A DNA stretch of 64,000 nucleotides from a virus, in the IMG/VR virus record IMGVR_UViG_3300036716_000695, positions 26,103 to 90,102 of that record; one strand, written 5' to 3'. Positions 1 to 64,000 of this stretch are shown piece by piece. Within the stretch, counting starts at the first letter, position 1. Every line of letters begins with the position of its first letter. Under the pieces are notes generated by a model. The model was not told the origin of the DNA and made no database searches. It was given only the letters and a program-made list of their open reading frames with translations. Made by a program: the position numbers and the translations under genes.

Positions 1-2817
1 AATAAGATTTATGACTTTATGCTTGAGTATGATAAAGATGGTAAATTCACTGGCTTCTATACTAAATCAATTGGTCAAAAGTATTATGAAAAATCTCAAG
101 AGCTTTATTCTGAACTAAGTGATGCTAATGGTACGCCTTATGAGTATCACAAAATATACAACATTGAAGATGCTACAGAAAAGCAACTACAAGAAAATAT
201 TGACTTAGCAAATAAAAAGAGAGCTTATAGTGATTTTTATAAAGCAGAGGATACATCAGTAGATATAGATGCAAACGGTAATCTTCCGGGTGGTAAGTAT
301 CACAGATTTACTCAAGAATTTATAGAAGTAAGAAGAAAGAATGAGACTTATGTTTATAATGAGAAAACAGGCTATGGAGAATGGATGAGAAAAGCTGGAG
401 TAAGTAATGCTCAATGGTCAGAGTATCAAGCAAAGTATTACAAGTTCAATCCTTATACAAAAGCATTAAGAAAGAATGGTGTACCTATTGGTACTATACT
501 TGAAGATCAAGTTTTTCCTGCACCTAAAGAACAATATGTTGAAGCAAGAGAGATTACATCAGAGGGTGAGGATATGCGTAGTGAAAAATATAAAGCTTTG
601 TATGATCCAACAAAAACTGATGCATTAACAATGGCTCAGAGAGAGTTCTATGAACTTTATGTAAGATTTTATGAAGAAGAGTTATTAAAAAAATTACCTC
701 AGAATACTAAAGATAGAATGGCAGGTAGAGTACCTGTGGTTAAAAATGAATTAATTAGTAAACTAAAAGGAGAGGGTCCATTGTTTAGTAAGCTTTATGC
801 TAATACTATTAGAGGGTTTAAAAACTTTACTGAGCAAACAGCTACAGAAAAAAATGTTTTACTTGATGAGCAAGGTAATTTTGTAAATGGCTTACCAATC
901 ATGTATACTGGTAGTACTAAGATAGATGGTCAACTAGAAGAAGTTGAATCTCAGATACGTGCTTTAAAAGATGAATACAAGAAAGGTAAAATATCAAGAA
1001 CCAACTATAATACAAAAGTAGCTAAGCTAAATGCAAACGCAGCTAGCCTAAGAAATCAACCTTCTCTAGGTGAAGTAAGCACTGACTTGGCAAGTAGTTT
1101 AATTAAGTTTAGTGCAATGGCTGAGCATTATGAAGTAATGGGTGAGATAGAAGACACTCTTACTGCTTTTGTAAAGGTTATAGAAAACAGAGAGTATGAT
1201 CCTTCTCCAGATACATCAACCAAATTCTTTGGGCGTGCTGTTGATGGAGTTATGAAAGGTGTTGGATACACTAAAGAAACTAAAGGTGCATCCAATGTAG
1301 CAAAGAGAGCAAGAAAATACATGTCTATGATTTTCTATGATAATGAGCTTGTAACAAAAGGGATGGCTAATAAAATAGCTGATAACTTAGTTGCTGCATC
1401 TTCTCTTACATATGTAGCATTTAACCCACTAGGTAACTTCAATAACTACGTTATGGGTAGGTTAAATAATAATATAGAGATGCTTGGTGGTAGATACTTT
1501 AGTAAGAAGAACTTTTTACGTGCTGGGAAAGAATATAATCTGCAGGCATTGCAATCAGGTATATTTAAAAGACTTGGTACTGCAACACTAGATCTTGCAG
1601 ATATTGCAACTCTAGGTAAAGCAGGGTTAAAAGTCTCTAACTATGATCCAGATAAAGCCAATAACAAATATGAAGGTTTTGTAGAAGAGTTTAGAATGAT
1701 GGATCCTTCTACTGATATACGTGAATCTGGTAGAGATAATGATGGTAAAACTGTTTGGGAAAGATTTAAAGCCTGGGGTTATGTTTTACAGGATGCTGCA
1801 GAATATAATGTACAAACAAGAGTTGGTATATCAATGCTTATGGACACCATAATAGAAAACTCTAAGACTGGTGAATCATTATCTTTTTATGATGCTCACA
1901 GCTTTAATCAAGAAACACATAAACTTGAGTTAAAAGAAGGCTATGATACAATAGTAACTAAAGATGGTAACAAAATTAAATACACTGATGAGTTTAGATA
2001 TGACATTAGAAATAAGATACGTGAAGTAAACAAACAAATTCATGGTAACTATGCCAAGGAGGACAAAATGGTTCTTCAAAGTTACACTTTAGGTAACCTA
2101 GCAGCACAGTTCAAGAAATGGGTTGCTCCTGCAATAAGGTCAAGATTTCAAAGAGAATACTTTGATGAGAACTTAGGCCATATGGAAGGAAGATATAGAT
2201 CATTCTGGAAATTTTTAGCTTACACAAAGCAACAAATCTTTTTAGGTAATAGAGATTTTAGAAAATACTCTGATGGTTTCTTAGAAGAATATGGTTTTAC
2301 TGGTAAAGGTGGTAATAGAGATCAGTTTGCTGTAAATAAACTTAAAGGTTTTTATAGAACCATGGGTGAAGCAGGTATCATATTAACTGTTATGGCAATG
2401 AACTTATTATTTGATGGTTTATTAAGTGGAGATGATGATGATAGTGATGCAATGATAAAACTAAAACATGCTTTAAAGAAGCAAGGTAGTAGAACCTATC
2501 AAGAACTTGTTGCTTTTGTACCAGTATCACCTGCTGGTTGGGAACAATTGTTTGGTATGATAGAGAGTCCAATAGCAACCACAAAGGTTTTAGGTGAAAT
2601 GACTGAAGCATTCACACAAACTATATTTACTCCAGCTGCAATGTTATATTATAGTGATAAAGAGTTTTATTCAAACTCAGACTATGTATATCAAAATAGA
2701 CCTAGAAGAGGTCAGCTTAAGTTAGCTAAAGAGTGGAAAGATGTTATTCCAATTTTATATACAATACAAAAATGGGACAACTTAATTAAAGAGCAAGAGT
2801 ACAGTATTAAGTACTAA
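1..2817 (+). CDS. Large virion/ejection (polyvalent-type) protein, C-terminal part
   Basis: The frame is open to the first base of the window, so this is the last ~939 codons of a longer gene. The first in-window ATG (base 19) need not be the start. The protein is long, hydrophilic and Lys/Glu-rich, with helical stretches. Near its end it has a segment around NYAKEDKMVLQSYTLGNLAA and QFKKWVAPAIRSRFQREYF, resembling the C-terminal parts of giant phage polyvalent proteins thought to be carried in the virion and injected. One hydrophobic helix (about residues 780-795) precedes an acidic DDDD run. It is followed by a strong bidirectional terminator. No RNA polymerase or nuclease active-site motif is visible in this part. 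The family link is from memory of such proteins; the exact function is unknown. Confidence 0.6.
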   Translation, partial: NKIYDFMLEYDKDGKFTGFYTKSIGQKYYEKSQELYSELSDANGTPYEYHKIYNIEDATEKQLQENIDLANKKRAYSDFYKAEDTSVDIDANGNLPGGKYHRFTQEFIEVRRKNETYVYNEKTGYGEWMRKAGVSNAQWSEYQAKYYKFNPYTKALRKNGVPIGTILEDQVFPAPKEQYVEAREITSEGEDMRSEKYKALYDPTKTDALTMAQREFYELYVRFYEEELLKKLPQNTKDRMAGRVPVVKNELISKLKGEGPLFSKLYANTIRGFKNFTEQTATEKNVLLDEQGNFVNGLPIMYTGSTKIDGQLEEVESQIRALKDEYKKGKISRTNYNTKVAKLNANAASLRNQPSLGEVSTDLASSLIKFSAMAEHYEVMGEIEDTLTAFVKVIENREYDPSPDTSTKFFGRAVDGVMKGVGYTKETKGASNVAKRARKYMSMIFYDNELVTKGMANKIADNLVAASSLTYVAFNPLGNFNNYVMGRLNNNIEMLGGRYFSKKNFLRAGKEYNLQALQSGIFKRLGTATLDLADIATLGKAGLKVSNYDPDKANNKYEGFVEEFRMMDPSTDIRESGRDNDGKTVWERFKAWGYVLQDAAEYNVQTRVGISMLMDTIIENSKTGESLSFYDAHSFNQETHKLELKEGYDTIVTKDGNKIKYTDEFRYDIRNKIREVNKQIHGNYAKEDKMVLQSYTLGNLAAQFKKWVAPAIRSRFQREYFDENLGHMEGRYRSFWKFLAYTKQQIFLGNRDFRKYSDGFLEEYGFTGKGGNRDQFAVNKLKGFYRTMGEAGIILTVMAMNLLFDGLLSGDDDDSDAMIKLKHALKKQGSRTYQELVAFVPVSPAGWEQLFGMIESPIATTKVLGEMTEAFTQTIFTPAAMLYYSDKEFYSNSDYVYQNRPRRGQLKLAKEWKDVIPILYTIQKWDNLIKEQEYSIKY

Positions 2818-2821
2818 AATA

Positions 2822-2852
2822 AAACCCCGGTGTAATTGCCGGGGTTTCTTTT
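2822..2852. terminator. Bidirectional intrinsic terminator
   Basis: A perfect 9-bp stem AAACCCCGG / CCGGGGTTT with an 8-nt loop is followed by CTTTTTATT on the plus strand and by TTTTATTTT on the minus strand. It separates the convergent ejection-protein gene and the minus-strand nrd operon. Confidence 0.93.
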
Positions 2853-3040
2853 TATTCTGCATGATATAGTGAGTCTATAAAGATACGTCTTTCACGTTCA
2901 TCCCTTATAGAATCTTGTTTGGTATAGATGATTGTGTCTTGACCATCTACGTACCAGTCTATCACGTTAGGGTCTTTATCCGGTTTATACTCCGATTTGC
3001 AACCTAGGCAAACCAAGAGTAATAACACACTAACCTTCAC
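2852..3040 (-). CDS. Small predicted lipoprotein (62 aa)
   Basis: The N-terminus MKVSVLLLLVCLGCKSEY is a short type II signal peptide with a lipobox-like LGC followed by Lys-Ser. The mature part (about 48 aa) is highly charged and rich in Asp, Glu and Arg. It would be anchored in the envelope. It is the last gene of the minus-strand nrd operon and overlaps the nrdA stop region by 11 bases, so it is probably translated by coupling. Its role is unknown. Small phage lipoproteins are often lysis (Rz1-like) or superinfection-exclusion proteins, but nothing here decides between these. Confidence 0.7.
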   Translation of the reverse strand: MKVSVLLLLVCLGCKSEYKPDKDPNVIDWYVDGQDTIIYTKQDSIRDERERRIFIDSLYHAE

Positions 3041-4655
3041 AACTAGAACACTCTAATATATTACGAGCAAAGTCTTGAGCACTACTCTTACTAAACTGAT
3101 AGTACAAAGTCTTTACACCTTCTTCCCAAGCATACATGTAAAGCTTATTAATATCTTTAGCTGATACTGACGGGTCAATCATTAAGTTTAATGACTGTGA
3201 CTGGTCAATGTACTTTTGTCTTTGTGCTGCTTGAAGTACGAGCTCTTTTGGAGATATCTCAACAAAAGACTTGAACACTGCTTTAGTAGGGAAATCTAAG
3301 TGTTGCACACTACCATCTTTCTTTAGGATAGACTTCCAAGTCTTGTCTGTATTTAGACCATAGGTTTCAAGTTCCTCTTCTAAGAAGGGATTCTTGTAAA
3401 TAGTCTTAGACTTAGCAAGATCCTTAATAAAGTAGTTAGACTTAATAGGCTCTATACCCATAGACACGGCACCGTGGATAAATGAACTAGACTTAGTAGG
3501 AGCAATAGCCATAAGAGTGGTGTTAGCATATCCTTCTCTAAGAGAAGTGTATCCATACTCATTATGCAATTCTCTAGAAGCAATCTCACTTCTATCTTTA
3601 AGTGTTCTAAAAATTTCACTGTTCAATCCTTTAGCTTGCAATGAGTCAAACTCAAGAAGCTTTGATTGAAACAAAGAGTGATATCCTAACACACCAAGAC
3701 CAATTGCTCTATGCTTCTCAGCAAAGTTAAACGCTCTCTTCATGCCCGGCATAGTCTCAGACTTAATAATGAATTCATCCATTACTGCATTTAAGAAATA
3801 CACATATGTTTCAATTGCATCAGTTTCTTTTATCTGGTCCCAATGTAATAGGTTAATAGAACCTAAGCAACATACAAAAGAATTATAACTATCAGTAGGA
3901 AGCTGGATCTCTGAACATAAATTAGATGCTGTGATATCCATTCCAAGTTCTTTATAAGGAGAATTGTTATTGGAGTTATCCTTAAACATAATATAAGGAA
4001 ATCCAAACTCACTCCTGTTCTGAATGATCTTAGCCCATACTTTACGTTTAGCTTTATCTCCTTCCTTCATTTCATTCATCCATTGATCAGTAACTGTAAC
4101 ACCATACTGTAAATTTTGTATAGGATTACCCTCTGTACCAATATCTAAGAACTCTAAGATATCCGCATGCTCAACTGGTAGGTATACTGCACAAGCACCA
4201 CGTCTGGCCTCAGACTGCTTGCAAACGTCCACTACAGTATCATATATCTTAGCGTAGTGCACTGGACCATCAGCAAAACCACCTGTAGATATTTCAGTTC
4301 CTCTTGCTCTAATGTTGCCAATAAAAGCACTTGTACCTCCGCCATATTTACTCATCATTCCAATTTCACGGCCTGCATTTAATATGCTATCTAAGTTATC
4401 ATCAACATTAGATCCGTAGCAGCTTATAGGTAAACCTTTTTGTTTACCAAAGTTAATCCATACAGGAGTAGACAAAGAGTAAAATCCTCTTGCCATATAA
4501 TCCTCAAACTTTTCTGCAAAGCCTTTTATATTCAAATACTTTTCTGCTTTAATAGCAATGTCTTTGATTCTTTGTTCAGGGCTTTCTGATATATACCCTC
4601 TTGATAAAAATGTGCGGCTGTCTTCATTCAGCCAGTAGTATTTATTATATTCCAT
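3030..4655 (-). CDS. nrdA: Ribonucleoside-diphosphate reductase class I, alpha subunit
   Basis: Reduces ribonucleoside diphosphates to deoxyribonucleotides together with the beta subunit encoded upstream (4873-5853). Visible catalytic features are the first redox Cys in SCYGS (residue 79), the NLCSE loop (Asn245, thiyl Cys247, Glu249), the partner Cys in FVCCLGSINL (262), the radical-transfer pair Tyr518-Tyr519 in KTLYYQ, and the C-terminal reducing pair CSSC (536/539). At 541 aa it is compact and begins directly in the catalytic part. The N-terminal ATP-cone of longer NrdA proteins is absent, so allosteric dATP shut-off is probably lost (inference). It supplies dNTPs for phage replication. 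Confidence 0.97.
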   Translation of the reverse strand: MEYNKYYWLNEDSRTFLSRGYISESPEQRIKDIAIKAEKYLNIKGFAEKFEDYMARGFYSLSTPVWINFGKQKGLPISCYGSNVDDNLDSILNAGREIGMMSKYGGGTSAFIGNIRARGTEISTGGFADGPVHYAKIYDTVVDVCKQSEARRGACAVYLPVEHADILEFLDIGTEGNPIQNLQYGVTVTDQWMNEMKEGDKAKRKVWAKIIQNRSEFGFPYIMFKDNSNNNSPYKELGMDITASNLCSEIQLPTDSYNSFVCCLGSINLLHWDQIKETDAIETYVYFLNAVMDEFIIKSETMPGMKRAFNFAEKHRAIGLGVLGYHSLFQSKLLEFDSLQAKGLNSEIFRTLKDRSEIASRELHNEYGYTSLREGYANTTLMAIAPTKSSSFIHGAVSMGIEPIKSNYFIKDLAKSKTIYKNPFLEEELETYGLNTDKTWKSILKKDGSVQHLDFPTKAVFKSFVEISPKELVLQAAQRQKYIDQSQSLNLMIDPSVSAKDINKLYMYAWEEGVKTLYYQFSKSSAQDFARNILECSSCEG

Positions 4656-4661
4656 ATTGTT

Positions 4662-4853
4662 TTAGTTTTTATTTCCGTTTTGTTTCCAATCAATCCAAAA
4701 GCCTATAGCCACCATTAAGTGTAAAAAAATAGACAGTGCATATTCATAAAAGTTATGCCAAGTAGCAAAATGCAAATGTACATGACCAATTATCCAAAAA
4801 GGTATAGCCATTTGCTGACTATACCATATAAGAAAAAATTTTATAAACTTCAT
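4662..4853 (-). CDS. Small membrane protein between nrdB and nrdA
   Basis: 63 aa with two hydrophobic, aromatic-rich segments (about residues 4-25 and 37-55) and a charged C-terminus. Histidines cluster in the middle (HVHLHF). It lies between nrdB and nrdA with 6- and 19-base gaps, so it belongs to the same transcript. No family is recognised. A glutaredoxin or thioredoxin would be expected at this spot in many phages, but this protein has no cysteine pair. Confidence 0.65.
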   Translation of the reverse strand: MKFIKFFLIWYSQQMAIPFWIIGHVHLHFATWHNFYEYALSIFLHLMVAIGFWIDWKQNGNKN

Positions 4854-4872
4854 CTCTCTTTGGTGTTAAAGG

Positions 4873-5853
4873 TTAAAAAAGATCATCTTCTGTAATAGAC
4901 TTACTTTTTTTATTATAATCAACACTCTTCTTATAAAAGAAATCTCCTTCTTTAGTGCCAGTAATTTCTATATCAAACCATTCTACTGCTTTCAATATTT
5001 CCTGATTTACCTCAAAGATGGGCTTCATACCTATCTTATCTAAAGAGTTGTTGAATCTGTTTCTTATAAAATGTTGTATTGTTTCTTTAGGTAGAAAACT
5101 AAGTTCTCCTTTCTCAAAGATCCAATCAAGTATACCACACTCTGCACTATAAGCTTTCATGCATGCAGAGTAGATCAAATCTTCAAATTCTTTATCAAAC
5201 CATTCTGGATTTTCTCTTTTGATTATATTAATAATCTCAGCACCAAAATTACCATGTATCTCCTCTTCTTTACTGGTGGCCTCAACAACATTAGATATAC
5301 CTTTAAGTACATTCTTTTCTTTGTTAAAGCTCATCATAATTAAGAACTGACTAAATAGACTTACGTGCTCTATAAATAAAGAGAATAATAATACAGACTT
5401 AGTATACATTTTATTGTCTCTAGAACGTGTACCATCTAGGTACTTTTTTAAGTACTTAAGTCTACCTTCTATTGCAGGCACTTCAACCACTGATTGAAAC
5501 TCTTTTTCTAAACCTAAGATTCTCAACAGTCTAGCATAAGCATCTTTGTGCCTAACTTCTGATTCAGCAAATGTAAATCCTACATCACCAATCTCAGTAA
5601 TAGGCATTCTTTTATATAGATCACCCCAAAAAGTTTTTACATTAACTTCTATCTGGGCAATTGCTAACATAGTTTTTTTAATAACATCCCTTTCTGCTGA
5701 TGTGATAGTTACTTTAAAATCTTGTATGTCTTCTGTAAAATTAAACTCAGTATCAATCCAATATGAATGTCTAATAGCATCTTTGTATGCTAGCAATTGA
5801 GGATACTCATAAGGTAATATGTTTTGTCTTGGTAAGAAAATGTTTTTATTCAT
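4873..5853 (-). CDS. nrdB: Ribonucleoside-diphosphate reductase class I, beta subunit
   Basis: Radical-generating ferritin-like subunit, 326 aa. Metal ligands can be placed by the family pattern: Glu99xxHis102 in ESEVRH, Glu162 in FIEHV, and Glu197xxHis200 in EEEIHG. The first ligand is most likely Glu69 (AQIEV), where many family members have Asp. Tyr106, four residues after His102, matches the radical tyrosine, so this looks like a tyrosyl-radical enzyme. The C-terminus (ITEDDLF) is the acidic/aromatic tail that docks into NrdA. First large gene of the nrd operon, with an A/T-rich leader. A terminator hairpin just upstream belongs to the preceding small gene. Confidence 0.96.
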   Translation of the reverse strand: MNKNIFLPRQNILPYEYPQLLAYKDAIRHSYWIDTEFNFTEDIQDFKVTITSAERDVIKKTMLAIAQIEVNVKTFWGDLYKRMPITEIGDVGFTFAESEVRHKDAYARLLRILGLEKEFQSVVEVPAIEGRLKYLKKYLDGTRSRDNKMYTKSVLLFSLFIEHVSLFSQFLIMMSFNKEKNVLKGISNVVEATSKEEEIHGNFGAEIINIIKRENPEWFDKEFEDLIYSACMKAYSAECGILDWIFEKGELSFLPKETIQHFIRNRFNNSLDKIGMKPIFEVNQEILKAVEWFDIEITGTKEGDFFYKKSVDYNKKSKSITEDDLF

Positions 5854-5873
5854 ATGATTATTTTTTAATGTGG

Positions 5874-5906
5874 AAAAAAAAACTGCATCCCTTTTGAGAG
5901 ATACAG
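5874..5906 (-). terminator. Intrinsic terminator before nrdB (minus strand)
   Basis: Read on the minus strand, CTGTATC and GATGCAG pair (7 bp with one G-T) around a 10-nt loop, followed by nine T. It ends the transcript of the 62-aa gene at 5946-6134, or attenuates read-through into nrdB. Confidence 0.8.
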
Positions 5907-5945
5907 CTCTTGTTCAATTTAAGAAATATAACTGTAAATATAAAA

Positions 5946-6134
5946 TTATTGAGTCATATTAGCAAAAGAAATTGTGAAAAATATAAGACCAAACTCTACT
6001 CCAAGTACTGGACGATAGATGTCATCTTCACATAAGACTTCACAGTTTACTATTTTAATGCCTAATAGTGTTTCTGTAGGAAGAAACTCTATAGCTAGTT
6101 TATTTTTAAAAATTAAAGGATTTACTTTTTTCAT
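5946..6134 (-). CDS. Hypothetical protein (62 aa)
   Basis: Short protein beginning MKKVNPLIFKNKLAIEF, alternating strands, with two cysteines in the middle (NCEVLC) and a hydrophobic C-terminus (LIFFTISFANMTQ). No family recognised. It is bounded by its own terminator and by the divergent promoter region at 6135-6191, which supports it as a real short transcription unit. Confidence 0.5.
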   Translation of the reverse strand: MKKVNPLIFKNKLAIEFLPTETLLGIKIVNCEVLCEDDIYRPVLGVEFGLIFFTISFANMTQ

Positions 6135-6144
6135 AAAATTAGAA

Positions 6145-6163
6145 TTTGTATATTAAGTATATA
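6145..6163 (+). promoter_or_regulatory. Late-type promoter motif, copy 1
   Basis: TTTGTATATTAAGTATATA begins 47 bases before the ATG at 6192. The same motif lies before four other plus-strand transcription units (6917, 41294, 52280, 59108). Confidence 0.7.
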
Positions 6164-6191
6164 CCATTATTGCAAAGATATATATTTTATT

Positions 6192-6575
6192 ATGAGCCAT
6201 TGGAAAAAAATTAAGAATTTATTTTGGTACTCTGACAGTGAGCCAACTGAATTGCTTATATCTTTCTGCTATATATTGGCTCTTCCAGCATGTATGATAC
6301 AAGAATTCAGCAACCCTAATATTATTTTTATAATAGGGGGTGTTCTCATAGGTTTATTTCAGTTGTGGTCAGTTTTATATAATGTAGTAACAAAAAATTG
6401 TTTAAGTTATAGACTTCTTGCCACAAAGCTCTCATCAATATTAGCCGTTATAGTTGTAGTTAATCTATATATAGAAGGTGTAATGAGAGGAACCAATATT
6501 GAGTGGATAATCATTATGCTTTTTGCTTTTTGGAATACAATAAGATTGTTTAAAGAAAAAATAGAAAGAGAATAA
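6192..6575 (+). CDS. Polytopic membrane protein (127 aa)
   Basis: At least three hydrophobic segments (about residues 22-38, 43-62, 80-96) plus a fourth around 103-117, ending in a charged tail (RLFKEKIERE). First gene of the plus-strand island and in a TAATG overlap with the next gene, which encodes a membrane-anchored coiled coil. This pairing resembles phage holin/spanin cassettes, but no holin family is recognised here and a better holin candidate lies at 8425. Function open. Confidence 0.6.
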   Translation: MSHWKKIKNLFWYSDSEPTELLISFCYILALPACMIQEFSNPNIIFIIGGVLIGLFQLWSVLYNVVTKNCLSYRLLATKLSSILAVIVVVNLYIEGVMRGTNIEWIIIMLFAFWNTIRLFKEKIERE

Positions 6576-6886
6576 TGGATCCTGTAGTACAAATAGTTAT
6601 AACAATAATAGGGGTCTTAGGCTCTGGTGCAATCTGGAAATATCTTGAAGCAAGGTTAAGAGTGAATTCAGATGAAAAAAAATTAGAATTACAAAACAAT
6701 GATGGCGTGCAATATAGAGACGATTTAAAAAACAGAGTTAGAAACCTTGAGGCAATGCTAGCTAACTCAAGCAATGAGAAAGACACGCTTAGACAGCAAG
6801 TACTAGACTTAGTAGCTGAAGTTAATACATTAAGAGTTAAAGTTGAGTTTCTTGAAAAAGAGAACCAACGTTTAAAGAATAAGTAA
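6575..6886 (+). CDS. Membrane-anchored coiled-coil protein (103 aa)
   Basis: One N-terminal membrane helix (about residues 4-22, IVITIIGVLGSGAIW) is followed by an almost continuous heptad-type coiled coil to the C-terminus, rich in Leu, Glu and Lys. The start codon overlaps the previous stop (TAATG), so the two are coupled. The architecture fits an inner-membrane spanin (Rz-like) or a virion/tail accessory protein. No partner lipoprotein is encoded inside it. The spanin idea is inference from topology only. Confidence 0.6.
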   Translation: MDPVVQIVITIIGVLGSGAIWKYLEARLRVNSDEKKLELQNNDGVQYRDDLKNRVRNLEAMLANSSNEKDTLRQQVLDLVAEVNTLRVKVEFLEKENQRLKNK

Positions 6887-6916
6887 ACTTTAAATATTTG
6901 GAAAAGTTTCTTAAAT

Positions 6917-6936
6917 TTTGTATATTATAGTATATA
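6917..6936 (+). promoter_or_regulatory. Late-type promoter motif, copy 2
   Basis: TTTGTATATTATAGTATATA begins 38 bases before the ATG at 6955. It matches the consensus seen at 6145, 41294, 52280 and 59108. Confidence 0.7.
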
Positions 6937-6954
6937 GTAACTTAAATATTTAAC

Positions 6955-7116
6955 ATGATAAAAAGATTTTTTTATTTAGTATGGACAAGCAGTCTCCAAG
7001 ATATATGGAGATACTTGTGGTCTTTAACATCAATAGATGAGAAGACTGTTGCAGTTGTTAAAGAAACAAAGAAAAGAACCAAGGCTGTTAAAAAGGCTAT
7101 TAAAGGAAAAAAATAA
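6955..7116 (+). CDS. Small basic protein (53 aa)
   Basis: An aromatic/Trp-rich N-terminal half (IKRFFYLVWTSSLQDIW) is followed by a Lys/Arg-rich tail (KKRTKAVKKAIKGKK). It is the first gene after promoter copy 2 and ends one base before the next ATG. No family recognised. An amphipathic helix plus basic tail could bind membrane or nucleic acid. Confidence 0.65.
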   Translation: MIKRFFYLVWTSSLQDIWRYLWSLTSIDEKTVAVVKETKKRTKAVKKAIKGKK

Positions 7117-7117
7117 C

Positions 7118-7264
7118 ATGGGTGATTGGACATTAGAAATAGCATTCCATTGGCCTCATAACAGATTAGCTCTGGGATGGGAAACTATAATGCCTGATGA
7201 AGAGTACAATTATAGTACTATAAAAGTCTATTTATTATTTGTAACACTCACTTTAGATTTTTAA
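7118..7264 (+). CDS. Conserved-looking small protein (48 aa)
   Basis: The start is chosen at MGDWTLEIAFHWP because the upstream part of the open frame overlaps the previous gene and this ATG follows its stop by one base. The sequence is compact and aromatic, with an HWPHNRLALGWE block and a hydrophobic strand-like end (VYLLFVTLTLDF). Unknown function; probably a small virion or infection protein of the island. Confidence 0.6.
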   Translation: MGDWTLEIAFHWPHNRLALGWETIMPDEEYNYSTIKVYLLFVTLTLDF

Positions 7265-7267
7265 ACT

Positions 7268-7495
7268 ATGAAAAAGATAAATGTAAAAACACAAAAGGGA
7301 TTAGTTGCTTTAAAAAAGAAAGCTCCTGAAGTTGTTAAAGATATGGGTTATTTCAAATTAGGTGGTGGCACTCATAATACATTTAGTGGTTTACCTAAAA
7401 AACAAATTGGTGGTACATCTCCTGAGTTGATGCCAACAACAGAGAATAAAAACAATGCTGTAGATAGTATTAAGAAAAATTCTTTTGTAAGATAA
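7268..7495 (+). CDS. Hypothetical protein (75 aa)
   Basis: Lys-rich N-terminus and a Gly/Thr-containing middle (LGGGTHNTFSGLPKKQIGG), low hydrophobicity. It has a TTAAACTATG leader and a stop overlapping the next gene by one base (TAATG). Not recognised. Position before a fibre-like gene suggests a virion accessory role. Confidence 0.6.
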   Translation: MKKINVKTQKGLVALKKKAPEVVKDMGYFKLGGGTHNTFSGLPKKQIGGTSPELMPTTENKNNAVDSIKKNSFVR

Positions 7496-8421
7496 TGAAT
7501 ATTTTAACTGACATATTAAGTTTATTTAAACGCAAGAAATTTGTTAAAGAAGCTAAAGCTAATGATGTATTAGTTTTAGGTCTTAATGAAGAACCTGACA
7601 TGACGGGTGTTGCATCTCCAATTCCTTATAAAAGTGTAAGGTTAATAAAGGTGAAAGATTTGGTTGTAAAAGGTGAAGCATGTGAATATAATAATGTAGT
7701 CAATGGTACAGGTACTAAACCTTCTTATGTATATAGAGATACTACAGAAGATCCATGCTCAGTTAATTTACGTTCAATTGCAGCTACTGGTAATTATATT
7801 AGTGTATTAACAAATAATAATGAAATTGAAATTTCTACAACTGCTGAACCAAATAGAGCAGCAAATGTAGGTAGAGGAACTGGTGTATTTAGAGATAAAA
7901 CAGGAGCTTTATTAAACTTCAAATCTCTTGTTGGTGGTGGTGATGTTACTATAAGTGACGATGGTGATACAATACAAATTACTTCAACCGGTGGTGGTGG
8001 TGGAGTAACTAGCATTATTGCAGGTGACGGTATCTCTGTTAATAGATCAACAGGTGATGTAACTGTAACAGCTACAACTGCTCCTCCAACTTTATATGCA
8101 GCCGGGTTAACACAATTTAATAATAATGCACCAACCTTGAATGTATTTGCTAATTCAATTAATAGAATTGTAACAGCTACATATGTAGATGTTGGTGTAT
8201 ATCAATTTGAATTTAGTGTACCAGTTAATATTAATAGAACAGCAATAAAGTGTTCATTAACAGGACAATCTCATCCGTTTTTGTTTAACGTTTCTAATCA
8301 AACATCAAACGGATTTAGAATATATACATATATTGTTGATGAGACAGGCGCAACTGTTCTTAAGGATGGTATATTATTTAAGACACCATTAGAAATTATT
8401 GTTTACCCAGAAGAACCATAA
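7495..8421 (+). CDS. Fibre-like virion protein with shared N-terminal anchor
   Basis: 308 aa. The N-terminus MNILTDILSLFKRKKF matches the start of the large fibre at 9831 and of the 106-aa protein at 41669; a second similar block (LVLGL...TG...IKVKDLV) extends the match with 9831. Residues about 140-195 are Gly/Thr/Ser-rich with a GGGGG hinge and VTSI / GISVNRSTGDVTVT repeats typical of phage fibres. The last ~110 residues are beta-rich and end in PEEP. Likely a tail or head fibre/appendage subunit. Receptor-binding function is inference. Confidence 0.7.
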   Translation: MNILTDILSLFKRKKFVKEAKANDVLVLGLNEEPDMTGVASPIPYKSVRLIKVKDLVVKGEACEYNNVVNGTGTKPSYVYRDTTEDPCSVNLRSIAATGNYISVLTNNNEIEISTTAEPNRAANVGRGTGVFRDKTGALLNFKSLVGGGDVTISDDGDTIQITSTGGGGGVTSIIAGDGISVNRSTGDVTVTATTAPPTLYAAGLTQFNNNAPTLNVFANSINRIVTATYVDVGVYQFEFSVPVNINRTAIKCSLTGQSHPFLFNVSNQTSNGFRIYTYIVDETGATVLKDGILFKTPLEIIVYPEEP

Positions 8422-8424
8422 GCT

Positions 8425-8898
8425 ATGAGTGATAAAAAACCCAAAAAGAAGTTTAAAGATACTAAAGTAGGACAGTTCCTTACAAAGAAGGTTCCAAGTA
8501 TATTAGGTATTGCAGGAGAATTACTTCCTGATGCAGGCGTTTTAGGTATGGTTAAATCTTTAATAGAAAAAGAACCAGCTTTATCTCCAGTAGATAAAGA
8601 GACTGCTTTAAAGTTATTAGAGCAAGATATGGTTGAAATGCAAGAAGTAAGCAAGCGTTGGGTCAGTGACATGAGTTCTGATTCTTGGCTTAGTAAAAAT
8701 ACAAGACCAATGACTTTGATATTTTTAACTATATCAATGGTAATATTTATGTTGTTGGACAGTTCTGAAATTGACTTTAAGGTAGACTCAGTATGGGTAG
8801 ACTTATTAAAGTCATTATTAATAACAGTCTATGTAGCTTACTTTGGTTCAAGGGGAGCTGAGAAATTTAAAACAATTAGTAATAAAAATAAAAATTAG
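8425..8898 (+). CDS. Holin-like membrane protein (GTA_holin_3TM type)
   Basis: 157 aa. A Lys-rich start and a short helical region precede EMQEVSKRWVSDM / SDSWLSKNTRPMTLIF, a signature I associate with the GTA-type holin family. Two clear membrane helices follow (about residues 95-112 and 126-145) with GSRGAEK at the C-terminal end. In the family this protein makes the inner-membrane lesion that lets the endolysin reach the wall. The endolysin itself is ~35 kb away (43214-44134) in the other plus-strand block. Confidence 0.72.
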   Translation: MSDKKPKKKFKDTKVGQFLTKKVPSILGIAGELLPDAGVLGMVKSLIEKEPALSPVDKETALKLLEQDMVEMQEVSKRWVSDMSSDSWLSKNTRPMTLIFLTISMVIFMLLDSSEIDFKVDSVWVDLLKSLLITVYVAYFGSRGAEKFKTISNKNKN

Positions 8899-8903
8899 AA
8901 ATT

Positions 8904-9161
8904 ATGTCAAGAAGTAATAAAGTAGGACCCAAGTATGGTAATGGTGGTTCAACAATGCAAAGCACAGATAAATATACATATGGTGGTGGATTTACAATGG
9001 GTGCTGGAGACGGAGATATGACTCCGGGTAAAGCAGGAATGAGAGCAATGGCCAAAGGTGGTGGCTTAATGGGCTTCATGGAAGGTGGAGATGTTACACA
9101 ACCAGGTTCAATGGACTACTACAAAATGGGTGGTGGCAAAGGTAAATGCTGCGGCAAATAA
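8904..9161 (+). CDS. Gly/Met-rich small protein (85 aa)
   Basis: Low-complexity protein: about a quarter Gly, many Met, Lys and Tyr, with YGGGF, KGGG and MGGG blocks and a C-terminal KCCGK. No hydrophobic helix. It follows the holin gene by five bases with an AAATTATG leader, so it is probably translated. Possibly a disordered virion or minor structural protein. The vicinal cysteines could bind metal, which is notable next to the CDGSH-like gene. Function unknown. Confidence 0.6.
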   Translation: MSRSNKVGPKYGNGGSTMQSTDKYTYGGGFTMGAGDGDMTPGKAGMRAMAKGGGLMGFMEGGDVTQPGSMDYYKMGGGKGKCCGK

Positions 9162-9185
9162 TAATTAACTTTTAAAAATATAACT

Positions 9186-9269
9186 ATGAAACAAGGACAG
9201 CAATGTATATGTGGTGAAACACAAAACTCAGAAGGTTTATGTGACGGATCACATGCTTCATGTAAATAA
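9186..9269 (+). CDS. 27-aa CDGSH-like iron-sulfur mini-protein
   Basis: ATG at 9186 has the usual TATAACTATG leader and the frame ends at TAA 9267-9269. The peptide contains CIC at residues 7-9 and CDGSH at 19-23, the ligand set (three Cys, one His) of CDGSH [2Fe-2S] proteins. Nine residues lie between the second and third Cys, one more than in mitoNEET-type domains, and the usual Pro before CDGSH is replaced. One further Cys is at residue 26. It is shorter than known CDGSH domains (about 40 aa). It sits in a tight operon, 24 bases after the Gly/Met-rich gene and 7 before the next. Coding is likely; cluster binding is inference. Confidence 0.6.
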   Translation: MKQGQQCICGETQNSEGLCDGSHASCK

Positions 9270-9276
9270 ACAAATT

Positions 9277-9474
9277 ATGGCAAAGACAAATAAAGTAGAA
9301 AATGGATATTTTGATCCAACCTCTATACCGGCAAAGATACAAGCAAAAAAGAATGCAACTGCTACAGCAACTAGAATGAGGTTGGCAGCACGTGGTTCTC
9401 AAGCAAAACAAGTATCTACTAGAGCAACAGAACCAGTACAATCAGAAGCTTTTAAAAAAGGATATTGTAAATAA
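9277..9474 (+). CDS. Small hypothetical protein (65 aa)
   Basis: The start is taken at MAKTNKVENGYFDP, seven bases after the CDGSH-like stop and with the common CAAATTATGG context; the longer frame would run through that gene. Ala/Thr-rich and basic (AKIQAKKNATATATRMRLAARG), ending KKGYCK. No family recognised. Probably a small virion or nucleoid-associated protein. Confidence 0.6.
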   Translation: MAKTNKVENGYFDPTSIPAKIQAKKNATATATRMRLAARGSQAKQVSTRATEPVQSEAFKKGYCK

Positions 9475-9482
9475 ATTATAAA

Positions 9483-9827
9483 ATGGCATTAATTCCACAA
9501 CAACAAATAACTCAATCTGGTCTAGTTCCAGCATATACTGCTGCATTATTAGCAGGAAATGTTTTACAGAATACAGGAATACAGTACTTTCATATTAGAA
9601 ATGAGAGTGCTTCTTCAGTTACAGCAACAGTAGTCCCTGTAATAACAACTGTAATAGATCCGGGACTGGGGGAACTTGTAAAGGAAAATGCTGTCTTAAC
9701 TTTAGCTGCAGGTGAAGCTGGTTTCCTAGGGCCTTTTGAAACAAAAGCATTTAACAGTCCAGAAGGACAAATAACACTAACTTACACTTCTGTAACATCA
9801 GTTACAGTAGCGGCATTATATATTTAA
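9483..9827 (+). CDS. Beta-rich small virion-type protein (114 aa)
   Basis: Starts MALIPQQQITQSGLVPAYTA and then alternates short strands rich in Val and Thr (SVTATVVPVITTVIDPG, ITLTYTSVTSVTVAALYI). This looks like a single beta-sandwich of the kind used as head decoration or tail-tip proteins. It lies directly before the large fibre gene with a 3-base gap. The structural role is inference from composition and place. Confidence 0.55.
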   Translation: MALIPQQQITQSGLVPAYTAALLAGNVLQNTGIQYFHIRNESASSVTATVVPVITTVIDPGLGELVKENAVLTLAAGEAGFLGPFETKAFNSPEGQITLTYTSVTSVTVAALYI

Positions 9828-9830
9828 ATT

Positions 9831-12800
9831 ATGAGCATATTTATACAAGAGGTATTAGGCCTTTTAACAAGAAAAGAAATCAAGAAAGAAATTAATCCTA
9901 AAACAGATTGGTTACAACTTGGTCACAAAAAACAAAGTAAATTAACTGGTACATCCTTTACACCAAAAATGGAACCTTATGCTATTAAAGCACAAGATTT
10001 TATTTGTACGGTGACTAAAGGGTTAACTAGAACTATACAAGGATCAGGAAAAATAGGTTTTGTTCCTGTATATACTGAAACAGATGGAGTATGTAGTCTA
10101 AAAGCATTAAAAGATAGTATCATAACTCAAGATCTTGCCAATCAAACAATTTCTGTAAATGGAAATCTTCTTGTTAAAGGTGATACATCATTAAATGGAA
10201 ATGTCAGATTAGGAACTGGTGGTATAGGTTTTAAAACATCTTTTGAATCAGTAGTTGTAGATGTTAATGGTCAACAGGGTCAACCAAATCAAGTTCTTAT
10301 TGCTCAACCAGATGGTACCGTAATATGGAAAGACCAAGCCGGTGGTGGTACTTGTGTATGGCAAGTTGGTGGTGATAATGGTTTTGTTGTAGATTGTAGT
10401 GATGTAGTTTTATTTATAGGTGGTGATAAGCTTACTGCATTTCCAAATGCTGCTAATAAAAGTGTTACATTCAATCATGATAAAACGGTTGTTAATGTAG
10501 TTTCTCAAAATGTTGATCCAGGTTTTGGGGATTCTTTTGATGCTGTCTTTGAAGTAAGAGTAGATGATTATGGTCATGTAGATGGAATTACTACAAGTAA
10601 AATTACTTTACCTGAAGAAACTACTTATACTCTAAAAGGAGAAATATCAGGCACAGATGATTATGCTATATCCTTATCAGATTCAAATGGAGGAACAAGT
10701 GAGGTACTCTTAAAAGCAGGAACTAATATTACTTTACAAGATGACGGTAATGCTACAGTAACAATAAAAGCAGCAGGTGGAGGTTCACCAGTAATGACAT
10801 CTACAGTTACCGGAACAGGTAAACTATGGAGTGATGTTGTACAAGCACAACCAGCAGCAGCTGTATCAGATACAGATCAAAGAACATATGGAGTTCAATT
10901 TAATGATGCATCACAACTTGTTGTTAATGTACCATGGGTTGAAGGATCAGGTTCTGTTGTAGTTGGTAACCCAGGTAATCCTACAATAGATTTAACTTCT
11001 ATAAGTATAGATGGTACTGTTTATGGTATTGCATCAGGCGGTGGAGGATCAGTAACCAGTGTTGGTTTAGCTGCACCTTCAGCATTCACTGTAACTAATA
11101 GTCCTGTAACAAGCAATGGAACATTAACTCTTGCAGGTGCAGGAGCAACAACAGATTATATAGATGGGACAGGTGCTTTACAAGCTTTTCCTTCTATTCC
11201 AAGTGTACCAGCAAATATAGTTGAGACAGTAGATACACAAAATGGTACATACATTGATATGACACCAACAGGTGCTGTAGATGGAGATGTTGTTGTAACA
11301 GCAGAATTATCAGCAGTAGACGGAGCAGATACTTCAGGTAGATTCTTAAGTAAAGATAACGTATGGTCAGCAATTCCTGGAGGTAATGCAGGAACTGTAA
11401 CTAGTGTTGGCTTAAGTACAGATATTGCAGCATTCACAGTTGGAAGTTCTCCTGTAACAGATAATGGTGTAATAGAACTAAACCGTAATGGAGGAACTGC
11501 AGGTCAGTTTTTAAGACAAGATGGTAATTGGGCAGATATTCCTTCAGGAGGAACAGTAACTGCTCTTTCAACAGAAGTAACTCCAGTTGTAGCAGATTCA
11601 ATTGACTTTACTGTAGCTGATCCAACAACAACGCCTAAATTAACTATAGACTTTAAAGGAGTAGCTGGACAGTATATAAATGGAGAAGGTCAATTAGAAA
11701 CATTCCCTACTATCCCACCGGCATCAGAAGATGTTAAGTTTAAAATTGATGCAGCAGATACTGTAGCAGGATATTGGACTGATAAAATAACAATAGGTTC
11801 AGGTTTATCAGGTTCAGTTAATACAGATCCAAGTGGTGAAAAAACATTAACAATAAGTGCTGTATCAGTTACTACAGTAAATAGTATTAAGGTAGGAAAC
11901 ACTACTACTTCTGGAGCGTTTGAGTTTACAGGACCGGGTGTTACAATGGATACTAATCCAAATCCTCAACTAATTACTTTTGCAAGTGTATTATCATTAG
12001 GAGCAACAACAGCAGGTGATGCATTAGATGTTGCAGTAACAAATGATAGTAGTAATACAGGAGATAGTACACTAGACTTTACTTGGGCAGGATCTGCATC
12101 TGAGTATATAAACGGTCAAGGTAACTTAGTTACTTTCCCAGCAATAACAACAGGTACTGTTGAATCAATAAGCACATCATGGCCAAGCGGTGCAAATGTA
12201 GCAATGACTTTAACAGAAGTAAATTTATCTGGACCAGATGTACAGCTAAATTGGAATGTTCAAGGTACTACAGCACAATACATAGATGGTACTTTTAAAC
12301 TACAAACATTCCCAACAATACCAGCAGAATATACTGGTTGGAGTTTAGTTGGAGATTTAGGAAGTGCACAACAAATAAAAACAGGTAATACTGCATTAAT
12401 AGCAGGTGGTGTTGGTTTAACATCAACAGCAAGTGCAACAGATACATTAACTATTGATTTAGATGACACAGCAGTAACTCCAGGTGCATATAGTAATGCA
12501 GATGTAACTGTAGATCAGCAAGGTAGAATTATAAGTATCCAAGATGGAGCAAGCTCAGCAAGACCTTATAAATCATATGTTGCTAACTTCTCAATTGTTA
12601 ATAATGTTGTGGCTGTTAATATACTAGAAGATGAGCTTCAAGTACAAACTAATTGGTCTGATGACAGCCTTGGTAAAATATCTATATCATTCCGTCAAAA
12701 TTTTGACAAGAAAAGAGTTATGGTGTTCATTAATGGAATGAGTGGTGAAAAAGGAGGCGGTGGTCAAATATTCTTTGACGATGTAATTTCTGGAGTATCA

Positions 12801-12899
12801 GAGTTAACAGTGAATTGTGTACATCAAATAGTTAGCAGTGGTGCTATGACAAATGCAAATGTTGATTTTGGAAGTTTTGAATTTAGATTATATGACTAA
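9831..12899 (+). CDS. Large fibre protein (1022 aa)
   Basis: The N-terminal ~60 residues (MSIFIQEVLGLLTRKEIKKE, then LQLGH...LTG...IKAQDFI) match the fibre-like proteins at 7495 and 41669. The body is Gly/Thr/Ser/Val-rich with many imperfect repeats of the form TVTSVGL...F.V..SPVT..GT..L followed by a QFLRQDGNW or DYIDGTG type turn. These are typical of long phage tail fibres built from beta-solenoid or stacked beta modules. A distinct, non-repetitive C-terminal domain (last ~110 aa) may be the tip. Ends with a terminator. Receptor binding is inferred. Confidence 0.8.
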   Translation: MSIFIQEVLGLLTRKEIKKEINPKTDWLQLGHKKQSKLTGTSFTPKMEPYAIKAQDFICTVTKGLTRTIQGSGKIGFVPVYTETDGVCSLKALKDSIITQDLANQTISVNGNLLVKGDTSLNGNVRLGTGGIGFKTSFESVVVDVNGQQGQPNQVLIAQPDGTVIWKDQAGGGTCVWQVGGDNGFVVDCSDVVLFIGGDKLTAFPNAANKSVTFNHDKTVVNVVSQNVDPGFGDSFDAVFEVRVDDYGHVDGITTSKITLPEETTYTLKGEISGTDDYAISLSDSNGGTSEVLLKAGTNITLQDDGNATVTIKAAGGGSPVMTSTVTGTGKLWSDVVQAQPAAAVSDTDQRTYGVQFNDASQLVVNVPWVEGSGSVVVGNPGNPTIDLTSISIDGTVYGIASGGGGSVTSVGLAAPSAFTVTNSPVTSNGTLTLAGAGATTDYIDGTGALQAFPSIPSVPANIVETVDTQNGTYIDMTPTGAVDGDVVVTAELSAVDGADTSGRFLSKDNVWSAIPGGNAGTVTSVGLSTDIAAFTVGSSPVTDNGVIELNRNGGTAGQFLRQDGNWADIPSGGTVTALSTEVTPVVADSIDFTVADPTTTPKLTIDFKGVAGQYINGEGQLETFPTIPPASEDVKFKIDAADTVAGYWTDKITIGSGLSGSVNTDPSGEKTLTISAVSVTTVNSIKVGNTTTSGAFEFTGPGVTMDTNPNPQLITFASVLSLGATTAGDALDVAVTNDSSNTGDSTLDFTWAGSASEYINGQGNLVTFPAITTGTVESISTSWPSGANVAMTLTEVNLSGPDVQLNWNVQGTTAQYIDGTFKLQTFPTIPAEYTGWSLVGDLGSAQQIKTGNTALIAGGVGLTSTASATDTLTIDLDDTAVTPGAYSNADVTVDQQGRIISIQDGASSARPYKSYVANFSIVNNVVAVNILEDELQVQTNWSDDSLGKISISFRQNFDKKRVMVFINGMSGEKGGGGQIFFDDVISGVSELTVNCVHQIVSSGAMTNANVDFGSFEFRLYD

Positions 12900-12938
12900 G
12901 AATTTATGATGAAGTTTAATTTTACTAAATTCTGAGTG

Positions 12939-12975
12939 AAGAGGGTAAGCAGAAATGTTTACCCTCTTTCTTTTT
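12939..12975. terminator. Bidirectional terminator
   Basis: A 10-bp stem AAGAGGGTAA / TTACCCTCTT with a short loop is followed by TCTTTTTATTT on the plus strand; A-rich sequence precedes it, so it may act in both directions. It separates the convergent fibre and DUF1599 genes. Confidence 0.9.
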
Positions 12976-13363
12976 ATTTACCCCATTTGTTTCTATTAAT
13001 CAGCATAGATATTATTGAGTAGTTAGATAAATCAATCCATGAATCTTCTAGACTTTCATTTTTAGGATTACGGTTTGACTGTACAATATTCAGTATTCTT
13101 TGTATTTTGTCATTACTACGAAACCATATACCAAGCAAACTCAGCCTACGGTTTTCTTTTAACTCTGTATCTTTACCAAGAGTAATGTTTTGAGGCCCGT
13201 AGTCTAATTGCTTCATACAAAACAATGTGTATTGTTCCTGCTGTATCTCTTTAAACTCTTTTGTTGTTTCAGGATACAACATCTCACAAGATGCTACAGG
13301 ATCCATAGTATCTTCTTGTGTGTCACTAAACGGGTGAGCAAATGGTTCTATTTTTTTATTCAT
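12974..13363 (-). CDS. DUF1599 / nucleotide-modification-associated domain 1 protein
   Basis: 129 aa from the ATG at 13363 (MNKKIEPFAHPF). This start overlaps the upstream stop as ATGAATAA, which is better than the in-frame ATG 11 codons earlier. The C-terminal half carries LDYGPQNITLG, RSNDKIQRILNI and ESLEDSWIDLSNYSIISM, the conserved blocks of the DUF1599 (Nmad1) family common in phages. The family's biochemical role is not settled; it is predicted to bind modified nucleotides or DNA. Last gene of the long minus-strand arm. Confidence 0.72.
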   Translation of the reverse strand: MNKKIEPFAHPFSDTQEDTMDPVASCEMLYPETTKEFKEIQQEQYTLFCMKQLDYGPQNITLGKDTELKENRRLSLLGIWFRSNDKIQRILNIVQSNRNPKNESLEDSWIDLSNYSIISMLINRNKWGK

Positions 13364-13595
13364 CTTTAGTATATTTATTTTTACTTTGTCTAACATTGGT
13401 TTTTTCTATTAAATGTAAATGATATGCAAGCTCAGAAGTATTTTTAAGTTTATTGTAATACTTGTCAATACGCTGATCAAGCTTCCGTGATTTTTGTAAA
13501 CCAAATACATTGGGCTTTGCCTTATATTCTAGTTCATCTAGTCTACCTTTTAAGTACTGTACTTCTAATAGTACGTGTAGTTCTTGTTCTGTCAT
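13356..13595 (-). CDS. Hypothetical helical protein (79 aa)
   Basis: Charged, Leu-rich, predicted mostly helical (LHVLLEVQYLKGRLDELEY), C-terminus Lys-rich. It overlaps its upstream neighbour by ATGA and its downstream neighbour by 8 bases, typical of tightly coupled phage early genes. Not recognised. Confidence 0.6.
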   Translation of the reverse strand: MTEQELHVLLEVQYLKGRLDELEYKAKPNVFGLQKSRKLDQRIDKYYNKLKNTSELAYHLHLIEKTNVRQSKNKYTKDE

Positions 13596-13702
13596 GATCC
13601 TTCTGCAATTATAATGTAAATGTTATTCCAAATCAAAAAAGAAATTATAAATATTACAACCCAAGCTGCAAGACCTATCCAATTAGTATTATGCTTTTTC
13701 AT
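13592..13702 (-). CDS. Mini membrane protein (36 aa)
   Basis: Starts MKKHNTNWIG, has one long hydrophobic helix (about residues 10-32, with LAAWVVIFIISFLIW), and ends AEGS. The stop overlaps the next start as ATGA, and its own start lies inside the preceding gene's end. Single-pass mini-protein of unknown role. Confidence 0.6.
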   Translation of the reverse strand: MKKHNTNWIGLAAWVVIFIISFLIWNNIYIIIAEGS

Positions 13703-13862
13703 AATTTTTAAAATGTTTATCAACTATCTTCCAATAATTTTCTAGTTTAACTGAGTTCATTCCGGCAACAAAACACAATATCATATCTAAATGTTTTTTA
13801 CCATCTGTATATCCCATTTTTTTATGTATTCTTGCTGCTTCATCTTTATGATCTTTTTTCAT
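13689..13862 (-). CDS. Small hypothetical protein (57 aa)
   Basis: MKKDHKDEAARIHKKMGY begins a charged helical protein ending FKNYEKA. It overlaps the 36-aa gene by 14 bases. A hairpin/T-rich element lies just upstream, so it may have its own start of transcription or depend on read-through. No family recognised. Confidence 0.6.
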   Translation of the reverse strand: MKKDHKDEAARIHKKMGYTDGKKHLDMILCFVAGMNSVKLENYWKIVDKHFKNYEKA

Positions 13863-13870
13863 ACATATAT

Positions 13871-13916
13871 ATATAAAAATAGAAGGCCTAAGAGAAAATC
13901 TCTTAGTTGGTTGGCC
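13871..13916 (-). terminator. Hairpin with T-rich tail (minus strand)
   Basis: CTAAGAG / CTCTTAG pair around a 5-nt loop, with an additional outer GGCC/GGCC pairing, then TTCTATTTTTATATATAT on the minus strand. Probably terminates or attenuates the transcript of the DUF932-like gene. Confidence 0.65.
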
Positions 13917-13924
13917 TCCTATAA

Positions 13925-13996
13925 TTAATAGTCTTCACTTCTACTGCTAATGTAAAAGCAAAAACAAGCTAACAATACTGCTATTACAAAATGCAT
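13925..13996 (-). CDS. Possible 23-aa hydrophobic peptide
   Basis: The ATG lies inside the last codons of the DUF932-like gene (14-base overlap). The frame encodes a membrane helix with three Cys (VLLACFCFY) and a polar tail SSRSEDY, stopping nine bases before the terminator hairpin. Position and hydrophobicity suggest a real mini-protein, but a frame this short could be chance. Confidence 0.35.
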   Translation of the reverse strand: MHFVIAVLLACFCFYISSRSEDY

Positions 13997-14838
13997 TCAT
14001 CAATTATAATGCTTTGCTTTTCTAGTTCTTCATCAATTTCAATTGTCTCTCCATTGATACCTACTAGCTCCCATTTTTCAGTATTAGTTGTTTGATTGTT
14101 TACAACATCAGACATCATAAAATCATGAAAGTTCTGAGAATCTTGTAACCAATCCCTTGGTGTAGATAGTTTTAATGCATGTGTTACGTGATTGTAAAAA
14201 CTCCAAGCATTGTTATTATCTGTTAAGTAATCATAAGAAGGTTTATTAATCTCTTTCTTAATTATAGACATCTGTGAAGAAGTTACAATCTCTTCATCTA
14301 TAAATAGTCTACCAACTAAAGCTGCTTGCTCTGTCTTACTTAACAATGTAGACTTTAATGCATCTCTATCTTTAAGAATGCGTGAATAATGAACTTCTCC
14401 ATTCTTAATTTGATTGCTCAGCTGCATTTTAATATCATGACCTGCGGATCCTGTGTGTTTTCTTTTAAAGTTCATCATGTCTCCAGCTACCATACCATTG
14501 TTACATACCATAACATATGCACCAATTGCACACTGAAATCTTGTACTCTTATCATAAGAGTTTGTCCAGGCAAACATCATCCCTAATTCTCTTTCTTTAG
14601 AGATATCTTCATCAGTTGTCTGAGAAGGATAGATATGATATATGCCTTGTGCTACATTGGCATTCATGTTTGCTCTATATAATTCTTTACGAATAGTAAA
14701 TCCACTATTCTCCAATAAATTTTTTGTGTCATCTATCACTTGTTTATGTGATATGACTGTATAACTCTTACCATGTTTAGGTAAAGGTTGACTTTCTAAA
14801 TAATTCTGTGTTGTTTCTACTGCTCTTTTATAACGCAT
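13984..14838 (-). CDS. DUF932-like phage/plasmid protein (284 aa)
   Basis: The central part (LGMMFAWTNSYDKSTRFQC, then AIGAYVMVCNNGMVAGD and KRKHTGSAGHDI) matches the conserved core of DUF932 phage/plasmid proteins as I remember it. The flanks are helical and acidic at the C-terminus. The family has no established biochemical role, but it is frequent in phage and plasmid replication regions. It has its own upstream gap (14839-14888) with a TATATTTAC box that may be a promoter. Confidence 0.6.
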   Translation of the reverse strand: MRYKRAVETTQNYLESQPLPKHGKSYTVISHKQVIDDTKNLLENSGFTIRKELYRANMNANVAQGIYHIYPSQTTDEDISKERELGMMFAWTNSYDKSTRFQCAIGAYVMVCNNGMVAGDMMNFKRKHTGSAGHDIKMQLSNQIKNGEVHYSRILKDRDALKSTLLSKTEQAALVGRLFIDEEIVTSSQMSIIKKEINKPSYDYLTDNNNAWSFYNHVTHALKLSTPRDWLQDSQNFHDFMMSDVVNNQTTNTEKWELVGINGETIEIDEELEKQSIIIDECIL

Positions 14839-14888
14839 AGTTTAAACTTTTAAAGTGTAAATATAACTATTTTATATGGGATAACCAA

Positions 14889-15722
14889 TTAAAATATATA
14901 TCTGATTGTTTTTATAGAAAAATACTTTGAATAAATTTCTTTAAATTCAGATAACAACCTTCCTTTATGTTCTAAAGGATATCTCATAACTCCTGATTGA
15001 TTCTTAATTTCATAAGATCTTCTCATCAACTCTCTTGCTTCTGGTGTTGTTTTAATCATTTGCTTAACATGATTAGTTAAAGCAATAACTTCACATTTAT
15101 TTTCACCTGCTACATCTTTTACCATAGAAAAAAGATTATTATACTCTTCTTTCCAACCGGGGTAAAAAATTAAAGGGCTATAATTTAAATGTACTTCCCA
15201 GCCCAATTTCTTAAGCCTATTAATATCAGCTATACGGCTTACTATCTTTTGCATCTTAGGTTCTAATATATTAGAATACTTCTGAGGCATAAGACTTACA
15301 CGTACCCGTGGTGGTTTATTAAAGTGATTTACATCTAACTTTAACAACCCTGGATACTTAGTGGCCATAGTACTATTAAGTTGTGGGTGATTATCAAACC
15401 TCTTAAGATAATCAATCAAAGGTTCAGGCATGTGTTTCTGCATCAGTACTAAATCTGAATTGCAGGCAACATCTACCATAGTATATATAGGGTCTTGTTG
15501 ATCAGGGACTTTAGTAAATTCCTTTTCCCATTCAACAACAGACTCATAAATCTCATCAACGTTCTTGTTAACAAAAACTCTTTTACCATTATATCTAGAC
15601 ATATAACAATATGTATCTACACAGCCTCCAAAACACCCATATATGATGTTTGGAGCTATGCAATTACTACTATTATTATTTGTTTTGGTAATTAAAGTTT
15701 TGGTTTTCTGAACTTTAATCAA
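14889..15722 (-). CDS. SPL-like radical SAM protein with CX3CX4C motif
   Basis: 277 aa. The N-terminal YGCFGGCVDTYCYM resembles the cluster loop of spore photoproduct lyase-like radical SAM proteins (GC...C..CY), and the following RYNGKRVFVNKNVDEIYE matches their next block. The cysteine spacing here is CX3CX4C, not the usual CX3CX2C. Later segments (DVACNSDLVLMQK, KKLGWEVHLNYSPLIFYPGW) fit a partial TIM barrel. The start codon is TTG at 15722, overlapping the mazG stop (TTGA); no ATG precedes the Cys motif. Substrate unknown; DNA photoproduct repair is possible but not shown. Confidence 0.68.
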   Translation of the reverse strand: MIKVQKTKTLITKTNNNSSNCIAPNIIYGCFGGCVDTYCYMSRYNGKRVFVNKNVDEIYESVVEWEKEFTKVPDQQDPIYTMVDVACNSDLVLMQKHMPEPLIDYLKRFDNHPQLNSTMATKYPGLLKLDVNHFNKPPRVRVSLMPQKYSNILEPKMQKIVSRIADINRLKKLGWEVHLNYSPLIFYPGWKEEYNNLFSMVKDVAGENKCEVIALTNHVKQMIKTTPEARELMRRSYEIKNQSGVMRYPLEHKGRLLSEFKEIYSKYFSIKTIRYIF

Positions 15723-16021
15723 CGGTCTTTAACAAATTGACCATTAACCATCCTACCTGTACGTTGTGAAATTACATTGTAAGCACTTTCTAAACATTTT
15801 TCTAAACTAATGTTTTGCATCTTAGCTTGAATAATCAAGGTAACCATAATATCACCCATAGCATCAATGATCTCTTCACGGTCTTTAACATTAATGGCCG
15901 TGCAAAGCTCAGTTGTTTCTTCTAATGTTTTCAGTGCTTGGGCCATTGGTGTAGCTTTAGCAAGAATACCTTTTTCCATAGCCCAGTTTTCTACTGCGCA
16001 TTCTAATTCAAAATAATCCAT
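15719..16021 (-). CDS. mazG: MazG-like nucleotide pyrophosphohydrolase
   Basis: 100 aa, a single MazG-type all-alpha domain. Metal-binding pattern: EETTEL (about residues 34-39) and EIIDAMGD (about 50-57), giving the EExxE...ExxD set. In phages such enzymes hydrolyse dNTPs or ppGpp-type nucleotides; the substrate cannot be told from sequence. It lies between phoH (5-base gap) and the radical SAM gene (coupled), consistent with a nucleotide-metabolism function. Confidence 0.88.
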   Translation of the reverse strand: MDYFELECAVENWAMEKGILAKATPMAQALKTLEETTELCTAINVKDREEIIDAMGDIMVTLIIQAKMQNISLEKCLESAYNVISQRTGRMVNGQFVKDR

Positions 16022-16026
16022 ATTGT

Positions 16027-16689
16027 TTAATTGTTTTTTAATAATTCTAATACTTCAGTCAATGATTCATGACGGTGGTTATCTTCTAGTACAACTTTAT
16101 ATACATGAAGAGAACTTGTAATCTTAGCAACTTCATTAATTGCAGAATAATTTTTGTCTTTTAAATCTATTTGTTGATTGTCTCCACAAAAGATCATCAT
16201 TGAATCTTTACCTAGTCTACTTAAAGCCATTGAAAACTGAGAGCGTGTTAAGTTCTGAAACTCATCTACAATAACAACAGAGTGATCAAATGTCCTTCCT
16301 CTAAAATGAGATAAAGAAACCAATTCTATTTGTTCTTCAGATTCAAGCTTCTCTAAAAGCTCAGGTTTATTATAGACCTTACGCATATTAGATTTAATAG
16401 GTACCAACCAAGGTTCCATCTTTTCTTTTTCAGAGCCAGGTAAAAAACCATTATCTTCTGTTGCCACAGTAGGCCTAGTAATAATAATCTTATTGTATTG
16501 TCTCTTAAAAAATTGATCTAGTGCTATTTGGACAGCAAGTAGTGTTTTACCACTACCTGCGTTCCCATGTATAAAACTAAAAGGATGTTTAAGTATTTGT
16601 TCTTTTGCAACCTTTTGTTCTTCTGATAATGTAATACTAAATCTGATAGACCCTTTAGGTGGTCTCTTTGTTATATTTGTTTTTGCCAT
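16027..16689 (-). CDS. phoH: PhoH-like ATPase
   Basis: 220 aa. Walker A GNAGSGKT (residues 42-49) followed by LLAVQIAL, Walker B VVIVDEFQN, and an FCGDNQQID motif that together define the PhoH family. The family is common in phages; it is a predicted RNA/DNA-dependent ATPase of uncertain role. The start ATG overlaps the polymerase stop by one base, so it is co-transcribed and coupled with the replication genes. Confidence 0.95.
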   Translation of the reverse strand: MAKTNITKRPPKGSIRFSITLSEEQKVAKEQILKHPFSFIHGNAGSGKTLLAVQIALDQFFKRQYNKIIITRPTVATEDNGFLPGSEKEKMEPWLVPIKSNMRKVYNKPELLEKLESEEQIELVSLSHFRGRTFDHSVVIVDEFQNLTRSQFSMALSRLGKDSMMIFCGDNQQIDLKDKNYSAINEVAKITSSLHVYKVVLEDNHRHESLTEVLELLKNN

Positions 16690-18695
16690 TAGAATAGTGT
16701 TAATTGATTTGGAGCAACATCAATAATATTATTAATCTCTTGCTCTATAGCTTCAAGATAATATTTTTTATCAATATCATAGTTTTCCCACTTAGGTTCT
16801 AATTGCATATCATTAAATATTGACTGCAACCATTTGCCAGCTTCTAACTGTATCTCTCTTTTATCTTTCTTGTTAACTTTAAGAATCTTTACACCGGATT
16901 TAGATATAAAATATCTATTAATCTTCTGTAATTTTTCTTCATCAAATATACCATTCTTTATTTGTCTAGCAACCTGTTGCCAATCACCTTTTGATTTTCC
17001 ACCAATACAATAATCTAATATGTTTTTATTTGTATCAATATAATCTTCAGGTAACATATCATGAACAAAGTAATGATAGATTGCCTTTGGTATAACAAGT
17101 TTAGATTTATTCTTGTGCAACTGCAGGTTATGAAAATCAAATCTACCCTTAAGTTTTACCGGGGCAAAACTAAACTTATCATTCTCTACTTTAAATAAGT
17201 AATGAGGATTGTCAGTTTTTAGTTTTCTCCAAGTAGATATATCTACATCAACCCACTTATTAATACCAATGTAGTTGTTAACATCACCAATAACCATCTT
17301 CTGATATTCATCATGCTCTAAATTAAGATTGGTTTTCTTTTCCCATTCTTCACATATAAGCATGTACTCATCATAAAATGCCTTTGGTATTATAGTTTCT
17401 ACACCATCTGTGTTTTGTAATAAAGCAATAGCACCCGGTATACGCTCCATAATTTGCTCATAAAGCATCATTAGGGATAGTTGACCATTGATTGTTATTC
17501 TCATACATAACTCAGGATCATAAAAGAAGCTATTTTCATCATTGCTAAGACCAAAAGTAGAATTAAGTATAATCTTATATACATAGTTCATTGGATTGCT
17601 CTTAGGAATCTTCTTACGCTCTTCAAAGAACCACTCATATTGATTACAGAATTCTTCTTTAGGGAAATGACCCGGAGACCACTTGTTTTTAATAGCCAGA
17701 TTAGGATAAAAAGATGTTACATCAGAAGACATAATCATCATGTCATCATCCGGTTCATAAACACCTTTCTTTATAGCACCATGAACACCACCTAAACCAA
17801 AGTGTGTATTGACACCCTTATAGTTTATGTTGTATTTAAAACTACCCTTAAGACTACCTGCGTTAACTTCTAATGAAGCAAACCTATCAAACAATACCTT
17901 AAACTCTTGAGATGAGAAAGAAATGTATGGTAATATAATATCCTTAATCTTAATTGTATCCCTATAAGTTCTCATCTGTTTGAGATCTCTTTTAGGAATA
18001 TTTAAGTTTCTAGATAAATAATATCCAAATATCTCTTTACTAATCCTAGGCTCTGAGGCACTAAACATGTTAATATTGTATGTACTTGTCAATTCTTTTC
18101 TTAAAGCTACTTGAGATCTTGATCTGTTATAGATTTCTTTTGTAGACTTAACATCATTAATGCAGTATTCAAGTATAGTGTCTAGATCTTTTTGAGTTCT
18201 GATTTCAGTTTCATGATGAATAGGCATATCTAATATATTCTGCCAATCCATACTATACTGAATCCATTTAAGACTAGAACGTTTAGCCGGGTTATCCCAA
18301 TGGTGCATTTTAAATAAATCTATTTGACCTATTCTCATCTTCCATTGTGGATAATCACTAAACTCTTTATTGTTTGATTTCTGTATACATCTCTGTGCAT
18401 ACTTATAAATAATATTAGCAACTAGATGACCATCAAGACCTAAACCTTCTTCATCTTTCCATTTACTAACATTATCTAATATATAGTGAGTTACTTGCGC
18501 ATCAAATGCTAATCCATTATAGGATATATGCCACTCTTTGTTTGTGATGTTGTCTTCTAGAAAGTTTATAAATTCTGTCTGATCATTTCTTAACCGTGAT
18601 ATTACAAATATCTTAGTCTCTGTAGTTTTATAATTTTCAAAAACACCAGTAAAACAATCATAAAGTGTTTCATAATCCATTACCCAATGTTTCAT
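16689..18695 (-). CDS. Family B DNA polymerase with 3'-5' exonuclease
   Basis: 668 aa, compact. Exonuclease motifs: MDYETL at the N-terminus (Exo I), SYNGLAFD (Exo II, about residue 58), and YCINDVKSTKEIY (Exo III). Polymerase motifs: DVTSFYPNLAI (motif A, DxxSLYP), KIILNSTFGLSND (motif B, KxxxNSxYG) and LLQNTDGVET (motif C). Motif C keeps the essential second Asp, but the first Asp of DTDS is Asn and Ser is Gly. No TPR or protein-priming insertion can be recognised by eye. It is the phage replicase. Start overlaps the 48-aa HTH gene by ATGA. Confidence 0.92.
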   Translation of the reverse strand: MKHWVMDYETLYDCFTGVFENYKTTETKIFVISRLRNDQTEFINFLEDNITNKEWHISYNGLAFDAQVTHYILDNVSKWKDEEGLGLDGHLVANIIYKYAQRCIQKSNNKEFSDYPQWKMRIGQIDLFKMHHWDNPAKRSSLKWIQYSMDWQNILDMPIHHETEIRTQKDLDTILEYCINDVKSTKEIYNRSRSQVALRKELTSTYNINMFSASEPRISKEIFGYYLSRNLNIPKRDLKQMRTYRDTIKIKDIILPYISFSSQEFKVLFDRFASLEVNAGSLKGSFKYNINYKGVNTHFGLGGVHGAIKKGVYEPDDDMMIMSSDVTSFYPNLAIKNKWSPGHFPKEEFCNQYEWFFEERKKIPKSNPMNYVYKIILNSTFGLSNDENSFFYDPELCMRITINGQLSLMMLYEQIMERIPGAIALLQNTDGVETIIPKAFYDEYMLICEEWEKKTNLNLEHDEYQKMVIGDVNNYIGINKWVDVDISTWRKLKTDNPHYLFKVENDKFSFAPVKLKGRFDFHNLQLHKNKSKLVIPKAIYHYFVHDMLPEDYIDTNKNILDYCIGGKSKGDWQQVARQIKNGIFDEEKLQKINRYFISKSGVKILKVNKKDKREIQLEAGKWLQSIFNDMQLEPKWENYDIDKKYYLEAIEQEINNIIDVAPNQLTLF

Positions 18696-18838
18696 TCTTT
18701 TTCTTCTTTAAGTTTATCTTTAAATGTATGTAGAGTTCTTTCATTAATACCTAAAGCTTTAGCTGCACTTCTTACAGTTTTATGCTTTTTTAGAGCTAGA
18801 GTCATTAATCTCTCTTTCATTTGTAACAGTGTTTCCAT
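18692..18838 (-). CDS. Fis-type helix-turn-helix mini-protein (48 aa)
   Basis: The frame METLLQMKERLMTLALKKH then KTVRSAAKALGINERTLHTF forms a typical Fis/HTH_8 helix-turn-helix: a long helix, then SAAKALGI-NERTLHTFK as the recognition unit. It is essentially the bare DNA-binding domain. Its stop overlaps the polymerase start (ATGA), and it overlaps the 3' end of the 110-aa gene by 59 bases in another frame. Probably a small nucleoid or transcription factor acting near the replisome operon. Coding is supported by coupling and a coherent domain. Confidence 0.7.
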   Translation of the reverse strand: METLLQMKERLMTLALKKHKTVRSAAKALGINERTLHTFKDKLKEEKE

Positions 18839-19112
18839 CTTTATAATTTTTAAGTGCTACTACTTTAGCTTCTAATATTAAATCCATAATACTATCATAG
18901 ATGCTTTCTACTGCTTCAGGAGATCCCTCACGCTCTAACTTTTTATCAATCTCTCTTTCATATAAGTCAACAGTCTTGATTACTTGTTTAATCTTCTGTT
19001 TAACTTGTTGTGTATGTATATACTGTAACCCATGTGCAAGTTCACCTATGCACTTAGTCATAGCAAATAGGATGTTTACATCCATTATTTCTTCATCTGT
19101 TAATTTAGCCAT
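18780..19112 (-). CDS. Hypothetical helical protein (110 aa)
   Basis: All-helical, charged protein (KLTDEEIMDVNILFAMTKC, YEREIDKKLEREG) with no recognised domain. Its last 20 codons overlap the Fis-like gene in a different frame and encode a polar, probably disordered tail (GNTVTNEREINDSSSKKA). First gene of the polymerase operon after the terminator at 19129. Confidence 0.65.
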   Translation of the reverse strand: MAKLTDEEIMDVNILFAMTKCIGELAHGLQYIHTQQVKQKIKQVIKTVDLYEREIDKKLEREGSPEAVESIYDSIMDLILEAKVVALKNYKDGNTVTNEREINDSSSKKA

Positions 19113-19128
19113 ATAAATATATTAGAGC

Positions 19129-19153
19129 AAAAAAAAGCCCAAATTAATGGGCT
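19129..19153 (-). terminator. Intrinsic terminator (minus strand)
   Basis: On the minus strand AGCCCA / TGGGCT pair around a 6-nt loop, followed by eight T. It ends the transcript of 19187-19603 before the polymerase operon. Confidence 0.88.
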
Positions 19154-19186
19154 CCTTTACATTATTTAATAAATAGAATAGGCTAC

Positions 19187-19603
19187 TTATTGACCAGGCA
19201 TGATAATTTTAGAAACTTTTGTTTCTTCAATATCTACAAAAAATTGTTTGTAATCATAAGAAGATGCATTGATTGCAAATATATTAATAAAGTCTTCAAT
19301 GTCTTTTTTATCTGATAAATAAAATTCAGAAAAAGTATCCACTAATCTTCTTTCTTCTTTATGTGTTTTACCTGTTTGCTTATTAGGTGTCTTAAGTCTC
19401 ATAGGTTGACCATCATCATCTAACTTAGGAACCATATGATAGGATTGTTTCATCACTTTACTGATGACTGCTAAAATGCCTGACGTAGGGTCAAACATAG
19501 CTTCTGTATAAGGTGAGTCATTACTGACTGGAATCATTGTAAATGATTTAGCATTTCTAAAACTAGAACTTACTAACATCATATTTTGTCCAATTTTTGA
19601 CAT
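19187..19603 (-). CDS. Hypothetical protein (138 aa)
   Basis: Soluble protein starting MSKIGQNMMLVSSSFRNAKS, with a charged loop (KTPNKQTGKTHKEERR) and a C-terminal alpha/beta part ending IIMPGQ. No family recognised. Last gene of the recombination/AAA+ operon, ending at a strong terminator; its leader contains a T/A-rich run. Co-occurrence with a RecE-like nuclease suggests a DNA-metabolism accessory role (inference). Confidence 0.65.
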   Translation of the reverse strand: MSKIGQNMMLVSSSFRNAKSFTMIPVSNDSPYTEAMFDPTSGILAVISKVMKQSYHMVPKLDDDGQPMRLKTPNKQTGKTHKEERRLVDTFSEFYLSDKKDIEDFINIFAINASSYDYKQFFVDIEETKVSKIIMPGQ

Positions 19604-19615
19604 ATTGATTTTTTT

Positions 19616-20212
19616 TTATTTAGGCAAATATACATTACATTCTTTTAATAAAGAAAGAAATGCACCATTTTTATTAATAACTGTTTCTTTTATCAAGTCT
19701 GGCGGGCTGCATAATTCAAACACATCTTCTAAAAGTTCTACTTCAACATCTAGCTCATCAGCATAAAATTCATGAAATCCTTCTGGTGATAAAAATGCTT
19801 CAACAAAGTCTGAAGATTTAGAATCACTAAAGAAATCTATAATTATTACCTTAGAGTTTAAACTAAATTGAGAATATTTTCCTTTTAGAAATTTGTTAAA
19901 GTCACTTTTATAGCCTGAGAAATCAAAAACAAATAAATGTTTATTATCTCCCAGGTCTATATACTCATCAAATTTAGGATGGTTTCTTATGTATCTTTTA
20001 CAGAACTTATCAAATGAATCACACATTTTAACTTTGTATTCACAAAGAAATTTGTAATCATCAAAAGAGTGCACATTATCCATAGCTATATAAGTTTGCT
20101 TTGGAACGTATGCCAATCCTTTCTTTAAATCCAATAAAGGATAAAGAAAGACCCTACTCTTCTGAAAATAATCTGTATACACAATACCCATACTATAATC
20201 TAACTTTTTCAA
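19616..20212 (-). CDS. Hypothetical protein (198 aa)
   Basis: Mixed alpha/beta protein rich in Phe, Tyr and Asp (SKVIIIDFFSDSKSSDFVEA), with an acidic stretch ADELDVEVELLEDVFELC. It overlaps the nuclease gene upstream by 20 bases. No catalytic motif can be named with confidence. It is in the same operon as the RecE-like nuclease. Confidence 0.65.
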   Translation of the reverse strand: MKKLDYSMGIVYTDYFQKSRVFLYPLLDLKKGLAYVPKQTYIAMDNVHSFDDYKFLCEYKVKMCDSFDKFCKRYIRNHPKFDEYIDLGDNKHLFVFDFSGYKSDFNKFLKGKYSQFSLNSKVIIIDFFSDSKSSDFVEAFLSPEGFHEFYADELDVEVELLEDVFELCSPPDLIKETVINKNGAFLSLLKECNVYLPK

Positions 20213-21191
20213 TTAAGAAATTATAAGGTAAGCTATAATTTCTTTCATTATAATGGTATTCTGCAGCCTTAATTACATTACTAAAAGCTTGCGCCCATTT
20301 ATTAAGTGTAGCATCTGTAACTTCAAAAGTATAAACTTGGTTATATTTATCTATAACAACAAACTTAAACTCAATCTTATACTCATCTACATTATCAATT
20401 GATTTACTTATATCTTCATAAACAAGTTTACAATAAATAGCAGCTTGAAGCCAGTAGTTATAAAACTCTACTGTATCATTAAAGTCAGCTATTGTTTTAC
20501 CTGTAGTTTTAAGATCACATATAGTTATAAGCTTCTCATCATGATTAACTTTATAGTAATCTATGTAACCATGCAAACCAAAAGGCATTTTAGATAATGT
20601 ACAACTCAGATATTTTTCTGCATGAGTTTCTATTGGGTCTAAATCAAAGTCTGTTGAAACTTCTTCAAATATTGCCATAACATCACTGTTACTTTTAATA
20701 AACTCTGCCTGCTCTGTACACTTTAATAAAGTATCTTGATCTACAACATCAACGTTTTTGTTAGATAAGAATTCCCAATAAGGTTCAAACTCATCTTTTA
20801 TAATCTTAACAATACGTTGCTCATCTGTTTTTAGAGACTGATACAAATTCATTTCTTTGAGTGAATCCAATACTATTTCAGATGGGACATCAAATAACTT
20901 TTCTGCATCAGTATATAAAGACATGTTCTTTAAAACCTTTCTAACACTATCTGATGGTGCTTTACCAGGTACAATACTAAACTTGTTCTCAACGTTTTCA
21001 GGTTCAAACACCAAACAATGTACAAGCTTGCCTTCTACTAAATGTTTATCTGTTCTAACCTCACGGTCATTTAAAATATAGTCCTTATAAAATAAGGATG
21101 GTGAAAATAAAAGTTTATTTAAAGAAGAGTAGCTAAACTTAAATTTATCATTTGAGTAAAACTGCTCTTCTTTTTCAATGTTTCTATTCAT
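20193..21191 (-). CDS. PD-(D/E)XK exonuclease, RecE/PDDEXK_1-like
   Basis: 332 aa. SYSSLNKLLFSPSLFYKDYI and EGKLVHCLVFEP at the N-terminus match the entry motifs of RecE/exodeoxyribonuclease VIII-type nucleases. The catalytic core is GLHGYIDYYKV (Asp) and ITICDLKTTGK (D-x-K), followed by YNYWLQAAIYC, the QxxxY motif. It would resect dsDNA ends to feed the Sak4-like annealase/recombinase and SSB encoded upstream in the same direction. The start overlaps the preceding gene by 8 bases. Confidence 0.85.
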   Translation of the reverse strand: MNRNIEKEEQFYSNDKFKFSYSSLNKLLFSPSLFYKDYILNDREVRTDKHLVEGKLVHCLVFEPENVENKFSIVPGKAPSDSVRKVLKNMSLYTDAEKLFDVPSEIVLDSLKEMNLYQSLKTDEQRIVKIIKDEFEPYWEFLSNKNVDVVDQDTLLKCTEQAEFIKSNSDVMAIFEEVSTDFDLDPIETHAEKYLSCTLSKMPFGLHGYIDYYKVNHDEKLITICDLKTTGKTIADFNDTVEFYNYWLQAAIYCKLVYEDISKSIDNVDEYKIEFKFVVIDKYNQVYTFEVTDATLNKWAQAFSNVIKAAEYHYNERNYSLPYNFLIEKVRL

Positions 21192-22350
21192 TAATTGAGT
21201 TATTATATTTTTCCTTTAATACAAGATGTTCTAAATCAACTTTAAATACTTCAGCTCCTGGTCCTACCATTGCATTTAAGCATTTATTGAGAAATAAAGA
21301 TCTGGTATTGTCAACAGCAAATTTAGTTAATTTTCTATCTTCTGTCAAAGCCATGATGTATCTATTATAAGAATAAACATTATTAGTATCATGACCACCT
21401 TCATATGATTTTAACCGTGACCTCATAGCTTTTACATTTACTGTATTCCAATTATTAGTAGCTTTCATCCAATCATAGTGCCACCAATACAAACTAGATA
21501 CTACATTAAATGATTTTTCTATATTAGAATTAGCTAGCATTTCAAGAGCCAATGTTCTATTTTCTATATCATTACTTGTAATCATCTGTTCTATGGTACC
21601 GTATTGATCATCTTCAATAATTGCTAAATCTTCATCAATTATTTCAGTTATTGCAGTATCAAATACAACAGTAGCTACAGAATTAACAACTCTATCATAA
21701 TCTTTAACTTTACCTTTTTCAATCATAACTACTCTAGATCCTAGATTTGCTGCTTCATGAAAAGGTTCTGTAATCTTAAGAAATTGGTCTCTCCATAACT
21801 GAACATTATTACTACTATTATAGTAGTGTTGATTAAAAGCAACAATAGAGTTTTGATCCATTCCAGATAGTTTTTCTCTAAGCTGATTAAGAGCTCCATC
21901 AGTAAACATACCTTTCTCTTTTGCTATAATACAAACTCTAACGAAGTCTCTGTAATCTAAAAATTTATTACTATACCAATTGTATGTGAATAAAGATTCT
22001 AAAAACTTATATGACACTACATGTATGTCTGCCTTATCACTATTCCTAGTAATTTTACAATCAAACCTTTCCTTTAACAAATCAAACTTTTGTCTTGGTA
22101 AGTTTAATTTAGGATATCTATAAATCTTTACATCTTGTAAGCTAATAACAGATGGTTGCTGTTTACCAGTAACTATGTTATGTAACCCAAAATTTGCAAG
22201 ATCATCACCTGATAAATGATAGTTATCACTACTACCAACATACAGTTCATCTGTTAGTTCTATATCAAATGCTCCAGATGTTAGTTCAACGTTTTTGTTG
22301 ACTGTAACATCATCTCTCTTTAAATTAAAATTATATATTTTTTTAGTCAT
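21184..22350 (-). CDS. AAA+/VWA module companion protein B (388 aa)
   Basis: Not recognised by family. Around residues 80-105 it has LPRQKFDLLKERF-DCKITRNSDKADIHVVS. A similar block occurs in the adjacent upstream gene (LPK...RLKAALKEHGITVTNDYELADLIIG), and a second region (TLALEMLANSNIEKSFNVV) also aligns loosely, so the two are probably diverged paralogues. The block recalls the first half of a BRCT fold, but this is only a pattern impression. It overlaps both neighbours by 8 bases, so the order MoxR - companion A - companion B - nuclease is one coupled unit. Confidence 0.6.
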   Translation of the reverse strand: MTKKIYNFNLKRDDVTVNKNVELTSGAFDIELTDELYVGSSDNYHLSGDDLANFGLHNIVTGKQQPSVISLQDVKIYRYPKLNLPRQKFDLLKERFDCKITRNSDKADIHVVSYKFLESLFTYNWYSNKFLDYRDFVRVCIIAKEKGMFTDGALNQLREKLSGMDQNSIVAFNQHYYNSSNNVQLWRDQFLKITEPFHEAANLGSRVVMIEKGKVKDYDRVVNSVATVVFDTAITEIIDEDLAIIEDDQYGTIEQMITSNDIENRTLALEMLANSNIEKSFNVVSSLYWWHYDWMKATNNWNTVNVKAMRSRLKSYEGGHDTNNVYSYNRYIMALTEDRKLTKFAVDNTRSLFLNKCLNAMVGPGAEVFKVDLEHLVLKEKYNNSINE

Positions 22351-23380
22351 TTTTTAAATATTTTTGATATTCTTTTTTTACAGCTACTTTAAAAGTATAA
22401 AGATCCCTGTTATGAATGCTTATTTCTTTTCTTACTATAGGTTCTAAATATCTGAAACTTGTTTTACATAACAATTCTCTCTCTTCTAACCAAAGTATCA
22501 TGTCCTGAGCACTCTTTCTTTCAAAATCAAGAAATCCAGATTCTTTTAACCAATACTGTAGATCTTTATCTCTGTTATCTGCATATGTTATACTACTACA
22601 GTCTTGTGAAAATTGCCATAATAAATGATAATTTTTTTTATAATCTATAGTAGGAACAATTTTAAGAGCTAAGGCCTTATCATCACCATAAGCCTTTAAT
22701 TGCGCTTTTAAATCATTAAACAGACCTTCATCAAGAGTCATTTTAGTAGCAGATGCATGTAACACAGTCTCAGGATCAATAACACTAACATGTGTGGTAT
22801 CAATTATATGAGCCAAGTTTATAGCCATACCAGTAAGCATCCAGGTATCATATAGACTATCATTTATATCTATATCATAATATCTTACATTGTCTGTAAT
22901 CTTAGGTGTAATAATACATTCTAAACCAGAATCTGAGACTTTTTTTAGGACACCTGTTTTTGTTGCATCTCCCATTGTAGTTTCATAATTCCATATCTTA
23001 TTCATCATTATAGTAGACGGGATATTTTCCGCATTCTGTAATGTATGAGTAGAAATATCCTCATGCCCAATTATAAGATCTGCTAATTCATAATCATTTG
23101 TAACAGTTATACCGTGCTCTTTAAGAGCAGCCTTTAATCTATCTTGTGATACATTACACTTAGGTAGTATAAAAGCTTTCTTTTTGGTTCTAAAAGTTTG
23201 GTCATCTTCTGTGGGGACCGTTAATATACTGTGTATTTTTTCATATGTTGTTTGATCTTGAGTACATAATACTTTATTACAGTCTGTATTAGAGAGGACA
23301 CCATAAACGGTGTCACTCTCCAATGCAAAGTAATTTAAAGCATCAGTATCAAAATCTTGATATACTGATTTATTTGCCAT
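22343..23380 (-). CDS. AAA+/VWA module companion protein A (345 aa)
   Basis: Unknown family. It contains AFILPKCNVSQDRLKAALKE followed by HGITVTNDYELADLIIGHE at about residues 68-105, the BRCT-like half-fold shared with the downstream gene. The rest is alpha/beta with a helical C-terminus (SIHNRDLYTFKVAVKKEYQK). It begins one base after the MoxR ATPase stop and runs 8 bases into companion B. The fixed position right behind the ATPase suggests it is an adaptor or substrate of the ATPase (inference). Confidence 0.6.
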   Translation of the reverse strand: MANKSVYQDFDTDALNYFALESDTVYGVLSNTDCNKVLCTQDQTTYEKIHSILTVPTEDDQTFRTKKKAFILPKCNVSQDRLKAALKEHGITVTNDYELADLIIGHEDISTHTLQNAENIPSTIMMNKIWNYETTMGDATKTGVLKKVSDSGLECIITPKITDNVRYYDIDINDSLYDTWMLTGMAINLAHIIDTTHVSVIDPETVLHASATKMTLDEGLFNDLKAQLKAYGDDKALALKIVPTIDYKKNYHLLWQFSQDCSSITYADNRDKDLQYWLKESGFLDFERKSAQDMILWLEERELLCKTSFRYLEPIVRKEISIHNRDLYTFKVAVKKEYQKYLKND

Positions 23381-23381
23381 T

Positions 23382-24650
23382 TTATTTCATTGTCATTTTA
23401 ACAATCTCAGGGATCATCATTAATTTATTGAACTTTTGTTTATTACCACTAAATATTGATCTTACAATCAAATATTTTAAGTCATTAGTAAAATAGTCTT
23501 CAGTACATAGTGTCTTTAGTCTATCTGTATTCTTTTGACTTACGGTATTTTCTTTAGAATACACAACAGCATAATTTGCTAAACGTGTAGCTAATGTAGA
23601 TGCTATATCAGCACGGTAATTATCATCCTTACCAATACAACTTCTAAGTTCACCTAAAATATATTGCTGATTATCATGTGTCAACAAATCTTTTGGTGTT
23701 ACAAGCTTATCAAGTTTATTATTAATGAAGGTTGTGAACATTGATGCAAAAGCATCACCTACACTACCCTCACCAATCATTTGAATCATGCTGAGGTTAT
23801 CTTCAAAATTATCAAAACTTGATATAGCATTAAAGAATGTAGTAATAGATCTTGCATTTGTTTCTTGAGTTACTAACTCAGGATTCAATAACAAAAAGTT
23901 AATACATCTAGAATCTACACCTGCTTCTTCTGCCCATTGAGCCCATACATTAACATCAAACTTAAGATTTGCGGTTACATATCTAGTCTTCTGTGCACTA
24001 TCTACACTGTTAACCATATAATCTCCGTTATCCGGGTTAGCTGTTAATATAATATGCCAATCCTGTGGTAGTGTCCATGAAATATAAGACTGTCTGTCAA
24101 TCAATTCCATACAAGCTTGAATAAAACGTACATCAGCACGGTTCCAGTCATCTAGTAATAAGATACCACCTGATTTTTTATCAGCAATCCACTCTGGTGG
24201 ACAATAAGACATTCTGTTCTTACCAGTCATTTTGTATCCATTTTTTAGATACTCTTGTACAGCAAGTTCATCAACCCATAAACCAACTTTTTTGGTTTTT
24301 GCTTGAGGCATCTTTGCCAGAGATGATGATGCAGCAGCTCTTTGTGCAGCAGTATAAGATATGTCATTTTTATTTTCTGAAACTTTTGTCTCTTTATACA
24401 TTTGGAATTGTCTAACTGGGAAACCTACTAAGTCACCTAGCTCTTCTATCTGTGCTAAGTTTAACTTAACAAAGTTTAAATCATTCTCTTTAGCTAGTTC
24501 AACAATGGTTGACGTTTTACCAATACCTGATTCACCAACAACCTCAACAGATACAGATTGCTTACCTTCTTTTTGTAAGAATCTGTTGTTTGTGATTATG
24601 TGGTTTACAAATCCTTTTAGTTCTGTAGCATTTAAATTTACTTGACCCAT
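23382..24650 (-). CDS. MoxR-type AAA+ ATPase
   Basis: 422 aa. Walker A GESGIGKTS (residues ~39-47), Walker B GGILLLDDWNRAD, and a sensor-1-like TANPDNGDYMVNSVD with an Arg-finger region KTRY give a MoxR/dynein-branch AAA+ protein. MoxR ATPases act as unfoldase/chaperones with von Willebrand factor A proteins; exactly such a partner is encoded next door (24666-25829). The leader AAAAAAGTAAAAATGG is the strong type seen before other abundant products. It probably forms a hexamer that remodels a replication or host complex; the target is unknown. Confidence 0.88.
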   Translation of the reverse strand: MGQVNLNATELKGFVNHIITNNRFLQKEGKQSVSVEVVGESGIGKTSTIVELAKENDLNFVKLNLAQIEELGDLVGFPVRQFQMYKETKVSENKNDISYTAAQRAAASSSLAKMPQAKTKKVGLWVDELAVQEYLKNGYKMTGKNRMSYCPPEWIADKKSGGILLLDDWNRADVRFIQACMELIDRQSYISWTLPQDWHIILTANPDNGDYMVNSVDSAQKTRYVTANLKFDVNVWAQWAEEAGVDSRCINFLLLNPELVTQETNARSITTFFNAISSFDNFEDNLSMIQMIGEGSVGDAFASMFTTFINNKLDKLVTPKDLLTHDNQQYILGELRSCIGKDDNYRADIASTLATRLANYAVVYSKENTVSQKNTDRLKTLCTEDYFTNDLKYLIVRSIFSGNKQKFNKLMMIPEIVKMTMK

Positions 24651-24665
24651 TTTTACTTTTTTAAT

Positions 24666-25829
24666 TTAATTTAGTTTTATCTTTTGTCCTGGTAATTCAT
24701 CATTTATCTCTGATATACTGCTATGTACCCATAGGGTATTTTTTGGACAGTCATCAGGAGAATATGCTTCACCGTCTGTTAAATATATAAGAGCTGTATA
24801 AACTCCTTTCTTTTCATTATAGTGATCAATTACTGGTTGGAAGCTTGTTCCACCACGACCATGTATTTCCCAATCTTTTTTAGGATTGAATTCTTTTACA
24901 CTTTTAAGCTGTGTATCACACTGTGCAACTGTAATCTTATGACCAGTTTTATGCATATGTGCTAACTCAGAGAAGAATTCTTTTAGTTCTTCTGTATTTA
25001 CAGATCCTGATGTATCAACACCAACAAGTATGTGATTCTTAAACTTTATCTTTAAACCTGGATTCTCAGAATAACGTTTATTATACTTACGTCTCATTTT
25101 TCTAGTGTAAACTATACTTGAATTACCAACAAACCTTCTTAAGTAAGCTTTCCAATTAAACTTTGCAGGTTCAACATGCATTAACTTGTGAATTAGTTCT
25201 GCTAACTCTCCTGGCACACTACCTTGCTTTTTAAGAGTTTCTTGTGTTGCTTCCTTAAGCTGATGATCAACCTGTTTTTGTACAAGCTTTTTATCTGCTT
25301 CAGATAAATCATCAAATTCATTCCATGTACCATGACAATATTGTGATTCACCATTCATTTCATCCATTAGATTATCTAATGAAGGAGAACTCCCATCTTG
25401 CTGCGCTTGTTCCAAAAGTTTATAATATTCTTTTGTTCCTGCTTTAGTAGGAAGATTTAATTCAGGAAAACTTGAGAGTAATAAACCACCTTCAGGTAAT
25501 TTACTTTCCAGTATGTACTGGTTGATCTCTAAATCAGCAGCTATGTTAAATAACTTATGATTAGAATATAGATCTCTCATTACTAAGTGCCCAAATGCAA
25601 TGTGTAATAGCTCATGCTTTACCAAACCATACCTATGATCTTCACTTAAGTTTAAGTAAAAATCAGGATTGATTGTTAACTGCATGCCAATACCGTGTTT
25701 ACTAACACCTGCTGTAGGTATTTTATCACTGTATTGTTTATTTATACCAATTAAAAAAAGCCCGTAAAAGGGCTCTTCAAATATTAAACTTTTAGTTGTC
25801 CGTGCAACTATATCTTGTATGTTCATCAT
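24666..25829 (-). CDS. DUF2201-type VWA protein with metallopeptidase domain
   Basis: 387 aa, two domains. The N-terminal metallopeptidase-like part has VKHELLHIAFGHL (His72, Glu73, His76 and a further His81) and AADLEINQYI downstream. The C-terminal VWA part has the MIDAS set VDTSGSVN, GGTSFQP and YLTDGE. This N-peptidase/C-VWA arrangement is the DUF2201 family, usually paired with MoxR AAA+ ATPases, as here. It may be an active zinc protease or a metal-inserting or remodelling cofactor. All zinc ligands and MIDAS residues appear intact. Confidence 0.88.
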   Translation of the reverse strand: MMNIQDIVARTTKSLIFEEPFYGLFLIGINKQYSDKIPTAGVSKHGIGMQLTINPDFYLNLSEDHRYGLVKHELLHIAFGHLVMRDLYSNHKLFNIAADLEINQYILESKLPEGGLLLSSFPELNLPTKAGTKEYYKLLEQAQQDGSSPSLDNLMDEMNGESQYCHGTWNEFDDLSEADKKLVQKQVDHQLKEATQETLKKQGSVPGELAELIHKLMHVEPAKFNWKAYLRRFVGNSSIVYTRKMRRKYNKRYSENPGLKIKFKNHILVGVDTSGSVNTEELKEFFSELAHMHKTGHKITVAQCDTQLKSVKEFNPKKDWEIHGRGGTSFQPVIDHYNEKKGVYTALIYLTDGEAYSPDDCPKNTLWVHSSISEINDELPGQKIKLN

Positions 25830-25831
25830 AT

Positions 25832-26122
25832 CTATATAATTTTATCTAATATTTTTTTATAAGTTTCTTCATTATATGTACCACCAATATCAATAAGTAT
25901 ACATTTTATTGTAAGAGAACCTAAAGAATATTTAATGTTTCTACTTTTCAAAAACAATTTTCTTGCATCATAATGCAAAGCTTTAGCAAATAGCTTATCA
26001 GTTATATATTTATCTTGTAACTCTAAACTATTATAACAATGCATTCCTAAATCAAAATCAACAGGTAGGCCATTAAGTAATCTTAAAATATTAAAGAAAT
26101 CACTTTTCTTTATTACATTCAT
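25832..26122 (-). CDS. Hypothetical protein (96 aa)
   Basis: Soluble small protein (SDFFNILRLLNGLPVDFDLG at the N-terminus, TIKCILIDIGGTYNEETYKK near the end). It overlaps the RusA-like gene by 23 bases and ends two bases before the VWA gene, so it belongs to this operon. Not recognised. Confidence 0.6.
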   Translation of the reverse strand: MNVIKKSDFFNILRLLNGLPVDFDLGMHCYNSLELQDKYITDKLFAKALHYDARKLFLKSRNIKYSLGSLTIKCILIDIGGTYNEETYKKILDKII

Positions 26123-26498
26123 CAGTTAATATTTCTATCCATACTCCAGGATTCTGTTTATCATATGTATATTGAATAAATACAGGAAGAATAAACTCTG
26201 CATTATCATCCTCAATCCAACCCGCTTTAACCATATCATCTTGAACTGTTTGTGCAGGATTGATGTAATCAAATTTATGTTTGGTACCCCTTACAAATGT
26301 AAAAGATATCTTAGCCGGCAAAGTACATTTAGATAATTCTGCTTTAAACTCTTCAGCATACTTTTCATAGTATTCTTTAGTAAGCTTTCTATAGTTAACT
26401 ACTGTCTTACTAGCTATAAAGTATTTACCCGTCCATCTTCTTCCATTTTTACTGGAAGGTACGGAACCTGGTATCCACCATTTTTTTGGTTTTTTCAT
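26100..26498 (-). CDS. rusA: RusA-like Holliday junction resolvase
   Basis: 132 aa. Conserved RusA features: an N-terminal basic PSSKNGRRW, then the acidic centre HKFDYINPAQTVQDDMVKAG followed by WIEDDNAEFI and a C-terminal strand GVWIEIL. The Asp residues in FDYIN and DD form the metal site of this family. It resolves recombination intermediates made by the Sak4/RecE-like system of the same arm. Length matches the family (about 120-140 aa). Confidence 0.85.
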   Translation of the reverse strand: MKKPKKWWIPGSVPSSKNGRRWTGKYFIASKTVVNYRKLTKEYYEKYAEEFKAELSKCTLPAKISFTFVRGTKHKFDYINPAQTVQDDMVKAGWIEDDNAEFILPVFIQYTYDKQNPGVWIEILTDECNKEK

Positions 26499-26499
26499 A

Positions 26500-27474
26500 T
26501 TATTTATTAAGTGTTTGCTTTAGTAATGGTTTTAATGCTTCATGTAACTTATCAAAGCCATGTTTTTCCATAGCATCTGATATGTCTTTGCATATAGTTA
26601 AGTAACATCCTTGAATATTATATGCATTTGCATATCTTTCAATTGCTTTAAAACCTGCTTCATCATTATCAAACAATGTAATAACCTTTTTATACTTTTT
26701 TTTAAAGTTTTGTATAATGTGAGGTTTAATTATAGTATTCTCTGAGTCTGGTGCTACAACTTCAACGTTATAACCCATACTTTTTAAACACATTGCATCT
26801 TTTAATGATGAACATATTACTAAATAAGGTTTCTCATATTTCAATTGATCTAGTCCCTGAAGATAAGTATTAACTTTATGAAATCTATGTTTACTCTTGG
26901 GTTGATATATTTTATATACTTCTCCATGTTTATTAAAGTAACCATAAATTCTTGGTGCCTGTATTTTCAATGTATTAATGTGGCCATCTTCTTGCTTTAT
27001 GAGATTATAATACTCAATTGGCTTGACATTATACAAATCCAACATAGACATACCTATCCTATAGGATAACCAGTAATCTGCATCTAATTGATTCCAAGGT
27101 CTGTGTTTTATAAAATCCACTTCCCATTTAGATACAGGTTTAAATTCAATTTTAGCTTTACCATTCTGCTTGACATATATATTATAGTCAGATATAATTT
27201 TCATTACAGCTTTAGTATAACCAATATTAAACATAAGTTTTACTAAGTCAACTTTATTACCATTATTACCAGTTGAGAAGTCTTTAAATTTATATTGACT
27301 TATTCTTGGGTCAACATAAACACAAAAGCTTGGTGTTTTCTCATTAGGATTAAATACTGAATGTATTTTTATATCCTGTCCTGTTAAGGTTTCTGATAAA
27401 TTTAAATAATATTGAAACACCCAATAACTTGGTATATCATCTATTTCTAATACTAAATTTTTAGTGTTAAACAT
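26500..27474 (-). CDS. DnaG-type primase with TOPRIM domain
   Basis: 324 aa from the ATG at 27474 (MFNTKNLVLEIDD). The frame's earlier ATG lies inside the upstream terminator, so it is rejected. The N-terminal ~100 residues resemble a primase zinc-ribbon/entry fold (NPNEKTPSFCVYVDP, YKFKDFSTGNNG) but lack the CHC2 cysteines. The TOPRIM core follows: LVICSSLKDAMCLKSMGYN (Glu replaced by Ser-Ser-Leu-Lys context), VITLFDNDEAG with the DxD-type Asp pair, then KDISDAMEKHG. Synthesises primers with the DnaB-like helicase (29454). Confidence 0.83.
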   Translation of the reverse strand: MFNTKNLVLEIDDIPSYWVFQYYLNLSETLTGQDIKIHSVFNPNEKTPSFCVYVDPRISQYKFKDFSTGNNGNKVDLVKLMFNIGYTKAVMKIISDYNIYVKQNGKAKIEFKPVSKWEVDFIKHRPWNQLDADYWLSYRIGMSMLDLYNVKPIEYYNLIKQEDGHINTLKIQAPRIYGYFNKHGEVYKIYQPKSKHRFHKVNTYLQGLDQLKYEKPYLVICSSLKDAMCLKSMGYNVEVVAPDSENTIIKPHIIQNFKKKYKKVITLFDNDEAGFKAIERYANAYNIQGCYLTICKDISDAMEKHGFDKLHEALKPLLKQTLNK

Positions 27475-27486
27475 ATTAATCAAATT

Positions 27487-27514
27487 GAAAAAAAAAGGGG
27501 GCATTACACCCCCT
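27487..27514 (-). terminator. Intrinsic terminator (minus strand)
   Basis: AGGGGG / CCCCCT stem with a 7-nt loop followed by nine T on the minus strand. It ends the SSB-like gene transcript; the primase start lies just beyond it. Confidence 0.92.
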
Positions 27515-27536
27515 CTAATTTTAGGTTAATTTCTGA

Positions 27537-28211
27537 CTACAGATCAAAGTCACTTGCTGATGAAGTTGTTGGCTCAAAGCTTGTTGTTGCTGGAGCATCT
27601 GTTTTAACAACTTTTCTTAAGTGAAGAGGATTGTTAGAATCAAATGTAATTAATTTAGATGACTCTACATCAAGTGCTTCTATTGGCACATTACCTTTAC
27701 TCATTTTTGGTAGAAACAAATCATTGTTAATATAACCTTCTTTGTTTTCCCATTCACGTGCTGCAAGGCATACGTTTACAAAACCTGAATTAGAAAAGAT
27801 ACCATTACATGCACTCATGAATTCTTCAATTGTGTTTGCACTAATCTTATCTAGATCCGCTCTTTTGTTTAGAGTTTCAGCTAAAAATACCATAGCTTTC
27901 ATAACTTCATTGTCACGGCTAATCTCATTACCATTAGGAAGAATAGTATCTTTATATGCATAAGGGCTAAACCTTACTCTACCTACTTGACCTGAATAAC
28001 GTGGTCCATTAGGATTATTTTGATCTACTAAAAATCCTTGAAATTCACCTGTTACAGGCTCACTTTCTACATGCAATGTAATGTTATATGCATTTGCATC
28101 ATATGGTGTTTGATCAAAAGTAACAGAGTTAATCTTTACTTTTTGGTTACCTGTTCCAATAACTGGTTTTTCTTTGCCTGATCCGGCTGTCATTCCTTGT
28201 GTGTTAAACAT
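27537..28211 (-). CDS. Single-stranded DNA-binding-like protein (224 aa)
   Basis: Beta-rich N-terminal part (KVKINSVTFDQTPYDANAYN, ITLHVESEPVTGEFQGF) consistent with an OB-fold, a helical middle, and a flexible Thr/Ser-rich C-terminus ending ASDFDL, like the acidic/aromatic protein-interaction tip of SSBs. It lies directly downstream of a Sak4-like recombinase with a strong leader (AAAAAGTAAAAATTATG) and a strong terminator, as expected for an abundant SSB. The call rests on tail, size and context; no OB signature is certain. Confidence 0.6.
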   Translation of the reverse strand: MFNTQGMTAGSGKEKPVIGTGNQKVKINSVTFDQTPYDANAYNITLHVESEPVTGEFQGFLVDQNNPNGPRYSGQVGRVRFSPYAYKDTILPNGNEISRDNEVMKAMVFLAETLNKRADLDKISANTIEEFMSACNGIFSNSGFVNVCLAAREWENKEGYINNDLFLPKMSKGNVPIEALDVESSKLITFDSNNPLHLRKVVKTDAPATTSFEPTTSSASDFDL

Positions 28212-28246
28212 AATTTTTACTTTTTAATTATTGATTTTTAAATAAA

Positions 28247-28930
28247 TTACTCTTCATATTTTTTAATGCAGTCTTTTACATACTGCAGGTTGTTTGGGAT
28301 GAAGAAGTCTTCAAACATACCTTGTGGTGATTTACATGTGTTCTCTCCATTGTTTTGAGTTTCAAAACCATATTCAAGTTCACCATCATCATTTTTATTT
28401 ACCTTTCCAAATAGAACTATAGAAAACAGACCTTCCAAAGTTAGTGTGTTATCTATCATTTTACCAATGGTTTTTGCTTTAATTTTTCTATTACCATTGA
28501 TATCAGTTGAATCTTCAGAATGAGTTAAAAATATTACAGTTAAGTCATCCCTTAGATCTTTAGGCATTTTAGCTACTGTAGCTAAGTTTGCTGCAATCTG
28601 GGTAAACTTATCATAACCTTTCTCATTAGCTCTATCAAAGTATTCAAAAGAACTCATATACTGCCAATCATCAATAACTAATGTTTTGATCTTTGGCATT
28701 TTTTGATCTACATGTGTAATTGCCTTCATTATTCCAGCTGCTGATGAAGAAGAAGCCAAATTACCTTTTGGATTTTCTTTATTGATTGCTGTATAATTAG
28801 ATTTCCAACCTTTAAAAGGTAGTGGTTTGTTTGCAATGTTAATTATAAATGTTTCATCAGGATCTAAGTGTCTAATTGATGTTGATTTACCTGTACCTGA
28901 ATCTGCTATTATTAATATGCTGTTTGCCAT
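28247..28930 (-). CDS. Sak4-like RecA-family ATPase
   Basis: 227 aa. Walker A ADSGTGKST (residues 9-17), Walker B TLVIDDWQYM, and VIFLTHSED as the third core strand form the AAA_24/Sak4-type minimal RecA core. Sak4 proteins are single-strand annealing/strand-exchange proteins of phages that need an SSB, which is encoded next (27537). Length is typical of the family. Confidence 0.85.
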   Translation of the reverse strand: MANSILIIADSGTGKSTSIRHLDPDETFIINIANKPLPFKGWKSNYTAINKENPKGNLASSSSAAGIMKAITHVDQKMPKIKTLVIDDWQYMSSFEYFDRANEKGYDKFTQIAANLATVAKMPKDLRDDLTVIFLTHSEDSTDINGNRKIKAKTIGKMIDNTLTLEGLFSIVLFGKVNKNDDGELEYGFETQNNGENTCKSPQGMFEDFFIPNNLQYVKDCIKKYEE

Positions 28931-28933
28931 TAT

Positions 28934-29434
28934 TTATTTTTTTAATATTTTAATTAATTGTTGAAGTGAATTGTTTATCTCATTTAGTTTACCTGCTATT
29001 AGATTTTCATCATTGTTAGATGGTTTATCATCCGGGTTAGGTAACTCTGCAAAGTCTAGATCTAATTTACCTCTACTTGTTACATCATTAATAACCTTAA
29101 GTTCACTTGCAGGAACTAAATGTCTTTGGAAACCTGAGTTACTTGTAATCATCTCATACTCTTCTCTCCAGTGTGGATTAAATTTCAGAAGGTACAAAGT
29201 TCTCTTAGGATCTTCTGAGTCATAGTTTATACTTACAAACTCTGTATAAATGTCTTGACTCTTTTCCATCTCACTAGGAAAGAAACTTACATGTAAGTCA
29301 TCTTTACCTGGTGGTCTATATGCCATCTTAGGTATAAACAGTGCATTTAAATTACCAATAGTTTGAAAGTAATCTTCATGCTCTTCTTTTAATTTATTTA
29401 CTTTTTGTTTACGTTGTTCTGGTGTTATTCCCAT
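28934..29434 (-). CDS. Hypothetical protein between helicase and Sak4 (166 aa)
   Basis: The start is taken at MGITPEQRKQKVNKLKEEHE (29434) because it has the AAAAAGTAAAAAAATGG leader; the longer frame overlaps the helicase gene. Alpha/beta with a helical C-terminus (LNEINNSLQQLIKILKK, coiled-coil-like). Sandwiched between a DnaB-like helicase and Sak4, so a loader or mediator role is plausible, but no motif shows it. Confidence 0.65.
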   Translation of the reverse strand: MGITPEQRKQKVNKLKEEHEDYFQTIGNLNALFIPKMAYRPPGKDDLHVSFFPSEMEKSQDIYTEFVSINYDSEDPKRTLYLLKFNPHWREEYEMITSNSGFQRHLVPASELKVINDVTSRGKLDLDFAELPNPDDKPSNNDENLIAGKLNEINNSLQQLIKILKK

Positions 29435-29453
29435 TTTTTTACTTTTTAATTTG

Positions 29454-30410
29454 TTATCTGCGTTCTTGTTGACCAGGGGTTTGCATTTCTTCAATCTGCA
29501 TTTGTTCAAACTTTGCTTTAAAGAAACTCATTCTTGCATCACCATTTCTTGCTTTCAAAAAGTGTAATACCAAAGTTCTATCATTTTCTATAATATATCT
29601 ATCTGGCCCATAGAACCTAATCTTTTGTTTAGCAGGACGGTTTATACCAATAAGCATATCTGCATGTTGTAACATAGCATCTGAACCAAATATATCTGAC
29701 TCAAGAATATAATTACCATACTTACCATCTATTGCTCTATCTGGATTATCAATATTTCTATTAAGTTGTGATAGTGAAATAAACAAACATGGATAATCTC
29801 TCTTACATTGTGTAAAAAACTCACCTAATTCAAATAACATATCTAATGTGTTATTCTGATAAGGTGCTCTCTTTACAAGCATTGTATGATCCAATGTTAT
29901 AATAGTTTTTTTACCTTTATGCTTGTTCATGTACATATCAATTTGCTCACGCATTTGATTTACAGTCATAGGTGTTGAAACTATATCTACCGGATGCTTA
30001 ACTCTTTCCTTAGCATACTGATGACATGTATTCAATACATCAGAAGTAAGTATACTACCAGCACTACATAATTCTTTATATGTTTTACCAGTAATAGAAC
30101 TAAACTCTCTAATAGCTGATGTTCTACCAACCATCTCAAACTGAAATTCTAATACTCTAAAATCATCATCTGGATTTAATGCAAAAGATTCTCTTATAAT
30201 CTGATCTTTAATAAGTGTTTTACCTGAACCAGGTCTACCACCAATTACAGTTAGAGTATTCCATTCTAAACCATCAGTAGCAGCATCATTAAATTTAGGC
30301 CACGGTGTATATATAGACTTTTCAGTCCCATTTTGTCTACCTTGCATGTATTTTAATGCTTCATTGAATGCGGAATATTGCCCCACCCATCCTTCTGTTG
30401 ATTTAGCCAT
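29454..30410 (-). CDS. DnaB-like replicative helicase (ATPase domain)
   Basis: 318 aa. Contains only the RecA-like C-terminal part of DnaB: Walker A GGRPGSGKT (57-65), Walker B TIITLDHTMLV, the SLSQLNRN motif, and HFLKARNGDA near the end with the Arg-finger-type Arg. The usual DnaB N-terminal helical domain is reduced to ~45 residues. Unwinds the fork with the primase and PolB of this arm. Overlaps the preceding 52-aa gene by 8 bases (ATGGCTAA). Confidence 0.88.
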   Translation of the reverse strand: MAKSTEGWVGQYSAFNEALKYMQGRQNGTEKSIYTPWPKFNDAATDGLEWNTLTVIGGRPGSGKTLIKDQIIRESFALNPDDDFRVLEFQFEMVGRTSAIREFSSITGKTYKELCSAGSILTSDVLNTCHQYAKERVKHPVDIVSTPMTVNQMREQIDMYMNKHKGKKTIITLDHTMLVKRAPYQNNTLDMLFELGEFFTQCKRDYPCLFISLSQLNRNIDNPDRAIDGKYGNYILESDIFGSDAMLQHADMLIGINRPAKQKIRFYGPDRYIIENDRTLVLHFLKARNGDARMSFFKAKFEQMQIEEMQTPGQQERR

Positions 30411-30561
30411 TCTCTATTGTATATATAATACTTGTTACATTATCTATGCTTGAATTACATGATTTAGTGTCTGGTTCCCATTCACCATCTCTTAGCATTT
30501 GAAAATCTTCAAGTACAAGGTTTAATTTATTTAATACTTCTGCTTGTTCTTCTACTGTCAT
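30403..30561 (-). CDS. Small acidic protein before the helicase (52 aa)
   Basis: MTVEEQAEVLNKLNLVLEDF, then a polar EWEPDTKSC and an Ile-rich end. Its start overlaps the upstream stop as ATGA, and its stop overlaps the helicase start, so coupling on both sides supports it. Not recognised; it may be a helicase-associated subunit. Confidence 0.68.
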   Translation of the reverse strand: MTVEEQAEVLNKLNLVLEDFQMLRDGEWEPDTKSCNSSIDNVTSIIYTIENG

Positions 30562-31148
30562 ACTACTTTTTCTTTAAATGTTTGTTGTTCTGTGTCTATA
30601 CCATCTCTGATCATATCACAATAATCAGCTAATGTAGAAGACTTAACTTTATGTTTGTCTTGCTTACATATAAAATATTGACTTGTCTGCATATACATAT
30701 ATTCTGCATCTCTGTACTCATTCACATACATTCTTGTAGCTTCAAATACTTGATCCCATGTATAATCATATGTCTCAAACAACCATCTAAAAGAACTTGA
30801 TAACATTTTTACGTTGACTCTTGCAGGTTTACCACTAGGCAATCTTTGATTTGGAAATATTTCCCTATAGGTATTTATTTTATCAGCAAAGTCTTTACCC
30901 ATAAGTTGGATGTTTGTTTTCTTTTTTGCTTTTATAAAATAATTATCTAAGTGTGCTATAAAGACTTTTGCATCTGCTGTTAATTTATATGATTCATTAT
31001 CAAATGTAACATATCCATTATCAACTAATGCTTTTTTGTCATCTTCTGAAATCTTAGGTAAAGCTATCTTTAGTTTCATACCAAATAATATAGCTGCCTG
31101 ATTTGGACTAAGTTTGTTTTTGTATATTATTTGGAATAATTCCCACAT
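30558..31148 (-). CDS. Hypothetical replication-region protein (196 aa)
   Basis: The N-terminal ~75 residues look like a winged helix (LSPNQAAILFGMKLKIALPK, LVDNGYVTFDNESYKLTADA), a common DNA-binding element in initiators and loaders. The C-terminal half is helical and aromatic (WLFETYDYTWDQVFEATRMY). It overlaps the DnaA domain-IV gene by 41 bases and lies just before the helicase pair. Helicase loader or initiator is inference from place and wHTH-like N-terminus. Confidence 0.6.
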   Translation of the reverse strand: MWELFQIIYKNKLSPNQAAILFGMKLKIALPKISEDDKKALVDNGYVTFDNESYKLTADAKVFIAHLDNYFIKAKKKTNIQLMGKDFADKINTYREIFPNQRLPSGKPARVNVKMLSSSFRWLFETYDYTWDQVFEATRMYVNEYRDAEYMYMQTSQYFICKQDKHKVKSSTLADYCDMIRDGIDTEQQTFKEKVV

Positions 31149-31569
31149 AAGTATTTATTAGTTTATTAACTTTATCAAATGCATTCATATAACTTTTATC
31201 TTTTATATAAAGCATATCATCAACGCTGTTTCTACTGTGCACTACACTTGAATGATCACGTTTAATATATTTACCTACAGCATGGCAAGTATATCTCATA
31301 GTATGACCTATATGACAGTAAATCTTTCTGAACATTACCAAGTCTTTTGTTCTGTTTAATTCAGAAAGCTTATTGATATTTTGTAGTTCAGGATAAAGCG
31401 TATGCATAACAGTTATACATGCTTTATGTATTTGTTGAAGTGTTGGCCTGTACTCTCCTTCATTGTGTAATTTTTGAAATACAATGATCTCAATTCCATA
31501 CTGTCTGAGCATAGTTTCTTTGAACTTAACTATGTCATTATCAAGCCTATTGTGTTGATTATTAGTCAT
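31108..31569 (-). CDS. DnaA domain-IV-like DNA-binding protein (153 aa)
   Basis: The C-terminal part has DLVMFRKIYCHIGHTMRYTC then AVGKYIKRDHSSVVHSRNSV, closely matching the DnaA box-binding domain (RxxxxYL...S...IG..F..RDHSTVLH). There is no AAA+ domain; the N-terminus is a short helical region. As in other phages it may recognise DnaA-box-like sites at the phage origin. First gene of the helicase operon, with a TTG-N20-TAnnTTTG promoter-like pair upstream. Confidence 0.8.
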   Translation of the reverse strand: MTNNQHNRLDNDIVKFKETMLRQYGIEIIVFQKLHNEGEYRPTLQQIHKACITVMHTLYPELQNINKLSELNRTKDLVMFRKIYCHIGHTMRYTCHAVGKYIKRDHSSVVHSRNSVDDMLYIKDKSYMNAFDKVNKLINTYVGIIPNNIQKQT

Positions 31570-31590
31570 TTATGTTTATTATCTAGTTTA

Positions 31591-31621
31591 CAAATTTAAG
31601 GAAATTTTACCAGTCTATCAA
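31591..31621 (-). promoter_or_regulatory. Bacteroidota-type promoter for the DnaA-like/helicase operon
   Basis: On the minus strand TTG (31621-31619), 20 bases, then TAAATTTG (31598-31591), matching the TTG-N~20-TAnnTTTG pattern of Bacteroidota primary sigma promoters. It lies 22 bases before the ATG at 31569 and inside the end of the UDG gene. Confidence 0.5.
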
Positions 31622-32281
31622 AGTTTTACCTTGTTTATTTAGTTCTATGTTAGTCTTGTTAAACACGTCATTTGAATCCCAAACACCACCTCTATATGCA
31701 GCTGATGCAGGATGTGTACACTTAAGTATCTTTTGATTAGATATTAGTCTTTCCCATGCTTCTGCTTTTTTACCCATTAATATGAAAACAATATCTTTAT
31801 TGTCTTGATTAATCTTACTAAACAAATGTTCAGTAAAAGGTTTCCAATTCCAAAAATGAGACCCTATTTTATTTACTTCAACTGTAAGAGCTGTATTAAT
31901 TAATAATACGCCTTGGTTAGCCCAACATCTTAAATCAGTATGATCCGTATCAATTGCTTTATTAATATATTGTAAAGACTTTTCTACTTTATCTTTTTTA
32001 CTACAACTAAATGCTAAACCATCAGCTGATCCTAATTGAGGATAAGGATCTTGTCCTACTATAACAACTTTTAGATCATCATATTTACATTCCTTAAATG
32101 CATTAAAAATGTCTTTAAACTTTGGAGTAAATCTTTTACCCTGTTCAACTAAACTTACTAATGAATCTGTTAGATCATCATAAAGTTTACTATCTATGTA
32201 AGGAAATAATACATCTGCCCAACCTGAGCTTTCTATATCTTTTTTTAAATTGTCTTTTAGAATTATAAGGTTTTTTTCCAT
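31607..32281 (-). CDS. ung: Uracil-DNA glycosylase family 1
   Basis: 224 aa. VIVGQDPYPQLGSADGLAFS contains the catalytic Asp (78) and the GQDPYP water-activating loop; LLINTALTV and the leucine-loop HPASAAYRGGVWD, with the catalytic His, complete the UDG signature (usual HPSPLSAHRG). Removes uracil from DNA, useful for a phage making its own dNTPs with NrdAB. Its start faces the lone plus-strand gene at 32326. Confidence 0.95.
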   Translation of the reverse strand: MEKNLIILKDNLKKDIESSGWADVLFPYIDSKLYDDLTDSLVSLVEQGKRFTPKFKDIFNAFKECKYDDLKVVIVGQDPYPQLGSADGLAFSCSKKDKVEKSLQYINKAIDTDHTDLRCWANQGVLLINTALTVEVNKIGSHFWNWKPFTEHLFSKINQDNKDIVFILMGKKAEAWERLISNQKILKCTHPASAAYRGGVWDSNDVFNKTNIELNKQGKTLIDW

Positions 32282-32294
32282 ATTTCTTTCAATT

Positions 32295-32317
32295 TTTGTG
32301 TATATTTGTATATAAAT
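32295..32317 (+). promoter_or_regulatory. Promoter-like motif before the lone plus-strand gene
   Basis: TTTGTGTATATTTGTATATAAAT, two overlapping TTTG boxes with TATA-rich follow-up, 31 and 21 bases before the ATG at 32326. A relaxed form of the late motif, in a minus-strand gene neighbourhood. Confidence 0.45.
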
Positions 32318-32325
32318 CTTTTATT

Positions 32326-32766
32326 ATGTCTGAAGAAAATCAAAATTTAGAATCAACTGTTACTTATGACTTTTCAAAAGTTATAACAGGTATTACTGTA
32401 TCAACTGCATATATTTCCGGTATTTCTAGAATCTTAACTGACATGGTAACAGACTATCCAAATCCAGCAGGACTACCTAAACTATTTAAAAAGTTTGGTA
32501 CTATAATGCAATTAGAAGATGGACAAGAAATCTCTGATGAAACAAGAGAAAATATTAAACTTGATATAAATGAATCTAATATTTATACATTGTTTTCTTT
32601 ACTTCAACTTCTAAGATTTTTAGCAAAAGAACAAGGTCTTGAACTTTTAACTGAGACTACTGCTACCAAAGATGATCTAAAAGATCTTGCTGATTTAGTT
32701 ACAGCAGGTAAATCTACAGCAGATAAAATCAAAGAGATTAACAGTAAGATGAAAATAGTTAAATAA
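32326..32766 (+). CDS. Hypothetical protein, only plus-strand gene in the early arm (146 aa)
   Basis: The start is taken at MSEENQNLESTVTYDFSKVI (32326) after the promoter-like motif. A beta/alpha N-terminus contains VITGITVSTAYISGIS; the C-terminal half is helical and charged (DDLKDLADLVTAGKS, ADKIKEINSKMKIVK). No family recognised. Opposite orientation to ~28 kb of neighbours and its own promoter suggest a different expression time or a later acquisition. It converges tail-to-tail with 32767-33150 with no gap. Confidence 0.65.
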   Translation: MSEENQNLESTVTYDFSKVITGITVSTAYISGISRILTDMVTDYPNPAGLPKLFKKFGTIMQLEDGQEISDETRENIKLDINESNIYTLFSLLQLLRFLAKEQGLELLTETTATKDDLKDLADLVTAGKSTADKIKEINSKMKIVK

Positions 32767-33150
32767 CTATCTTAAATTCATACCGTTAAACTCTCCAATT
32801 TCTATACATGATTGTATAGCTAAATTAAGTTCATCTTTATCACAATCTGCAAAAGATTTACAATACTCTTGTCCATCTCTAACAAAGCATAATCCACATG
32901 CTCTTTTTACTTCCATCTTTGCTTCTATAAATGTGTAGCCAATTTCTTGTGCTATTTCTCTAATCATTGCATGTACACGTGCTAACTGTGGGTTACTACC
33001 CTTATCACCACCTACACCAATAAATATTTCTAAATTAGAGTCATCAGGTAAACTACCTAACCATTTATTAAATCTGGTTTGAACTGCTTTCTTTGGAAAA
33101 TACAACTCTCCATTCTTAATTGAAGCTTTTATATATAAGTTATCTTTCAT
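32767..33150 (-). CDS. Hypothetical protein (127 aa)
   Basis: Core LARVHAMIREIAQEIGYTFI, then EAKMEVKRACGLCFVRDGQE, with a Cys-rich patch (C..C...C). Slight resemblance to NinB-like recombination proteins (the H/IA..G...K pattern), too weak to name. It follows the 50-aa membrane gene by ATGA overlap. Confidence 0.6.
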   Translation of the reverse strand: MKDNLYIKASIKNGELYFPKKAVQTRFNKWLGSLPDDSNLEIFIGVGGDKGSNPQLARVHAMIREIAQEIGYTFIEAKMEVKRACGLCFVRDGQEYCKSFADCDKDELNLAIQSCIEIGEFNGMNLR

Positions 33151-33299
33151 CCTGATATAACATTACCTATTGCACATGTTATTGATACTACTAAAAATAT
33201 TAGTAGAGTCCAAAAACATCCTTTGTATATATTTGATTGTTTTTCAGGTGATCTACCTTGGTTACTTCTGTACTGTCTTATTTTTTTTTCTTTTTTCAT
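33147..33299 (-). CDS. Small membrane protein (50 aa)
   Basis: Basic N-terminus (MKKEKKIRQYRSNQGRS), then one membrane helix (about residues 28-48, CFWTLLIFLVVSITCAIG). ATGA overlaps on both sides with neighbours support translation. Unknown role. Confidence 0.62.
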   Translation of the reverse strand: MKKEKKIRQYRSNQGRSPEKQSNIYKGCFWTLLIFLVVSITCAIGNVISG

Positions 33300-33391
33300 A
33301 TAAACATGTGTTCATCTTGGTTAGTATTATTACTGTTGTCTTCTGGTTGGTCTAATTGAGTTTCTGGTTCTTTTGGGTCATCTGTTTTCAC
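33296..33391 (-). CDS. Possible 31-aa acidic peptide with GTG start
   Basis: The frame begins GTG at 33391 (VKTDDPKEPETQLDQPEDN...) and stops in an ATGA overlap with the next gene. No hydrophobic part; Asp/Asn/Gln-rich. Coupling is the only support, and a chance frame is possible. Confidence 0.4.
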   Translation of the reverse strand: MKTDDPKEPETQLDQPEDNSNNTNQDEHMFI

Positions 33392-33401
33392 GTGATAAGT
33401 T

Positions 33402-33968
33402 TTAATTATAAAATTTAGTTATTGATTCACTTGTAAGTGTATATAAAGGTGCTTTTAAACCTGCTTTCTTTAATCCGTCATTCACCCATGTGTTACAGGT
33501 GTAATACCAACGGTAGTTGTCTTTACCATAATAATAATTTGGCATATATTCTGAATTATAATGTGATTCATCTACATGCTTTTTAATTATTTGGTATTGT
33601 TTTTCAGAACACTTAACTGTTTTCCAATTAAAAGAGTCAAAATAGAAAGTCTTCTGTACACGTACTAAAGTAGAAGGGTCAGTAATCAAAGTTCTATATA
33701 ATTTTCCTATAGTTAAACTATCAAAAGTATCTACTTCTGTAAAGAATACTTTAGATCCCCAACCATATAACTTAAAAACTCCATCTTCTCTTAATACTAT
33801 ATCTACATGTGCACCATTATCAGATAAATAAAATTCACGTTCTGATGATTCACTGTAAGATCCAGTAGGTATATAGTGTGCTGCAAACATTATTAGTATA
33901 AGAACTAATGATGATACACCACAAATTTTTAATATGTCTTTTATTGCCTTTTTAAAATTCATGAGCAT
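33402..33968 (-). CDS. DUF2459-like membrane-anchored protein (188 aa)
   Basis: One N-terminal membrane helix (about residues 15-31). Then DNGAHVDIVL (His as in the family's N-terminal block), YGWGSKVFFTEVDTFDSL, and YTCNTWVNDGLKKAGL near the C-terminus, the CNTW motif of DUF2459. The His and Cys suggest a papain-like hydrolase fold. Family function is not known; in bacteria it is an envelope-associated protein. As a phage early gene it may alter the host envelope (inference). The start may be either Met1 or Met3 (33962). Confidence 0.7.
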   Translation of the reverse strand: MLMNFKKAIKDILKICGVSSLVLILIMFAAHYIPTGSYSESSEREFYLSDNGAHVDIVLREDGVFKLYGWGSKVFFTEVDTFDSLTIGKLYRTLITDPSTLVRVQKTFYFDSFNWKTVKCSEKQYQIIKKHVDESHYNSEYMPNYYYGKDNYRWYYTCNTWVNDGLKKAGLKAPLYTLTSESITKFYN

Positions 33969-34200
33969 CTAAAATTTCTTGTTCAAAATCTTCATCTATG
34001 AGATTCATGACATCAATATTAACGAAGTTACCTGTTCTATCAAGACCACTATACCATACATGAGTTATATCTGCTGATGGTCCATAACCTGGTGTTCCTG
34101 GATCTCCATTAGAATCATAATATTGATCTGGTTCTCCTGGGTCATAGGTGTACTCAATTGTAACTGATTCACCTGTTTGTGTTATAAGTTCTATTTCCAT
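33952..34200 (-). CDS. Acidic hypothetical protein (82 aa)
   Basis: MEIELITQTGESVTIEYTYD begins a beta-rich, Asp/Gly/Pro-rich protein (PDQYYDSNGDPGTPGYGPS) with an acidic end. No Cys, no helix of length. It overlaps the DUF2459-like gene by 17 bases. Not recognised; perhaps a small inhibitor or decoy (speculative). Confidence 0.62.
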   Translation of the reverse strand: MEIELITQTGESVTIEYTYDPGEPDQYYDSNGDPGTPGYGPSADITHVWYSGLDRTGNFVNIDVMNLIDEDFEQEILDAHEF

Positions 34201-34201
34201 A

Positions 34202-34456
34202 TTACATAAATCTTAGTGCTCCTCCATCAACGTAAACAAACTCTTGCCCACACTCAGTGCACTTAGCATTTGATTCATTACGTAATAAAGAAACTTTGTG
34301 ACAATTAGGACAAGGAGTTTCTCCTTCTTCTATGTATTCTTCTATTGCTTTTCTAGCATAGCTGTGTATCATAGAGTCATGAACACCTTTATAAAAAGTG
34401 TTGTCTGCTTCCATTTCATTTTGTTGCTCAATAAAGAGCTCTTTCATTCTTCCCAT
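34202..34456 (-). CDS. Zinc-ribbon protein (84 aa)
   Basis: C-terminal CPNCHKVSLLRNESNAKCTE plus CGQEF gives a CxxC...CxxC zinc ribbon (about residues 49-69) after a helical charged N-terminus. Strong AAAAAAAGTAAACTATGG leader. Nucleic-acid or protein binding is likely; the partner is unknown. Confidence 0.75.
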   Translation of the reverse strand: MGRMKELFIEQQNEMEADNTFYKGVHDSMIHSYARKAIEEYIEEGETPCPNCHKVSLLRNESNAKCTECGQEFVYVDGGALRFM

Positions 34457-34459
34457 AGT

Positions 34460-34606
34460 TTACTTTTTTTGACTGTCCATCCAGCATCTACTGCTGCAAT
34501 AACTTTCATACTCTGAAAGCTTACCACATTGTAGACACTTATGAACTTTATTAGTTTTAGTTTCTGTCTTTTTATCATCCATCCAACTCCATTCTTGAAT
34601 ACTCAT
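34460..34606 (-). CDS. Small zinc-finger protein (48 aa)
   Basis: MSIQEWSWMDDKKTETKTNK then CLQCGKLSEYESYCSSRC, a CxxC...CxxxC cluster typical of tiny zinc-binding (YacG/zf-TRASH-like) proteins. It is directly behind the SF2 helicase stop (1-base gap) and three bases before the next gene. Confidence 0.68.
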   Translation of the reverse strand: MSIQEWSWMDDKKTETKTNKVHKCLQCGKLSEYESYCSSRCWMDSQKK

Positions 34607-34607
34607 C

Positions 34608-35708
34608 TTAGTTTTTTAAAGGATTGTAAAATTTAATTTTAGAATTGTCAAAATCTTTCAAAGCATTGGTGACCCATGTCTCATCTTGTGTACCTGTATA
34701 ACATAGTATATGACATACTGCTGTTTCAGATGGATTAAGTCTTAGCAATCTACCTATTCTTTGTGAAGATTTTCTCTCATTACCATATGCATGCATAATA
34801 ATACCTTGTTTAAGGTTTGGAATTGTAACACCTTCTGATAATTGTAACACGCATGATAACTTATCAATTCTACCATCAGAGAATAATTCTAGATTCTCTT
34901 CTGATTTTGCATTACCAGAGTGATAACTATGCTTGCATAACTTATCTGCTTGTTTTTGTGTGTTAGCAAATATAATGCACTTACTACCTAAGTTAGAAGT
35001 TAATGATTTAACATAATCTTCTTTAGTAGAATAATCCATCAATGCTTTCATTCTCATGATTGCAGCAAATTGTCTTTGCTTTGGTGTATTGGCATCTGCA
35101 TAACGCTTTGTAGAATAACCATAATCCAAAAATTCTGATGTCCACCAAAAACCTCCATTTTTATTCTTCTTCTTTAATGTCTTAAGTTTAGACAACTGTA
35201 GTTGATGAACAAAAATTTTATAGTTGTTTAGTATTTTAGAATCTGTTGCATCATCTACACTAAATGTAAACTTGATAGGGCAATACTTTTTAACCATTCT
35301 ACCTTTTACAGAATCAGCACGCTTTGGTGGTGTACCTGTTAAACCTAATATTTTACCTGTAAATACAGACAAAAATGGCTCATGTGATTCTAATAAGCTA
35401 TGACATTCATCTAAATAAACTATATCATAGTCATTTGGATTCTGTTTGTTTATAGATAAATATGTTGTAAACGTTATATGTTTAACTAAACCTTCTAAGT
35501 TCATTTTATCTAATTCATCAATCCAAGACTGGGCTACTGAATGTTTTGGTATTACTACCAATGCTTTTATGAAAGGATTATAGTTTCTTTGTAAGTGTTG
35601 TATAGCAATTCTTGTCTTACCTACACCCATAGATATGCCTAAACCACATCTTTTATGTTGTGCAGCTATAGATAATGCATCTGCTTGTACTATTTCTCTT
35701 TTAGTCAT
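34608..35708 (-). CDS. SF2 helicase (DECH type)
   Basis: 366 aa. Motif I GVGKTRIAI, motif II YLDECHSL, motif III LTGTPP, and motif VI SQRIGRLLRL, with motif V LSEGVTIPNL. Two RecA-like domains with a short insertion between them and no extra domains. Similar in layout to UvsW/SNF2-like phage helicases that remodel branched DNA. First protein gene transcribed after the tRNA cluster on the minus strand. Confidence 0.88.
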   Translation of the reverse strand: MTKREIVQADALSIAAQHKRCGLGISMGVGKTRIAIQHLQRNYNPFIKALVVIPKHSVAQSWIDELDKMNLEGLVKHITFTTYLSINKQNPNDYDIVYLDECHSLLESHEPFLSVFTGKILGLTGTPPKRADSVKGRMVKKYCPIKFTFSVDDATDSKILNNYKIFVHQLQLSKLKTLKKKNKNGGFWWTSEFLDYGYSTKRYADANTPKQRQFAAIMRMKALMDYSTKEDYVKSLTSNLGSKCIIFANTQKQADKLCKHSYHSGNAKSEENLELFSDGRIDKLSCVLQLSEGVTIPNLKQGIIMHAYGNERKSSQRIGRLLRLNPSETAVCHILCYTGTQDETWVTNALKDFDNSKIKFYNPLKN

Positions 35709-35749
35709 AATTATTACATGAATTTTTTAATTTTTTAGATTTATAAAGG

Positions 35750-35823
35750 TGCACCCTACAGGACTTGAACCTGTGACCTTTTCATTATGAGTGAATTGCT
35801 CTAACCAACTGAGCTAAGAGTGC
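35750..35823 (-). tRNA. tRNA-Met(CAU)
   Basis: Cloverleaf on the minus strand: acceptor GCACTCT/AGGGTGC, D-arm GCTCAGTTGGTTAGAGC, anticodon loop CTCATAA (anticodon CAT), T-arm ACAGGTTCAAGTCCTGT, discriminator A. CCA is not encoded. It could instead be Ile2(CAU) with lysidine. Confidence 0.93.
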
Positions 35824-35912
35824 TGGTAGCCGGAGTGGGATTTGAACCCACACGGACATTGCTGTCCAAAGGATTTTAAGTCCTTCATGTCTACCAATTT
35901 CATCATCCGGCC
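35824..35912 (-). tRNA. tRNA-Leu(UAA)
   Basis: Acceptor GGCCGGA/TCCGGCT with a G-T closing pair, anticodon loop CTTAAAA (anticodon TAA), a long variable arm (TGGACAGCAATGTCCG) as in Leu tRNAs, and T-arm GTGGGTTCAAATCCCAC. CCA is encoded. Its CCA end abuts the first base of tRNA-Met. Confidence 0.95.
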
Positions 35913-35917
35913 AACAG

Positions 35918-35991
35918 TGATCCCACAAGGACTTGAACCTTGAACCTACAGCTTAGAAGGCTGTTGCTCTATCCAATTGAGCTATAGGACC
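35918..35991 (-). tRNA. tRNA-Arg(UCU)
   Basis: Acceptor GGTCCTA/TGGGATC, D-arm GCTCAATTGGATAGAGC, anticodon arm ACAGC-CTTCTAA-GCTGT (anticodon TCT), T-arm CAAGGTTCAAGTCCTTG, discriminator A. CCA is not encoded. Reads AGA, a common codon in this AT-rich genome. Confidence 0.95.
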
Positions 35992-36003
35992 TGATGATCA
36001 AAT

Positions 36004-36408
36004 TTAAATCCTCTTTTCAGAAAAACCTAATTCTATAGCCTCTTTTGGATGTTCTTCTATCCACATGTGACATGACCTGCATGATGATAGCCAAGTGCTA
36101 ACCTTTAAATGATATTCTCCACGTCCTTTCTTATGATGTACATCTGTAGAATGTAACGTGCAATTGTGCAAAGCTGCTTGACATATTGGATTCTCTTCAA
36201 GAAACTTACGTCTAAGTTTACTGTAAGCTAACTCAATAACTTGCATTTTCTTTGACTTTTGCTTAATGGGTTTTCTCATTAAAGGTTTAGCATCTGAACT
36301 CTTACTTTTGTACCAGCAACTTTTGCAATAACGGCTTCCTTTATCATTTTTCCAGATAAACTGTTCCGTATTGCAATTGTTACATAGTTTCTTTTTTTGT
36401 TGAATCAT
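36004..36408 (-). CDS. HNH-like nuclease with N-terminal zinc finger
   Basis: 134 aa. N-terminal CNNCNTEQFIWKNDKGSRYC plus KSC gives a CxxC...CxxC finger. A long basic linker follows, then VHHKKGRGEYHL, LSSCRSCHMWIEEHPKEAIE, the ...HH..GR....L..C..CH..I..HP pattern of HNH (NinG-like) nucleases. Probably a recombination or junction nuclease. It lies just upstream of the tRNA cluster, with its ATG overlapping the previous stop (ATGA). Confidence 0.72.
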   Translation of the reverse strand: MIQQKKKLCNNCNTEQFIWKNDKGSRYCKSCWYKSKSSDAKPLMRKPIKQKSKKMQVIELAYSKLRRKFLEENPICQAALHNCTLHSTDVHHKKGRGEYHLKVSTWLSSCRSCHMWIEEHPKEAIELGFSEKRI

Positions 36409-36947
36409 GCTTTCAACTTTTTCTGATTGTCATTTGGACTTAAAGTTAAGTAATTTGCTGGTAATAAACCCTTTGACATGAATAAAAGTATCACATCTTC
36501 ATATACTATACCTAAATCTTTAAAAGACATTGTGTTATTATAGTCTTCTAAATACTCATCAACCGGTATAGATATCAAGAATTCAACTGATTTACCTTTA
36601 AATGTTCTTTTAAAGTAGTTGTTGATCTTTTTACTGCAAATCATTTGTTTCCAGGCATTAATTTCCCTTTGACCTCTTCTCCAAACTTTAGAGATTCTTC
36701 TTTTCTTATCCCAATGTAATTTTTCAACCTCAGCTTTATCATACACGTTTAACCCATGTAACACTCTCTTAAACAAGAAGTGTTGGTATGAATTTAACTT
36801 GGTATACTCAAAGTTGTTAATAATTGTAGGTGGATGTAACTGATATTCATCAAGTATTCCATAATAGTGGTAACGTTGAAGTCTTTTACTTAGGAGATCT
36901 TTACTTTCATTTTGTTTTAGTTGTTTTAATTGTTCTTGAGATAGCAT
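36405..36947 (-). CDS. Hypothetical protein (180 aa)
   Basis: Basic, helical protein (SKDLLSKRLQRYHYYGIL, WDKKRRISKVWRRGQREINA, KKINNYFKRTF). No domain recognised; possibly nucleic-acid binding. Coupled to the HNH-like gene. Confidence 0.62.
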   Translation of the reverse strand: MLSQEQLKQLKQNESKDLLSKRLQRYHYYGILDEYQLHPPTIINNFEYTKLNSYQHFLFKRVLHGLNVYDKAEVEKLHWDKKRRISKVWRRGQREINAWKQMICSKKINNYFKRTFKGKSVEFLISIPVDEYLEDYNNTMSFKDLGIVYEDVILLFMSKGLLPANYLTLSPNDNQKKLKA

Positions 36948-36987
36948 ACATATAGTTTTAATTTTTATTTAATATAATTCTAGATTT

Positions 36988-37037
36988 AATAATAAAAAAA
37001 GGGACTATCACACTATTTCTAGTGGTCAAGTCCCTTT
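36988..37037 (-). terminator. Intrinsic terminator (minus strand)
   Basis: Long hairpin: AAAGGGACT / AGTCCCTTT outer stem (9 bp) with an inner CACTA / TAGTG stem, followed by TTTTATTATT on the minus strand. It ends the 37063-37632 transcript. Confidence 0.9.
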
Positions 37038-37062
37038 TCAGTCATCCTTCAGAGATGTTTAT

Positions 37063-37632
37063 TTAGAGTTCAAATGTCTCTTCTTCTTCTACTACTAATT
37101 CTTCTGCTTTCTCATCAACAATTTCATCTTCTACTTTTTCTTCTGATGAGTCAAATCCAAATGCCTCAGCTGTTGTAGCTTTCTTTGGTTTTTTCTCTAA
37201 GTTAAATGAAGTTGAAGCGTTTGCTTCTTTTATTGCAGCACCATTATTATGAGCTAACAATACATCCTCCGCTGTTGCATCAGCAACAAAAAAGGTTTTC
37301 CTATAAATAGGTTCTCCATCAACACAACAGATAATACCTGTATCACCTGCATACTTTAGGTCTCTATCAGGATCATTAGTTGAAAATGCATCAAATTGTT
37401 CTTTGATGATGATTTTACCTGGTAATGTTGTCATAGATTCTAAACCAATAGATTGTAGATCTTCTAATTTACCATGTAATAATGTACTTATGTTTGATTT
37501 CTTAACCCAACCTCCATTACCAAAGGTAACTCTGTCTTGTTGTAATCTTACATAACCGTACTCTGAACTTGTGCTTGATTGGCGGATAACATTTCCCATG
37601 TCATCAGCAATGATGTTTACTTTACTTTGCAT
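37063..37632 (-). CDS. Abundant early protein with acidic tail (189 aa)
   Basis: Beta-rich N-terminal ~130 residues (NIIADDMGNVIRQSSTSSEY, GYVRLQQDRVTF), then a long disordered acidic tail (EEKVEDEIVDEKAEELVVEE) ending TFEL. A strong leader (AAAAAGCAAAAATTATG) and its own strong terminator suggest high expression. The acidic/aromatic end is like that of SSB-type proteins; a second ssDNA-binding or DNA-mimic role is possible. Not recognised by family. Confidence 0.6.
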   Translation of the reverse strand: MQSKVNIIADDMGNVIRQSSTSSEYGYVRLQQDRVTFGNGGWVKKSNISTLLHGKLEDLQSIGLESMTTLPGKIIIKEQFDAFSTNDPDRDLKYAGDTGIICCVDGEPIYRKTFFVADATAEDVLLAHNNGAAIKEANASTSFNLEKKPKKATTAEAFGFDSSEEKVEDEIVDEKAEELVVEEEETFEL

Positions 37633-37684
37633 AATTTTTGCTTTTTAAAATTTAATAAAATGTGTGAATGATTCTGTCTATCTT

Positions 37685-37954
37685 TTAGACATCATCTGGA
37701 TGAAAATACGGGTCCTCCAATTTCTCTGAACTATCTATCTCATCTAAAGATCTAGAATCTTCAATGATCCTTTCAGGATCTTCATCAGGTTCTTTCTCTT
37801 GTGTTCCAGAAAATTGATTGTAAAAAGGATTACCCACTTCTTTGGTATATACTCCACCTAAACCATTGAGGTCATTTATCTCATCATCTGATAAAGATAA
37901 ATATTGCTCAACTGAACATTCTATTATGCGTCCATTAGGTAACTGTATTATCAT
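37685..37954 (-). CDS. Acidic hypothetical protein (89 aa)
   Basis: N-terminal MIIQLPNGRIIECSVEQYLS resembles the start of small phage proteins seen near replication genes; the rest is acidic and disordered (EKEPDEDPERIIEDSRSLDE). A CAAAAATA box upstream (37977) reads TATTTTTG on the minus strand. Confidence 0.62.
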   Translation of the reverse strand: MIIQLPNGRIIECSVEQYLSLSDDEINDLNGLGGVYTKEVGNPFYNQFSGTQEKEPDEDPERIIEDSRSLDEIDSSEKLEDPYFHPDDV

Positions 37955-37976
37955 TTTATTTGCTAAGTAAGTTTAA

Positions 37977-37984
37977 CAAAAATA
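37977..37984 (-). promoter_or_regulatory. Possible -7 box TATTTTTG
   Basis: Matches TAnnTTTG on the minus strand 23 bases before the ATG at 37954. No good TTG partner is seen at the right distance, so confidence is low. Confidence 0.35.
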
Positions 37985-38068
37985 TGATAATTTATGTATC
38001 TAATATAACATAATAAGGATGTCTTTTATTATTAGGAGTAAAAAGTCTGCATATATATAGCTAACAGG

Positions 38069-38317
38069 TTATTTTATTATTAGCTTTCTACCTACTCTTT
38101 TAATATAATCTTGGTCTTTCAGTTCTTTTATCAGTCTCTTTGTGGTTCTTTGACTTATATTTAAGTCATCCGCTAATGTTGATATAGAAGGAAAACAAGA
38201 TCTTTGTTTGTTTGCATAACATGCTAAAACTGAGTATAGTGCTTTAGCTTTTATTGATAAGTCTGGTGACAATATAACCTCACGGCTAACTACACCAAAT
38301 CTATAATTCTGTGACAT
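38069..38317 (-). CDS. Helix-turn-helix protein, HTH_36-like (82 aa)
   Basis: VILSPDLSIKAKALYSVLAC then CFPSISTLADDLNISQRTTK and RLIKELKDQDYIKRVG form the winged helix typical of HTH_36 (replication/regulatory) proteins. Consists of the DNA-binding domain only. Probably an early regulator or an initiator piece. It overlaps the 61-aa gene by 17 bases. Confidence 0.8.
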   Translation of the reverse strand: MSQNYRFGVVSREVILSPDLSIKAKALYSVLACYANKQRSCFPSISTLADDLNISQRTTKRLIKELKDQDYIKRVGRKLIIK

Positions 38318-38486
38318 GTTTAGACATGATGATCAATAAAGCAAAGTTATGATCTACTTCATTACTTAGTTCATCATCTCTCATACCGTATCTATCATTC
38401 ATCATCTTACCAAAAGGTATTGACCTATCACTCTTTAACCACTTGTTATACTCACTGGTTAATAATTCACTAGTTATTGTTGCCAT
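38301..38486 (-). CDS. Hypothetical protein (61 aa)
   Basis: Helical, with a SDRSIPFGKMMNDRYGMRDD segment. It precedes and overlaps the HTH protein, so it is probably coupled. Unknown. Confidence 0.55.
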   Translation of the reverse strand: MATITSELLTSEYNKWLKSDRSIPFGKMMNDRYGMRDDELSNEVDHNFALLIIMSKHVTEL

Positions 38487-38495
38487 GTCTTGATT

Positions 38496-39044
38496 TTAAA
38501 TTGATATTTCATTGATATCAGTTCCATTAATTTCACTGAATAATTCTGTTTGAACTACTTTATTAAAGAAAGGGATAGTCTTTTTATCTACTACCTCAAT
38601 GTCAAATGTATTAATTTTTACTGACTCTTCTTTTATAACCTGGTTCTCTACATCATAATAATAAAGCATTACCTCCATATCTATATGATACGGATCAAAC
38701 CCATCACTCCATGAACCATCTGATTTAATTCTACCATAGACATAACCATCCATAGTACCAAGACCTTTATCAATTAGGACATCCCATTCAAAGTGTGAAC
38801 CTGCATGATAGTTTGGTGGTTTTACTTTAACAATATCACCTATCTCTAAAGTTTTAATTTCTTTATAAGATAAAACACTGTTTAAAACAAAACTCATATG
38901 TGCGTCACTTAATCCTTCATTAAGGATATTCATGATATGCACAATATTTTCAGGATTAGACAACTTTGATTTGTTGATTATCCCATATATAATTTCTTTA
39001 GTTGTTTTTTCTGATATTACGTATGTTGTACTTGTTCTTCCCAT
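38496..39044 (-). CDS. Hypothetical protein (182 aa)
   Basis: The start is taken at MGRTSTTYVISEKTTKE (39044) because the earlier in-frame ATG sits inside a perfect inverted repeat (39061-39100), and this one has a TTAAAATTAAATCAATGG leader. The middle has IGDIVKVKPPNYHAGSHFEW, a small beta-barrel-like segment, and the C-terminus is beta-rich and acidic. Not recognised. Confidence 0.6.
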   Translation of the reverse strand: MGRTSTTYVISEKTTKEIIYGIINKSKLSNPENIVHIMNILNEGLSDAHMSFVLNSVLSYKEIKTLEIGDIVKVKPPNYHAGSHFEWDVLIDKGLGTMDGYVYGRIKSDGSWSDGFDPYHIDMEVMLYYYDVENQVIKEESVKINTFDIEVVDKKTIPFFNKVVQTELFSEINGTDINEISI

Positions 39045-39060
39045 TGATTTAATTTTAATA

Positions 39061-39100
39061 AACATAGTGGGCCAATACTAATGATTGAACCCACTATGTT
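39061..39100. repeat. Perfect 11-bp inverted repeat
   Basis: AACATAGTGGG and CCCACTATGTT separated by 18 bases, just upstream of the 182-aa gene. On the minus strand it is followed by TATTAAAATT, so it may act as terminator/attenuator or as a binding site for a dimeric regulator. Confidence 0.75.
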
Positions 39101-39211
39101 AGGTTACCACTAACCATATATGCTGTGTATTTCCCTAGCCTTACTACCTAGTAATAATATATATAATAATACTGGTGTTGTTAGGGTGTCAGGTGTGGCA
39201 CTTTTAATTTG

Positions 39212-39547
39212 TTAAACTTGTTGTTTTATCTCCAATGACACAAATGGGATAAATATAATTACAGAAAAATCTTTTCCATGATAACCAAGGTCAACACCTA
39301 TTCCTATACCAACTAATGGTAGAAACTCTATGTCAAACTTTGGTAGCATACTTACCCTTGGCAGATAATAATATACTATAATTGCTAATATCAATACTGT
39401 AAAGTAAGATAATATAAGTCCCGTCCACACTAATGGTGTAGATATGAACCCATCATTAAATACGATTGCTGCAAATGTTACTGTTGCTAATATAGGTTGT
39501 ACTACAACGAATATTATTTTAATAAGTGATCTAAGAAATTTTTTCAT
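39212..39547 (-). CDS. Membrane protein (111 aa)
   Basis: MKKFLRSLIKIIFVVVQPIL starts a protein with two or three membrane segments (about residues 8-28 and 41-61) and a further hydrophobic C-terminal region (FSVIIFIPFVSLEIKQQV). No family recognised. Part of a block of early envelope proteins at 39.2-40.3 kb. Confidence 0.6.
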   Translation of the reverse strand: MKKFLRSLIKIIFVVVQPILATVTFAAIVFNDGFISTPLVWTGLILSYFTVLILAIIVYYYLPRVSMLPKFDIEFLPLVGIGIGVDLGYHGKDFSVIIFIPFVSLEIKQQV

Positions 39548-39551
39548 GGCT

Positions 39552-39836
39552 TTATTTATTATAGGATTGACAATAGTTTATATATTCTACCATAGAGAAT
39601 CTTTTTACCTCTATTAGGTTGTTGTCCAAGGCCAGTGTTCTTAACTCATTATTGTTAATTAACTCTGCGTTTAAATCTTCCATTAGTGGTGATTCAAGTT
39701 CATTACGTTTGATTACGAAATGTTGTTCTCCTGTAAATAGGTTAACTGTTGGACTTTCAATGTTAGTATACATTAGTATACCAATTTTGTTGTTGTGCTG
39801 AACAAATTGTTCAGGATTAATGATTTTTACTTGCAT
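39552..39836 (-). CDS. Hypothetical protein (94 aa)
   Basis: MQVKIINPEQFVQHNNKIGI, then alternating strands and helices, ending VEYINYCQSYNK. Four bases before the membrane protein gene. Unknown. Confidence 0.58.
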   Translation of the reverse strand: MQVKIINPEQFVQHNNKIGILMYTNIESPTVNLFTGEQHFVIKRNELESPLMEDLNAELINNNELRTLALDNNLIEVKRFSMVEYINYCQSYNK

Positions 39837-39857
39837 GGTTTTGTGGTATTAATTAAT

Positions 39858-39883
39858 AAAAAAAGGGATAGACTATCTACCCC
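39858..39883 (-). terminator. Intrinsic terminator at lipoprotein stop
   Basis: On the minus strand GGGGTAGA / TCTATCCC (8 bp, one G-T) with a TAG triloop that is also the stop codon, followed by seven T. Confidence 0.85.
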
Positions 39884-40046
39884 ATTTAGAACGTTTGTGT
39901 TTTTTCTTGGATACCCAATAGTTTTTCTTGGCCCAAGCTTTTTTGTTTTTTGATGTCCCACATCTATTACGTGTGGATCCACATGATTGTAATACTGGTC
40001 CTCCAATAAAGAGTAATAGCATTAGATAAAGAAACTTTCTTTTCAT
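39873..40046 (-). CDS. Predicted small lipoprotein (57 aa)
   Basis: MKRKFLYLMLLLFIGG then PVLQSCGSTR: a type II signal peptide with lipobox LQSC (lipidated Cys at 22), followed by a short strongly basic mature part (KNKKAWAKKNYWVSKKKHKR). Bacteroidota phages often carry such mini-lipoproteins. A surface or periplasmic role such as superinfection exclusion or Rz1-like lysis is possible. Leader CCTTAAACTATG. Confidence 0.72.
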   Translation of the reverse strand: MKRKFLYLMLLLFIGGPVLQSCGSTRNRCGTSKNKKAWAKKNYWVSKKKHKRSKWGR

Positions 40047-40056
40047 AGTTTAAGGA

Positions 40057-40263
40057 TTAGTGATTAAGTTTTTCATTTACGTCTTGACCAACGAATATTG
40101 CTGGTAACCATCCAAAGATTACTGATACCCCTATGGTTGCACCATGGCCAAAGCATTCTTTAAATGTCCAAGTATCTTCTAGATACCATACGATTGTATT
40201 TATAAATATTACAGTTAGGATAAATGTTGTTACTGTTGCCAACATGATTTTAGAATTTTTCAT
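40057..40263 (-). CDS. Small membrane protein (68 aa)
   Basis: Two membrane segments (about residues 7-27, TVTTFILTVIFINTIVWYL, and 43-60, IGVSVIFGWLPAIFVG) and a charged end. First gene after the non-coding control region on the minus strand, so probably transcribed very early. Confidence 0.62.
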   Translation of the reverse strand: MKNSKIMLATVTTFILTVIFINTIVWYLEDTWTFKECFGHGATIGVSVIFGWLPAIFVGQDVNEKLNH

Positions 40264-40291
40264 TTGATTTAATGTTAGTGGTTAAAAATAA

Positions 40292-40366
40292 CTTAGAGTG
40301 CTTATCCATTATTGGCTGACACTATTACAGAATAGTCAGTGGTATTGCGTGACTCATTGCTCTAAG
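40292..40366 (-). ncRNA. Foldable 75-nt segment (possible structured 5' leader)
   Basis: CTTAGAG and CTCTAAG can close a stem around an inner hairpin CTGAC-TATT / AATA-GTCAG (2-nt bulge, 4-nt loop). It ends 29 bases before the ATG at 40263 on the minus strand, so it would lie in the 5' UTR of the envelope-protein operon. No known riboswitch recognised. Confidence 0.4.
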
Positions 40367-40621
40367 CTTTTGATTTTAATATTGCGGGTAATATGATACT
40401 ATTCCTATAGAGGAAGAGACAACAACTACTCATGTTATATTGTTGAGTGTAATTGTTACTCTTGTAGTATTGTTAGCTATATTTATATATATAGGGTCCA
40501 GTTATTATTTTAATGGCCTTAAAGGTATATTATATGGCTTATATGATGTCATCTTCATTGTGCAACACCCAAATAAATAATTTTTACATAACTAATTACT
40601 AATTATTAGTAAGATGCAGAG

Positions 40622-40638
40622 ATTAGTTGGGGAGCAGA
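40622..40638 (+). repeat. 17-bp direct repeat, left copy
   Basis: ATTAGTTGGGGAGCAGA, identical to the copy at 41142-41158 except one base (T/C). G-rich sequence in very AT-rich DNA. Confidence 0.8.
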
Positions 40639-40720
40639 GGTTGATATTGGAAGATGAGCAGAAATAGAGGTAAAGAATTGGTTAATGTAACATAGGAATT
40701 GTAACAATGGTTATTATAAT

Positions 40721-40742
40721 GACCGTGCTTTTACACACGGCC
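40721..40742 (-). terminator. Hairpin after the 109-aa gene
   Basis: On the minus strand GGCCGTG / CACGGTC pair (one G-T) with an 8-nt loop, right after the stop at 40750. No T tract, so it may be a 3' stabilising hairpin instead of a full terminator. Confidence 0.5.
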
Positions 40743-40749
40743 ATTAAGA

Positions 40750-41079
40750 TTATACTGCTTCCACCCACATTAGTGTTGTGAGTTCTCCGGTTCTCAGGTC
40801 CGTTACTGCATTATCTGACATACGGAATCCAGGCATCTCTTGTCCAGGCTCTAATTTTTTCATTAGCTCTTGGATTGTTGGATGATTAGCTCTCATTACC
40901 AGATTGGTTTCTGGGTCTATAAGAGATAATTGACCGAAGGTAATATTACCTTGAGTTCTACTACCCACAGCAAGACCAGCAAGTGTAGTCTTTTTGTTTG
41001 TGATTGGTGTTGATGTACACTGAATCATTGCTGAGCCTGTTGACTCATTGATTTGTACTTTTCTGAAGAATACTGACAT
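40750..41079 (-). CDS. Small protein inside the control region (109 aa)
   Basis: Beta-rich, Thr/Asn-rich protein: FFRKVQINESTGSAMIQCTS, LAVGSRTQGNITFGQLSLID, then FRMSDNAVTDLRTGELTTLM. No catalytic motif. It is the first gene of the minus arm, isolated between two copies of the 17-bp repeat, with a hairpin at its end. Likely an immediate-early product. Not recognised; may be a small ssDNA/RNA-binding or capsid-like fold. Confidence 0.6.
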   Translation of the reverse strand: MSVFFRKVQINESTGSAMIQCTSTPITNKKTTLAGLAVGSRTQGNITFGQLSLIDPETNLVMRANHPTIQELMKKLEPGQEMPGFRMSDNAVTDLRTGELTTLMWVEAV

Positions 41080-41141
41080 AATTTATGAATTTAAAATAAT
41101 TATGGATACCACTTACATACGGGGGTACCCTATCCGCAATA

Positions 41142-41158
41142 ATTAGCTGGGGAGCAGA
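41142..41158 (+). repeat. 17-bp direct repeat, right copy
   Basis: ATTAGCTGGGGAGCAGA, 520 bases after the left copy. Nearby are two G-rich GGGGGTAC boxes (41121-41128 and 41209-41216). Confidence 0.8.
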
Positions 41159-41293
41159 ATAGTAGATCCTCTTCAGAATGCCAAACACAAAACTTTTACA
41201 ATACCGTGGGGGGTACAAAAATTAAAAATAAAATTTTTTTTAATCTGGTGAAACTGGGAAATATGGAATTTAATTTTCAACCCTCACAAATAA

Positions 41294-41312
41294 TTTGTAT
41301 ATTAATTATATA
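41294..41312 (+). promoter_or_regulatory. Late-type promoter motif, copy 3
   Basis: TTTGTATATTAATTATATA starts 46 bases before the ATG at 41340, the first gene of the late arm. The rest of 41080-41293 carries no gene, only the right repeat copy and G-rich boxes. Confidence 0.75.
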
Positions 41313-41339
41313 AACGCAACTAACTCTATAATTTAAGAT

Positions 41340-41666
41340 ATGAGTAAAGAAGAAGACGGGAGGGAGTATGATCCTATGGAAGAAATTAAGAAAAAAGAAG
41401 CTGAATTAGATCAAGTAAATTTGGCTTATGACAATTCATATAAAGTTCTTACAGGAGAAATTGATTTCCATACATTACTAGAAGATTCATTTAAGGATGG
41501 GGATTCTGCACTGATGGCTTTTGATCCGGATTCTGGCCCTTTACAAACTGAATTAGAAGGAATGATTGCGTGGTATATTGAATCAGAGGAGTATGAAAGA
41601 TGTGCTATGCTGAGAGATATACTAGAAGAAAAGTTTCCAAGCTTACTAATAAACCAAACCAAATAG
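41340..41666 (+). CDS. UVR-motif small protein (108 aa)
   Basis: Acidic protein; the C-terminal ELEGMIAWYIESEEYERCAM then LRDILEEKF is a UVR (UvrB/UvrC-type) helical hairpin, a protein-interaction motif. First gene of the late arm. Function not known. Confidence 0.7.
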   Translation: MSKEEDGREYDPMEEIKKKEAELDQVNLAYDNSYKVLTGEIDFHTLLEDSFKDGDSALMAFDPDSGPLQTELEGMIAWYIESEEYERCAMLRDILEEKFPSLLINQTK

Positions 41667-41668
41667 AA

Positions 41669-41989
41669 ATGGGAAATATATTACAAGACATGATTAGTAT
41701 GCTGACTAGAAAAAAGTCAGTGATACCAAAAGCTGATGATTACATTGCTATTGCTAGATACGCAAGTACACAAGAAAGATTAAAACAACATCCTAAATTA
41801 AACTCTGAGCTTACTACGTTAGCAGATTTAAAAAAGTTTACATGTGGTAACTCTGTTAATATAGGGTCAGATCAAACTATAACCGGAACTAAAACTTTTT
41901 CTCGTATAGTAATAGTTTCTGAAGATGGTACTAAGTGGGAACAAACTATTAGTAATGATGGAGTAACTCAATACAATAAAATATCTTAG
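41669..41989 (+). CDS. Short protein with the fibre N-terminal anchor (106 aa)
   Basis: The start is at MGNILQDMISMLTRKKSVIP, two bases after the previous stop. The first 15 residues match the anchors of the fibre-like proteins at 7495 and 9831. The rest includes VNIGSDQTITGTKTFSRIVI, a common fibre repeat unit (QTITGTKTF), and ends VTQYNKIS. It looks like a minimal, shortened member of the same virion appendage family. Confidence 0.65.
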   Translation: MGNILQDMISMLTRKKSVIPKADDYIAIARYASTQERLKQHPKLNSELTTLADLKKFTCGNSVNIGSDQTITGTKTFSRIVIVSEDGTKWEQTISNDGVTQYNKIS

Positions 41990-41992
41990 GAA

Positions 41993-42247
41993 ATGGCAAC
42001 ACCAAGAAAAGGAAAGGCTAGAGTTAAAGTAACTAAATCCGGAAAGAAAGTTAGTTACGGACAAGCTGGTAAGGCTAAAGGGGGCGGACCAAGAGTAAAG
42101 CCTGGTACTTCAAAGGGTGATAGTTATTGTGCAAGAAGTTTAGGAATTAAGAAAAGACTTTCTGCAAAAAAAAGAAATGATCCTAATACACCAAATAATT
42201 TATCCCGTAAGCGTTGGAAATGCTCTGGGGCAAAATCAAGAAAGTAA
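41993..42247 (+). CDS. Basic conserved phage protein (84 aa)
   Basis: Lys/Arg/Gly-rich (ATPRKGKARVKVTKSGKKVS, KPGTSKGDSYCARSLGIKKR, KRNDPNTPNNLSRKRWKC). I have seen very similar small proteins in marine phages, usually annotated as a domain of unknown function (DUF6321-like, not certain). First of four coupled Lys-rich genes. DNA binding or packaging with the genome is inferred from charge. Confidence 0.65.
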   Translation: MATPRKGKARVKVTKSGKKVSYGQAGKAKGGGPRVKPGTSKGDSYCARSLGIKKRLSAKKRNDPNTPNNLSRKRWKCSGAKSRK

Positions 42248-42438
42248 TGGCAGCAAAGAAAAAAAGTACAGTAAACAAGGCGGGCAACTATACTAAACCT
42301 GCAATGCGTAAAAGACTCTTCAACTCTATTAAAGCAGGGGGGAAAGGTGGAGCACCTGGACAATGGTCTGCACGTAAAGCTCAGATGCTTGCTAAGCGTT
42401 ATAAAGCTAATGGTGGAGGCTACAAAACTAAGAAGTAA
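42247..42438 (+). CDS. Basic mini-protein, KGGxPGQWSARK type (63 aa)
   Basis: The start is chosen at the TAATG overlap (42247). Contains NYTKPAMRKRLFNSIKAGGK then GGAPGQWSARKAQMLAKRYK, a motif known from phages and giant viruses. Highly basic, compact. Coupled to both neighbours by TAATG. Confidence 0.68.
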   Translation: MAAKKKSTVNKAGNYTKPAMRKRLFNSIKAGGKGGAPGQWSARKAQMLAKRYKANGGGYKTKK

Positions 42439-42563
42439 TGGCACTACCAAATAAAAAATCAAAAAAGAAATCAGCTTGTTGGACTGGTTATGTCAAGAAA
42501 GGCGTGAAGAAAAAAGGTGGCAAGATTGTAAATAATTGTGTACCTATTAAAAAGAAAAGGTAA
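42438..42563 (+). CDS. Lys-rich mini-protein (41 aa)
   Basis: MALPNKKSKKKSACWTGYVK ... VPIKKKR, with two Cys 22 residues apart. TAATG overlaps on both sides make it near-certain to be translated. Unknown; histone-like charge. Confidence 0.65.
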   Translation: MALPNKKSKKKSACWTGYVKKGVKKKGGKIVNNCVPIKKKR

Positions 42564-42805
42564 TGGCAAAAGCTAAATCACAAAAGAGTTTAGACAAATG
42601 GACTAAACAGAAGTGGAGAACTCCTTCTGGTAAAAAGAGTAAGGATACCGGAGAAGTATATGCACCTTCTAAGACTATTGCTAAACTTAAAAGCACTGCA
42701 GCAGGAAGAAAGAAGTTAGCTGCTGCTAACAAGAAGAAAAGAGCAGCTACCAAGAAAGGTAAGCAACACGCAAAGCATGGCCTTCATAAAGGCAAAAAGC
42801 GTTAA
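42563..42805 (+). CDS. Lys-rich protein, DUF5872-like (80 aa)
   Basis: SLDKWTKQKWRTPSGKKSKD then YAPSKTIAKLKS recalls the DUF5872 pattern (W..W...GK.......R/K) without its cysteines. The rest is a Lys/Ala-rich histone H1-like tail (AAGRKKLAAANKKKRAATKK). Last of the four coupled basic genes. Confidence 0.65.
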   Translation: MAKAKSQKSLDKWTKQKWRTPSGKKSKDTGEVYAPSKTIAKLKSTAAGRKKLAAANKKKRAATKKGKQHAKHGLHKGKKR

Positions 42806-42869
42806 ATGAAAAAATAAAATAAATATAAAAGGGCCTAAACTTTTTTTATTTAAACTATTTATATATATA

Positions 42870-42880
42870 TTTGTATAAAT
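42870..42880 (+). promoter_or_regulatory. Late-type promoter motif, relaxed copy
   Basis: TTTGTATAAAT preceded by a TATATATATAT tract, 37 bases before the ATG at 42907. Confidence 0.5.
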
Positions 42881-42906
42881 TACGTTTAATAATTAAAAAA
42901 AGCAAA

Positions 42907-43212
42907 ATGGCAAATTCTAAAAACCAAAATCCATTACAAGACCAAGATCCTACTTTATCTAAAGAGGAAATGGCAGCACGCAGAGAAGAAATTACTGCAT
43001 TCTACAAAGACAACATTCCTCATTTAGAAGTACAAGCAGAATATGAAATGTTACTGGCTACTATTGAAAAGTCCAGAGCAGAACGTATGCAAGCTCAAAT
43101 GTTTATGGCTCAACAATATGCTTCTCAAGAAGAAGGGTCTAATCCAAACTCTGATGAAGCTAAGGCATTTAAACAAGCAATGGAGGAAGCTGCATCTAAA
43201 ATAGAAGATTAA
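42907..43212 (+). CDS. Helical small protein (101 aa)
   Basis: The start is set at MANSKNQNPLQDQ with the strong AAAAAAAGCAAAATGG leader; the frame's earlier ATG is upstream of it. All-helical, Gln/Glu/Met-rich (LEVQAEYEMLLATIEKSRAE, QAQMFMAQQYASQEEGSNPN). One base before the endolysin gene. Unknown; perhaps a virion or scaffold-type helper. Confidence 0.65.
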   Translation: MANSKNQNPLQDQDPTLSKEEMAARREEITAFYKDNIPHLEVQAEYEMLLATIEKSRAERMQAQMFMAQQYASQEEGSNPNSDEAKAFKQAMEEAASKIED

Positions 43213-43213
43213 C

Positions 43214-44134
43214 ATGAAACTTCTAAAGAAAGGTGATAAAGGGCAAGATGTCAAAACACTTCAAACGGCATTAAAGATAGCAGTTGATGGTCATTTTGGA
43301 CCATTGACTGAGAAAGCAGTAATTAGATTTCAGCTTTCTAATAACTTTCCTGTAACAGGAATAGTTGATTCTCCTGTATGGACACTTCTTTTAAATAAAT
43401 CTATATTAGTATTAGATGAAATAGATGAGGATAGTGATATTTCTGATGAGTATTTTATTACGGAATATAATCAAACTATTCACAGATACTATTTACCTAA
43501 AGGTGAATATGTTAAGGGACCTATAACTAATGAATATATATTTCTACACCATACGGCAGGTAGAGAAAACCCATACAGAACAGTTGATCACTGGGGTAGA
43601 GATAAAAGAGGAAGAGTAGCAACAGAGTTTGTATTAGGTGGAAGAAATCATAGAACAGGTGATACTGAATATGATGGTGTTATGGTACAAGCATTTCCAG
43701 AAAAGTGCCAGGGGTGGCACCTTGGAAGAACTGGATCAGGATGGATGAATAGACATTCTGTAGGATTAGAAATTTGCAGTGCTGGATACCTTGATGAAGA
43801 TCACAAAACATACTTTAATAGCAAATGTGCTGATTCTGAGGTTATTGAACTAGAAAAACCTTTCAGAGGTCATTCTATATGGCATACTTATTCGGAAGAA
43901 CAAATTAAGGAAACTGAAAAGTGGATTAAATTTGTAGCAGAAAGAGATAATATTGATATTAGAATAGGACTTCAACAGTATATTCATGAGCATGGTGCAC
44001 ATAAAGCCTTTGGATTTCATGAAGATGCTTTCTATGGAAAGGTAAAAGGATTATTAACACATACCAATGTAAGGAGAGATAAGTCTGATTGTTATCCACA
44101 TCCTGACTTTGTAGATATGATAATGAGTTTATAA
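43214..44134 (+). CDS. Endolysin: N-acetylmuramoyl-L-alanine amidase with PG-binding domain
   Basis: 306 aa. N-terminal PG_binding_1 domain (residues 1-60: LKKGDKGQDVKTLQTALKIA, DGHFGPLTEKAV, FQLSNNFPVTG). Then an Amidase_2 catalytic domain: FLHHTAGRENPY (zinc His), VATEFVLGGRN, WHLGRTGSGWMNRHSVGLEI and a C-terminal HEDAFYGKVKG, DCYPHPDF. Cleaves the peptidoglycan amide bond at lysis. No signal peptide, so it depends on a holin; the best candidate holin is at 8425. Confidence 0.92.
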   Translation: MKLLKKGDKGQDVKTLQTALKIAVDGHFGPLTEKAVIRFQLSNNFPVTGIVDSPVWTLLLNKSILVLDEIDEDSDISDEYFITEYNQTIHRYYLPKGEYVKGPITNEYIFLHHTAGRENPYRTVDHWGRDKRGRVATEFVLGGRNHRTGDTEYDGVMVQAFPEKCQGWHLGRTGSGWMNRHSVGLEICSAGYLDEDHKTYFNSKCADSEVIELEKPFRGHSIWHTYSEEQIKETEKWIKFVAERDNIDIRIGLQQYIHEHGAHKAFGFHEDAFYGKVKGLLTHTNVRRDKSDCYPHPDFVDMIMSL

Positions 44135-44135
44135 T

Positions 44136-44507
44136 ATGGCTGTAGTAAACAAAGTAGATATAAAATTAAAGGTTGATATTAATCAAACAGTTAAGTATCA
44201 AATACTTACGTATTGTTTTTTTAATAATATCCTGTTGACTAAAACAGATTTAGATTTTTTAGCAGAATTATCTTTTAATCCTAAAATTGAGATAGCTAAG
44301 TTTTGTAATCTGTTAACTGAAAAAGGTATATTTAAAAGTTCTCAATCAGCTAGAAATGCAATTTCTAAAATAGAAAGAAAAGGACTATTAAGTAAAATGG
44401 GTACTAATAAAAAAACAATAGTCATTAATAAAACAATCAATGTACAAACAAGTGGTTTAGTTTTATTGGATTACAAAATATTAGGTAATGAACCCAAAGA
44501 AGCATAA
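44136..44507 (+). CDS. Winged-helix-like hypothetical protein (123 aa)
   Basis: DLDFLAELSFNPKIEIAKFC, then EKGIFKSSQSARNAISKIER and KGLLSKMGTNKKTIVIN look like a winged helix with a basic wing. It overlaps the IHF-like gene by 20 bases, and the pair is probably a coupled DNA-binding set. Regulator of late transcription or packaging is a possibility. Confidence 0.6.
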   Translation: MAVVNKVDIKLKVDINQTVKYQILTYCFFNNILLTKTDLDFLAELSFNPKIEIAKFCNLLTEKGIFKSSQSARNAISKIERKGLLSKMGTNKKTIVINKTINVQTSGLVLLDYKILGNEPKEA

Positions 44508-44841
44508 TGAGTTTAAGAAAGGTATTGCTGAAGAAGTGGGTGTACACTCACAGTTAGTTGATGATTTTATAACATTTTATTTTAGTAGAGTAAGGAAAAA
44601 ATTATCATCACTTGCTCATCCTAGGATTTATGTGGAAGGATTAGGTACCTTTTATCTTAGAAAAAAGAAGTTAGAACATGCAATTAAAAAACAAAAAAGC
44701 ATGTTGGGTAATGTAGCAAAGCGTACCTATAATGGATATGCAAAAAGTGAAACAATAACTTCAAATATTAATGAGATGGAAAAGGCTCTTGAAGTAATTA
44801 AAAATGATATCTTAAGTAAGAAAAAGTTTAGAGGAAAATGA
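44488..44841 (+). CDS. HU/IHF-like DNA-bending protein
   Basis: 117 aa. IAEEVGVHSQLVDDFITFYF, then RIYVEGLGTFYLRKKKLEHA matches the HU/IHF core (V.v.GLGtF..r....), followed by a longer helical tail. The usual long beta-arm is reduced. HU/IHF-like proteins of this type are a hallmark of crAss-like and related Bacteroidota phages. It probably compacts or bends DNA for packaging or late transcription. Confidence 0.82.
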   Translation: MNPKKHNEFKKGIAEEVGVHSQLVDDFITFYFSRVRKKLSSLAHPRIYVEGLGTFYLRKKKLEHAIKKQKSMLGNVAKRTYNGYAKSETITSNINEMEKALEVIKNDILSKKKFRGK

Positions 44842-45170
44842 GCAAGATAAAAAAATACTTAGATGCCTTTAAAAATGCAGGAAAGATTGCAGAAGGAATA
44901 AAGAATAATGTATTTAAAAAAGAACATGTTGAAGCTATAGCAACTGAAAGGTTTCAGATCTGCATAAAATGTAGTTTGTTTGATGCTAAAGGAGATAGTT
45001 GTTTAGCACCTGGAACACAACCATGTTGTAGTGATTGTGGTTGTAGTCTGGGTTTTAAAGTAAGATCTTTATCTTCAGAATGTCCAAAAGGTTTTTGGGA
45101 ATCAGTTACTACTGAGGAAGAAGAAGAACAAATATTTGAAAAAATTATAAAAGATGAAAATGCAAATTAA
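44838..45170 (+). CDS. Cys-rich zinc-binding protein (110 aa)
   Basis: Helical N-terminus, then RFQICIKCSLFDAKGDSC, PCCSDCGCSLGFKVRS, CPKGFW: nine Cys, two probable zinc sites. I recognise this layout from many phage proteins of unknown function located near terminase genes. Overlaps the IHF-like gene by ATGA. Confidence 0.72.
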   Translation: MSKIKKYLDAFKNAGKIAEGIKNNVFKKEHVEAIATERFQICIKCSLFDAKGDSCLAPGTQPCCSDCGCSLGFKVRSLSSECPKGFWESVTTEEEEEQIFEKIIKDENAN

Positions 45171-45249
45171 TTACATATACAAAGACACAACAACAACAGT
45201 AGAAACTAACACAGAAGGTTTGTGGTGGTATACTACTACAACACTATAA
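45154..45249 (+). CDS. Small Thr-rich protein (31 aa)
   Basis: MKMQINYIYKDTTTTVETNT then EGLWWYTTTTL. It overlaps the previous gene end and stops two bases before the next ATG. Beta-hairpin-like. Low certainty, though packing between genes supports it. Confidence 0.5.
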   Translation: MKMQINYIYKDTTTTVETNTEGLWWYTTTTL

Positions 45250-45251
45250 TT

Positions 45252-46064
45252 ATGGCTATTATATTTAAAGAAGAGGGTCATTCATATGAAAGTATAGATA
45301 ATGACTCTATTAATTGGTTAAGCGTAACTTCTTTTATTGGTAAATTTAAACCTAAGTTTGACAGAGAAGGACAAGCAAAAAAATCATCTAAAAACAAAAG
45401 GTCCAAATGGTATGGTATGACTGAAAAAGAAATACTTACTGCATGGGACAATGAAACTAAAAGAGCTATTGGTCTAGGTAATTACTACCATGATCAAAGA
45501 GAAGCTGATATGCTTGATTTTAAGACAATAGAAAGGGATGGTACACAAATACCTATTATCAAACCTATTACTAATGAGAATGGTGTTAAAATGGCTCCAG
45601 AGCAAAAGCTTAAAGAAGGTATTTATCCAGAACACTTGGTATATTTAAAATCAGCAGGAATATGTGGACAGGCAGACTTAGTTGAAATTGTAAATGGTTA
45701 TATAAACATATATGATTATAAAACCAATAAGGAAATAAAAGAGAAAGGATTTACTAATTGGGAAGGTATAACAAACAAAATGTATAGTCCTGTTAACAAT
45801 TTAGATGATTGTAATTTAAACCATTATAACCTACAACTCAGTATTTATGCGTATATTATTAAAAAGCACAACCCCAAACTTAAGATAGGTAAGTTGGTTA
45901 TACAGCATGTTAAGTTTGAAAAAGTTGGAGATGATGATAATGGTTATCCCATTACTAAAATAGTAAATGGAGAACCTTCATTAGAAGGTATAAAAATGTA
46001 TGAATTACCATACTTAAAATCAGAAGTAACATCACTAATAATGTGGTTAAAAGACAATAGATAA
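45252..46064 (+). CDS. PD-(D/E)XK nuclease (270 aa)
   Basis: The start is set at MAIIFKEEGHSYESIDNDSI (45252), two bases after the previous stop. Core: AGICGQADLVEIVNG (Asp) and YINIYDYKTNKEIK (D-x-K), then HYNLQLSIYAYI (QxxxY), typical of RecB/Cas4-like nucleases; the upstream GLGNYYHDQREAD supplies the entry helix. Located in the late arm before terminase, so it may act in packaging or DNA maturation and not only in recombination. Confidence 0.82.
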   Translation: MAIIFKEEGHSYESIDNDSINWLSVTSFIGKFKPKFDREGQAKKSSKNKRSKWYGMTEKEILTAWDNETKRAIGLGNYYHDQREADMLDFKTIERDGTQIPIIKPITNENGVKMAPEQKLKEGIYPEHLVYLKSAGICGQADLVEIVNGYINIYDYKTNKEIKEKGFTNWEGITNKMYSPVNNLDDCNLNHYNLQLSIYAYIIKKHNPKLKIGKLVIQHVKFEKVGDDDNGYPITKIVNGEPSLEGIKMYELPYLKSEVTSLIMWLKDNR

Positions 46065-46066
46065 TT

Positions 46067-46345
46067 ATGAGCAATATAACATTAACAAAAGTAGCTGTAA
46101 GAGTAAGTTTAAGTAATGGTCAACCTTATAAAGAATATGTAGAAGCAGGTAGTTATCAAGATCTTTATATAGATGCAACTTGTATAATGGCAGCAACCCC
46201 ATACTATTCTACACTTAACAAAGGGGTTATGAACGGTTTGGTTTTATTAACTTTAAAAACAGGGACGCAGATAGTAGATCCATCACCTATAGTTGTTCAA
46301 GCAAACTTTCAAGATATTAAGGATATAATGGATGCAAATAAATAA
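46067..46345 (+). CDS. Hypothetical protein (92 aa)
   Basis: Beta-rich (LTKVAVRVSLSNGQPYKEYV, KGVMNGLVLLTLKTGTQIVD). Adjacent genes 2-3 bases away. Not recognised. Confidence 0.6.
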   Translation: MSNITLTKVAVRVSLSNGQPYKEYVEAGSYQDLYIDATCIMAATPYYSTLNKGVMNGLVLLTLKTGTQIVDPSPIVVQANFQDIKDIMDANK

Positions 46346-46348
46346 ATT

Positions 46349-46867
46349 ATGCTAGTAAGACTATTTGACGTACAAAACAGTAAAGTAATTCCAACAGAAC
46401 ATTGCTATGCTTTACCTTTTCTAAAAGCAATTATGACTGAATATCCTGATACATACTTACAGGTTTATCAATATATTTTTTATATGAGTTGTCCTAATCC
46501 TGATATGAATCCATTTTTTAATTTACCTGAGCATGAGAAAGAAGATATTATAATTGAAGAAGTAAAGTTGGAGGAATCACCAGAAGATGGAAAGATAAGA
46601 TATGCTCTAGACATGTGTAAGAAATTATATGAAACACCAACATACAGAGCTTATGTAGGTATAAAATCCATGTTAGATAGATTAGGTAAGTATATGGAAG
46701 TCACACCTATAGAACATGGTAGAGATGGAAATATTAATTCCATGGTAAATGCAGCAGCTAAATTTGAGAATATAAGACAATCATACAAAGGAGCATTTAG
46801 TGATATGAAACAAGAGCAAGAAAGTTCAGTGCGTGGAGGTGCCGGATTAGCTTATGATCAAATGTAA
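46349..46867 (+). CDS. Hypothetical protein before terminase (172 aa)
   Basis: Helical, with SCPNPDMNPFFNLPEHEKED and RYALDMCKKLYETPTYRAYV blocks and a polar C-terminus. Its position shortly before TerL is where small terminase or accessory genes often lie, but no DNA-binding HTH is seen. Function unknown. Confidence 0.62.
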   Translation: MLVRLFDVQNSKVIPTEHCYALPFLKAIMTEYPDTYLQVYQYIFYMSCPNPDMNPFFNLPEHEKEDIIIEEVKLEESPEDGKIRYALDMCKKLYETPTYRAYVGIKSMLDRLGKYMEVTPIEHGRDGNINSMVNAAAKFENIRQSYKGAFSDMKQEQESSVRGGAGLAYDQM

Positions 46868-46868
46868 A

Positions 46869-47021
46869 ATGAAAGTACAAGAAAAATGGCTATTCTGTTA
46901 TTGGGATGAACCAATATTTGAAAAGGAAGTAAAAAAAACTAACAATACAAAAACTAAAAACAATGGCACAACAAGTAATACCAATAGGAAAAAAGATTCT
47001 AATCAAACAAAAGGAAGCTGA
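46869..47021 (+). CDS. Possible small protein overlapping groES (50 aa)
   Basis: MKVQEKWLFCYWDEPIFEKE then a Lys/Asn/Thr tail. It starts two bases after the previous stop and ends 59 bases inside the GroES frame. The N-terminal 23 residues look protein-like; the tail is simply the other frame of groES. Moderate doubt. Confidence 0.4.
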   Translation: MKVQEKWLFCYWDEPIFEKEVKKTNNTKTKNNGTTSNTNRKKDSNQTKGS

Positions 47022-47241
47022 ACAGTATTTTAAAAATACTACAATTATGATTCCTTCATCTGCACAAGAACAAGAAAATATAGGAACTGTAGTTGGTGTA
47101 GGTCAAACAGTTTCAGAAATAAAAGTGGGGGATGTTGTACAATATACAGATCATTGCCTACCCGTACCAATGAAGCATGATGAAACAGAACACTTGCTTA
47201 TACAAGAAGGAGATATATTTGCTATTCTGAGAGATGTATAA
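46963..47241 (+). CDS. GroES-like co-chaperonin
   Basis: 92 aa. QVIPIGKKILIKQKEAEQYF, TIMIPSSAQEQENIGTVVGV, EIKVGDVVQYTDHC, HLLIQEGDIFAIL follow the GroES/Cpn10 strand pattern, including the mobile-loop region between the first strands. Replaces the host co-chaperonin, as T4 gp31 does, most likely for folding the capsid protein. It overlaps the terminase start by 8 bases. Confidence 0.88.
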   Translation: MAQQVIPIGKKILIKQKEAEQYFKNTTIMIPSSAQEQENIGTVVGVGQTVSEIKVGDVVQYTDHCLPVPMKHDETEHLLIQEGDIFAILRDV

Positions 47242-49420
47242 AACCATTCCTACATATAATAATAATAAGTGGGAAACAACAGAGTTTGAAGATAGAGAAA
47301 GTTTTATAAAGTTTTTATTGGATATATTTAAGGAGCCTGGTAATTATAATTTTACCAGTATGTCTAAAGAATTCAATAGTGAAGCTAAAACTTTTAATAA
47401 ACTTGGCTTCTATTGTGATAAACCTTTTAGATCTAAAGACTTTATAGCATATTGGGAAGATCAGAAGATTAAGTGTAGAGAAGGTGTGATATATAAACAC
47501 AATGGACTTACATGGTACCTAACACGTGACTACTACATGTGGCTTAATTTTTTACCCATATATGATAAAGAAGAGAAAAAATATGGTTTTGCTAAAGTGC
47601 GTGATGCTCAGTATCATATGGCTTTGTATGAAATACTTGCAGAGTTGCATTATCAACACTCTGCAATATTAAAGAAACGTCAGATTGCATCTTCCTATTT
47701 TCATATGGGAAAAATAATTAATACATACTGGTTTGAAGAAGGTAGTACATGTAAAATTGGTGCATCATTAAAAGATTACATAAATGATAAAGGTTCTTGG
47801 AAGTTTTTAGATGAATACAAAACATTTCTGAATGAGCATACTGCATGGTACAGACCAAGTAATCCAGAAAAGGTTTTACTATGGCAGCAACAGATAGAAG
47901 TTAAAGTTGGTAATAGGAAAACAGCCAGGGGTTTAAAATCTAAAATACAAGGGGCATCATTTGAAAAGAATGCAACATCTGGAGTAGGTGGACCTACAAC
48001 ATACTTCTTTCATGAAGAAGCTGGTATAGCACCAAAGATGATGCAAACATATGAGTATTTACGTCCTGCAATGTCTTCAGGTATGGTAACAACAGGTATG
48101 TTTATAGCTGCAGGATCTGTTGGTGACTTGGAACAGTGTAATCCTTTAAAGGATATGATACTCAATCCAAAAGCAAATGATATATATGCAGTAGAAACTA
48201 ATCTAATGGATGCTGACGGAGGCATTGGTATGGCAGGGTTATTTATTCCTGAACAGTGGTCTATGCCACCTTATATTGATGATTATGGTAACTCTTTAAT
48301 TGATGAAGCTATTGAAGCTATAGTAACGGAAAGAGCACGTTGGAAGAATGAATTAAGTGGAGAACAATATCAGTTAAGAATATCTCAAAAACCTTTGAAT
48401 ATAGCAGAAGCATTTGCATATAGAAAAGAATCTGTTTTTCCTCAAGGAATATTAAGTAAACAACAAAAAAGAATTCAAGAAAAAGAATATCCTTATGAAT
48501 TAATTAAATTAGATAGGGATGAAAAAGGAATTTTTGCTAAAAGGACAAATAAATTACCTATTACAAGATTTCCAGTAGATAAAAAACAAACTGATAAAAC
48601 AGGTACTATAGTTGTATGGGAAAGGCCTGTAAAGAATCCAGAGTTTGGTGCATATTATGCTTCTATTGACCCCGTGTCAGAAGGAAAAACAACTACATCT
48701 GATTCTCTTTGTAGTATCTTTGTATATAAAAATGCAACTGAAGTTACAAGAACTACAGCAGCAGGTGATGTTGAACAGTTTATTGAAAAAGATAAAGTAG
48801 TAGCTGCATGGTGTGGTAGATTTGATGACATTAATAAAACTCATGAAAGACTTGAATTAATAATTGAATGGTATAATGCTTGGACATTGGTAGAGAATAA
48901 CATTTCACTTTTTATCCAGCATATGATTGCTAGAAAAAAACAGAGATACTTAGTACCTAAACAACAAATACTTTTCTTAAAAGACTTGGGTTCCAATAGA
49001 ACTGTATATCAAGAATACGGTTGGAAGAATACAGGAACATTATTTAAAAGCCATTTGATTTCTTATGCAATTGAGTTTTTAAGAGAAGTAATAGATGAAG
49101 AAACTGATATTAACGGTGTAGTTACAAATCAAACATTAGGTGTTGAAAGAATACCGGATCCAATGTTAATTAAAGAAATGTTAGCTTACTATCCAGGATT
49201 GAACGTGGATAGACTGGTTGCATTTGGTGCATTAATTGCATTTGTAAAAATACAACAGTCTAACAGAGGTTATTCTAAAAGACGGGAATCAGAAGATAAT
49301 TCTTTGGTAAATTCAGAAAAATTCACTAAATTAAAGTATAGTCCGTTCAAAAATATTGGGCAAAATAAATCAAGAAATAGCTCCAGACCAAGAAGGTCAG
49401 GTTTTAAAAATTATAAATAG
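47234..49420 (+). CDS. terL: Terminase large subunit
   Basis: 728 aa. The ATPase part has AILKKRQIASSYFHMGKI in place of a classic Walker A and TTYFFHEEAGIA as Walker B with catalytic Glu. The RNase H-like nuclease part has YYASIDPVSEGKTTTSDSLC (first Asp), a middle VENNISLF strand and VDRLVAFGALIAFV at the end with the last Asp. The C-terminus is basic (SRNSSRPRRSGFKNYK). It packages DNA into the prohead through the portal encoded next. Length and Walker A divergence are like Bacteroidota-phage terminases. Confidence 0.92.
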   Translation: MYKTIPTYNNNKWETTEFEDRESFIKFLLDIFKEPGNYNFTSMSKEFNSEAKTFNKLGFYCDKPFRSKDFIAYWEDQKIKCREGVIYKHNGLTWYLTRDYYMWLNFLPIYDKEEKKYGFAKVRDAQYHMALYEILAELHYQHSAILKKRQIASSYFHMGKIINTYWFEEGSTCKIGASLKDYINDKGSWKFLDEYKTFLNEHTAWYRPSNPEKVLLWQQQIEVKVGNRKTARGLKSKIQGASFEKNATSGVGGPTTYFFHEEAGIAPKMMQTYEYLRPAMSSGMVTTGMFIAAGSVGDLEQCNPLKDMILNPKANDIYAVETNLMDADGGIGMAGLFIPEQWSMPPYIDDYGNSLIDEAIEAIVTERARWKNELSGEQYQLRISQKPLNIAEAFAYRKESVFPQGILSKQQKRIQEKEYPYELIKLDRDEKGIFAKRTNKLPITRFPVDKKQTDKTGTIVVWERPVKNPEFGAYYASIDPVSEGKTTTSDSLCSIFVYKNATEVTRTTAAGDVEQFIEKDKVVAAWCGRFDDINKTHERLELIIEWYNAWTLVENNISLFIQHMIARKKQRYLVPKQQILFLKDLGSNRTVYQEYGWKNTGTLFKSHLISYAIEFLREVIDEETDINGVVTNQTLGVERIPDPMLIKEMLAYYPGLNVDRLVAFGALIAFVKIQQSNRGYSKRRESEDNSLVNSEKFTKLKYSPFKNIGQNKSRNSSRPRRSGFKNYK

Positions 49421-49441
49421 AACAATTAAATATATTCTAGA

Positions 49442-52201
49442 ATGAAAGTATTAAATGCAATGCAGTTAAAAAATGGAGCTAAGGCAGAGAGCGGCCCTAC
49501 GTTCTCTAGTTTAACTCAACCAGTTCAGTTTATTTCATCTAAACAAAAAACTGATGAGTGGGCTGCATGGAATTTAGATTGGCTTGAAGTTCAAGGAATA
49601 GAATTTTTGCGTTTAAATGCTAGAAGGCTTTTAAAGAATTATAAATTAGCTAAAGGTATTATTGATAAAACAGATTACATTGTTGAAGAAGACAATGATT
49701 ACAAAGAACTAATGGATGTTCTAACAACAGAAAATGAATCTGCGTTAGAATTAAAGTTTTATCCTATTGTACCTAATGTTATTAATGTTTTAAGCGGAGA
49801 GTTTGCTAAGAGATATAATAAAGTTCAATTTAGAGCTGTAGATGACAAGTCATACAATGAAATGTTGGAGCAGAAGAAAGTTGAAATTGAACAAGTATTA
49901 CTTGCTGATGCAGAAAGGAATCTTGTTCAGTCAATGATAGAAGCAGGAATGGATCCGGCATCAGAAGAAGCACAACAGAAACTATCTCCAGAAAATTTAA
50001 AATCATTACCAGAAATAGAAGATTACTTTAGTAAGTCTTATAGAAGTAGTGTAGAAGAATGGGCATCACATCAATTAAATGTTGATGAGGAAAGATTCAA
50101 AATGCAAGAGCTTGAGGAAAGAGGTTTTAGAGATAGCTTAATTGCAGATAGAGAGTTCTGGCATTTCCGCATGTTAGAGGATGACTATGATGTTGAATTA
50201 TGGAATCCTGTATTAACATTTTATCAAAAGTCTCCAGATCAAAGATATATATCTGAATCTAATTATGTAGGTAAGATAGATTTAATGACAGTATCTGATG
50301 TAGTAGATAAGTATGGGTATTTAATGGATGAGAAGCAATTAAAATCTTTACAAAAAATATATCCAGCTAGATCTGCACAATACCAAGTTAACGGTTATCA
50401 AAATGATGGATCTTATTATGATGCAACAAGGTCACATGAATGGAATACTAATTCTCCTAGTCTAGCATATAGACAATATACAAGTAACTATTGGAATGAC
50501 CCATCAAGTGGTGGAGATATAGTATCTCAAATATTAGATGAAAGTGAAGACTTAATACAATGGGGTGATAGCAACCTGATGAGAGTTTCTACAATCTATT
50601 GGAAAACTCAAAGAAAGGTAGGACATCTTACTAAAATTGAACTAGACGGTGAGGTTACTCAAGAAATAATTGATGAAACATTTAAGATTACAGAAAAACC
50701 TGTATATGATACATCAATATTTAAAAATAAATCTAAAGAAACTTTATTACAGGGAGAACATATTGATTGGATCTGGATTAATGAAACTTGGGGTGGAGTA
50801 AAAATAGGACCTAATGTACCAGCAATGTGGCATACTACAATGGGTGATAACGTTAATCCTATTTATGTAGGTATTAATAGAACTAAACCTGGTAGGTTAC
50901 CTTTCCAATTTAAAGGTTCTAATACATTATATGGGTGTAAACTTCCAGTAGAAGGTCGTGTATTTTCTGATAGAAATACAAGATCTACTTCATTAGTAGA
51001 TTTAATGAAAGCTTATCAGGTTGGGTATAACATGGTAAATAATCAAATAGCAGATATACTAATTGATGAATTAGGTACTGTAATTATGTTTGATCAAAAT
51101 GCTTTACCACGTCATTCAATGGGAGAAGATTGGGGTAAAAATAATTATGCTAAAGCATACACTGCTATGAAAGATTTTAGCATGTTACCTTTAGATACAT
51201 CTATTACTAATACAGAAAATGCTACAAACTTTAATCACTACCAGACTCTTAATATGGAGCAAACAGGTAGATTAATGTCACGTATTCAGTTAGCTAATTA
51301 TTTTAAACAACAATGTTTTGATGCAATTGGAATCAATCCACAACGTCTAGGTGGAGCTGTATCAGCACAAACTGCAACAGGTGTAGTTAATGCTATGCAA
51401 CAATCCTATGCGCAAACAGAAATATACTTTGTACAACACTCAGATCATTTAATGCCTAGGGTGCATCAAATGAGAACTGACTTAGCACAGTTCTATAATA
51501 GTACAAACCCAAGCGTCAGACTTAGTTATATATCTAGTGAAGCACAAAAAGTAAACTTTACAATTAATGGTACTGATTTATTATTAAGAGACTTTAATGT
51601 TTTTGCAACAACTAAAACAAATCATAGAGCAATTCTAGAACAGCTAAAGCAAATGGCTTTAACTAATAATACTACTGGAGCATCAATATATGAGTTAGGT
51701 AATATTGTAAAAGCAGACTCTATTGCTGGAGTAACAGATATACTAAAAGATTCTGAAGCAAGAATACAAGCTCAGAGACAGCAAGATATGCAACAACAAC
51801 AGCAAATGCAGCAAGAGCAACTACAAGCTAAAGCTCAAGAAGAACAAATGAAACTGCAAGCTGAGCAAATGGAAAATGATAAGGATAGACAAAATGATTT
51901 AACTATTGCTGAAATTAGAGCTGCTGGTTATGGTTCAATGAGTGATGTTAATGAAAATAAAGTATCTGATTTTCAAGATGCTATGAAAGACATTAGAGAA
52001 ACTACACAATATAGAGAGCAAGCTAATCTTAAGCGTACAGAACTAACTCAAAAGGGAATACTTGAGCAATCTAGATTAAATGTAGAAAGAGAAAAAATAT
52101 CTGCAGATAAGCAAATAGCTAATACTAAATTAGAGATAGCTAGAGAAAACAAAAACAAGTATGATGTACAATCTTCTAATAAAAAGAAGAAAGATAAATA
52201 A
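49442..52201 (+). CDS. Portal protein
   Basis: 919 aa, large. N-terminal clip/wing region with LKFYPIVPNVINVLSGEFAK and KRYNKVQFRAVDDKSY, a central stem/wing part (MWHTTMGDNVNPIYVGINRT, AYQVGYNMVNNQIADILIDE), then a long Gln-rich coiled coil (QQDMQQQQQMQQEQLQAKAQ) and a basic end. Portal identity follows from the NVINVLSGEFAKRYN-type block typical of large Bacteroidota podovirus/crAss-like portals and from gene order TerL-portal-scaffold-MCP. Confidence 0.85.
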   Translation: MKVLNAMQLKNGAKAESGPTFSSLTQPVQFISSKQKTDEWAAWNLDWLEVQGIEFLRLNARRLLKNYKLAKGIIDKTDYIVEEDNDYKELMDVLTTENESALELKFYPIVPNVINVLSGEFAKRYNKVQFRAVDDKSYNEMLEQKKVEIEQVLLADAERNLVQSMIEAGMDPASEEAQQKLSPENLKSLPEIEDYFSKSYRSSVEEWASHQLNVDEERFKMQELEERGFRDSLIADREFWHFRMLEDDYDVELWNPVLTFYQKSPDQRYISESNYVGKIDLMTVSDVVDKYGYLMDEKQLKSLQKIYPARSAQYQVNGYQNDGSYYDATRSHEWNTNSPSLAYRQYTSNYWNDPSSGGDIVSQILDESEDLIQWGDSNLMRVSTIYWKTQRKVGHLTKIELDGEVTQEIIDETFKITEKPVYDTSIFKNKSKETLLQGEHIDWIWINETWGGVKIGPNVPAMWHTTMGDNVNPIYVGINRTKPGRLPFQFKGSNTLYGCKLPVEGRVFSDRNTRSTSLVDLMKAYQVGYNMVNNQIADILIDELGTVIMFDQNALPRHSMGEDWGKNNYAKAYTAMKDFSMLPLDTSITNTENATNFNHYQTLNMEQTGRLMSRIQLANYFKQQCFDAIGINPQRLGGAVSAQTATGVVNAMQQSYAQTEIYFVQHSDHLMPRVHQMRTDLAQFYNSTNPSVRLSYISSEAQKVNFTINGTDLLLRDFNVFATTKTNHRAILEQLKQMALTNNTTGASIYELGNIVKADSIAGVTDILKDSEARIQAQRQQDMQQQQQMQQEQLQAKAQEEQMKLQAEQMENDKDRQNDLTIAEIRAAGYGSMSDVNENKVSDFQDAMKDIRETTQYREQANLKRTELTQKGILEQSRLNVEREKISADKQIANTKLEIARENKNKYDVQSSNKKKKDK

Positions 52202-52279
52202 GTGTTAGCTATATACTGCAAAAAACTTTACTAAAATTTAAAATTATATAAGTTTATTGCATTGTATGTGAAAAAACAT

Positions 52280-52298
52280 TTTGTATATTATATATATA
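52280..52298 (+). promoter_or_regulatory. Late-type promoter motif, copy 4
   Basis: TTTGTATATTATATATATA, 47 bases before the ATG of the scaffold-like gene. Confidence 0.78.
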
Positions 52299-52326
52299 AG
52301 GATTTAATATTAAAACCAACAATAAT

Positions 52327-53628
52327 ATGGATACCAAAACAAACACTGTGAACAGTAACGTAGAGACATTAGACATTAACATTGATGAAATATTTGATGG
52401 TGCTCCAGGAAGTGGAGCTGTCACATTACCTGCGGAAGAAAAACCAAAAAGAAATATTTTATCAGGATTGCAAGAAAAAGCAGATTTTTCTTTTGCTGAT
52501 CCAGATAAAGATGATGCTGATGACTTAACTGCTAAAGTTGATGAAACAGAAAAAGAAGAGGTAACTGCAGAAAAAGAAACTGCCAAAGAAGATACTAGTA
52601 GCAAAGTAGAAGAAGCTGCTGATATACTAGAATCTTTAGATGAAGTTGATGAAGTTGCAGAAGAAGAAAAACCATCTAAAAGAGGTAGAAAGAGTATATC
52701 AGGAATATCTGATGTATTTTCTAAACTTATTAAAGATGATAAGATAGTTCCTTTTGATGATGATAAAGAATTAGAAGACTATACTGCCAAGGATTGGGAA
52801 GAATTAATTCAAGCTAATTTAGAAGAAAAAGCTAATCAAGTAAGAAGAGAAACCCCAAAACAATTTTTTGCTAGTTTACCTGAAGAACTTCAAGTAGCAG
52901 CAAGATATGTAGCAGATGGTGGTCAAGATCTTAAAGGATTATTTTCAACATTAGCTCAAGTTGAAAAAACTAAAGAGCTTAGCATTAAGAAAGAACAAGA
53001 CCAAGAAACAATTATTAGAGAATATTTAGGTGCTACAGGATATGGAACACAAGAAGAAATCTCTGAAGAAATTGAAATTTGGAAAGATTTAGGTAAACTA
53101 GAAAAACAAGCATCTAAGTTTAAACCTAAATTAGATAAAATGCAAGAAAAGGTTGTTGCTAAAAAGATAGAAGAGCAAGAGCTTAAAAAGAAGCAGCAAG
53201 AACAAGCATCTAAACAATACATGTCTAGTGTATATGAAACATTAAAGGATGGTAATTTAGGTGATATAAAAGTTGATAAGAGAACACAAACAATGTTGTA
53301 TAATGGTTTAGTACAACCAAGTTACCCATCTGTTAGTGGACGTAATACAAATTTGCTTGGTCATCTTTTAGAAAAGTATCAGTTTGTTGAACCAAACTAT
53401 ACATTAATTTCTGAAGCATTATGGTTGTTACAAGATCCAGATGGATACAAAGCAAAAATAATGGATAAAGGTGCACAGAAAAGTGTTGAGCAAACTGTAA
53501 GAAAATTAAAGACTGAACAGGCAAATGCAGGCGGATCTAACTCTTTAGGAATACAGAGTAAGGAAGAAGGAAAGAAGAAGTCAGGAAGAAAATTACCTAG
53601 AACCAACAACATATTCAAACGGATTTAA
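52327..53628 (+). CDS. Scaffold-like protein (433 aa)
   Basis: Highly charged (acidic N-terminal half, Lys-rich C-terminal half), with long coiled-coil stretches (KLEKQASKFKPKLDKMQEKV, EEQELKKKQQEQASKQYMSS). No hydrophobic core signature. It lies between portal and MCP with its own promoter. Size, composition and place fit a capsid-assembly scaffold; no protease motif is seen. Confidence 0.72.
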   Translation: MDTKTNTVNSNVETLDINIDEIFDGAPGSGAVTLPAEEKPKRNILSGLQEKADFSFADPDKDDADDLTAKVDETEKEEVTAEKETAKEDTSSKVEEAADILESLDEVDEVAEEEKPSKRGRKSISGISDVFSKLIKDDKIVPFDDDKELEDYTAKDWEELIQANLEEKANQVRRETPKQFFASLPEELQVAARYVADGGQDLKGLFSTLAQVEKTKELSIKKEQDQETIIREYLGATGYGTQEEISEEIEIWKDLGKLEKQASKFKPKLDKMQEKVVAKKIEEQELKKKQQEQASKQYMSSVYETLKDGNLGDIKVDKRTQTMLYNGLVQPSYPSVSGRNTNLLGHLLEKYQFVEPNYTLISEALWLLQDPDGYKAKIMDKGAQKSVEQTVRKLKTEQANAGGSNSLGIQSKEEGKKKSGRKLPRTNNIFKRI

Positions 53629-53679
53629 CAATCAAAAATAAATAACAATTAATATTAACAACAAAAACAAGTAAAAATT

Positions 53680-55299
53680 ATGGCAACTCCAGTATTAAAT
53701 AATGGAATTTTCCTAAGAGATACAAGCTACAAAGCTAGTTCTCATGTTGATTCTTATCACTTGACTCAGATGCTAGGTTCAGCAGAACCTATGGATATGG
53801 GACCAGTAGACCTTTGGGCAATGACCCAAAAGGTTGAAATGCCTTTATATCAAATGGCATCTTTCGGTGGAAAGAATACAATCATGGTGGACAATGCACG
53901 TGGTGAGTACAAATGGCAAACTCCAATTGCACAAGATCTTCCCTACATTGTAGCAGATATTGAAGCAGGAAACACAAGTAAAGGTGTAGACGGTACTACA
54001 TTTAAAATTAAGATTTCCAAAAGAACATTTGGACATGGTGATATTATCACATATGACAAATACAATGGATTAGAGCTTTACATCACAGCTGATGATATTA
54101 TCCCAGCAGGTGACGGCTACATCTATACAGTTCAATTGGTAAACAACAACAATGCAGCTAGCTTAGATAATAAGTATTTAGCTCAAGGTACAAAGTTCTT
54201 CAGAAAAGGTTCTGCAAGAGGTGAGTACGGAGAAAGATTCTCTGACATTGAAACAGGTTCTGGTTTCCGTGAATTCTACAATTTTGTAGGAGGAGCTGAA
54301 GCACATGTACATTATTCTATTTCTAGCCGTGCTGATCTAATGATCAAAGGTGGTTTGAATGCTGATGGTACTGTACCAGTAACTGAGATCTGGAGAAACT
54401 TTAACACTGACTCAGCAAATCCATCTGTTCCTTCAATTGAAGGTTTAGTAGCAAATATGGGTAAAGCTGGTGCAAGAGAAGCTATGGAAAATGGTACTCT
54501 TACACGTACTTTCATTACAAATATGGAAGCAGCTCACTTATCTAAAATTGCAACGGATATTGAAACTTACCTAATGTGGGGTAAAGGTGGTAGAATTAAA
54601 CAAGACGGACCAGATGATATTAGATTATCTGTAGGTTTATGGGCACAGTTAGATAACTCTTTCAAAAGAGTATATAACAAGTCTTCATTTACTCTTGATA
54701 TGTTTAAGTCTGAGCTTTACAACTTCTATCAAGGTAAAGTTGAGTTTAAAGGACCGGACCCACAAAGATCACTTGTTGTACAAACAGGTATTGCAGGAAT
54801 GCAATTGATCAACAAAGCTATTGCTGATGAAGTATATGGTTCTGGTTTAGTTCAAAATGCATCTGATATAGGAGCTGTTAAAGGTTCTGGTATGGATTTG
54901 GATTACGGTTTTGCTTACACAAGCTTTACTATTCCATTCTTAGCTAACGTTAAGTTTGTATTGAATCCAGCATTTGATAACTTAAATACAAATGACATTG
55001 AGAATCCATTAATTGATGGAAGACCTCTAAGTTCTTATAGCTTTATTATCTTTGATGTAACTGATGAAGGAAATGACAACATTCACTTGTTGAAACTTTC
55101 TTGGGATAATCAACTTAAGTGGTTCTACCAAAATGGTACTATGGACTACATGGGAAGAACTCAAGGGTTTGCATCTTCTGGAAACTTCAATGGATATAGA
55201 GTTATGATGACTCAAACAATGCCAGCTATTTGGGTTAAGGATCCAACTAAAGTTCTAAAAATTGTAATGAGAAACCCTATCACAGGAGGATCATTCTAG
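53680..55299 (+). CDS. Major capsid protein
   Basis: 539 aa. Starts MATPVLNNGIFLRDTSYKAS with a strong GTAAAAATTATG leader. Alpha/beta throughout (GKNTIMVDNARGEYKWQTPI, GSGFREFYNFVGGAEAHVHY, GFAYTSFTIPFLANVKFVLN), fitting an HK97-fold capsid protein. It follows scaffold and portal and is followed by a very strong terminator. It uses more C-ending codons (TTC, AAC, TAC) than neighbouring genes, as expected for the most abundant protein. Fold assignment by context. Confidence 0.85.
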   Translation: MATPVLNNGIFLRDTSYKASSHVDSYHLTQMLGSAEPMDMGPVDLWAMTQKVEMPLYQMASFGGKNTIMVDNARGEYKWQTPIAQDLPYIVADIEAGNTSKGVDGTTFKIKISKRTFGHGDIITYDKYNGLELYITADDIIPAGDGYIYTVQLVNNNNAASLDNKYLAQGTKFFRKGSARGEYGERFSDIETGSGFREFYNFVGGAEAHVHYSISSRADLMIKGGLNADGTVPVTEIWRNFNTDSANPSVPSIEGLVANMGKAGAREAMENGTLTRTFITNMEAAHLSKIATDIETYLMWGKGGRIKQDGPDDIRLSVGLWAQLDNSFKRVYNKSSFTLDMFKSELYNFYQGKVEFKGPDPQRSLVVQTGIAGMQLINKAIADEVYGSGLVQNASDIGAVKGSGMDLDYGFAYTSFTIPFLANVKFVLNPAFDNLNTNDIENPLIDGRPLSSYSFIIFDVTDEGNDNIHLLKLSWDNQLKWFYQNGTMDYMGRTQGFASSGNFNGYRVMMTQTMPAIWVKDPTKVLKIVMRNPITGGSF

Positions 55300-55313
55300 A
55301 GAACATTAATATT

Positions 55314-55347
55314 AAAGGGGAGGGGTTAATCCTCCTCCCTTTTTTTT
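55314..55347 (+). terminator. Strong intrinsic terminator after MCP
   Basis: AAAGGGGAGG ... CCTCCTCCC hairpin followed by eight T. Limits read-through from the capsid gene. Confidence 0.92.
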
Positions 55348-55367
55348 AATCCTTAAATAAAATAAAA

Positions 55368-55604
55368 ATGGCACAATTAAAAAAAGTTACACAGAAGTTT
55401 CAAGATAAAGCTTATGTAGGTAAAGTAAATACTACCGGTCTAGCAAGATTGCTTCATGTTAATGAAGTAATTGATTGGGTTAGAGGAGCGGCAGATTTAG
55501 AGTTTGTATCTAATGTTGAAGCAATAGCTGCAGGTTTGGAAAAAGGAGACTTATACCATACAGCAGGTGTATTAAAAATAGTTATAGACGCTGTAGAAGA
55601 ATAA
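55368..55604 (+). CDS. Small head-region protein (78 aa)
   Basis: Helical, LARLLHVNEVIDWVRGAADL then AAGLEKGDLYHTAGVLKIVI. It is close behind the MCP terminator with an AAAATAAAAATGG leader. May be a head decoration or completion protein; not recognised. Confidence 0.62.
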   Translation: MAQLKKVTQKFQDKAYVGKVNTTGLARLLHVNEVIDWVRGAADLEFVSNVEAIAAGLEKGDLYHTAGVLKIVIDAVEE

Positions 55605-55618
55605 ACGTCAAAAAACTT

Positions 55619-55643
55619 TAGCAAGACTAAACATCTTGCTTTA
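55619..55643 (+). terminator. Hairpin after 78-aa gene
   Basis: AGCAAGA / TCTTGCT (7 bp) with a 7-nt loop, followed by a short TTT. Weak terminator or processing hairpin. Confidence 0.5.
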
Positions 55644-55672
55644 GAAATTATTAATAAATAAACTGTACAATA

Positions 55673-55689
55673 TTTGTACTTTTGACTAG
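55673..55689 (+). promoter_or_regulatory. Promoter-like motif, relaxed copy
   Basis: TTTGTACTTTTGACTAG, 51 bases before the ATG at 55724. Only the TTTGTA part matches the consensus. Confidence 0.4.
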
Positions 55690-55723
55690 TAAATAATTAT
55701 TAATTTTAAAAACCAAAAAAAAA

Positions 55724-56740
55724 ATGGAGGATTACACAATTGTAGAAAAATATCAGCAAACAAAAAGTAAGACTATAGCCATACGTCCTTTCTTTAATGC
55801 AAATAAAGAAAACATGGGACTTGAGCAATATGGATTATCATTGCATGATGGTGTTTTTCATGAAGAAAGTTTAGCATGTTTAGAAATGAATGGTGTTAAA
55901 CGTTATGTTACAGGTTTAAATGAGTTTGCACCTGAAGTAAAAATGCTTCCAAAATCAGAGAAGAAAGCAAAAATTAAAGAGATAAGAACAGTTGTAGCAC
56001 AGTTAGAAGCTGAATTAGCTGCTAATGTTGTTGACACAGAGGATAAAGAGTTTTGGAATAAACTTACAATAATGAAACCTGATAATTCTGCATTTTGGGA
56101 TAAGATTAGTTTAAGATGTGGTAATGATCCAACATTCCTAGATCCAGCTACAGACCCTTATGATCTTATTAAATTACATGCAATTAATGCAGGTGGTTTT
56201 TCTATTGTTGCTAAATCATTAAAAGCAGCAAAGGAATCTAATACACCTTTTAAGTTTTTCTTAGATACTGCAAAAGAATCATTATCTACAAGAACTGAAT
56301 TAAGTAAACTTAGAAATAAAGCACTAGTTGCATTACAAAATATGTATGATTCTAATGTTGCTAAACTTATGTACGTTGCAAAAATATGTGATGTAGACAG
56401 TGTTCAATATGTAAAAGCTACACCTAATGATGTATTATATGAAAATATGGATGCATACATTAATGGTTTTGGTGCCGAGTCATCTAAAAAAAGAGCAGCT
56501 TCTCAATTTTTAGAAGTAGCTAGTTTAGACATGGAAGAATTAAAAATAAGAGCATTGATTAAAGATTCTCTTTACTATAGATTTATAACAACTAAAGCCG
56601 GAGGTTGGATTGAACCAATTGATAGTGGTGTTAAGTTGGGTAAATCACCATCTGAATGTATGCAACACTTAAAGAATCCAGAGAATGAAGATACTTTAAT
56701 GTCATTACTTGCTAAGGTGGAACCATACTGGAACTCATAA
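55724..56740 (+). CDS. Hypothetical virion-region protein (338 aa)
   Basis: Begins MEDYTIVEKYQQTKSKTIAI. Helical with conserved-looking blocks EKKAKIKEIRTVVAQLEAEL, DPATDPYDLIKLHAINAGGF and SPSECMQHLKNPENEDTLMS. No catalytic motif. Located after MCP and before connector-like genes; in related phages this place holds head-to-tail or internal proteins. Function unknown. Confidence 0.65.
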   Translation: MEDYTIVEKYQQTKSKTIAIRPFFNANKENMGLEQYGLSLHDGVFHEESLACLEMNGVKRYVTGLNEFAPEVKMLPKSEKKAKIKEIRTVVAQLEAELAANVVDTEDKEFWNKLTIMKPDNSAFWDKISLRCGNDPTFLDPATDPYDLIKLHAINAGGFSIVAKSLKAAKESNTPFKFFLDTAKESLSTRTELSKLRNKALVALQNMYDSNVAKLMYVAKICDVDSVQYVKATPNDVLYENMDAYINGFGAESSKKRAASQFLEVASLDMEELKIRALIKDSLYYRFITTKAGGWIEPIDSGVKLGKSPSECMQHLKNPENEDTLMSLLAKVEPYWNS

Positions 56741-56750
56741 AATTTGAATA

Positions 56751-57458
56751 ATGAATAACAATACTCTTTTATTAAAATTAAAGCAAAGGCTTAATAAACT
56801 AGATAGTCAAGATTATGACAATATAGAATGTTGGCAATTTGTAGAAGCTTTTAATAAAGTACAATTAGAATGGTGTAGAAGACAGCTACATGGTGGTAAT
56901 ATGTACAAAGAAGGGGATGAGTTATCTAAAAAAAGAATTGATGATTTACAACCCCTATTAATAGAACTTTTATTAACAGGAACTGTATCAGAAACTTATT
57001 TTGAATCAAATAATTTTCCAGTAGATCAATACTTAGAATATAAAAAAGTAAGTACAGACGCTACTTCAGAATGTTGTCCAGATCCTAGATCAATGACTGT
57101 ATACCTTTCTGAAGTAGCTAATGTACCATTACTGCTAAGAGATCCTTTAAAAAATCCAGATTATGAATGGGGTGAAACTTTTTGTACTATGCAAACTAAT
57201 ACAATAAGAATATATAAAAACAATAACTTTAATATTGTCAACCCTGTTTTAACATATTATAGAAAACCAGTCTATATAGAAGTATTGGGATGTACAGATC
57301 CATATACAGGTGTTACAAGCCCTGTTAACATAGACTGTGAATTTAAAGATGATGTAGTTGAATTAATGTTAGATGACACAGCATCTTTAATAGCAGGTGA
57401 TATTGAAAATCAGTATCAACAACAAAGAGGACAAGCTGCAGCTGAACGCAATAATTAA
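56751..57458 (+). CDS. Head-tail connector-like protein (235 aa)
   Basis: N-terminal helical bundle (LLLKLKQRLNKLDSQDYDNI, CWQFVEAFNKVQLEWCRRQL), a middle beta part, and a C-terminal helix (DDVVELMLDDTASLIAGDIE, NQYQQQRGQ). The helical start/beta middle/helical end layout fits adaptor or ring proteins below the portal. Moderate confidence from layout and position only. Confidence 0.58.
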   Translation: MNNNTLLLKLKQRLNKLDSQDYDNIECWQFVEAFNKVQLEWCRRQLHGGNMYKEGDELSKKRIDDLQPLLIELLLTGTVSETYFESNNFPVDQYLEYKKVSTDATSECCPDPRSMTVYLSEVANVPLLLRDPLKNPDYEWGETFCTMQTNTIRIYKNNNFNIVNPVLTYYRKPVYIEVLGCTDPYTGVTSPVNIDCEFKDDVVELMLDDTASLIAGDIENQYQQQRGQAAAERNN

Positions 57459-57503
57459 ACAAAAAATTATTTATACAGTATAGCTTTCTTATTTAAAATT
57501 AAT

Positions 57504-57514
57504 TACGTATATTA
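57504..57514 (+). promoter_or_regulatory. Promoter-like motif, relaxed copy
   Basis: TACGTATATTA shares the GTATATTA core of the late motif but lacks TTTG; it lies 66 bases before the ATG at 57570. Weak. Confidence 0.3.
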
Positions 57515-57569
57515 TTAATGTACACAATGTACAAACTTTATATATTTATAACAACAAAAAACAAAAATT

Positions 57570-59024
57570 ATGGCTTATTTTAATCATGCGTTTTACAAAA
57601 CGTTTGTAGTAGGTTCCACTGAGGCTAATGCCGGAATCTCTACATCAGCACTAGCTGCTGGAGAAATGGGTATTGTTAGTGACTCAGATTGGGAAACTAT
57701 TGCAATACCAGGAGGTGCTTTGCCAGCTAATTCATTAGCTTACTTAGTACAAGGTTCATTTTACACTAAAGACACTATTGGAAACAATCCAGGTCACGGT
57801 GGATACAAAGAATCTGTAAAATCTAAAGGAATCAATCCTAGATATGTATCTAGAGCTTGGTATACAAACTGTTTGGTTGCATCACAGTCTAAGGCTTCAT
57901 TGTCTTTAGGTTCTGATTGTACTCCATGTGGTTCAACACAATTTATGAGAATGGATGTTAAGGGTTCACCTGCATTAAGATTCTTAAATCACAATGCATA
58001 TGCTATTGGAGATTCAGCAAACATTTGCTGTATTGATGGACAAGAGTTTCTTGATCCTGCATTAGTTGGTGCTACTATGGCTGATATGGTATTAGCTAAT
58101 CCTTTAATCAAACCTTTTGTTGCTGAAGCAGATGTTGATGGTGCAAAAGATGCAACTTTAGTTGGTGGAACAGGTTATTCTGTTGCTGCAGGTGTTGCAG
58201 TAACTGGTGGATCTGGATCTGGTGCAGCTGTTAATATTTTAACTGTTGCAGGTGGTGCCGTTGCTACATTTAGCTGGGCTGCTGTAGGTTCTGGATATGC
58301 TGTAGGTGATGTATTAACAATTTCTGGTGGTGGTGCTGATGCAACATTAACTCTTACTTCTGTATCAGAAGGTGGTGTTGTTGTATCTGTAGAAACTGCA
58401 GGAGTAGTTTCACAAGAAGTTTTCACTATTGCTGAAGTATTAGCTGGAACATATGTTGCTTCAACTGATCCAAATGGTGCTAGTAAAGTTTCTGCTACTG
58501 TAGAGTTTGTAGGAGCATACGTAGGTACTAAATTTGGAAATTGTTCTTTTGATTCAAGAGATCACTTTAATGCTGAGCCAGTAGAAATTATTGCTTCTGT
58601 ATTAGATGAAACAGGTGAAGTATGTAATGATTGTGGTGTTGCAACAATGACTCCAGGTCAAATGCAACAAACACAAGGTGAGCAAGTAATCAGAGACTTA
58701 ATCTTATCTGAAAGATACCGTCAATCTCCTTACAACCAAGGAAACGCTGACAGTGCTAGAATCAGAGAAATTGAAATGTCTGATGAGTTACTTTCTGCTG
58801 TAGATAGAAGTGCTACATATAAAGCATACTACTTACAACACAGTGTACCACGTTTCAACAATCCAAGTGGATTATTTGATAATGATCAGTATGTTTACCA
58901 AATCTATGTTAAGTGTGATGATGATGCAGCAAATGTTGCTGTCAAAGCTTTACTTGACAAAGTTGTTGCTTTAGCTAATGCAGCTGGGAATCCAATTGCA
59001 GTAGAATACAACAGTGCTTGGTAA
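57570..59024 (+). CDS. Major tail/virion structural protein with inserted Gly-rich domain (484 aa)
   Basis: AYFNHAFYKTFVVGSTEANA at the start; conserved-looking WYTNCLVASQSKASLSLGSD and the C-terminal third (QVIRDLILSERYRQSPYNQG, YYLQHSVPRFNNPSG) appear to form the main domain. Residues about 190-265 are a Gly/Ala/Val-rich beta-repeat insert (GGTGYSVAAGVAVTGGSGSG, VGSGYAVGDVLTISGGGAD), a surface-domain type frequent in phage structural proteins. Strong leader and strong terminator suggest an abundant tail or capsid-associated protein. Confidence 0.62.
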   Translation: MAYFNHAFYKTFVVGSTEANAGISTSALAAGEMGIVSDSDWETIAIPGGALPANSLAYLVQGSFYTKDTIGNNPGHGGYKESVKSKGINPRYVSRAWYTNCLVASQSKASLSLGSDCTPCGSTQFMRMDVKGSPALRFLNHNAYAIGDSANICCIDGQEFLDPALVGATMADMVLANPLIKPFVAEADVDGAKDATLVGGTGYSVAAGVAVTGGSGSGAAVNILTVAGGAVATFSWAAVGSGYAVGDVLTISGGGADATLTLTSVSEGGVVVSVETAGVVSQEVFTIAEVLAGTYVASTDPNGASKVSATVEFVGAYVGTKFGNCSFDSRDHFNAEPVEIIASVLDETGEVCNDCGVATMTPGQMQQTQGEQVIRDLILSERYRQSPYNQGNADSARIREIEMSDELLSAVDRSATYKAYYLQHSVPRFNNPSGLFDNDQYVYQIYVKCDDDAANVAVKALLDKVVALANAAGNPIAVEYNSAW

Positions 59025-59053
59025 AATGTAATATATTTTTACACAAATAAACT

Positions 59054-59086
59054 AGAGCAGGAGAATTAAAAACTCCTGCTCTTTTT
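59054..59086 (+). terminator. Intrinsic terminator
   Basis: Perfect 10-bp stem AGAGCAGGAG / CTCCTGCTCT with a 9-nt A-rich loop, then TTTTATTTT. Confidence 0.94.
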
Positions 59087-59107
59087 ATTTTATATTGTCT
59101 GTTATTT

Positions 59108-59125
59108 TTTGTATATTATATATAT
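59108..59125 (+). promoter_or_regulatory. Late-type promoter motif, copy 5
   Basis: TTTGTATATTATATATAG, preceded by a T tract, 39 bases before the ATG at 59147 and just behind a terminator. Confidence 0.78.
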
Positions 59126-59146
59126 AGCATGTTAAAGTATTAAAAA

Positions 59147-59698
59147 ATGGCAGATAAGCATATATTAAGTTTAGAAATCCCAACTGTATCTAATTGCGGT
59201 TTATTATGTATTAAAGACACTAGCCAATACTCATCTGAGTTAGCTGTGGATTGTGAAGAATTACTTATCACATTACCAGGTTTCAGTGTGCCTGTACTAA
59301 TAAAAGTTGATAAGGATTTTGATATGTGTTTGACTGCATGCACATTAGCATTACAAAAAGAAAATTGCGGCAATAGCCAGCAAGATATACCTGATGGTAT
59401 ATATGTTATAAGATATAGTGTATCTCCAAATGCAAAAGTATATGTGGAGTATAATCACTTAAGAGTTACTTCTCTACTTACTACTTATTATGAAGTTTTA
59501 TGTAAACTTGATGTTCAGGCTTGTCAGCCAGAATTTCAAAAGCAAGATCTTTTAAATGAAATGTCATTTATTAGAACTCTTATAGATGCAGCAGTTGCAA
59601 ATGCAGAATATTGTCAATCATCTGCTCAAGCAATCCAGCTATATACTTATGCAAAACAAAGATTGAATAAAATAGCTTGTCCTTCAGGACAATGTTAA
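59147..59698 (+). CDS. Cys-containing virion-region protein (183 aa)
   Basis: Beta-rich first half (LSLEIPTVSNCGLLCIKDTS, GIYVIRYSVSPNAKVYVEYN), helical second half with several Cys (VLCKLDVQACQPEFQKQD, ending CPSGQC). First gene of the appendage operon. Unknown, probably a tail or neck component. Confidence 0.62.
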   Translation: MADKHILSLEIPTVSNCGLLCIKDTSQYSSELAVDCEELLITLPGFSVPVLIKVDKDFDMCLTACTLALQKENCGNSQQDIPDGIYVIRYSVSPNAKVYVEYNHLRVTSLLTTYYEVLCKLDVQACQPEFQKQDLLNEMSFIRTLIDAAVANAEYCQSSAQAIQLYTYAKQRLNKIACPSGQC

Positions 59699-59726
59699 AT
59701 ATACATAAACCAAAATGTAAAATATT

Positions 59727-59939
59727 ATGAACTGTGCCCATTGTAATAAACCGTTCACATGCGGATGTCAAAAGACTCAAGTAGATGGAGTTACTATACA
59801 CAAAACGTGTAGAACTTCATTTGCTGCTAATAAGGCTGAAGTAATTGCTAAAGCTAATGAAGAAAAAGTTAAAGCATCATCACGTGATTTTGATTTACAA
59901 TTGGCTTCACATCAAATTAAAAACTTAAGAAATACATAA
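59727..59939 (+). CDS. Small zinc-binding protein (70 aa)
   Basis: CAHCNKPFTCGCQKTQVDGV then IHKTCR: a CxxC...CxC...H..C cluster followed by a helical tail. Located between two virion genes. Unknown. Confidence 0.62.
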   Translation: MNCAHCNKPFTCGCQKTQVDGVTIHKTCRTSFAANKAEVIAKANEEKVKASSRDFDLQLASHQIKNLRNT

Positions 59940-59945
59940 CTGCTG

Positions 59946-60482
59946 ATGCCTACAACACATACATCAAATAGTGATTATAAAAAAGAGCAAGCTCTTATAA
60001 AGAGAATAAACACAGAGCAAAATTTTGCTCAACAGGTGTATGTTCTTTTTAGAGAAGTTAAGTATGGAATATCACCATGCTGTTATTCTGATTTTGAATC
60101 AGCTGTGTTAAAGAAATCATTGTGTGATTGGCAAAATGCAGCTAGTAATAAAGTAGTAGCATCAACTGAAATAGAAGGTCAATTTGTAGAACCTTTAGCA
60201 CAAATAAATTTAAAAGCAAGCATACCTTGTCCTGTTACACCAACTAATGTAGTTACAATATATGACTTAGAAGATTTACTTGAAGATGGAGGTACATACA
60301 CTCAATGTTTTGAGGTTGCATCTGATGAATGGATTATTACACATGGTTTAGGTTCATATCCATCAGTTACAGTTGTAGATAGTGCTAATACTACAGTAGT
60401 AGGAAATGTAGAGTATATAAGTACTCAACAATTAAAAATAACATTTAATGCATCTTTTTCAGGGTGTGCATTTTTAAATTAA
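59946..60482 (+). CDS. Virion protein with C-terminal beta tip domain (178 aa)
   Basis: N-terminal helix plus a segment with CCYSDFESAVLKKSLCDWQN. The C-terminal ~70 residues (WIITHGLGSYPSVTVVDSAN then TTVVGNVEYISTQQLKITF) are a beta-sandwich known from the ends of many phage fibre and baseplate proteins. Likely part of the appendage that binds the next gene's fibre. Confidence 0.65.
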   Translation: MPTTHTSNSDYKKEQALIKRINTEQNFAQQVYVLFREVKYGISPCCYSDFESAVLKKSLCDWQNAASNKVVASTEIEGQFVEPLAQINLKASIPCPVTPTNVVTIYDLEDLLEDGGTYTQCFEVASDEWIITHGLGSYPSVTVVDSANTTVVGNVEYISTQQLKITFNASFSGCAFLN

Positions 60483-60516
60483 ATAAGTAAAATAAATAAT
60501 AAATAAATAAAACAAA

Positions 60517-62922
60517 ATGGCAGTACAATTTTTAACGGGACTCAATGTCCAAGGAAATTTAAATCTGAATGATAATCAAATACAAAATGTAATCATTCAG
60601 CCTCTTGGCGCAGACCCGTCAGGAATTGCAGGTAAAATCTATTATAACTCTGGTACAAATAAACTAAAATTATATGATGGTTCTGCTTGGGTAGATATAA
60701 CAACAGGTGCAGATGGTAACACAACCTATGACTTAACAGCAACAGGATCTGGTAACGGAACAGCAACATTAAATTTAGTTGCTTCAAATCCAGCTAGTAC
60801 TGATGCAATAGTATATACAGGTACAGGTACAACCACAGTAACACGTGCTGGTTCTACATTTACTATTAACTCAGCTGATCAATACGTTGGTACAGTAACA
60901 GATGTTGTAGCTGGTACTGGTATTAGTATAACTGGTAAATCAACAGACGTACCTACAGTAAATATTCTATATGATACTGCAGCGAATGCAATCTTATCAG
61001 CAACTGCACAGAGTCCAACAGCAGAAGACTTTTTATGGTTCTCAGCTGTAGCAGATGATGTTATCTACAGGACATCAATTGATAAAATGCCAGGTTTTGG
61101 TAAAGATGGTACAGTTACTTCTGTAGGATCTGGAGCAGGTTTAACAGGTGGTACAATTACTGCAGCAGGAACACTAGCAGTAGATTATGCAGGAGTAGAC
61201 AACGTTGTATTAGCAGCCAGTGATGGAACAGCTGTTGATTTAGTTGCGGATGATAAAATTTTATTTTCTGATGATACAGATAGCAATGCTAAATTTGCAA
61301 ACTTATCTCAAGTAGCAAGTTATATTAATGCAGGTGCAGGTTCTGTAACTTCTGTTGATGTTAGTGGTGGAACTACTGGTTTAACAACAAGTGGTGGTCC
61401 AATTACAGCTAGTGGAACAATTACTTTAGCTGGTACATTAAACGAAGTAAACGGAGGTACAGGATTAGCAGCATATACCAAAGGAGATATATTATTTGCA
61501 GACGGTGCAAATTCATTAGCTGCATTAGGAATTGGTGGAAATGGGCAAAGACTTGCTGTTTCCTCATTAGGTGTAGTAGAGTGGGTTAATGATTCTGGTT
61601 CAGGTGTAACAAGTATTGAAATAACAGAAACAGGTAATGCATTAACAATTACAGGTGGACCAATTACTACTTCAGGTACAATAAACATTGCAGGAGCAGG
61701 TTCATCAAGTCAAGTAATACTTGGTGATTTAACTTTAGGTACTCATACAACTGGTACAGTAACAAGTGTTGGTACAGGTAAAGGTCTTACAGGTGGAACA
61801 ATTACAGCTACAGGAACAATTGATGTTGATTATGGTATAACTGGTCTTATAGAAGATGCTCCATTAATGGCACAACTTCCAGCGACTGATGACCTTATAT
61901 TAATACAAGATGCAGCAAGTGGTAAAGGAGAAACAGTTAAACAACCGCTTGGTAAGGTTTCATTATCTGTATTTGATGCACCTTCTGCTGATTTAAGTTT
62001 TGGAGCTTTCAAACTTACAGCTTTAGCAAATGGTACAGCATCAAAAGATGCAGTTAACTTAGGGCAAGTACAAGCACTTGTGGCCGGAGTTGGTGTATTC
62101 CAAGGTGGATATGATGCATCAGCAAACTCACCAGCAATAGCAGGAGCAAGTAACATTGCACTAACAACCGGGGATTTCTTTGTTGTTACTAAAGATGGTA
62201 CTATAGCATTTAATGGAAGTAATGTAGATGTAGAGGTTGGAGATACAATTTATGCTAATCAAGCAATTGCAGCAAGTTCTAATCCTCCAGCTTCAGATTA
62301 TGCTATTGTTATTCAAGATCAAAACATTGCAGGAGTAGGTGCTACAGATGGAGCAACTGAAAAAGGTGTTGCTGGATTTAGTAGTGCAACTTTTGCTGGT
62401 ACAGCAACTGGATTTATTACTGTTAAAGCAGGTGGAATTAGTGATGCTCAACTAGCAAGTACATTCAACAAAGAGATTGGTACTAGTACAGATCTTGATA
62501 CAAGTGATGTAGATGTAGTTGATCAGATTAATGTTACAGATGGTGTTATTACATCAATGAGTAAAAGAACATTACCTAATGCTGCAACAGGATCAGTTGG
62601 TGTTACAGAGATAGCAACACAAGCTGAAGTTGATGCGGGAACAGATACATTTAGATATGTAACTCCAGCAACATTAAATAGTGCTCAATCTAAAAGATCA
62701 TACACAGGTACTTATCCAGCAACTACTACAAACACTTTTAGTATTGCTACTGGTGTTCATGGATTAGCTAATGGACCTTGGATTATTCAAACTTATGATT
62801 CTAAAGGAAATCAAGTATTTATGGATGTTCTTGCAGATAAAGCTTCAGGAACTGTAACATTTACTGCAACTGCTAATATGGGTGCAAATAACATTACAGT
62901 AGTAATGCAACTTGTAGGATAA
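60517..62922 (+). CDS. Fibre-like protein (801 aa)
   Basis: N-terminal FLTGLNVQGNLNLNDNQIQN, then PSGIAGKIYYNSGTNKLKLY, a common fibre entry module. The body has repeated GTVTSVGSGAGLTGGTITAA / GTLAVDYAG units (for example 61108-61195 and 61752-61835), and the C-terminal ~80 residues form a separate domain (YTGTYPATTTNTFSIATGVH, TATANMGANNITVVMQLVG). Repeats are shared in pattern with the fibres at 9831 and 63020. Receptor or decoration function is inferred. Confidence 0.78.
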   Translation: MAVQFLTGLNVQGNLNLNDNQIQNVIIQPLGADPSGIAGKIYYNSGTNKLKLYDGSAWVDITTGADGNTTYDLTATGSGNGTATLNLVASNPASTDAIVYTGTGTTTVTRAGSTFTINSADQYVGTVTDVVAGTGISITGKSTDVPTVNILYDTAANAILSATAQSPTAEDFLWFSAVADDVIYRTSIDKMPGFGKDGTVTSVGSGAGLTGGTITAAGTLAVDYAGVDNVVLAASDGTAVDLVADDKILFSDDTDSNAKFANLSQVASYINAGAGSVTSVDVSGGTTGLTTSGGPITASGTITLAGTLNEVNGGTGLAAYTKGDILFADGANSLAALGIGGNGQRLAVSSLGVVEWVNDSGSGVTSIEITETGNALTITGGPITTSGTINIAGAGSSSQVILGDLTLGTHTTGTVTSVGTGKGLTGGTITATGTIDVDYGITGLIEDAPLMAQLPATDDLILIQDAASGKGETVKQPLGKVSLSVFDAPSADLSFGAFKLTALANGTASKDAVNLGQVQALVAGVGVFQGGYDASANSPAIAGASNIALTTGDFFVVTKDGTIAFNGSNVDVEVGDTIYANQAIAASSNPPASDYAIVIQDQNIAGVGATDGATEKGVAGFSSATFAGTATGFITVKAGGISDAQLASTFNKEIGTSTDLDTSDVDVVDQINVTDGVITSMSKRTLPNAATGSVGVTEIATQAEVDAGTDTFRYVTPATLNSAQSKRSYTGTYPATTTNTFSIATGVHGLANGPWIIQTYDSKGNQVFMDVLADKASGTVTFTATANMGANNITVVMQLVG

Positions 62923-62937
62923 TAAAGAGTAGAATTT

Positions 62938-62986
62938 AAAGGGGGAGCATTTAAATCTAGAATTTAGTGTTTCCCCTTTTTTTTAA
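62938..62986 (+). terminator. Intrinsic terminator
   Basis: AAAGGGG ... CCCCTTT outer stem with an inner ATTTAAATCTAGAATTTA fold and eight T following. Confidence 0.85.
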
Positions 62987-62990
62987 AATA

Positions 62991-63004
62991 TGTATATTGC
63001 AAAC
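62991..63004 (+). promoter_or_regulatory. Promoter-like motif, relaxed copy
   Basis: TGTATATTGCAAAC, 29 bases before the ATG at 63020. Shares the TGTATATT core of the late motif, placed right after a terminator. Confidence 0.4.
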
Positions 63005-63019
63005 AAAGAATAAAATGTC

Positions 63020-64000
63020 ATGGCTATAAGTTTTTTATCTTCAATAGAAATAAACGGATCATGTACTGTCACTAGTATAGCGAATGATAACAGTACATAT
63101 ACTGGTATATTAGTATGGGATGGTTCAGGATTGAAGTACAGAACTAAAGCTCAACTTTTATCAGATATTGGTGCAGGTTCAGGAACAGGTACTGTGACTT
63201 CAGTTACTGTTACAGGTTCTAATGGTTTATCTGGTACAGGTACAATAACATCAAGTGGTACAATAACCTTATCAAATAGTGATAGAGGTTCAGCTCAAAA
63301 CATATTTAAAAATATTGCAGCAGCTGGTCAATCTAACATTGTTGCAGATAATAATAATGATACACTTACATTTAAAGCAGGTAGTAATATTACAATAAAG
63401 ACTGATGCAAGTACAGATACTATTGAGATTATATCTAAGGATACAACAACAAACTATTATTTAAGTTCTGCATCTTTTGATACAGGTAATGGTGTATTAA
63501 CACTTAATAGATCTGGACTTACTGCAGTAACAGTTGATCTTGATGGAAGATATGCTACAAGCTCAGGTGTTACTTCTATAGCTACTTCAAATGGTATTAC
63601 AGGGGGTACAATAACCTCAACGGGTACAATTCAACTAGACAGTACTGTTATAAGAACTACAGGTGATCAAACTAAAGCAGGAAACTTAACAATTTATGGT
63701 AGTGGATCTACTGGTAACGCTCTTAGTGTAACAAGAGGTAGTGATGGGGCTAATGCTTTTAGAATACAAAACTCTGGTGAGGTTGTAACTGGTGCAAATT
63801 ATTTTTATGCATCTGCTTCTGGTACATCAATGTATGTGCAAAACACAGCAGTATTTAGAGGGTCTATTATAAATGATACTGCTAATGCTCCTGTATTAAT
63901 TAATGATAGTTTAAAAGTTGATGTTGATTTAGAAGTTGCAGGTGGTGATATTACATTGGGTGGTACAGGTAGAATACAAGGTGTTGATACTGTATCATCT
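63020..64000 (+). CDS. Fibre-like protein, 5' part (continues past window)
   Basis: MAISFLSSIEINGSCTVTSI begins an open frame of 327 codons reaching the window end. Contains GTVTSVTVTGSNGLSGTGTI / TSSGTITLS and GITGGTITSTGTIQLDST repeats of the same type as in the fibres at 60517 and 9831, plus NLTIYGSGSTGNALSVTRGS. A partial gene for a long fibre or appendage protein. Confidence 0.78.
   Translation, partial: MAISFLSSIEINGSCTVTSIANDNSTYTGILVWDGSGLKYRTKAQLLSDIGAGSGTGTVTSVTVTGSNGLSGTGTITSSGTITLSNSDRGSAQNIFKNIAAAGQSNIVADNNNDTLTFKAGSNITIKTDASTDTIEIISKDTTTNYYLSSASFDTGNGVLTLNRSGLTAVTVDLDGRYATSSGVTSIATSNGITGGTITSTGTIQLDSTVIRTTGDQTKAGNLTIYGSGSTGNALSVTRGSDGANAFRIQNSGEVVTGANYFYASASGTSMYVQNTAVFRGSIINDTANAPVLINDSLKVDVDLEVAGGDITLGGTGRIQGVDTVSS

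Follow-up and report, generated by a model that had tools for sequence, protein, structure and literature searches.

The closest described relatives of the module reported here are pairs of a MoxR-type ATPase and a VWA protein. Two of the 14 core genes of N4-like phages, gp24 and gp25 of N4, encode such proteins and are without known function (PMC4193335). In 2021 a MoxR-vWA pair with an N-terminal metallopeptidase was described for group 2.2 jumbo phages and proposed to act in virion assembly; the part of that paper considered here mentions no companion protein (PMC7824862). RavA-ViaA and other cellular pairs, in the accounts drawn on here, likewise join a MoxR ATPase to a VWA partner, and MoxR-vWA ternary conflict systems, described in 2020, possess a third component such as VMAP (PMC7159879, in part). 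The source of the present module is an uncultured crAss-like phage, of which a stretch of 64,000 nucleotides (the window) was analysed; the module is set in the middle of a DNA replication/recombination operon. Its pair has the same architecture as that of the jumbo phages, as far as the latter is described in the part considered. From RavA-ViaA it differs, by the same accounts, in that the VWA protein bears an HExxH, putative peptidase domain and in that a third, predicted BRCT-like component is present. A third protein beside MoxR and vWA is shared with the ternary conflict systems; however, VMAP is set apart as another kind of protein by its description in the excerpt considered, whereas the third protein of the present locus is predicted to be BRCT-like and HEAT-like and is encoded in phage replication operons. 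N4 gp24 (AAA+ ATPase) and gp25 (vWFA domain) of the Schitoviridae belong to the same two families and show the HExxH and MIDAS patterns. Our profiles matched both N4 proteins, their genes lie close together and the trees agree. In N4, however, the ATPase gene precedes the VWA gene (VWA then MoxR in the window), Walker B reads LDE instead of LDD, and no companion was found by profile in the examined stretch, whereas the window encodes two, C1 and C2. Profiles also found no companion at the RaK2 jumbo-phage locus. The stretch in N4, RHph_X3_15 and RG-2014 also holds a head-decoration or Ig-type structural gene.

The initial annotation had described four coupled genes flanked by RusA upstream and a RecE-like nuclease downstream, and both the open reading frames and the family matches agree with it. 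The four frames, in the order VWA, MoxR, C1 and C2, occupy positions 21184-25829 of the minus strand (Table 1) and are separated by 15 nt (VWA-MoxR) and 1 nt (MoxR-C1), with C1 and C2 overlapping by 8 nt. A 96-aa frame in the RusA-VWA interval is poorly conserved, and many relatives lack a recognisable copy. For the primase gene we infer a start at 27471 rather than 27504, since the latter would overlap a terminator-like hairpin, itself a possible boundary of the transcription unit of the module. In the quartet loci that reach far enough, the module lies between primase/RusA and RecE/DNA polymerase.

Table 1. Positions of the module, its motifs and predicted domains, and its neighbours in the window.
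Feature	Position	Strand	Remarks
RecE/exonuclease VIII-like PD-(D/E)XK nuclease (downstream of module)	20193..21191	-	8-nt overlap with C2 end
Companion C2: BRCT-like, variable middle, HEAT/ARM-like C-terminal domain (predicted)	21184..22350	-	388 aa
HEAT/ARM-like helical region of C2, about residues 231-312	21415..21660	-	predicted model; conserved block 261-320
BRCT-like core of C2, about residues 70-124	21979..22143	-	predicted model; conserved block 81-100
Companion C1: BRCT-like domain and C-terminal helical domain (predicted)	22343..23380	-	345 aa
BRCT-like core of C1, about residues 61-135	22976..23200	-	AlphaFold model, VIA-align rows
MoxR-type AAA+ ATPase	23382..24650	-	422 aa; PHROG 1297 ATPase 4e-35
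Walker B of MoxR, LLLDD, residues 164-168	24147..24161	-	81/82 rows; remaining row gapped
Walker A of MoxR, residues 39-46	24513..24536	-	invariant, 82 rows
DUF2201 protein: N-terminal zincin-like metallopeptidase and C-terminal VWA	24666..25829	-	387 aa; PHROG 1314 1.4e-64
MIDAS motif DTSGS, DUF2201 protein residues 272-276	25002..25016	-	D272, S274, S276 invariant, 88 rows
HExxH motif, DUF2201 protein residues 72-76	25602..25616	-	H72, E73, H76 invariant, 88 rows
96-aa ORF between RusA and DUF2201 gene	25832..26122	-	
RusA-like Holliday junction resolvase (upstream of module)	26100..26498	-	
DNA primase	26500..27471	-	27471 is the likelier start
Terminator-like hairpin just before primase gene	27494..27516	-	consensus match only

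The VWA protein was assigned by Pfam to DUF2201_N (1.9e-18, 67.5 bits, cut-off 23.2) and DUF2201 (6.6e-16, 59 bits, cut-off 26.4). Its HExxH and MIDAS motifs, previously annotated as intact, are invariant together with the MIDAS residues T328 and D352 in an alignment of 88 rows, and the MIDAS lines up across eight diverse sequences; both patterns (HExxH and DxSxS) are present in 14/14 VWA proteins of other phages. Loss of the catalytic residues, which would have spoken against the initial proposal, is not what the alignments show; Walker A of the MoxR protein is invariant as well. The label 'HNH endonuclease' of PHROG 1314 was dropped because of the DUF2201 assignment and the invariant zincin and MIDAS residues. 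The MoxR protein stays under the Pfam cut-offs (AAA 0.0024, 18.7 bits versus 21.2; AAA_5 14.8 versus 22), and NCBIfam gives a weak match to replication factor C (0.003, far under its cut-off); its family is supported by PHROG 1297 and by alignment with annotated MoxR-like phage ATPases. By our assignment of the motifs it has a sensor 1 Asn and an Arg finger, and an Asp takes the place of the usual Glu in Walker B. NCBIfam returned no match for VWA, C1 or C2.

Structures of C1 and C2 were predicted for each as a single protein. BRCT domains make up most top rows of the VIA-align lists for both models, with VIA Z of about 4-7.4 and one row at 8.0, the middling range of the tool; the last helix of these matches is drawn from residues up to 213 in C1 and up to 243 in C2. 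Plain Foldseek listed BRCT rows for C1 only at E 0.1 or worse. The Pfam BRCT model matched 11 of 69 members of the C1 family at E<=0.1 (best 0.0083; C1 of the window 14.1 bits, under the cut-off of 21.3) and none of 68 members of the C2 family at that threshold. Searched against the sequences of the PDB, the C1 profile matched nothing, and a match of the C2 profile to YqeY (0.013) was judged to be due to chance. With moderate support, and at the level of fold, C1 and C2 each appear to consist of a BRCT-like domain followed by a HEAT/ARM-like domain. For the placing of an AAA+ machine on DNA with the help of a single BRCT domain, a solved precedent is, in the source drawn on here, the clamp loader subunit Rfc1. 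This likeness concerns the way of working only, as MoxR does not belong to the clamp loaders and the conserved columns of C1 and C2 (alignments A1, A2, A5) do not contain the Rfc1-type Thr-Gly phosphate-binding motif. The suggestion that C1 and C2 are probable paralogues is upheld, although they look strongly diverged: direct comparison of their profiles gives only E 0.002, and single-companion proteins of other lineages bridge the two. Support at the duplication in the companion tree is 44/13, with long branches.

Whether the four genes always travel together depends on the lineage. Relatives of the VWA protein occur in 438 of 50,697 phage records, but tblastn with C1, C2 and the companions of loci L313 and L324 found no relative in the same records, and companion profiles matched none of 14 sampled MoxR/VWA loci of annotated phages. 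The best match there (E 0.0043, a 111-aa ORF of L004) and one of the C2 profile to another frame of L004, open at its end and annotated as putative chitinase (0.00073), were judged to be chance. In Alteromonas phage AD45 MoxR is followed by a protein of 669 aa, for which the idea of a C1-C2 fusion found no support. Around the related polymerases of a Nitrincola phage, Cellulophaga phi14:2 and TaPaz, no MoxR or VWA is annotated within about 14 kb in each direction (less at record ends). Within IMG/VR, however, linkage is strict. MoxR lies at most 700 nt upstream in 48/48 companion loci (37 distinct companion proteins), and VWA precedes MoxR in 46 of them, the remaining two ending at a contig edge. 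Among loci detected by VWA or MoxR without use of the companions, all of them close kin, C1 is present in 66/66 with at least 1,000 nt after MoxR and C2 in 61/61 with at least 2,300 nt of room; no locus with sufficient room lacked them. Companion-bearing VWA proteins form one clade, as do companion-bearing MoxR proteins. Some lineages have one companion and that of the window has two; the unit conserved across lineages is three genes, VWA, MoxR and one companion, and the fourth looks like a duplicated companion. Companion loci span at least two genomic contexts, and wherever the neighbourhood is readable, replication/recombination genes are near. In the lineage of L333-L335 the 4.9-6.9 kb that follow the companion contain neither RecE nor this polymerase, but the trio of L334 is still found near helicase, primase/helicase-like, Sak4-like and primase genes. 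A MoxR scan of genome contigs yielded four loci, all in metagenome bins; these bins belong to three different groups of bacteria, and no host can therefore be named.

The proposal of an undescribed system holds for part of the module. The pair corresponds to N4 gp24/gp25 and has been noted in jumbo phages, whereas the companion family is apparently undescribed: our literature search, which covered mostly open-access papers and no preprints, found the pair described but not the companions. A 2021 study of crAss-like phages (PMC7886860) contains AAA twice, and no VWA, RusA or metalloprotease.

Relative to the DNA polymerase, protein distances amount to 0.62 for MoxR, 0.85 for VWA, 1.62 for C1 and 3.0 for C2, which makes MoxR the slowest and C2 the fastest of ten operon genes compared; the machine evolves slowly and the companions fast. 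Variation of C2 is concentrated in two segments, residues 1-60 and residues 121-220, whereas its BRCT-like and HEAT-like cores stay conserved, as expected for an adaptor. The fast evolution of C2 may also reflect relaxed constraint.

We tentatively favour, at somewhat below an even chance, a function of the module as an ATP-driven protein-remodelling machine that the companion directs to nucleoprotein in phage replication or recombination. The MoxR ring and the DUF2201 protein would work together: the VWA/MIDAS face of the latter would take hold of a client or the companion, and the zincin domain, a putative peptidase, may cut what is held there. The companions (C1 with C2, or the lone family member in single-companion lineages) would serve as adaptor to replication/recombination nucleoprotein complexes, at which the machine would dismantle, mature or clear proteins. 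The operon context shows the company that the module keeps and not the identity of its client. A pair linked to a third, adaptor-like protein in a replication/recombination operon offers a way to probe the role of the pair, and the binding partners of the companion would point to what this widespread phage pair does. A more specific form, which we consider decidedly unlikely, is an AAA+-powered metalloprotease for DNA-bound proteins, in which MoxR pulls, the zincin cuts and recognition of DNA ends or nucleoprotein falls to the BRCT-like/HEAT-like adaptors. If true, it would clear blocks or crosslinked proteins during phage replication and RecE/RusA recombination and would correspond in phages to Wss1/Spartan with Cdc48, though reached by a different route.

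The rapid evolution of C2 would also suit host takeover or counter-defence, in which the companion would recognise a protein of the host or of its defence and the machine would remodel or cut it. The pair of N4 and LIT1 follows RNA polymerase 2 at a distance of a few genes, amid small unknown genes, and the patchy spread of other phage metallopeptidases has been read as a sign of host targets (PMC7824862, in the part considered). However, where its neighbours are readable the companion lies near replication/recombination genes only, and membership of the pair in the 14-gene core of N4-like phages from different hosts suggests a basic function. PADLOC-DB gave only short, stray matches (Cas13a, 0.0063, on MoxR; a homing endonuclease model, 0.00039, on C2 residues 112-167). 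We regard this explanation as somewhat unlikely.

Highly improbable is a role in supplying the ribonucleotide reductase of the phage with its metal cofactor or in activating it, by analogy with MoxR/VWA pairs that act on metalloenzymes of cells. Both class I subunits are encoded in the window, and the large subunit occurs in 8/8 other tested records of the quartet lineage, but it was not found in N4 or in any of 8 tested records from the remaining lineages with a companion (77-126 kb, possibly incomplete); the pair is thus carried by records without it, which disfavours this role. A chaperone with peptidase activity in virion assembly was proposed for the pair by analogy with an archaeal virus (PMC7824862, 2021, in the part considered), and an ESI-MS/MS note on the PA5oct ATPase points the same way. 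For the present module we consider it unlikely, as the module is on the minus strand in the replication/recombination block whereas the plus strand carries the terminase, portal-like and head genes, and the N4-like loci lie near RNA polymerase, dCTP deaminase, helicase or DNA polymerase genes. In RaK2, S-TIM5 and phiKT1024, on the other hand, the VWA gene is found near virion genes, and its use may therefore differ between phages.

ORF calling returned four minus-strand ORFs where the initial annotation had placed a four-gene module (coordinates in the table). The first encodes a VWA protein with matches to Pfam DUF2201_N (1.9e-18) and DUF2201 (6.6e-16), the second a MoxR-type AAA+ protein that matches PHROG 1297 (4e-35) and stays under the Pfam cut-off; for the other two, the companions C1 and C2, neither Pfam nor PHROGs nor NCBIfam gave a significant family match. 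VWA and MoxR are separated by 15 nt and MoxR and C1 by 1 nt, and overlaps of 8 nt join C1 to C2 and C2 to the gene of a RecE-like nuclease. On its upstream side the module is preceded by a primase gene, a RusA gene and an ORF of 96 aa. Downstream it is followed by the RecE gene, by unknown ORFs of 198 and 138 aa, by an ORF of 110 aa and by the gene of a PHROG 1252 DNA polymerase. Because a terminator-like hairpin is located before the primase gene, the module may belong to a single transcription unit. The source record is 90 kb long. Its terminase has matches in 122 phage records, with an identity of about 25%; those listed are cr-series and similar gut phages and Flavobacterium phages, which we take to be crAss-like, and a related polymerase occurs in phi14:2, a Crassvirales phage by its record.

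Coordinates of the module, of gene interruptions and of further features (L numbers denote fetched loci)
Feature	Sequence	Position	Remarks
VWA (DUF2201 protein)	window	24666-25829	minus strand
MoxR (AAA+)	window	23382-24650	minus strand
Walker B of MoxR	window	24147-24161	Asp for Glu
C1	window	22343-23380	minus strand
C2	window	21184-22350	minus strand
Spore photoproduct lyase-like protein	window	14889-15722	same minus-strand block; Pfam SPL 6.5e-17
Very large ORF, 932 aa	window	19-2817	plus strand; no Pfam match at E 0.001
Very large ORF, 1022 aa	window	9831-12899	plus strand; no Pfam match at E 0.001
Class I ribonucleotide reductase subunits	window	3030-5853	
Group I intron	L313	1467-1724	gap splitting MoxR after Walker B; RF00028, ~90 bits
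Group I intron	L320	5952-6205	as for L313
Group I intron	L322	4475-4732	as for L313
VWA gene split near HExxH codons	L195, L196, L198 (5546-6675); L320, L321 (2757-3846)		insertions of ~1.1 kb, two lineages
MoxR gene in two pieces	L345	244-1444	1.2-kb gap between
Small first companion, C1 position	L327	6962-7411	matches C-terminal helical part only
Small first companion, C1 position	L328	6342-6836	as for L327
Small first companion, C1 position	L331	from 6396	as for L327

The four genes travel together among close kin. Viral contigs yielded 121 distinct MoxR genes of close relatives, and, with the window's own minus-strand locus left out, C1 follows MoxR in all 90 loci where 1,000 nt or more are available after MoxR, and C2 is present in all 83 where 2,300 nt or more are available. 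Part of this locus set was retrieved via C1 or C2 queries; in the loci retrieved via VWA or MoxR the counts are 66/66 and 61/61. They cover close kin because the relatives are the best 80 of several hundred per query. A profile search of the fetched stretches of 14 other phage loci found a companion above chance in none.

Beyond the quartet of the window's lineage we found trios of VWA, MoxR and one companion. In 11 loci (L313-L323) a single companion lies between MoxR and RecE; the ten scanned all match both profiles, at 7e-12 to 2e-8 for C2 and at 4e-9 to 0.012 for C1 (small-database figures). In a profile-profile comparison their match to C2 spans 280 columns at E 6e-9, and that to C1 reaches only 0.03. 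An alignment used as a query extended the companion family down to 22-31% identity. The 48 companion loci of L313-L360, from IMG/VR viral contigs, hold 37 distinct companion proteins; MoxR lies less than 700 nt upstream in 48/48 and is preceded by VWA in 46, the other two beginning inside MoxR at a contig end. The trio of L333-L335 has neither RecE nor a window-type polymerase in the 4.9-6.9 kb after the companion, and that of L334 is surrounded by helicase, primase/helicase-like, Sak4-like and primase genes. A primase immediately precedes VWA in L339 and L342, the latter also with a Sak4-like gene (stretches ending 767 and 550 nt past the companion, respectively), and in L346 a RecE-like gene lies 0.5 kb past the companion, with no polymerase match in the 5 kb covered. 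The small first companions measure 149-164 aa. Each of 17 whole records carries one C2-type companion, as judged by a C2-type profile that is blind to C1. In trees, the 13 companion-bearing VWA proteins form one clade (100/99), as do the 13 companion-bearing MoxR proteins (100/100).

AlphaFold models of C1 (mean pLDDT 84.6, pTM 0.61; five models spanning 84.6 to 69.2) and C2 (87.2 and 0.69) matched mostly BRCT domains among PDB chains in VIA-align, at Z of about 4-7.4 apart from the first row of C1, the SMARCC1 N-terminal module (Z 8.0), and their C-terminal parts matched HEAT/ARM-type proteins at Z 3-5. Four viral proteins were matched by both models (E 3e-7 to 8e-6 for C1, 1e-8 to 2e-6 for C2), with low whole-chain TM-scores of 0.29-0.39; a crAss-like virus encodes one of them and a single podovirus two. 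Plain Foldseek against the PDB gave BRCT rows no better than E 0.1, ranked under a chance-like reductoisomerase row, and the Pfam BRCT match is weak. From these predicted structures we name C1 and C2 BRCT-like, short of BRCT.

The HExxH and MIDAS motifs, described as intact in the initial annotation, proved to be so: in 88 VWA rows H72, E73, H76 and the AADLEINQ stretch are invariant, as are the MIDAS residues D272, S274, S276, T328 and D352, and both HExxH and DxSxS patterns occur in the VWA proteins of 14/14 other phages (the first DxSxS match of phiFa is not at the aligned MIDAS, which reads DTSGS). The 82 MoxR rows show no variation in Walker A, in N205 (sensor 1) or in R223 (putative Arg finger); Walker B reads LLLDD in 81 of them, and the remaining row has a gap. 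This aspartate in place of glutamate is found throughout companion-bearing lineages, in 44 of the 53 MoxR ORFs scored, then in three more full-length ones, the remaining six being fragments; other phages mostly have LDE or similar. A strict Walker A pattern fits nine of their 12 full-length MoxR proteins; those of N4, RHph_X3_15 and RHph_TM29 have Ser for the first Gly and keep GxGK[ST]. Introns of phages are usually inserted at conserved positions in important genes. In the VWA gaps of L195 and L320, the two scanned, Rfam called no intron.

Median protein distances relative to the polymerase, in 53 loci having all ten genes, were 0.62 for MoxR, 0.85 for VWA, 1.0 for d138, 1.1 for RusA, 1.6 for primase and for C1, 1.7 for RecE, 2.4 for d198 and 3.0 for C2; 42 close pairs gave 0.74 for MoxR, 0.78 for RusA, 1.1 for VWA, 2.3 for C1 and 3.0 for C2. 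Within C2, identity is high in residues 81-100 (0.74) and 261-320 (0.61-0.72) and low in residues 121-220 (0.13-0.31) and 1-60 (0.22-0.29). An adaptor role of the companions is consistent with a machine whose engine is constant and whose recognition part varies; relaxed constraint may also account for the variability.

The initial annotation, which regarded the module as the best candidate in the window for an undescribed system, is supported in part: the set as a whole is not undescribed, since the pair of MoxR and VWA is known. tblastn with VWA matched 438 of 50,697 phage records, all below 60% identity, including LIT1, N4, RaK2, PBS1 and S-TIM5. In a 2009 roseophage paper (PMC2784036), N4 gp24 is an ATPase and gp25 a vWFA protein with no function assigned, and Chan and others 2014 (PMC4193335) place both among the 14 core genes of N4-like phages, with no function known for either. 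We count the module as a variation on this pair because a third component family, apparently undescribed, is bound to it.

The place in the operon, the strict linkage, the invariance of the motifs and the pattern of rates lead us to favour an ATP-driven machine that would remodel or cut proteins and that the companions would direct to nucleoprotein complexes of replication and recombination; a client, complex formation and cleavage by the module are what we infer. The module might instead act on host or defence targets, or serve virion assembly, a role proposed in a 2021 study for a jumbo-phage MoxR-vWA pair with an N-terminal metallopeptidase (PMC7824862). The 14 other phage loci contain VWA in 14 and MoxR in 13 fetched stretches (none within that of phiKT1024). 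Virion genes lie near the pair or VWA in three (RaK2, S-TIM5, phiKT1024) and nucleic-acid or nucleotide genes in nine (LIT1, N4, RHph_X3_15, RG-2014, RHph_TM29, pYD6-A, Moorella phage, phiFa, PBS1), a sorting by reading of annotations that places AD45 and PA5oct in neither group. The module might also mature the reductase, whose large subunit is present in 8/8 other quartet-lineage records tested, but that subunit was found in 0/8 records tested of other companion-bearing lineages and not in N4 either.

PHROG 1314 and many records label the VWA family 'HNH endonuclease'. We rejected this assignment, as Pfam and the motifs show a metallopeptidase/VWA protein, and the label is probably a propagated mislabel.
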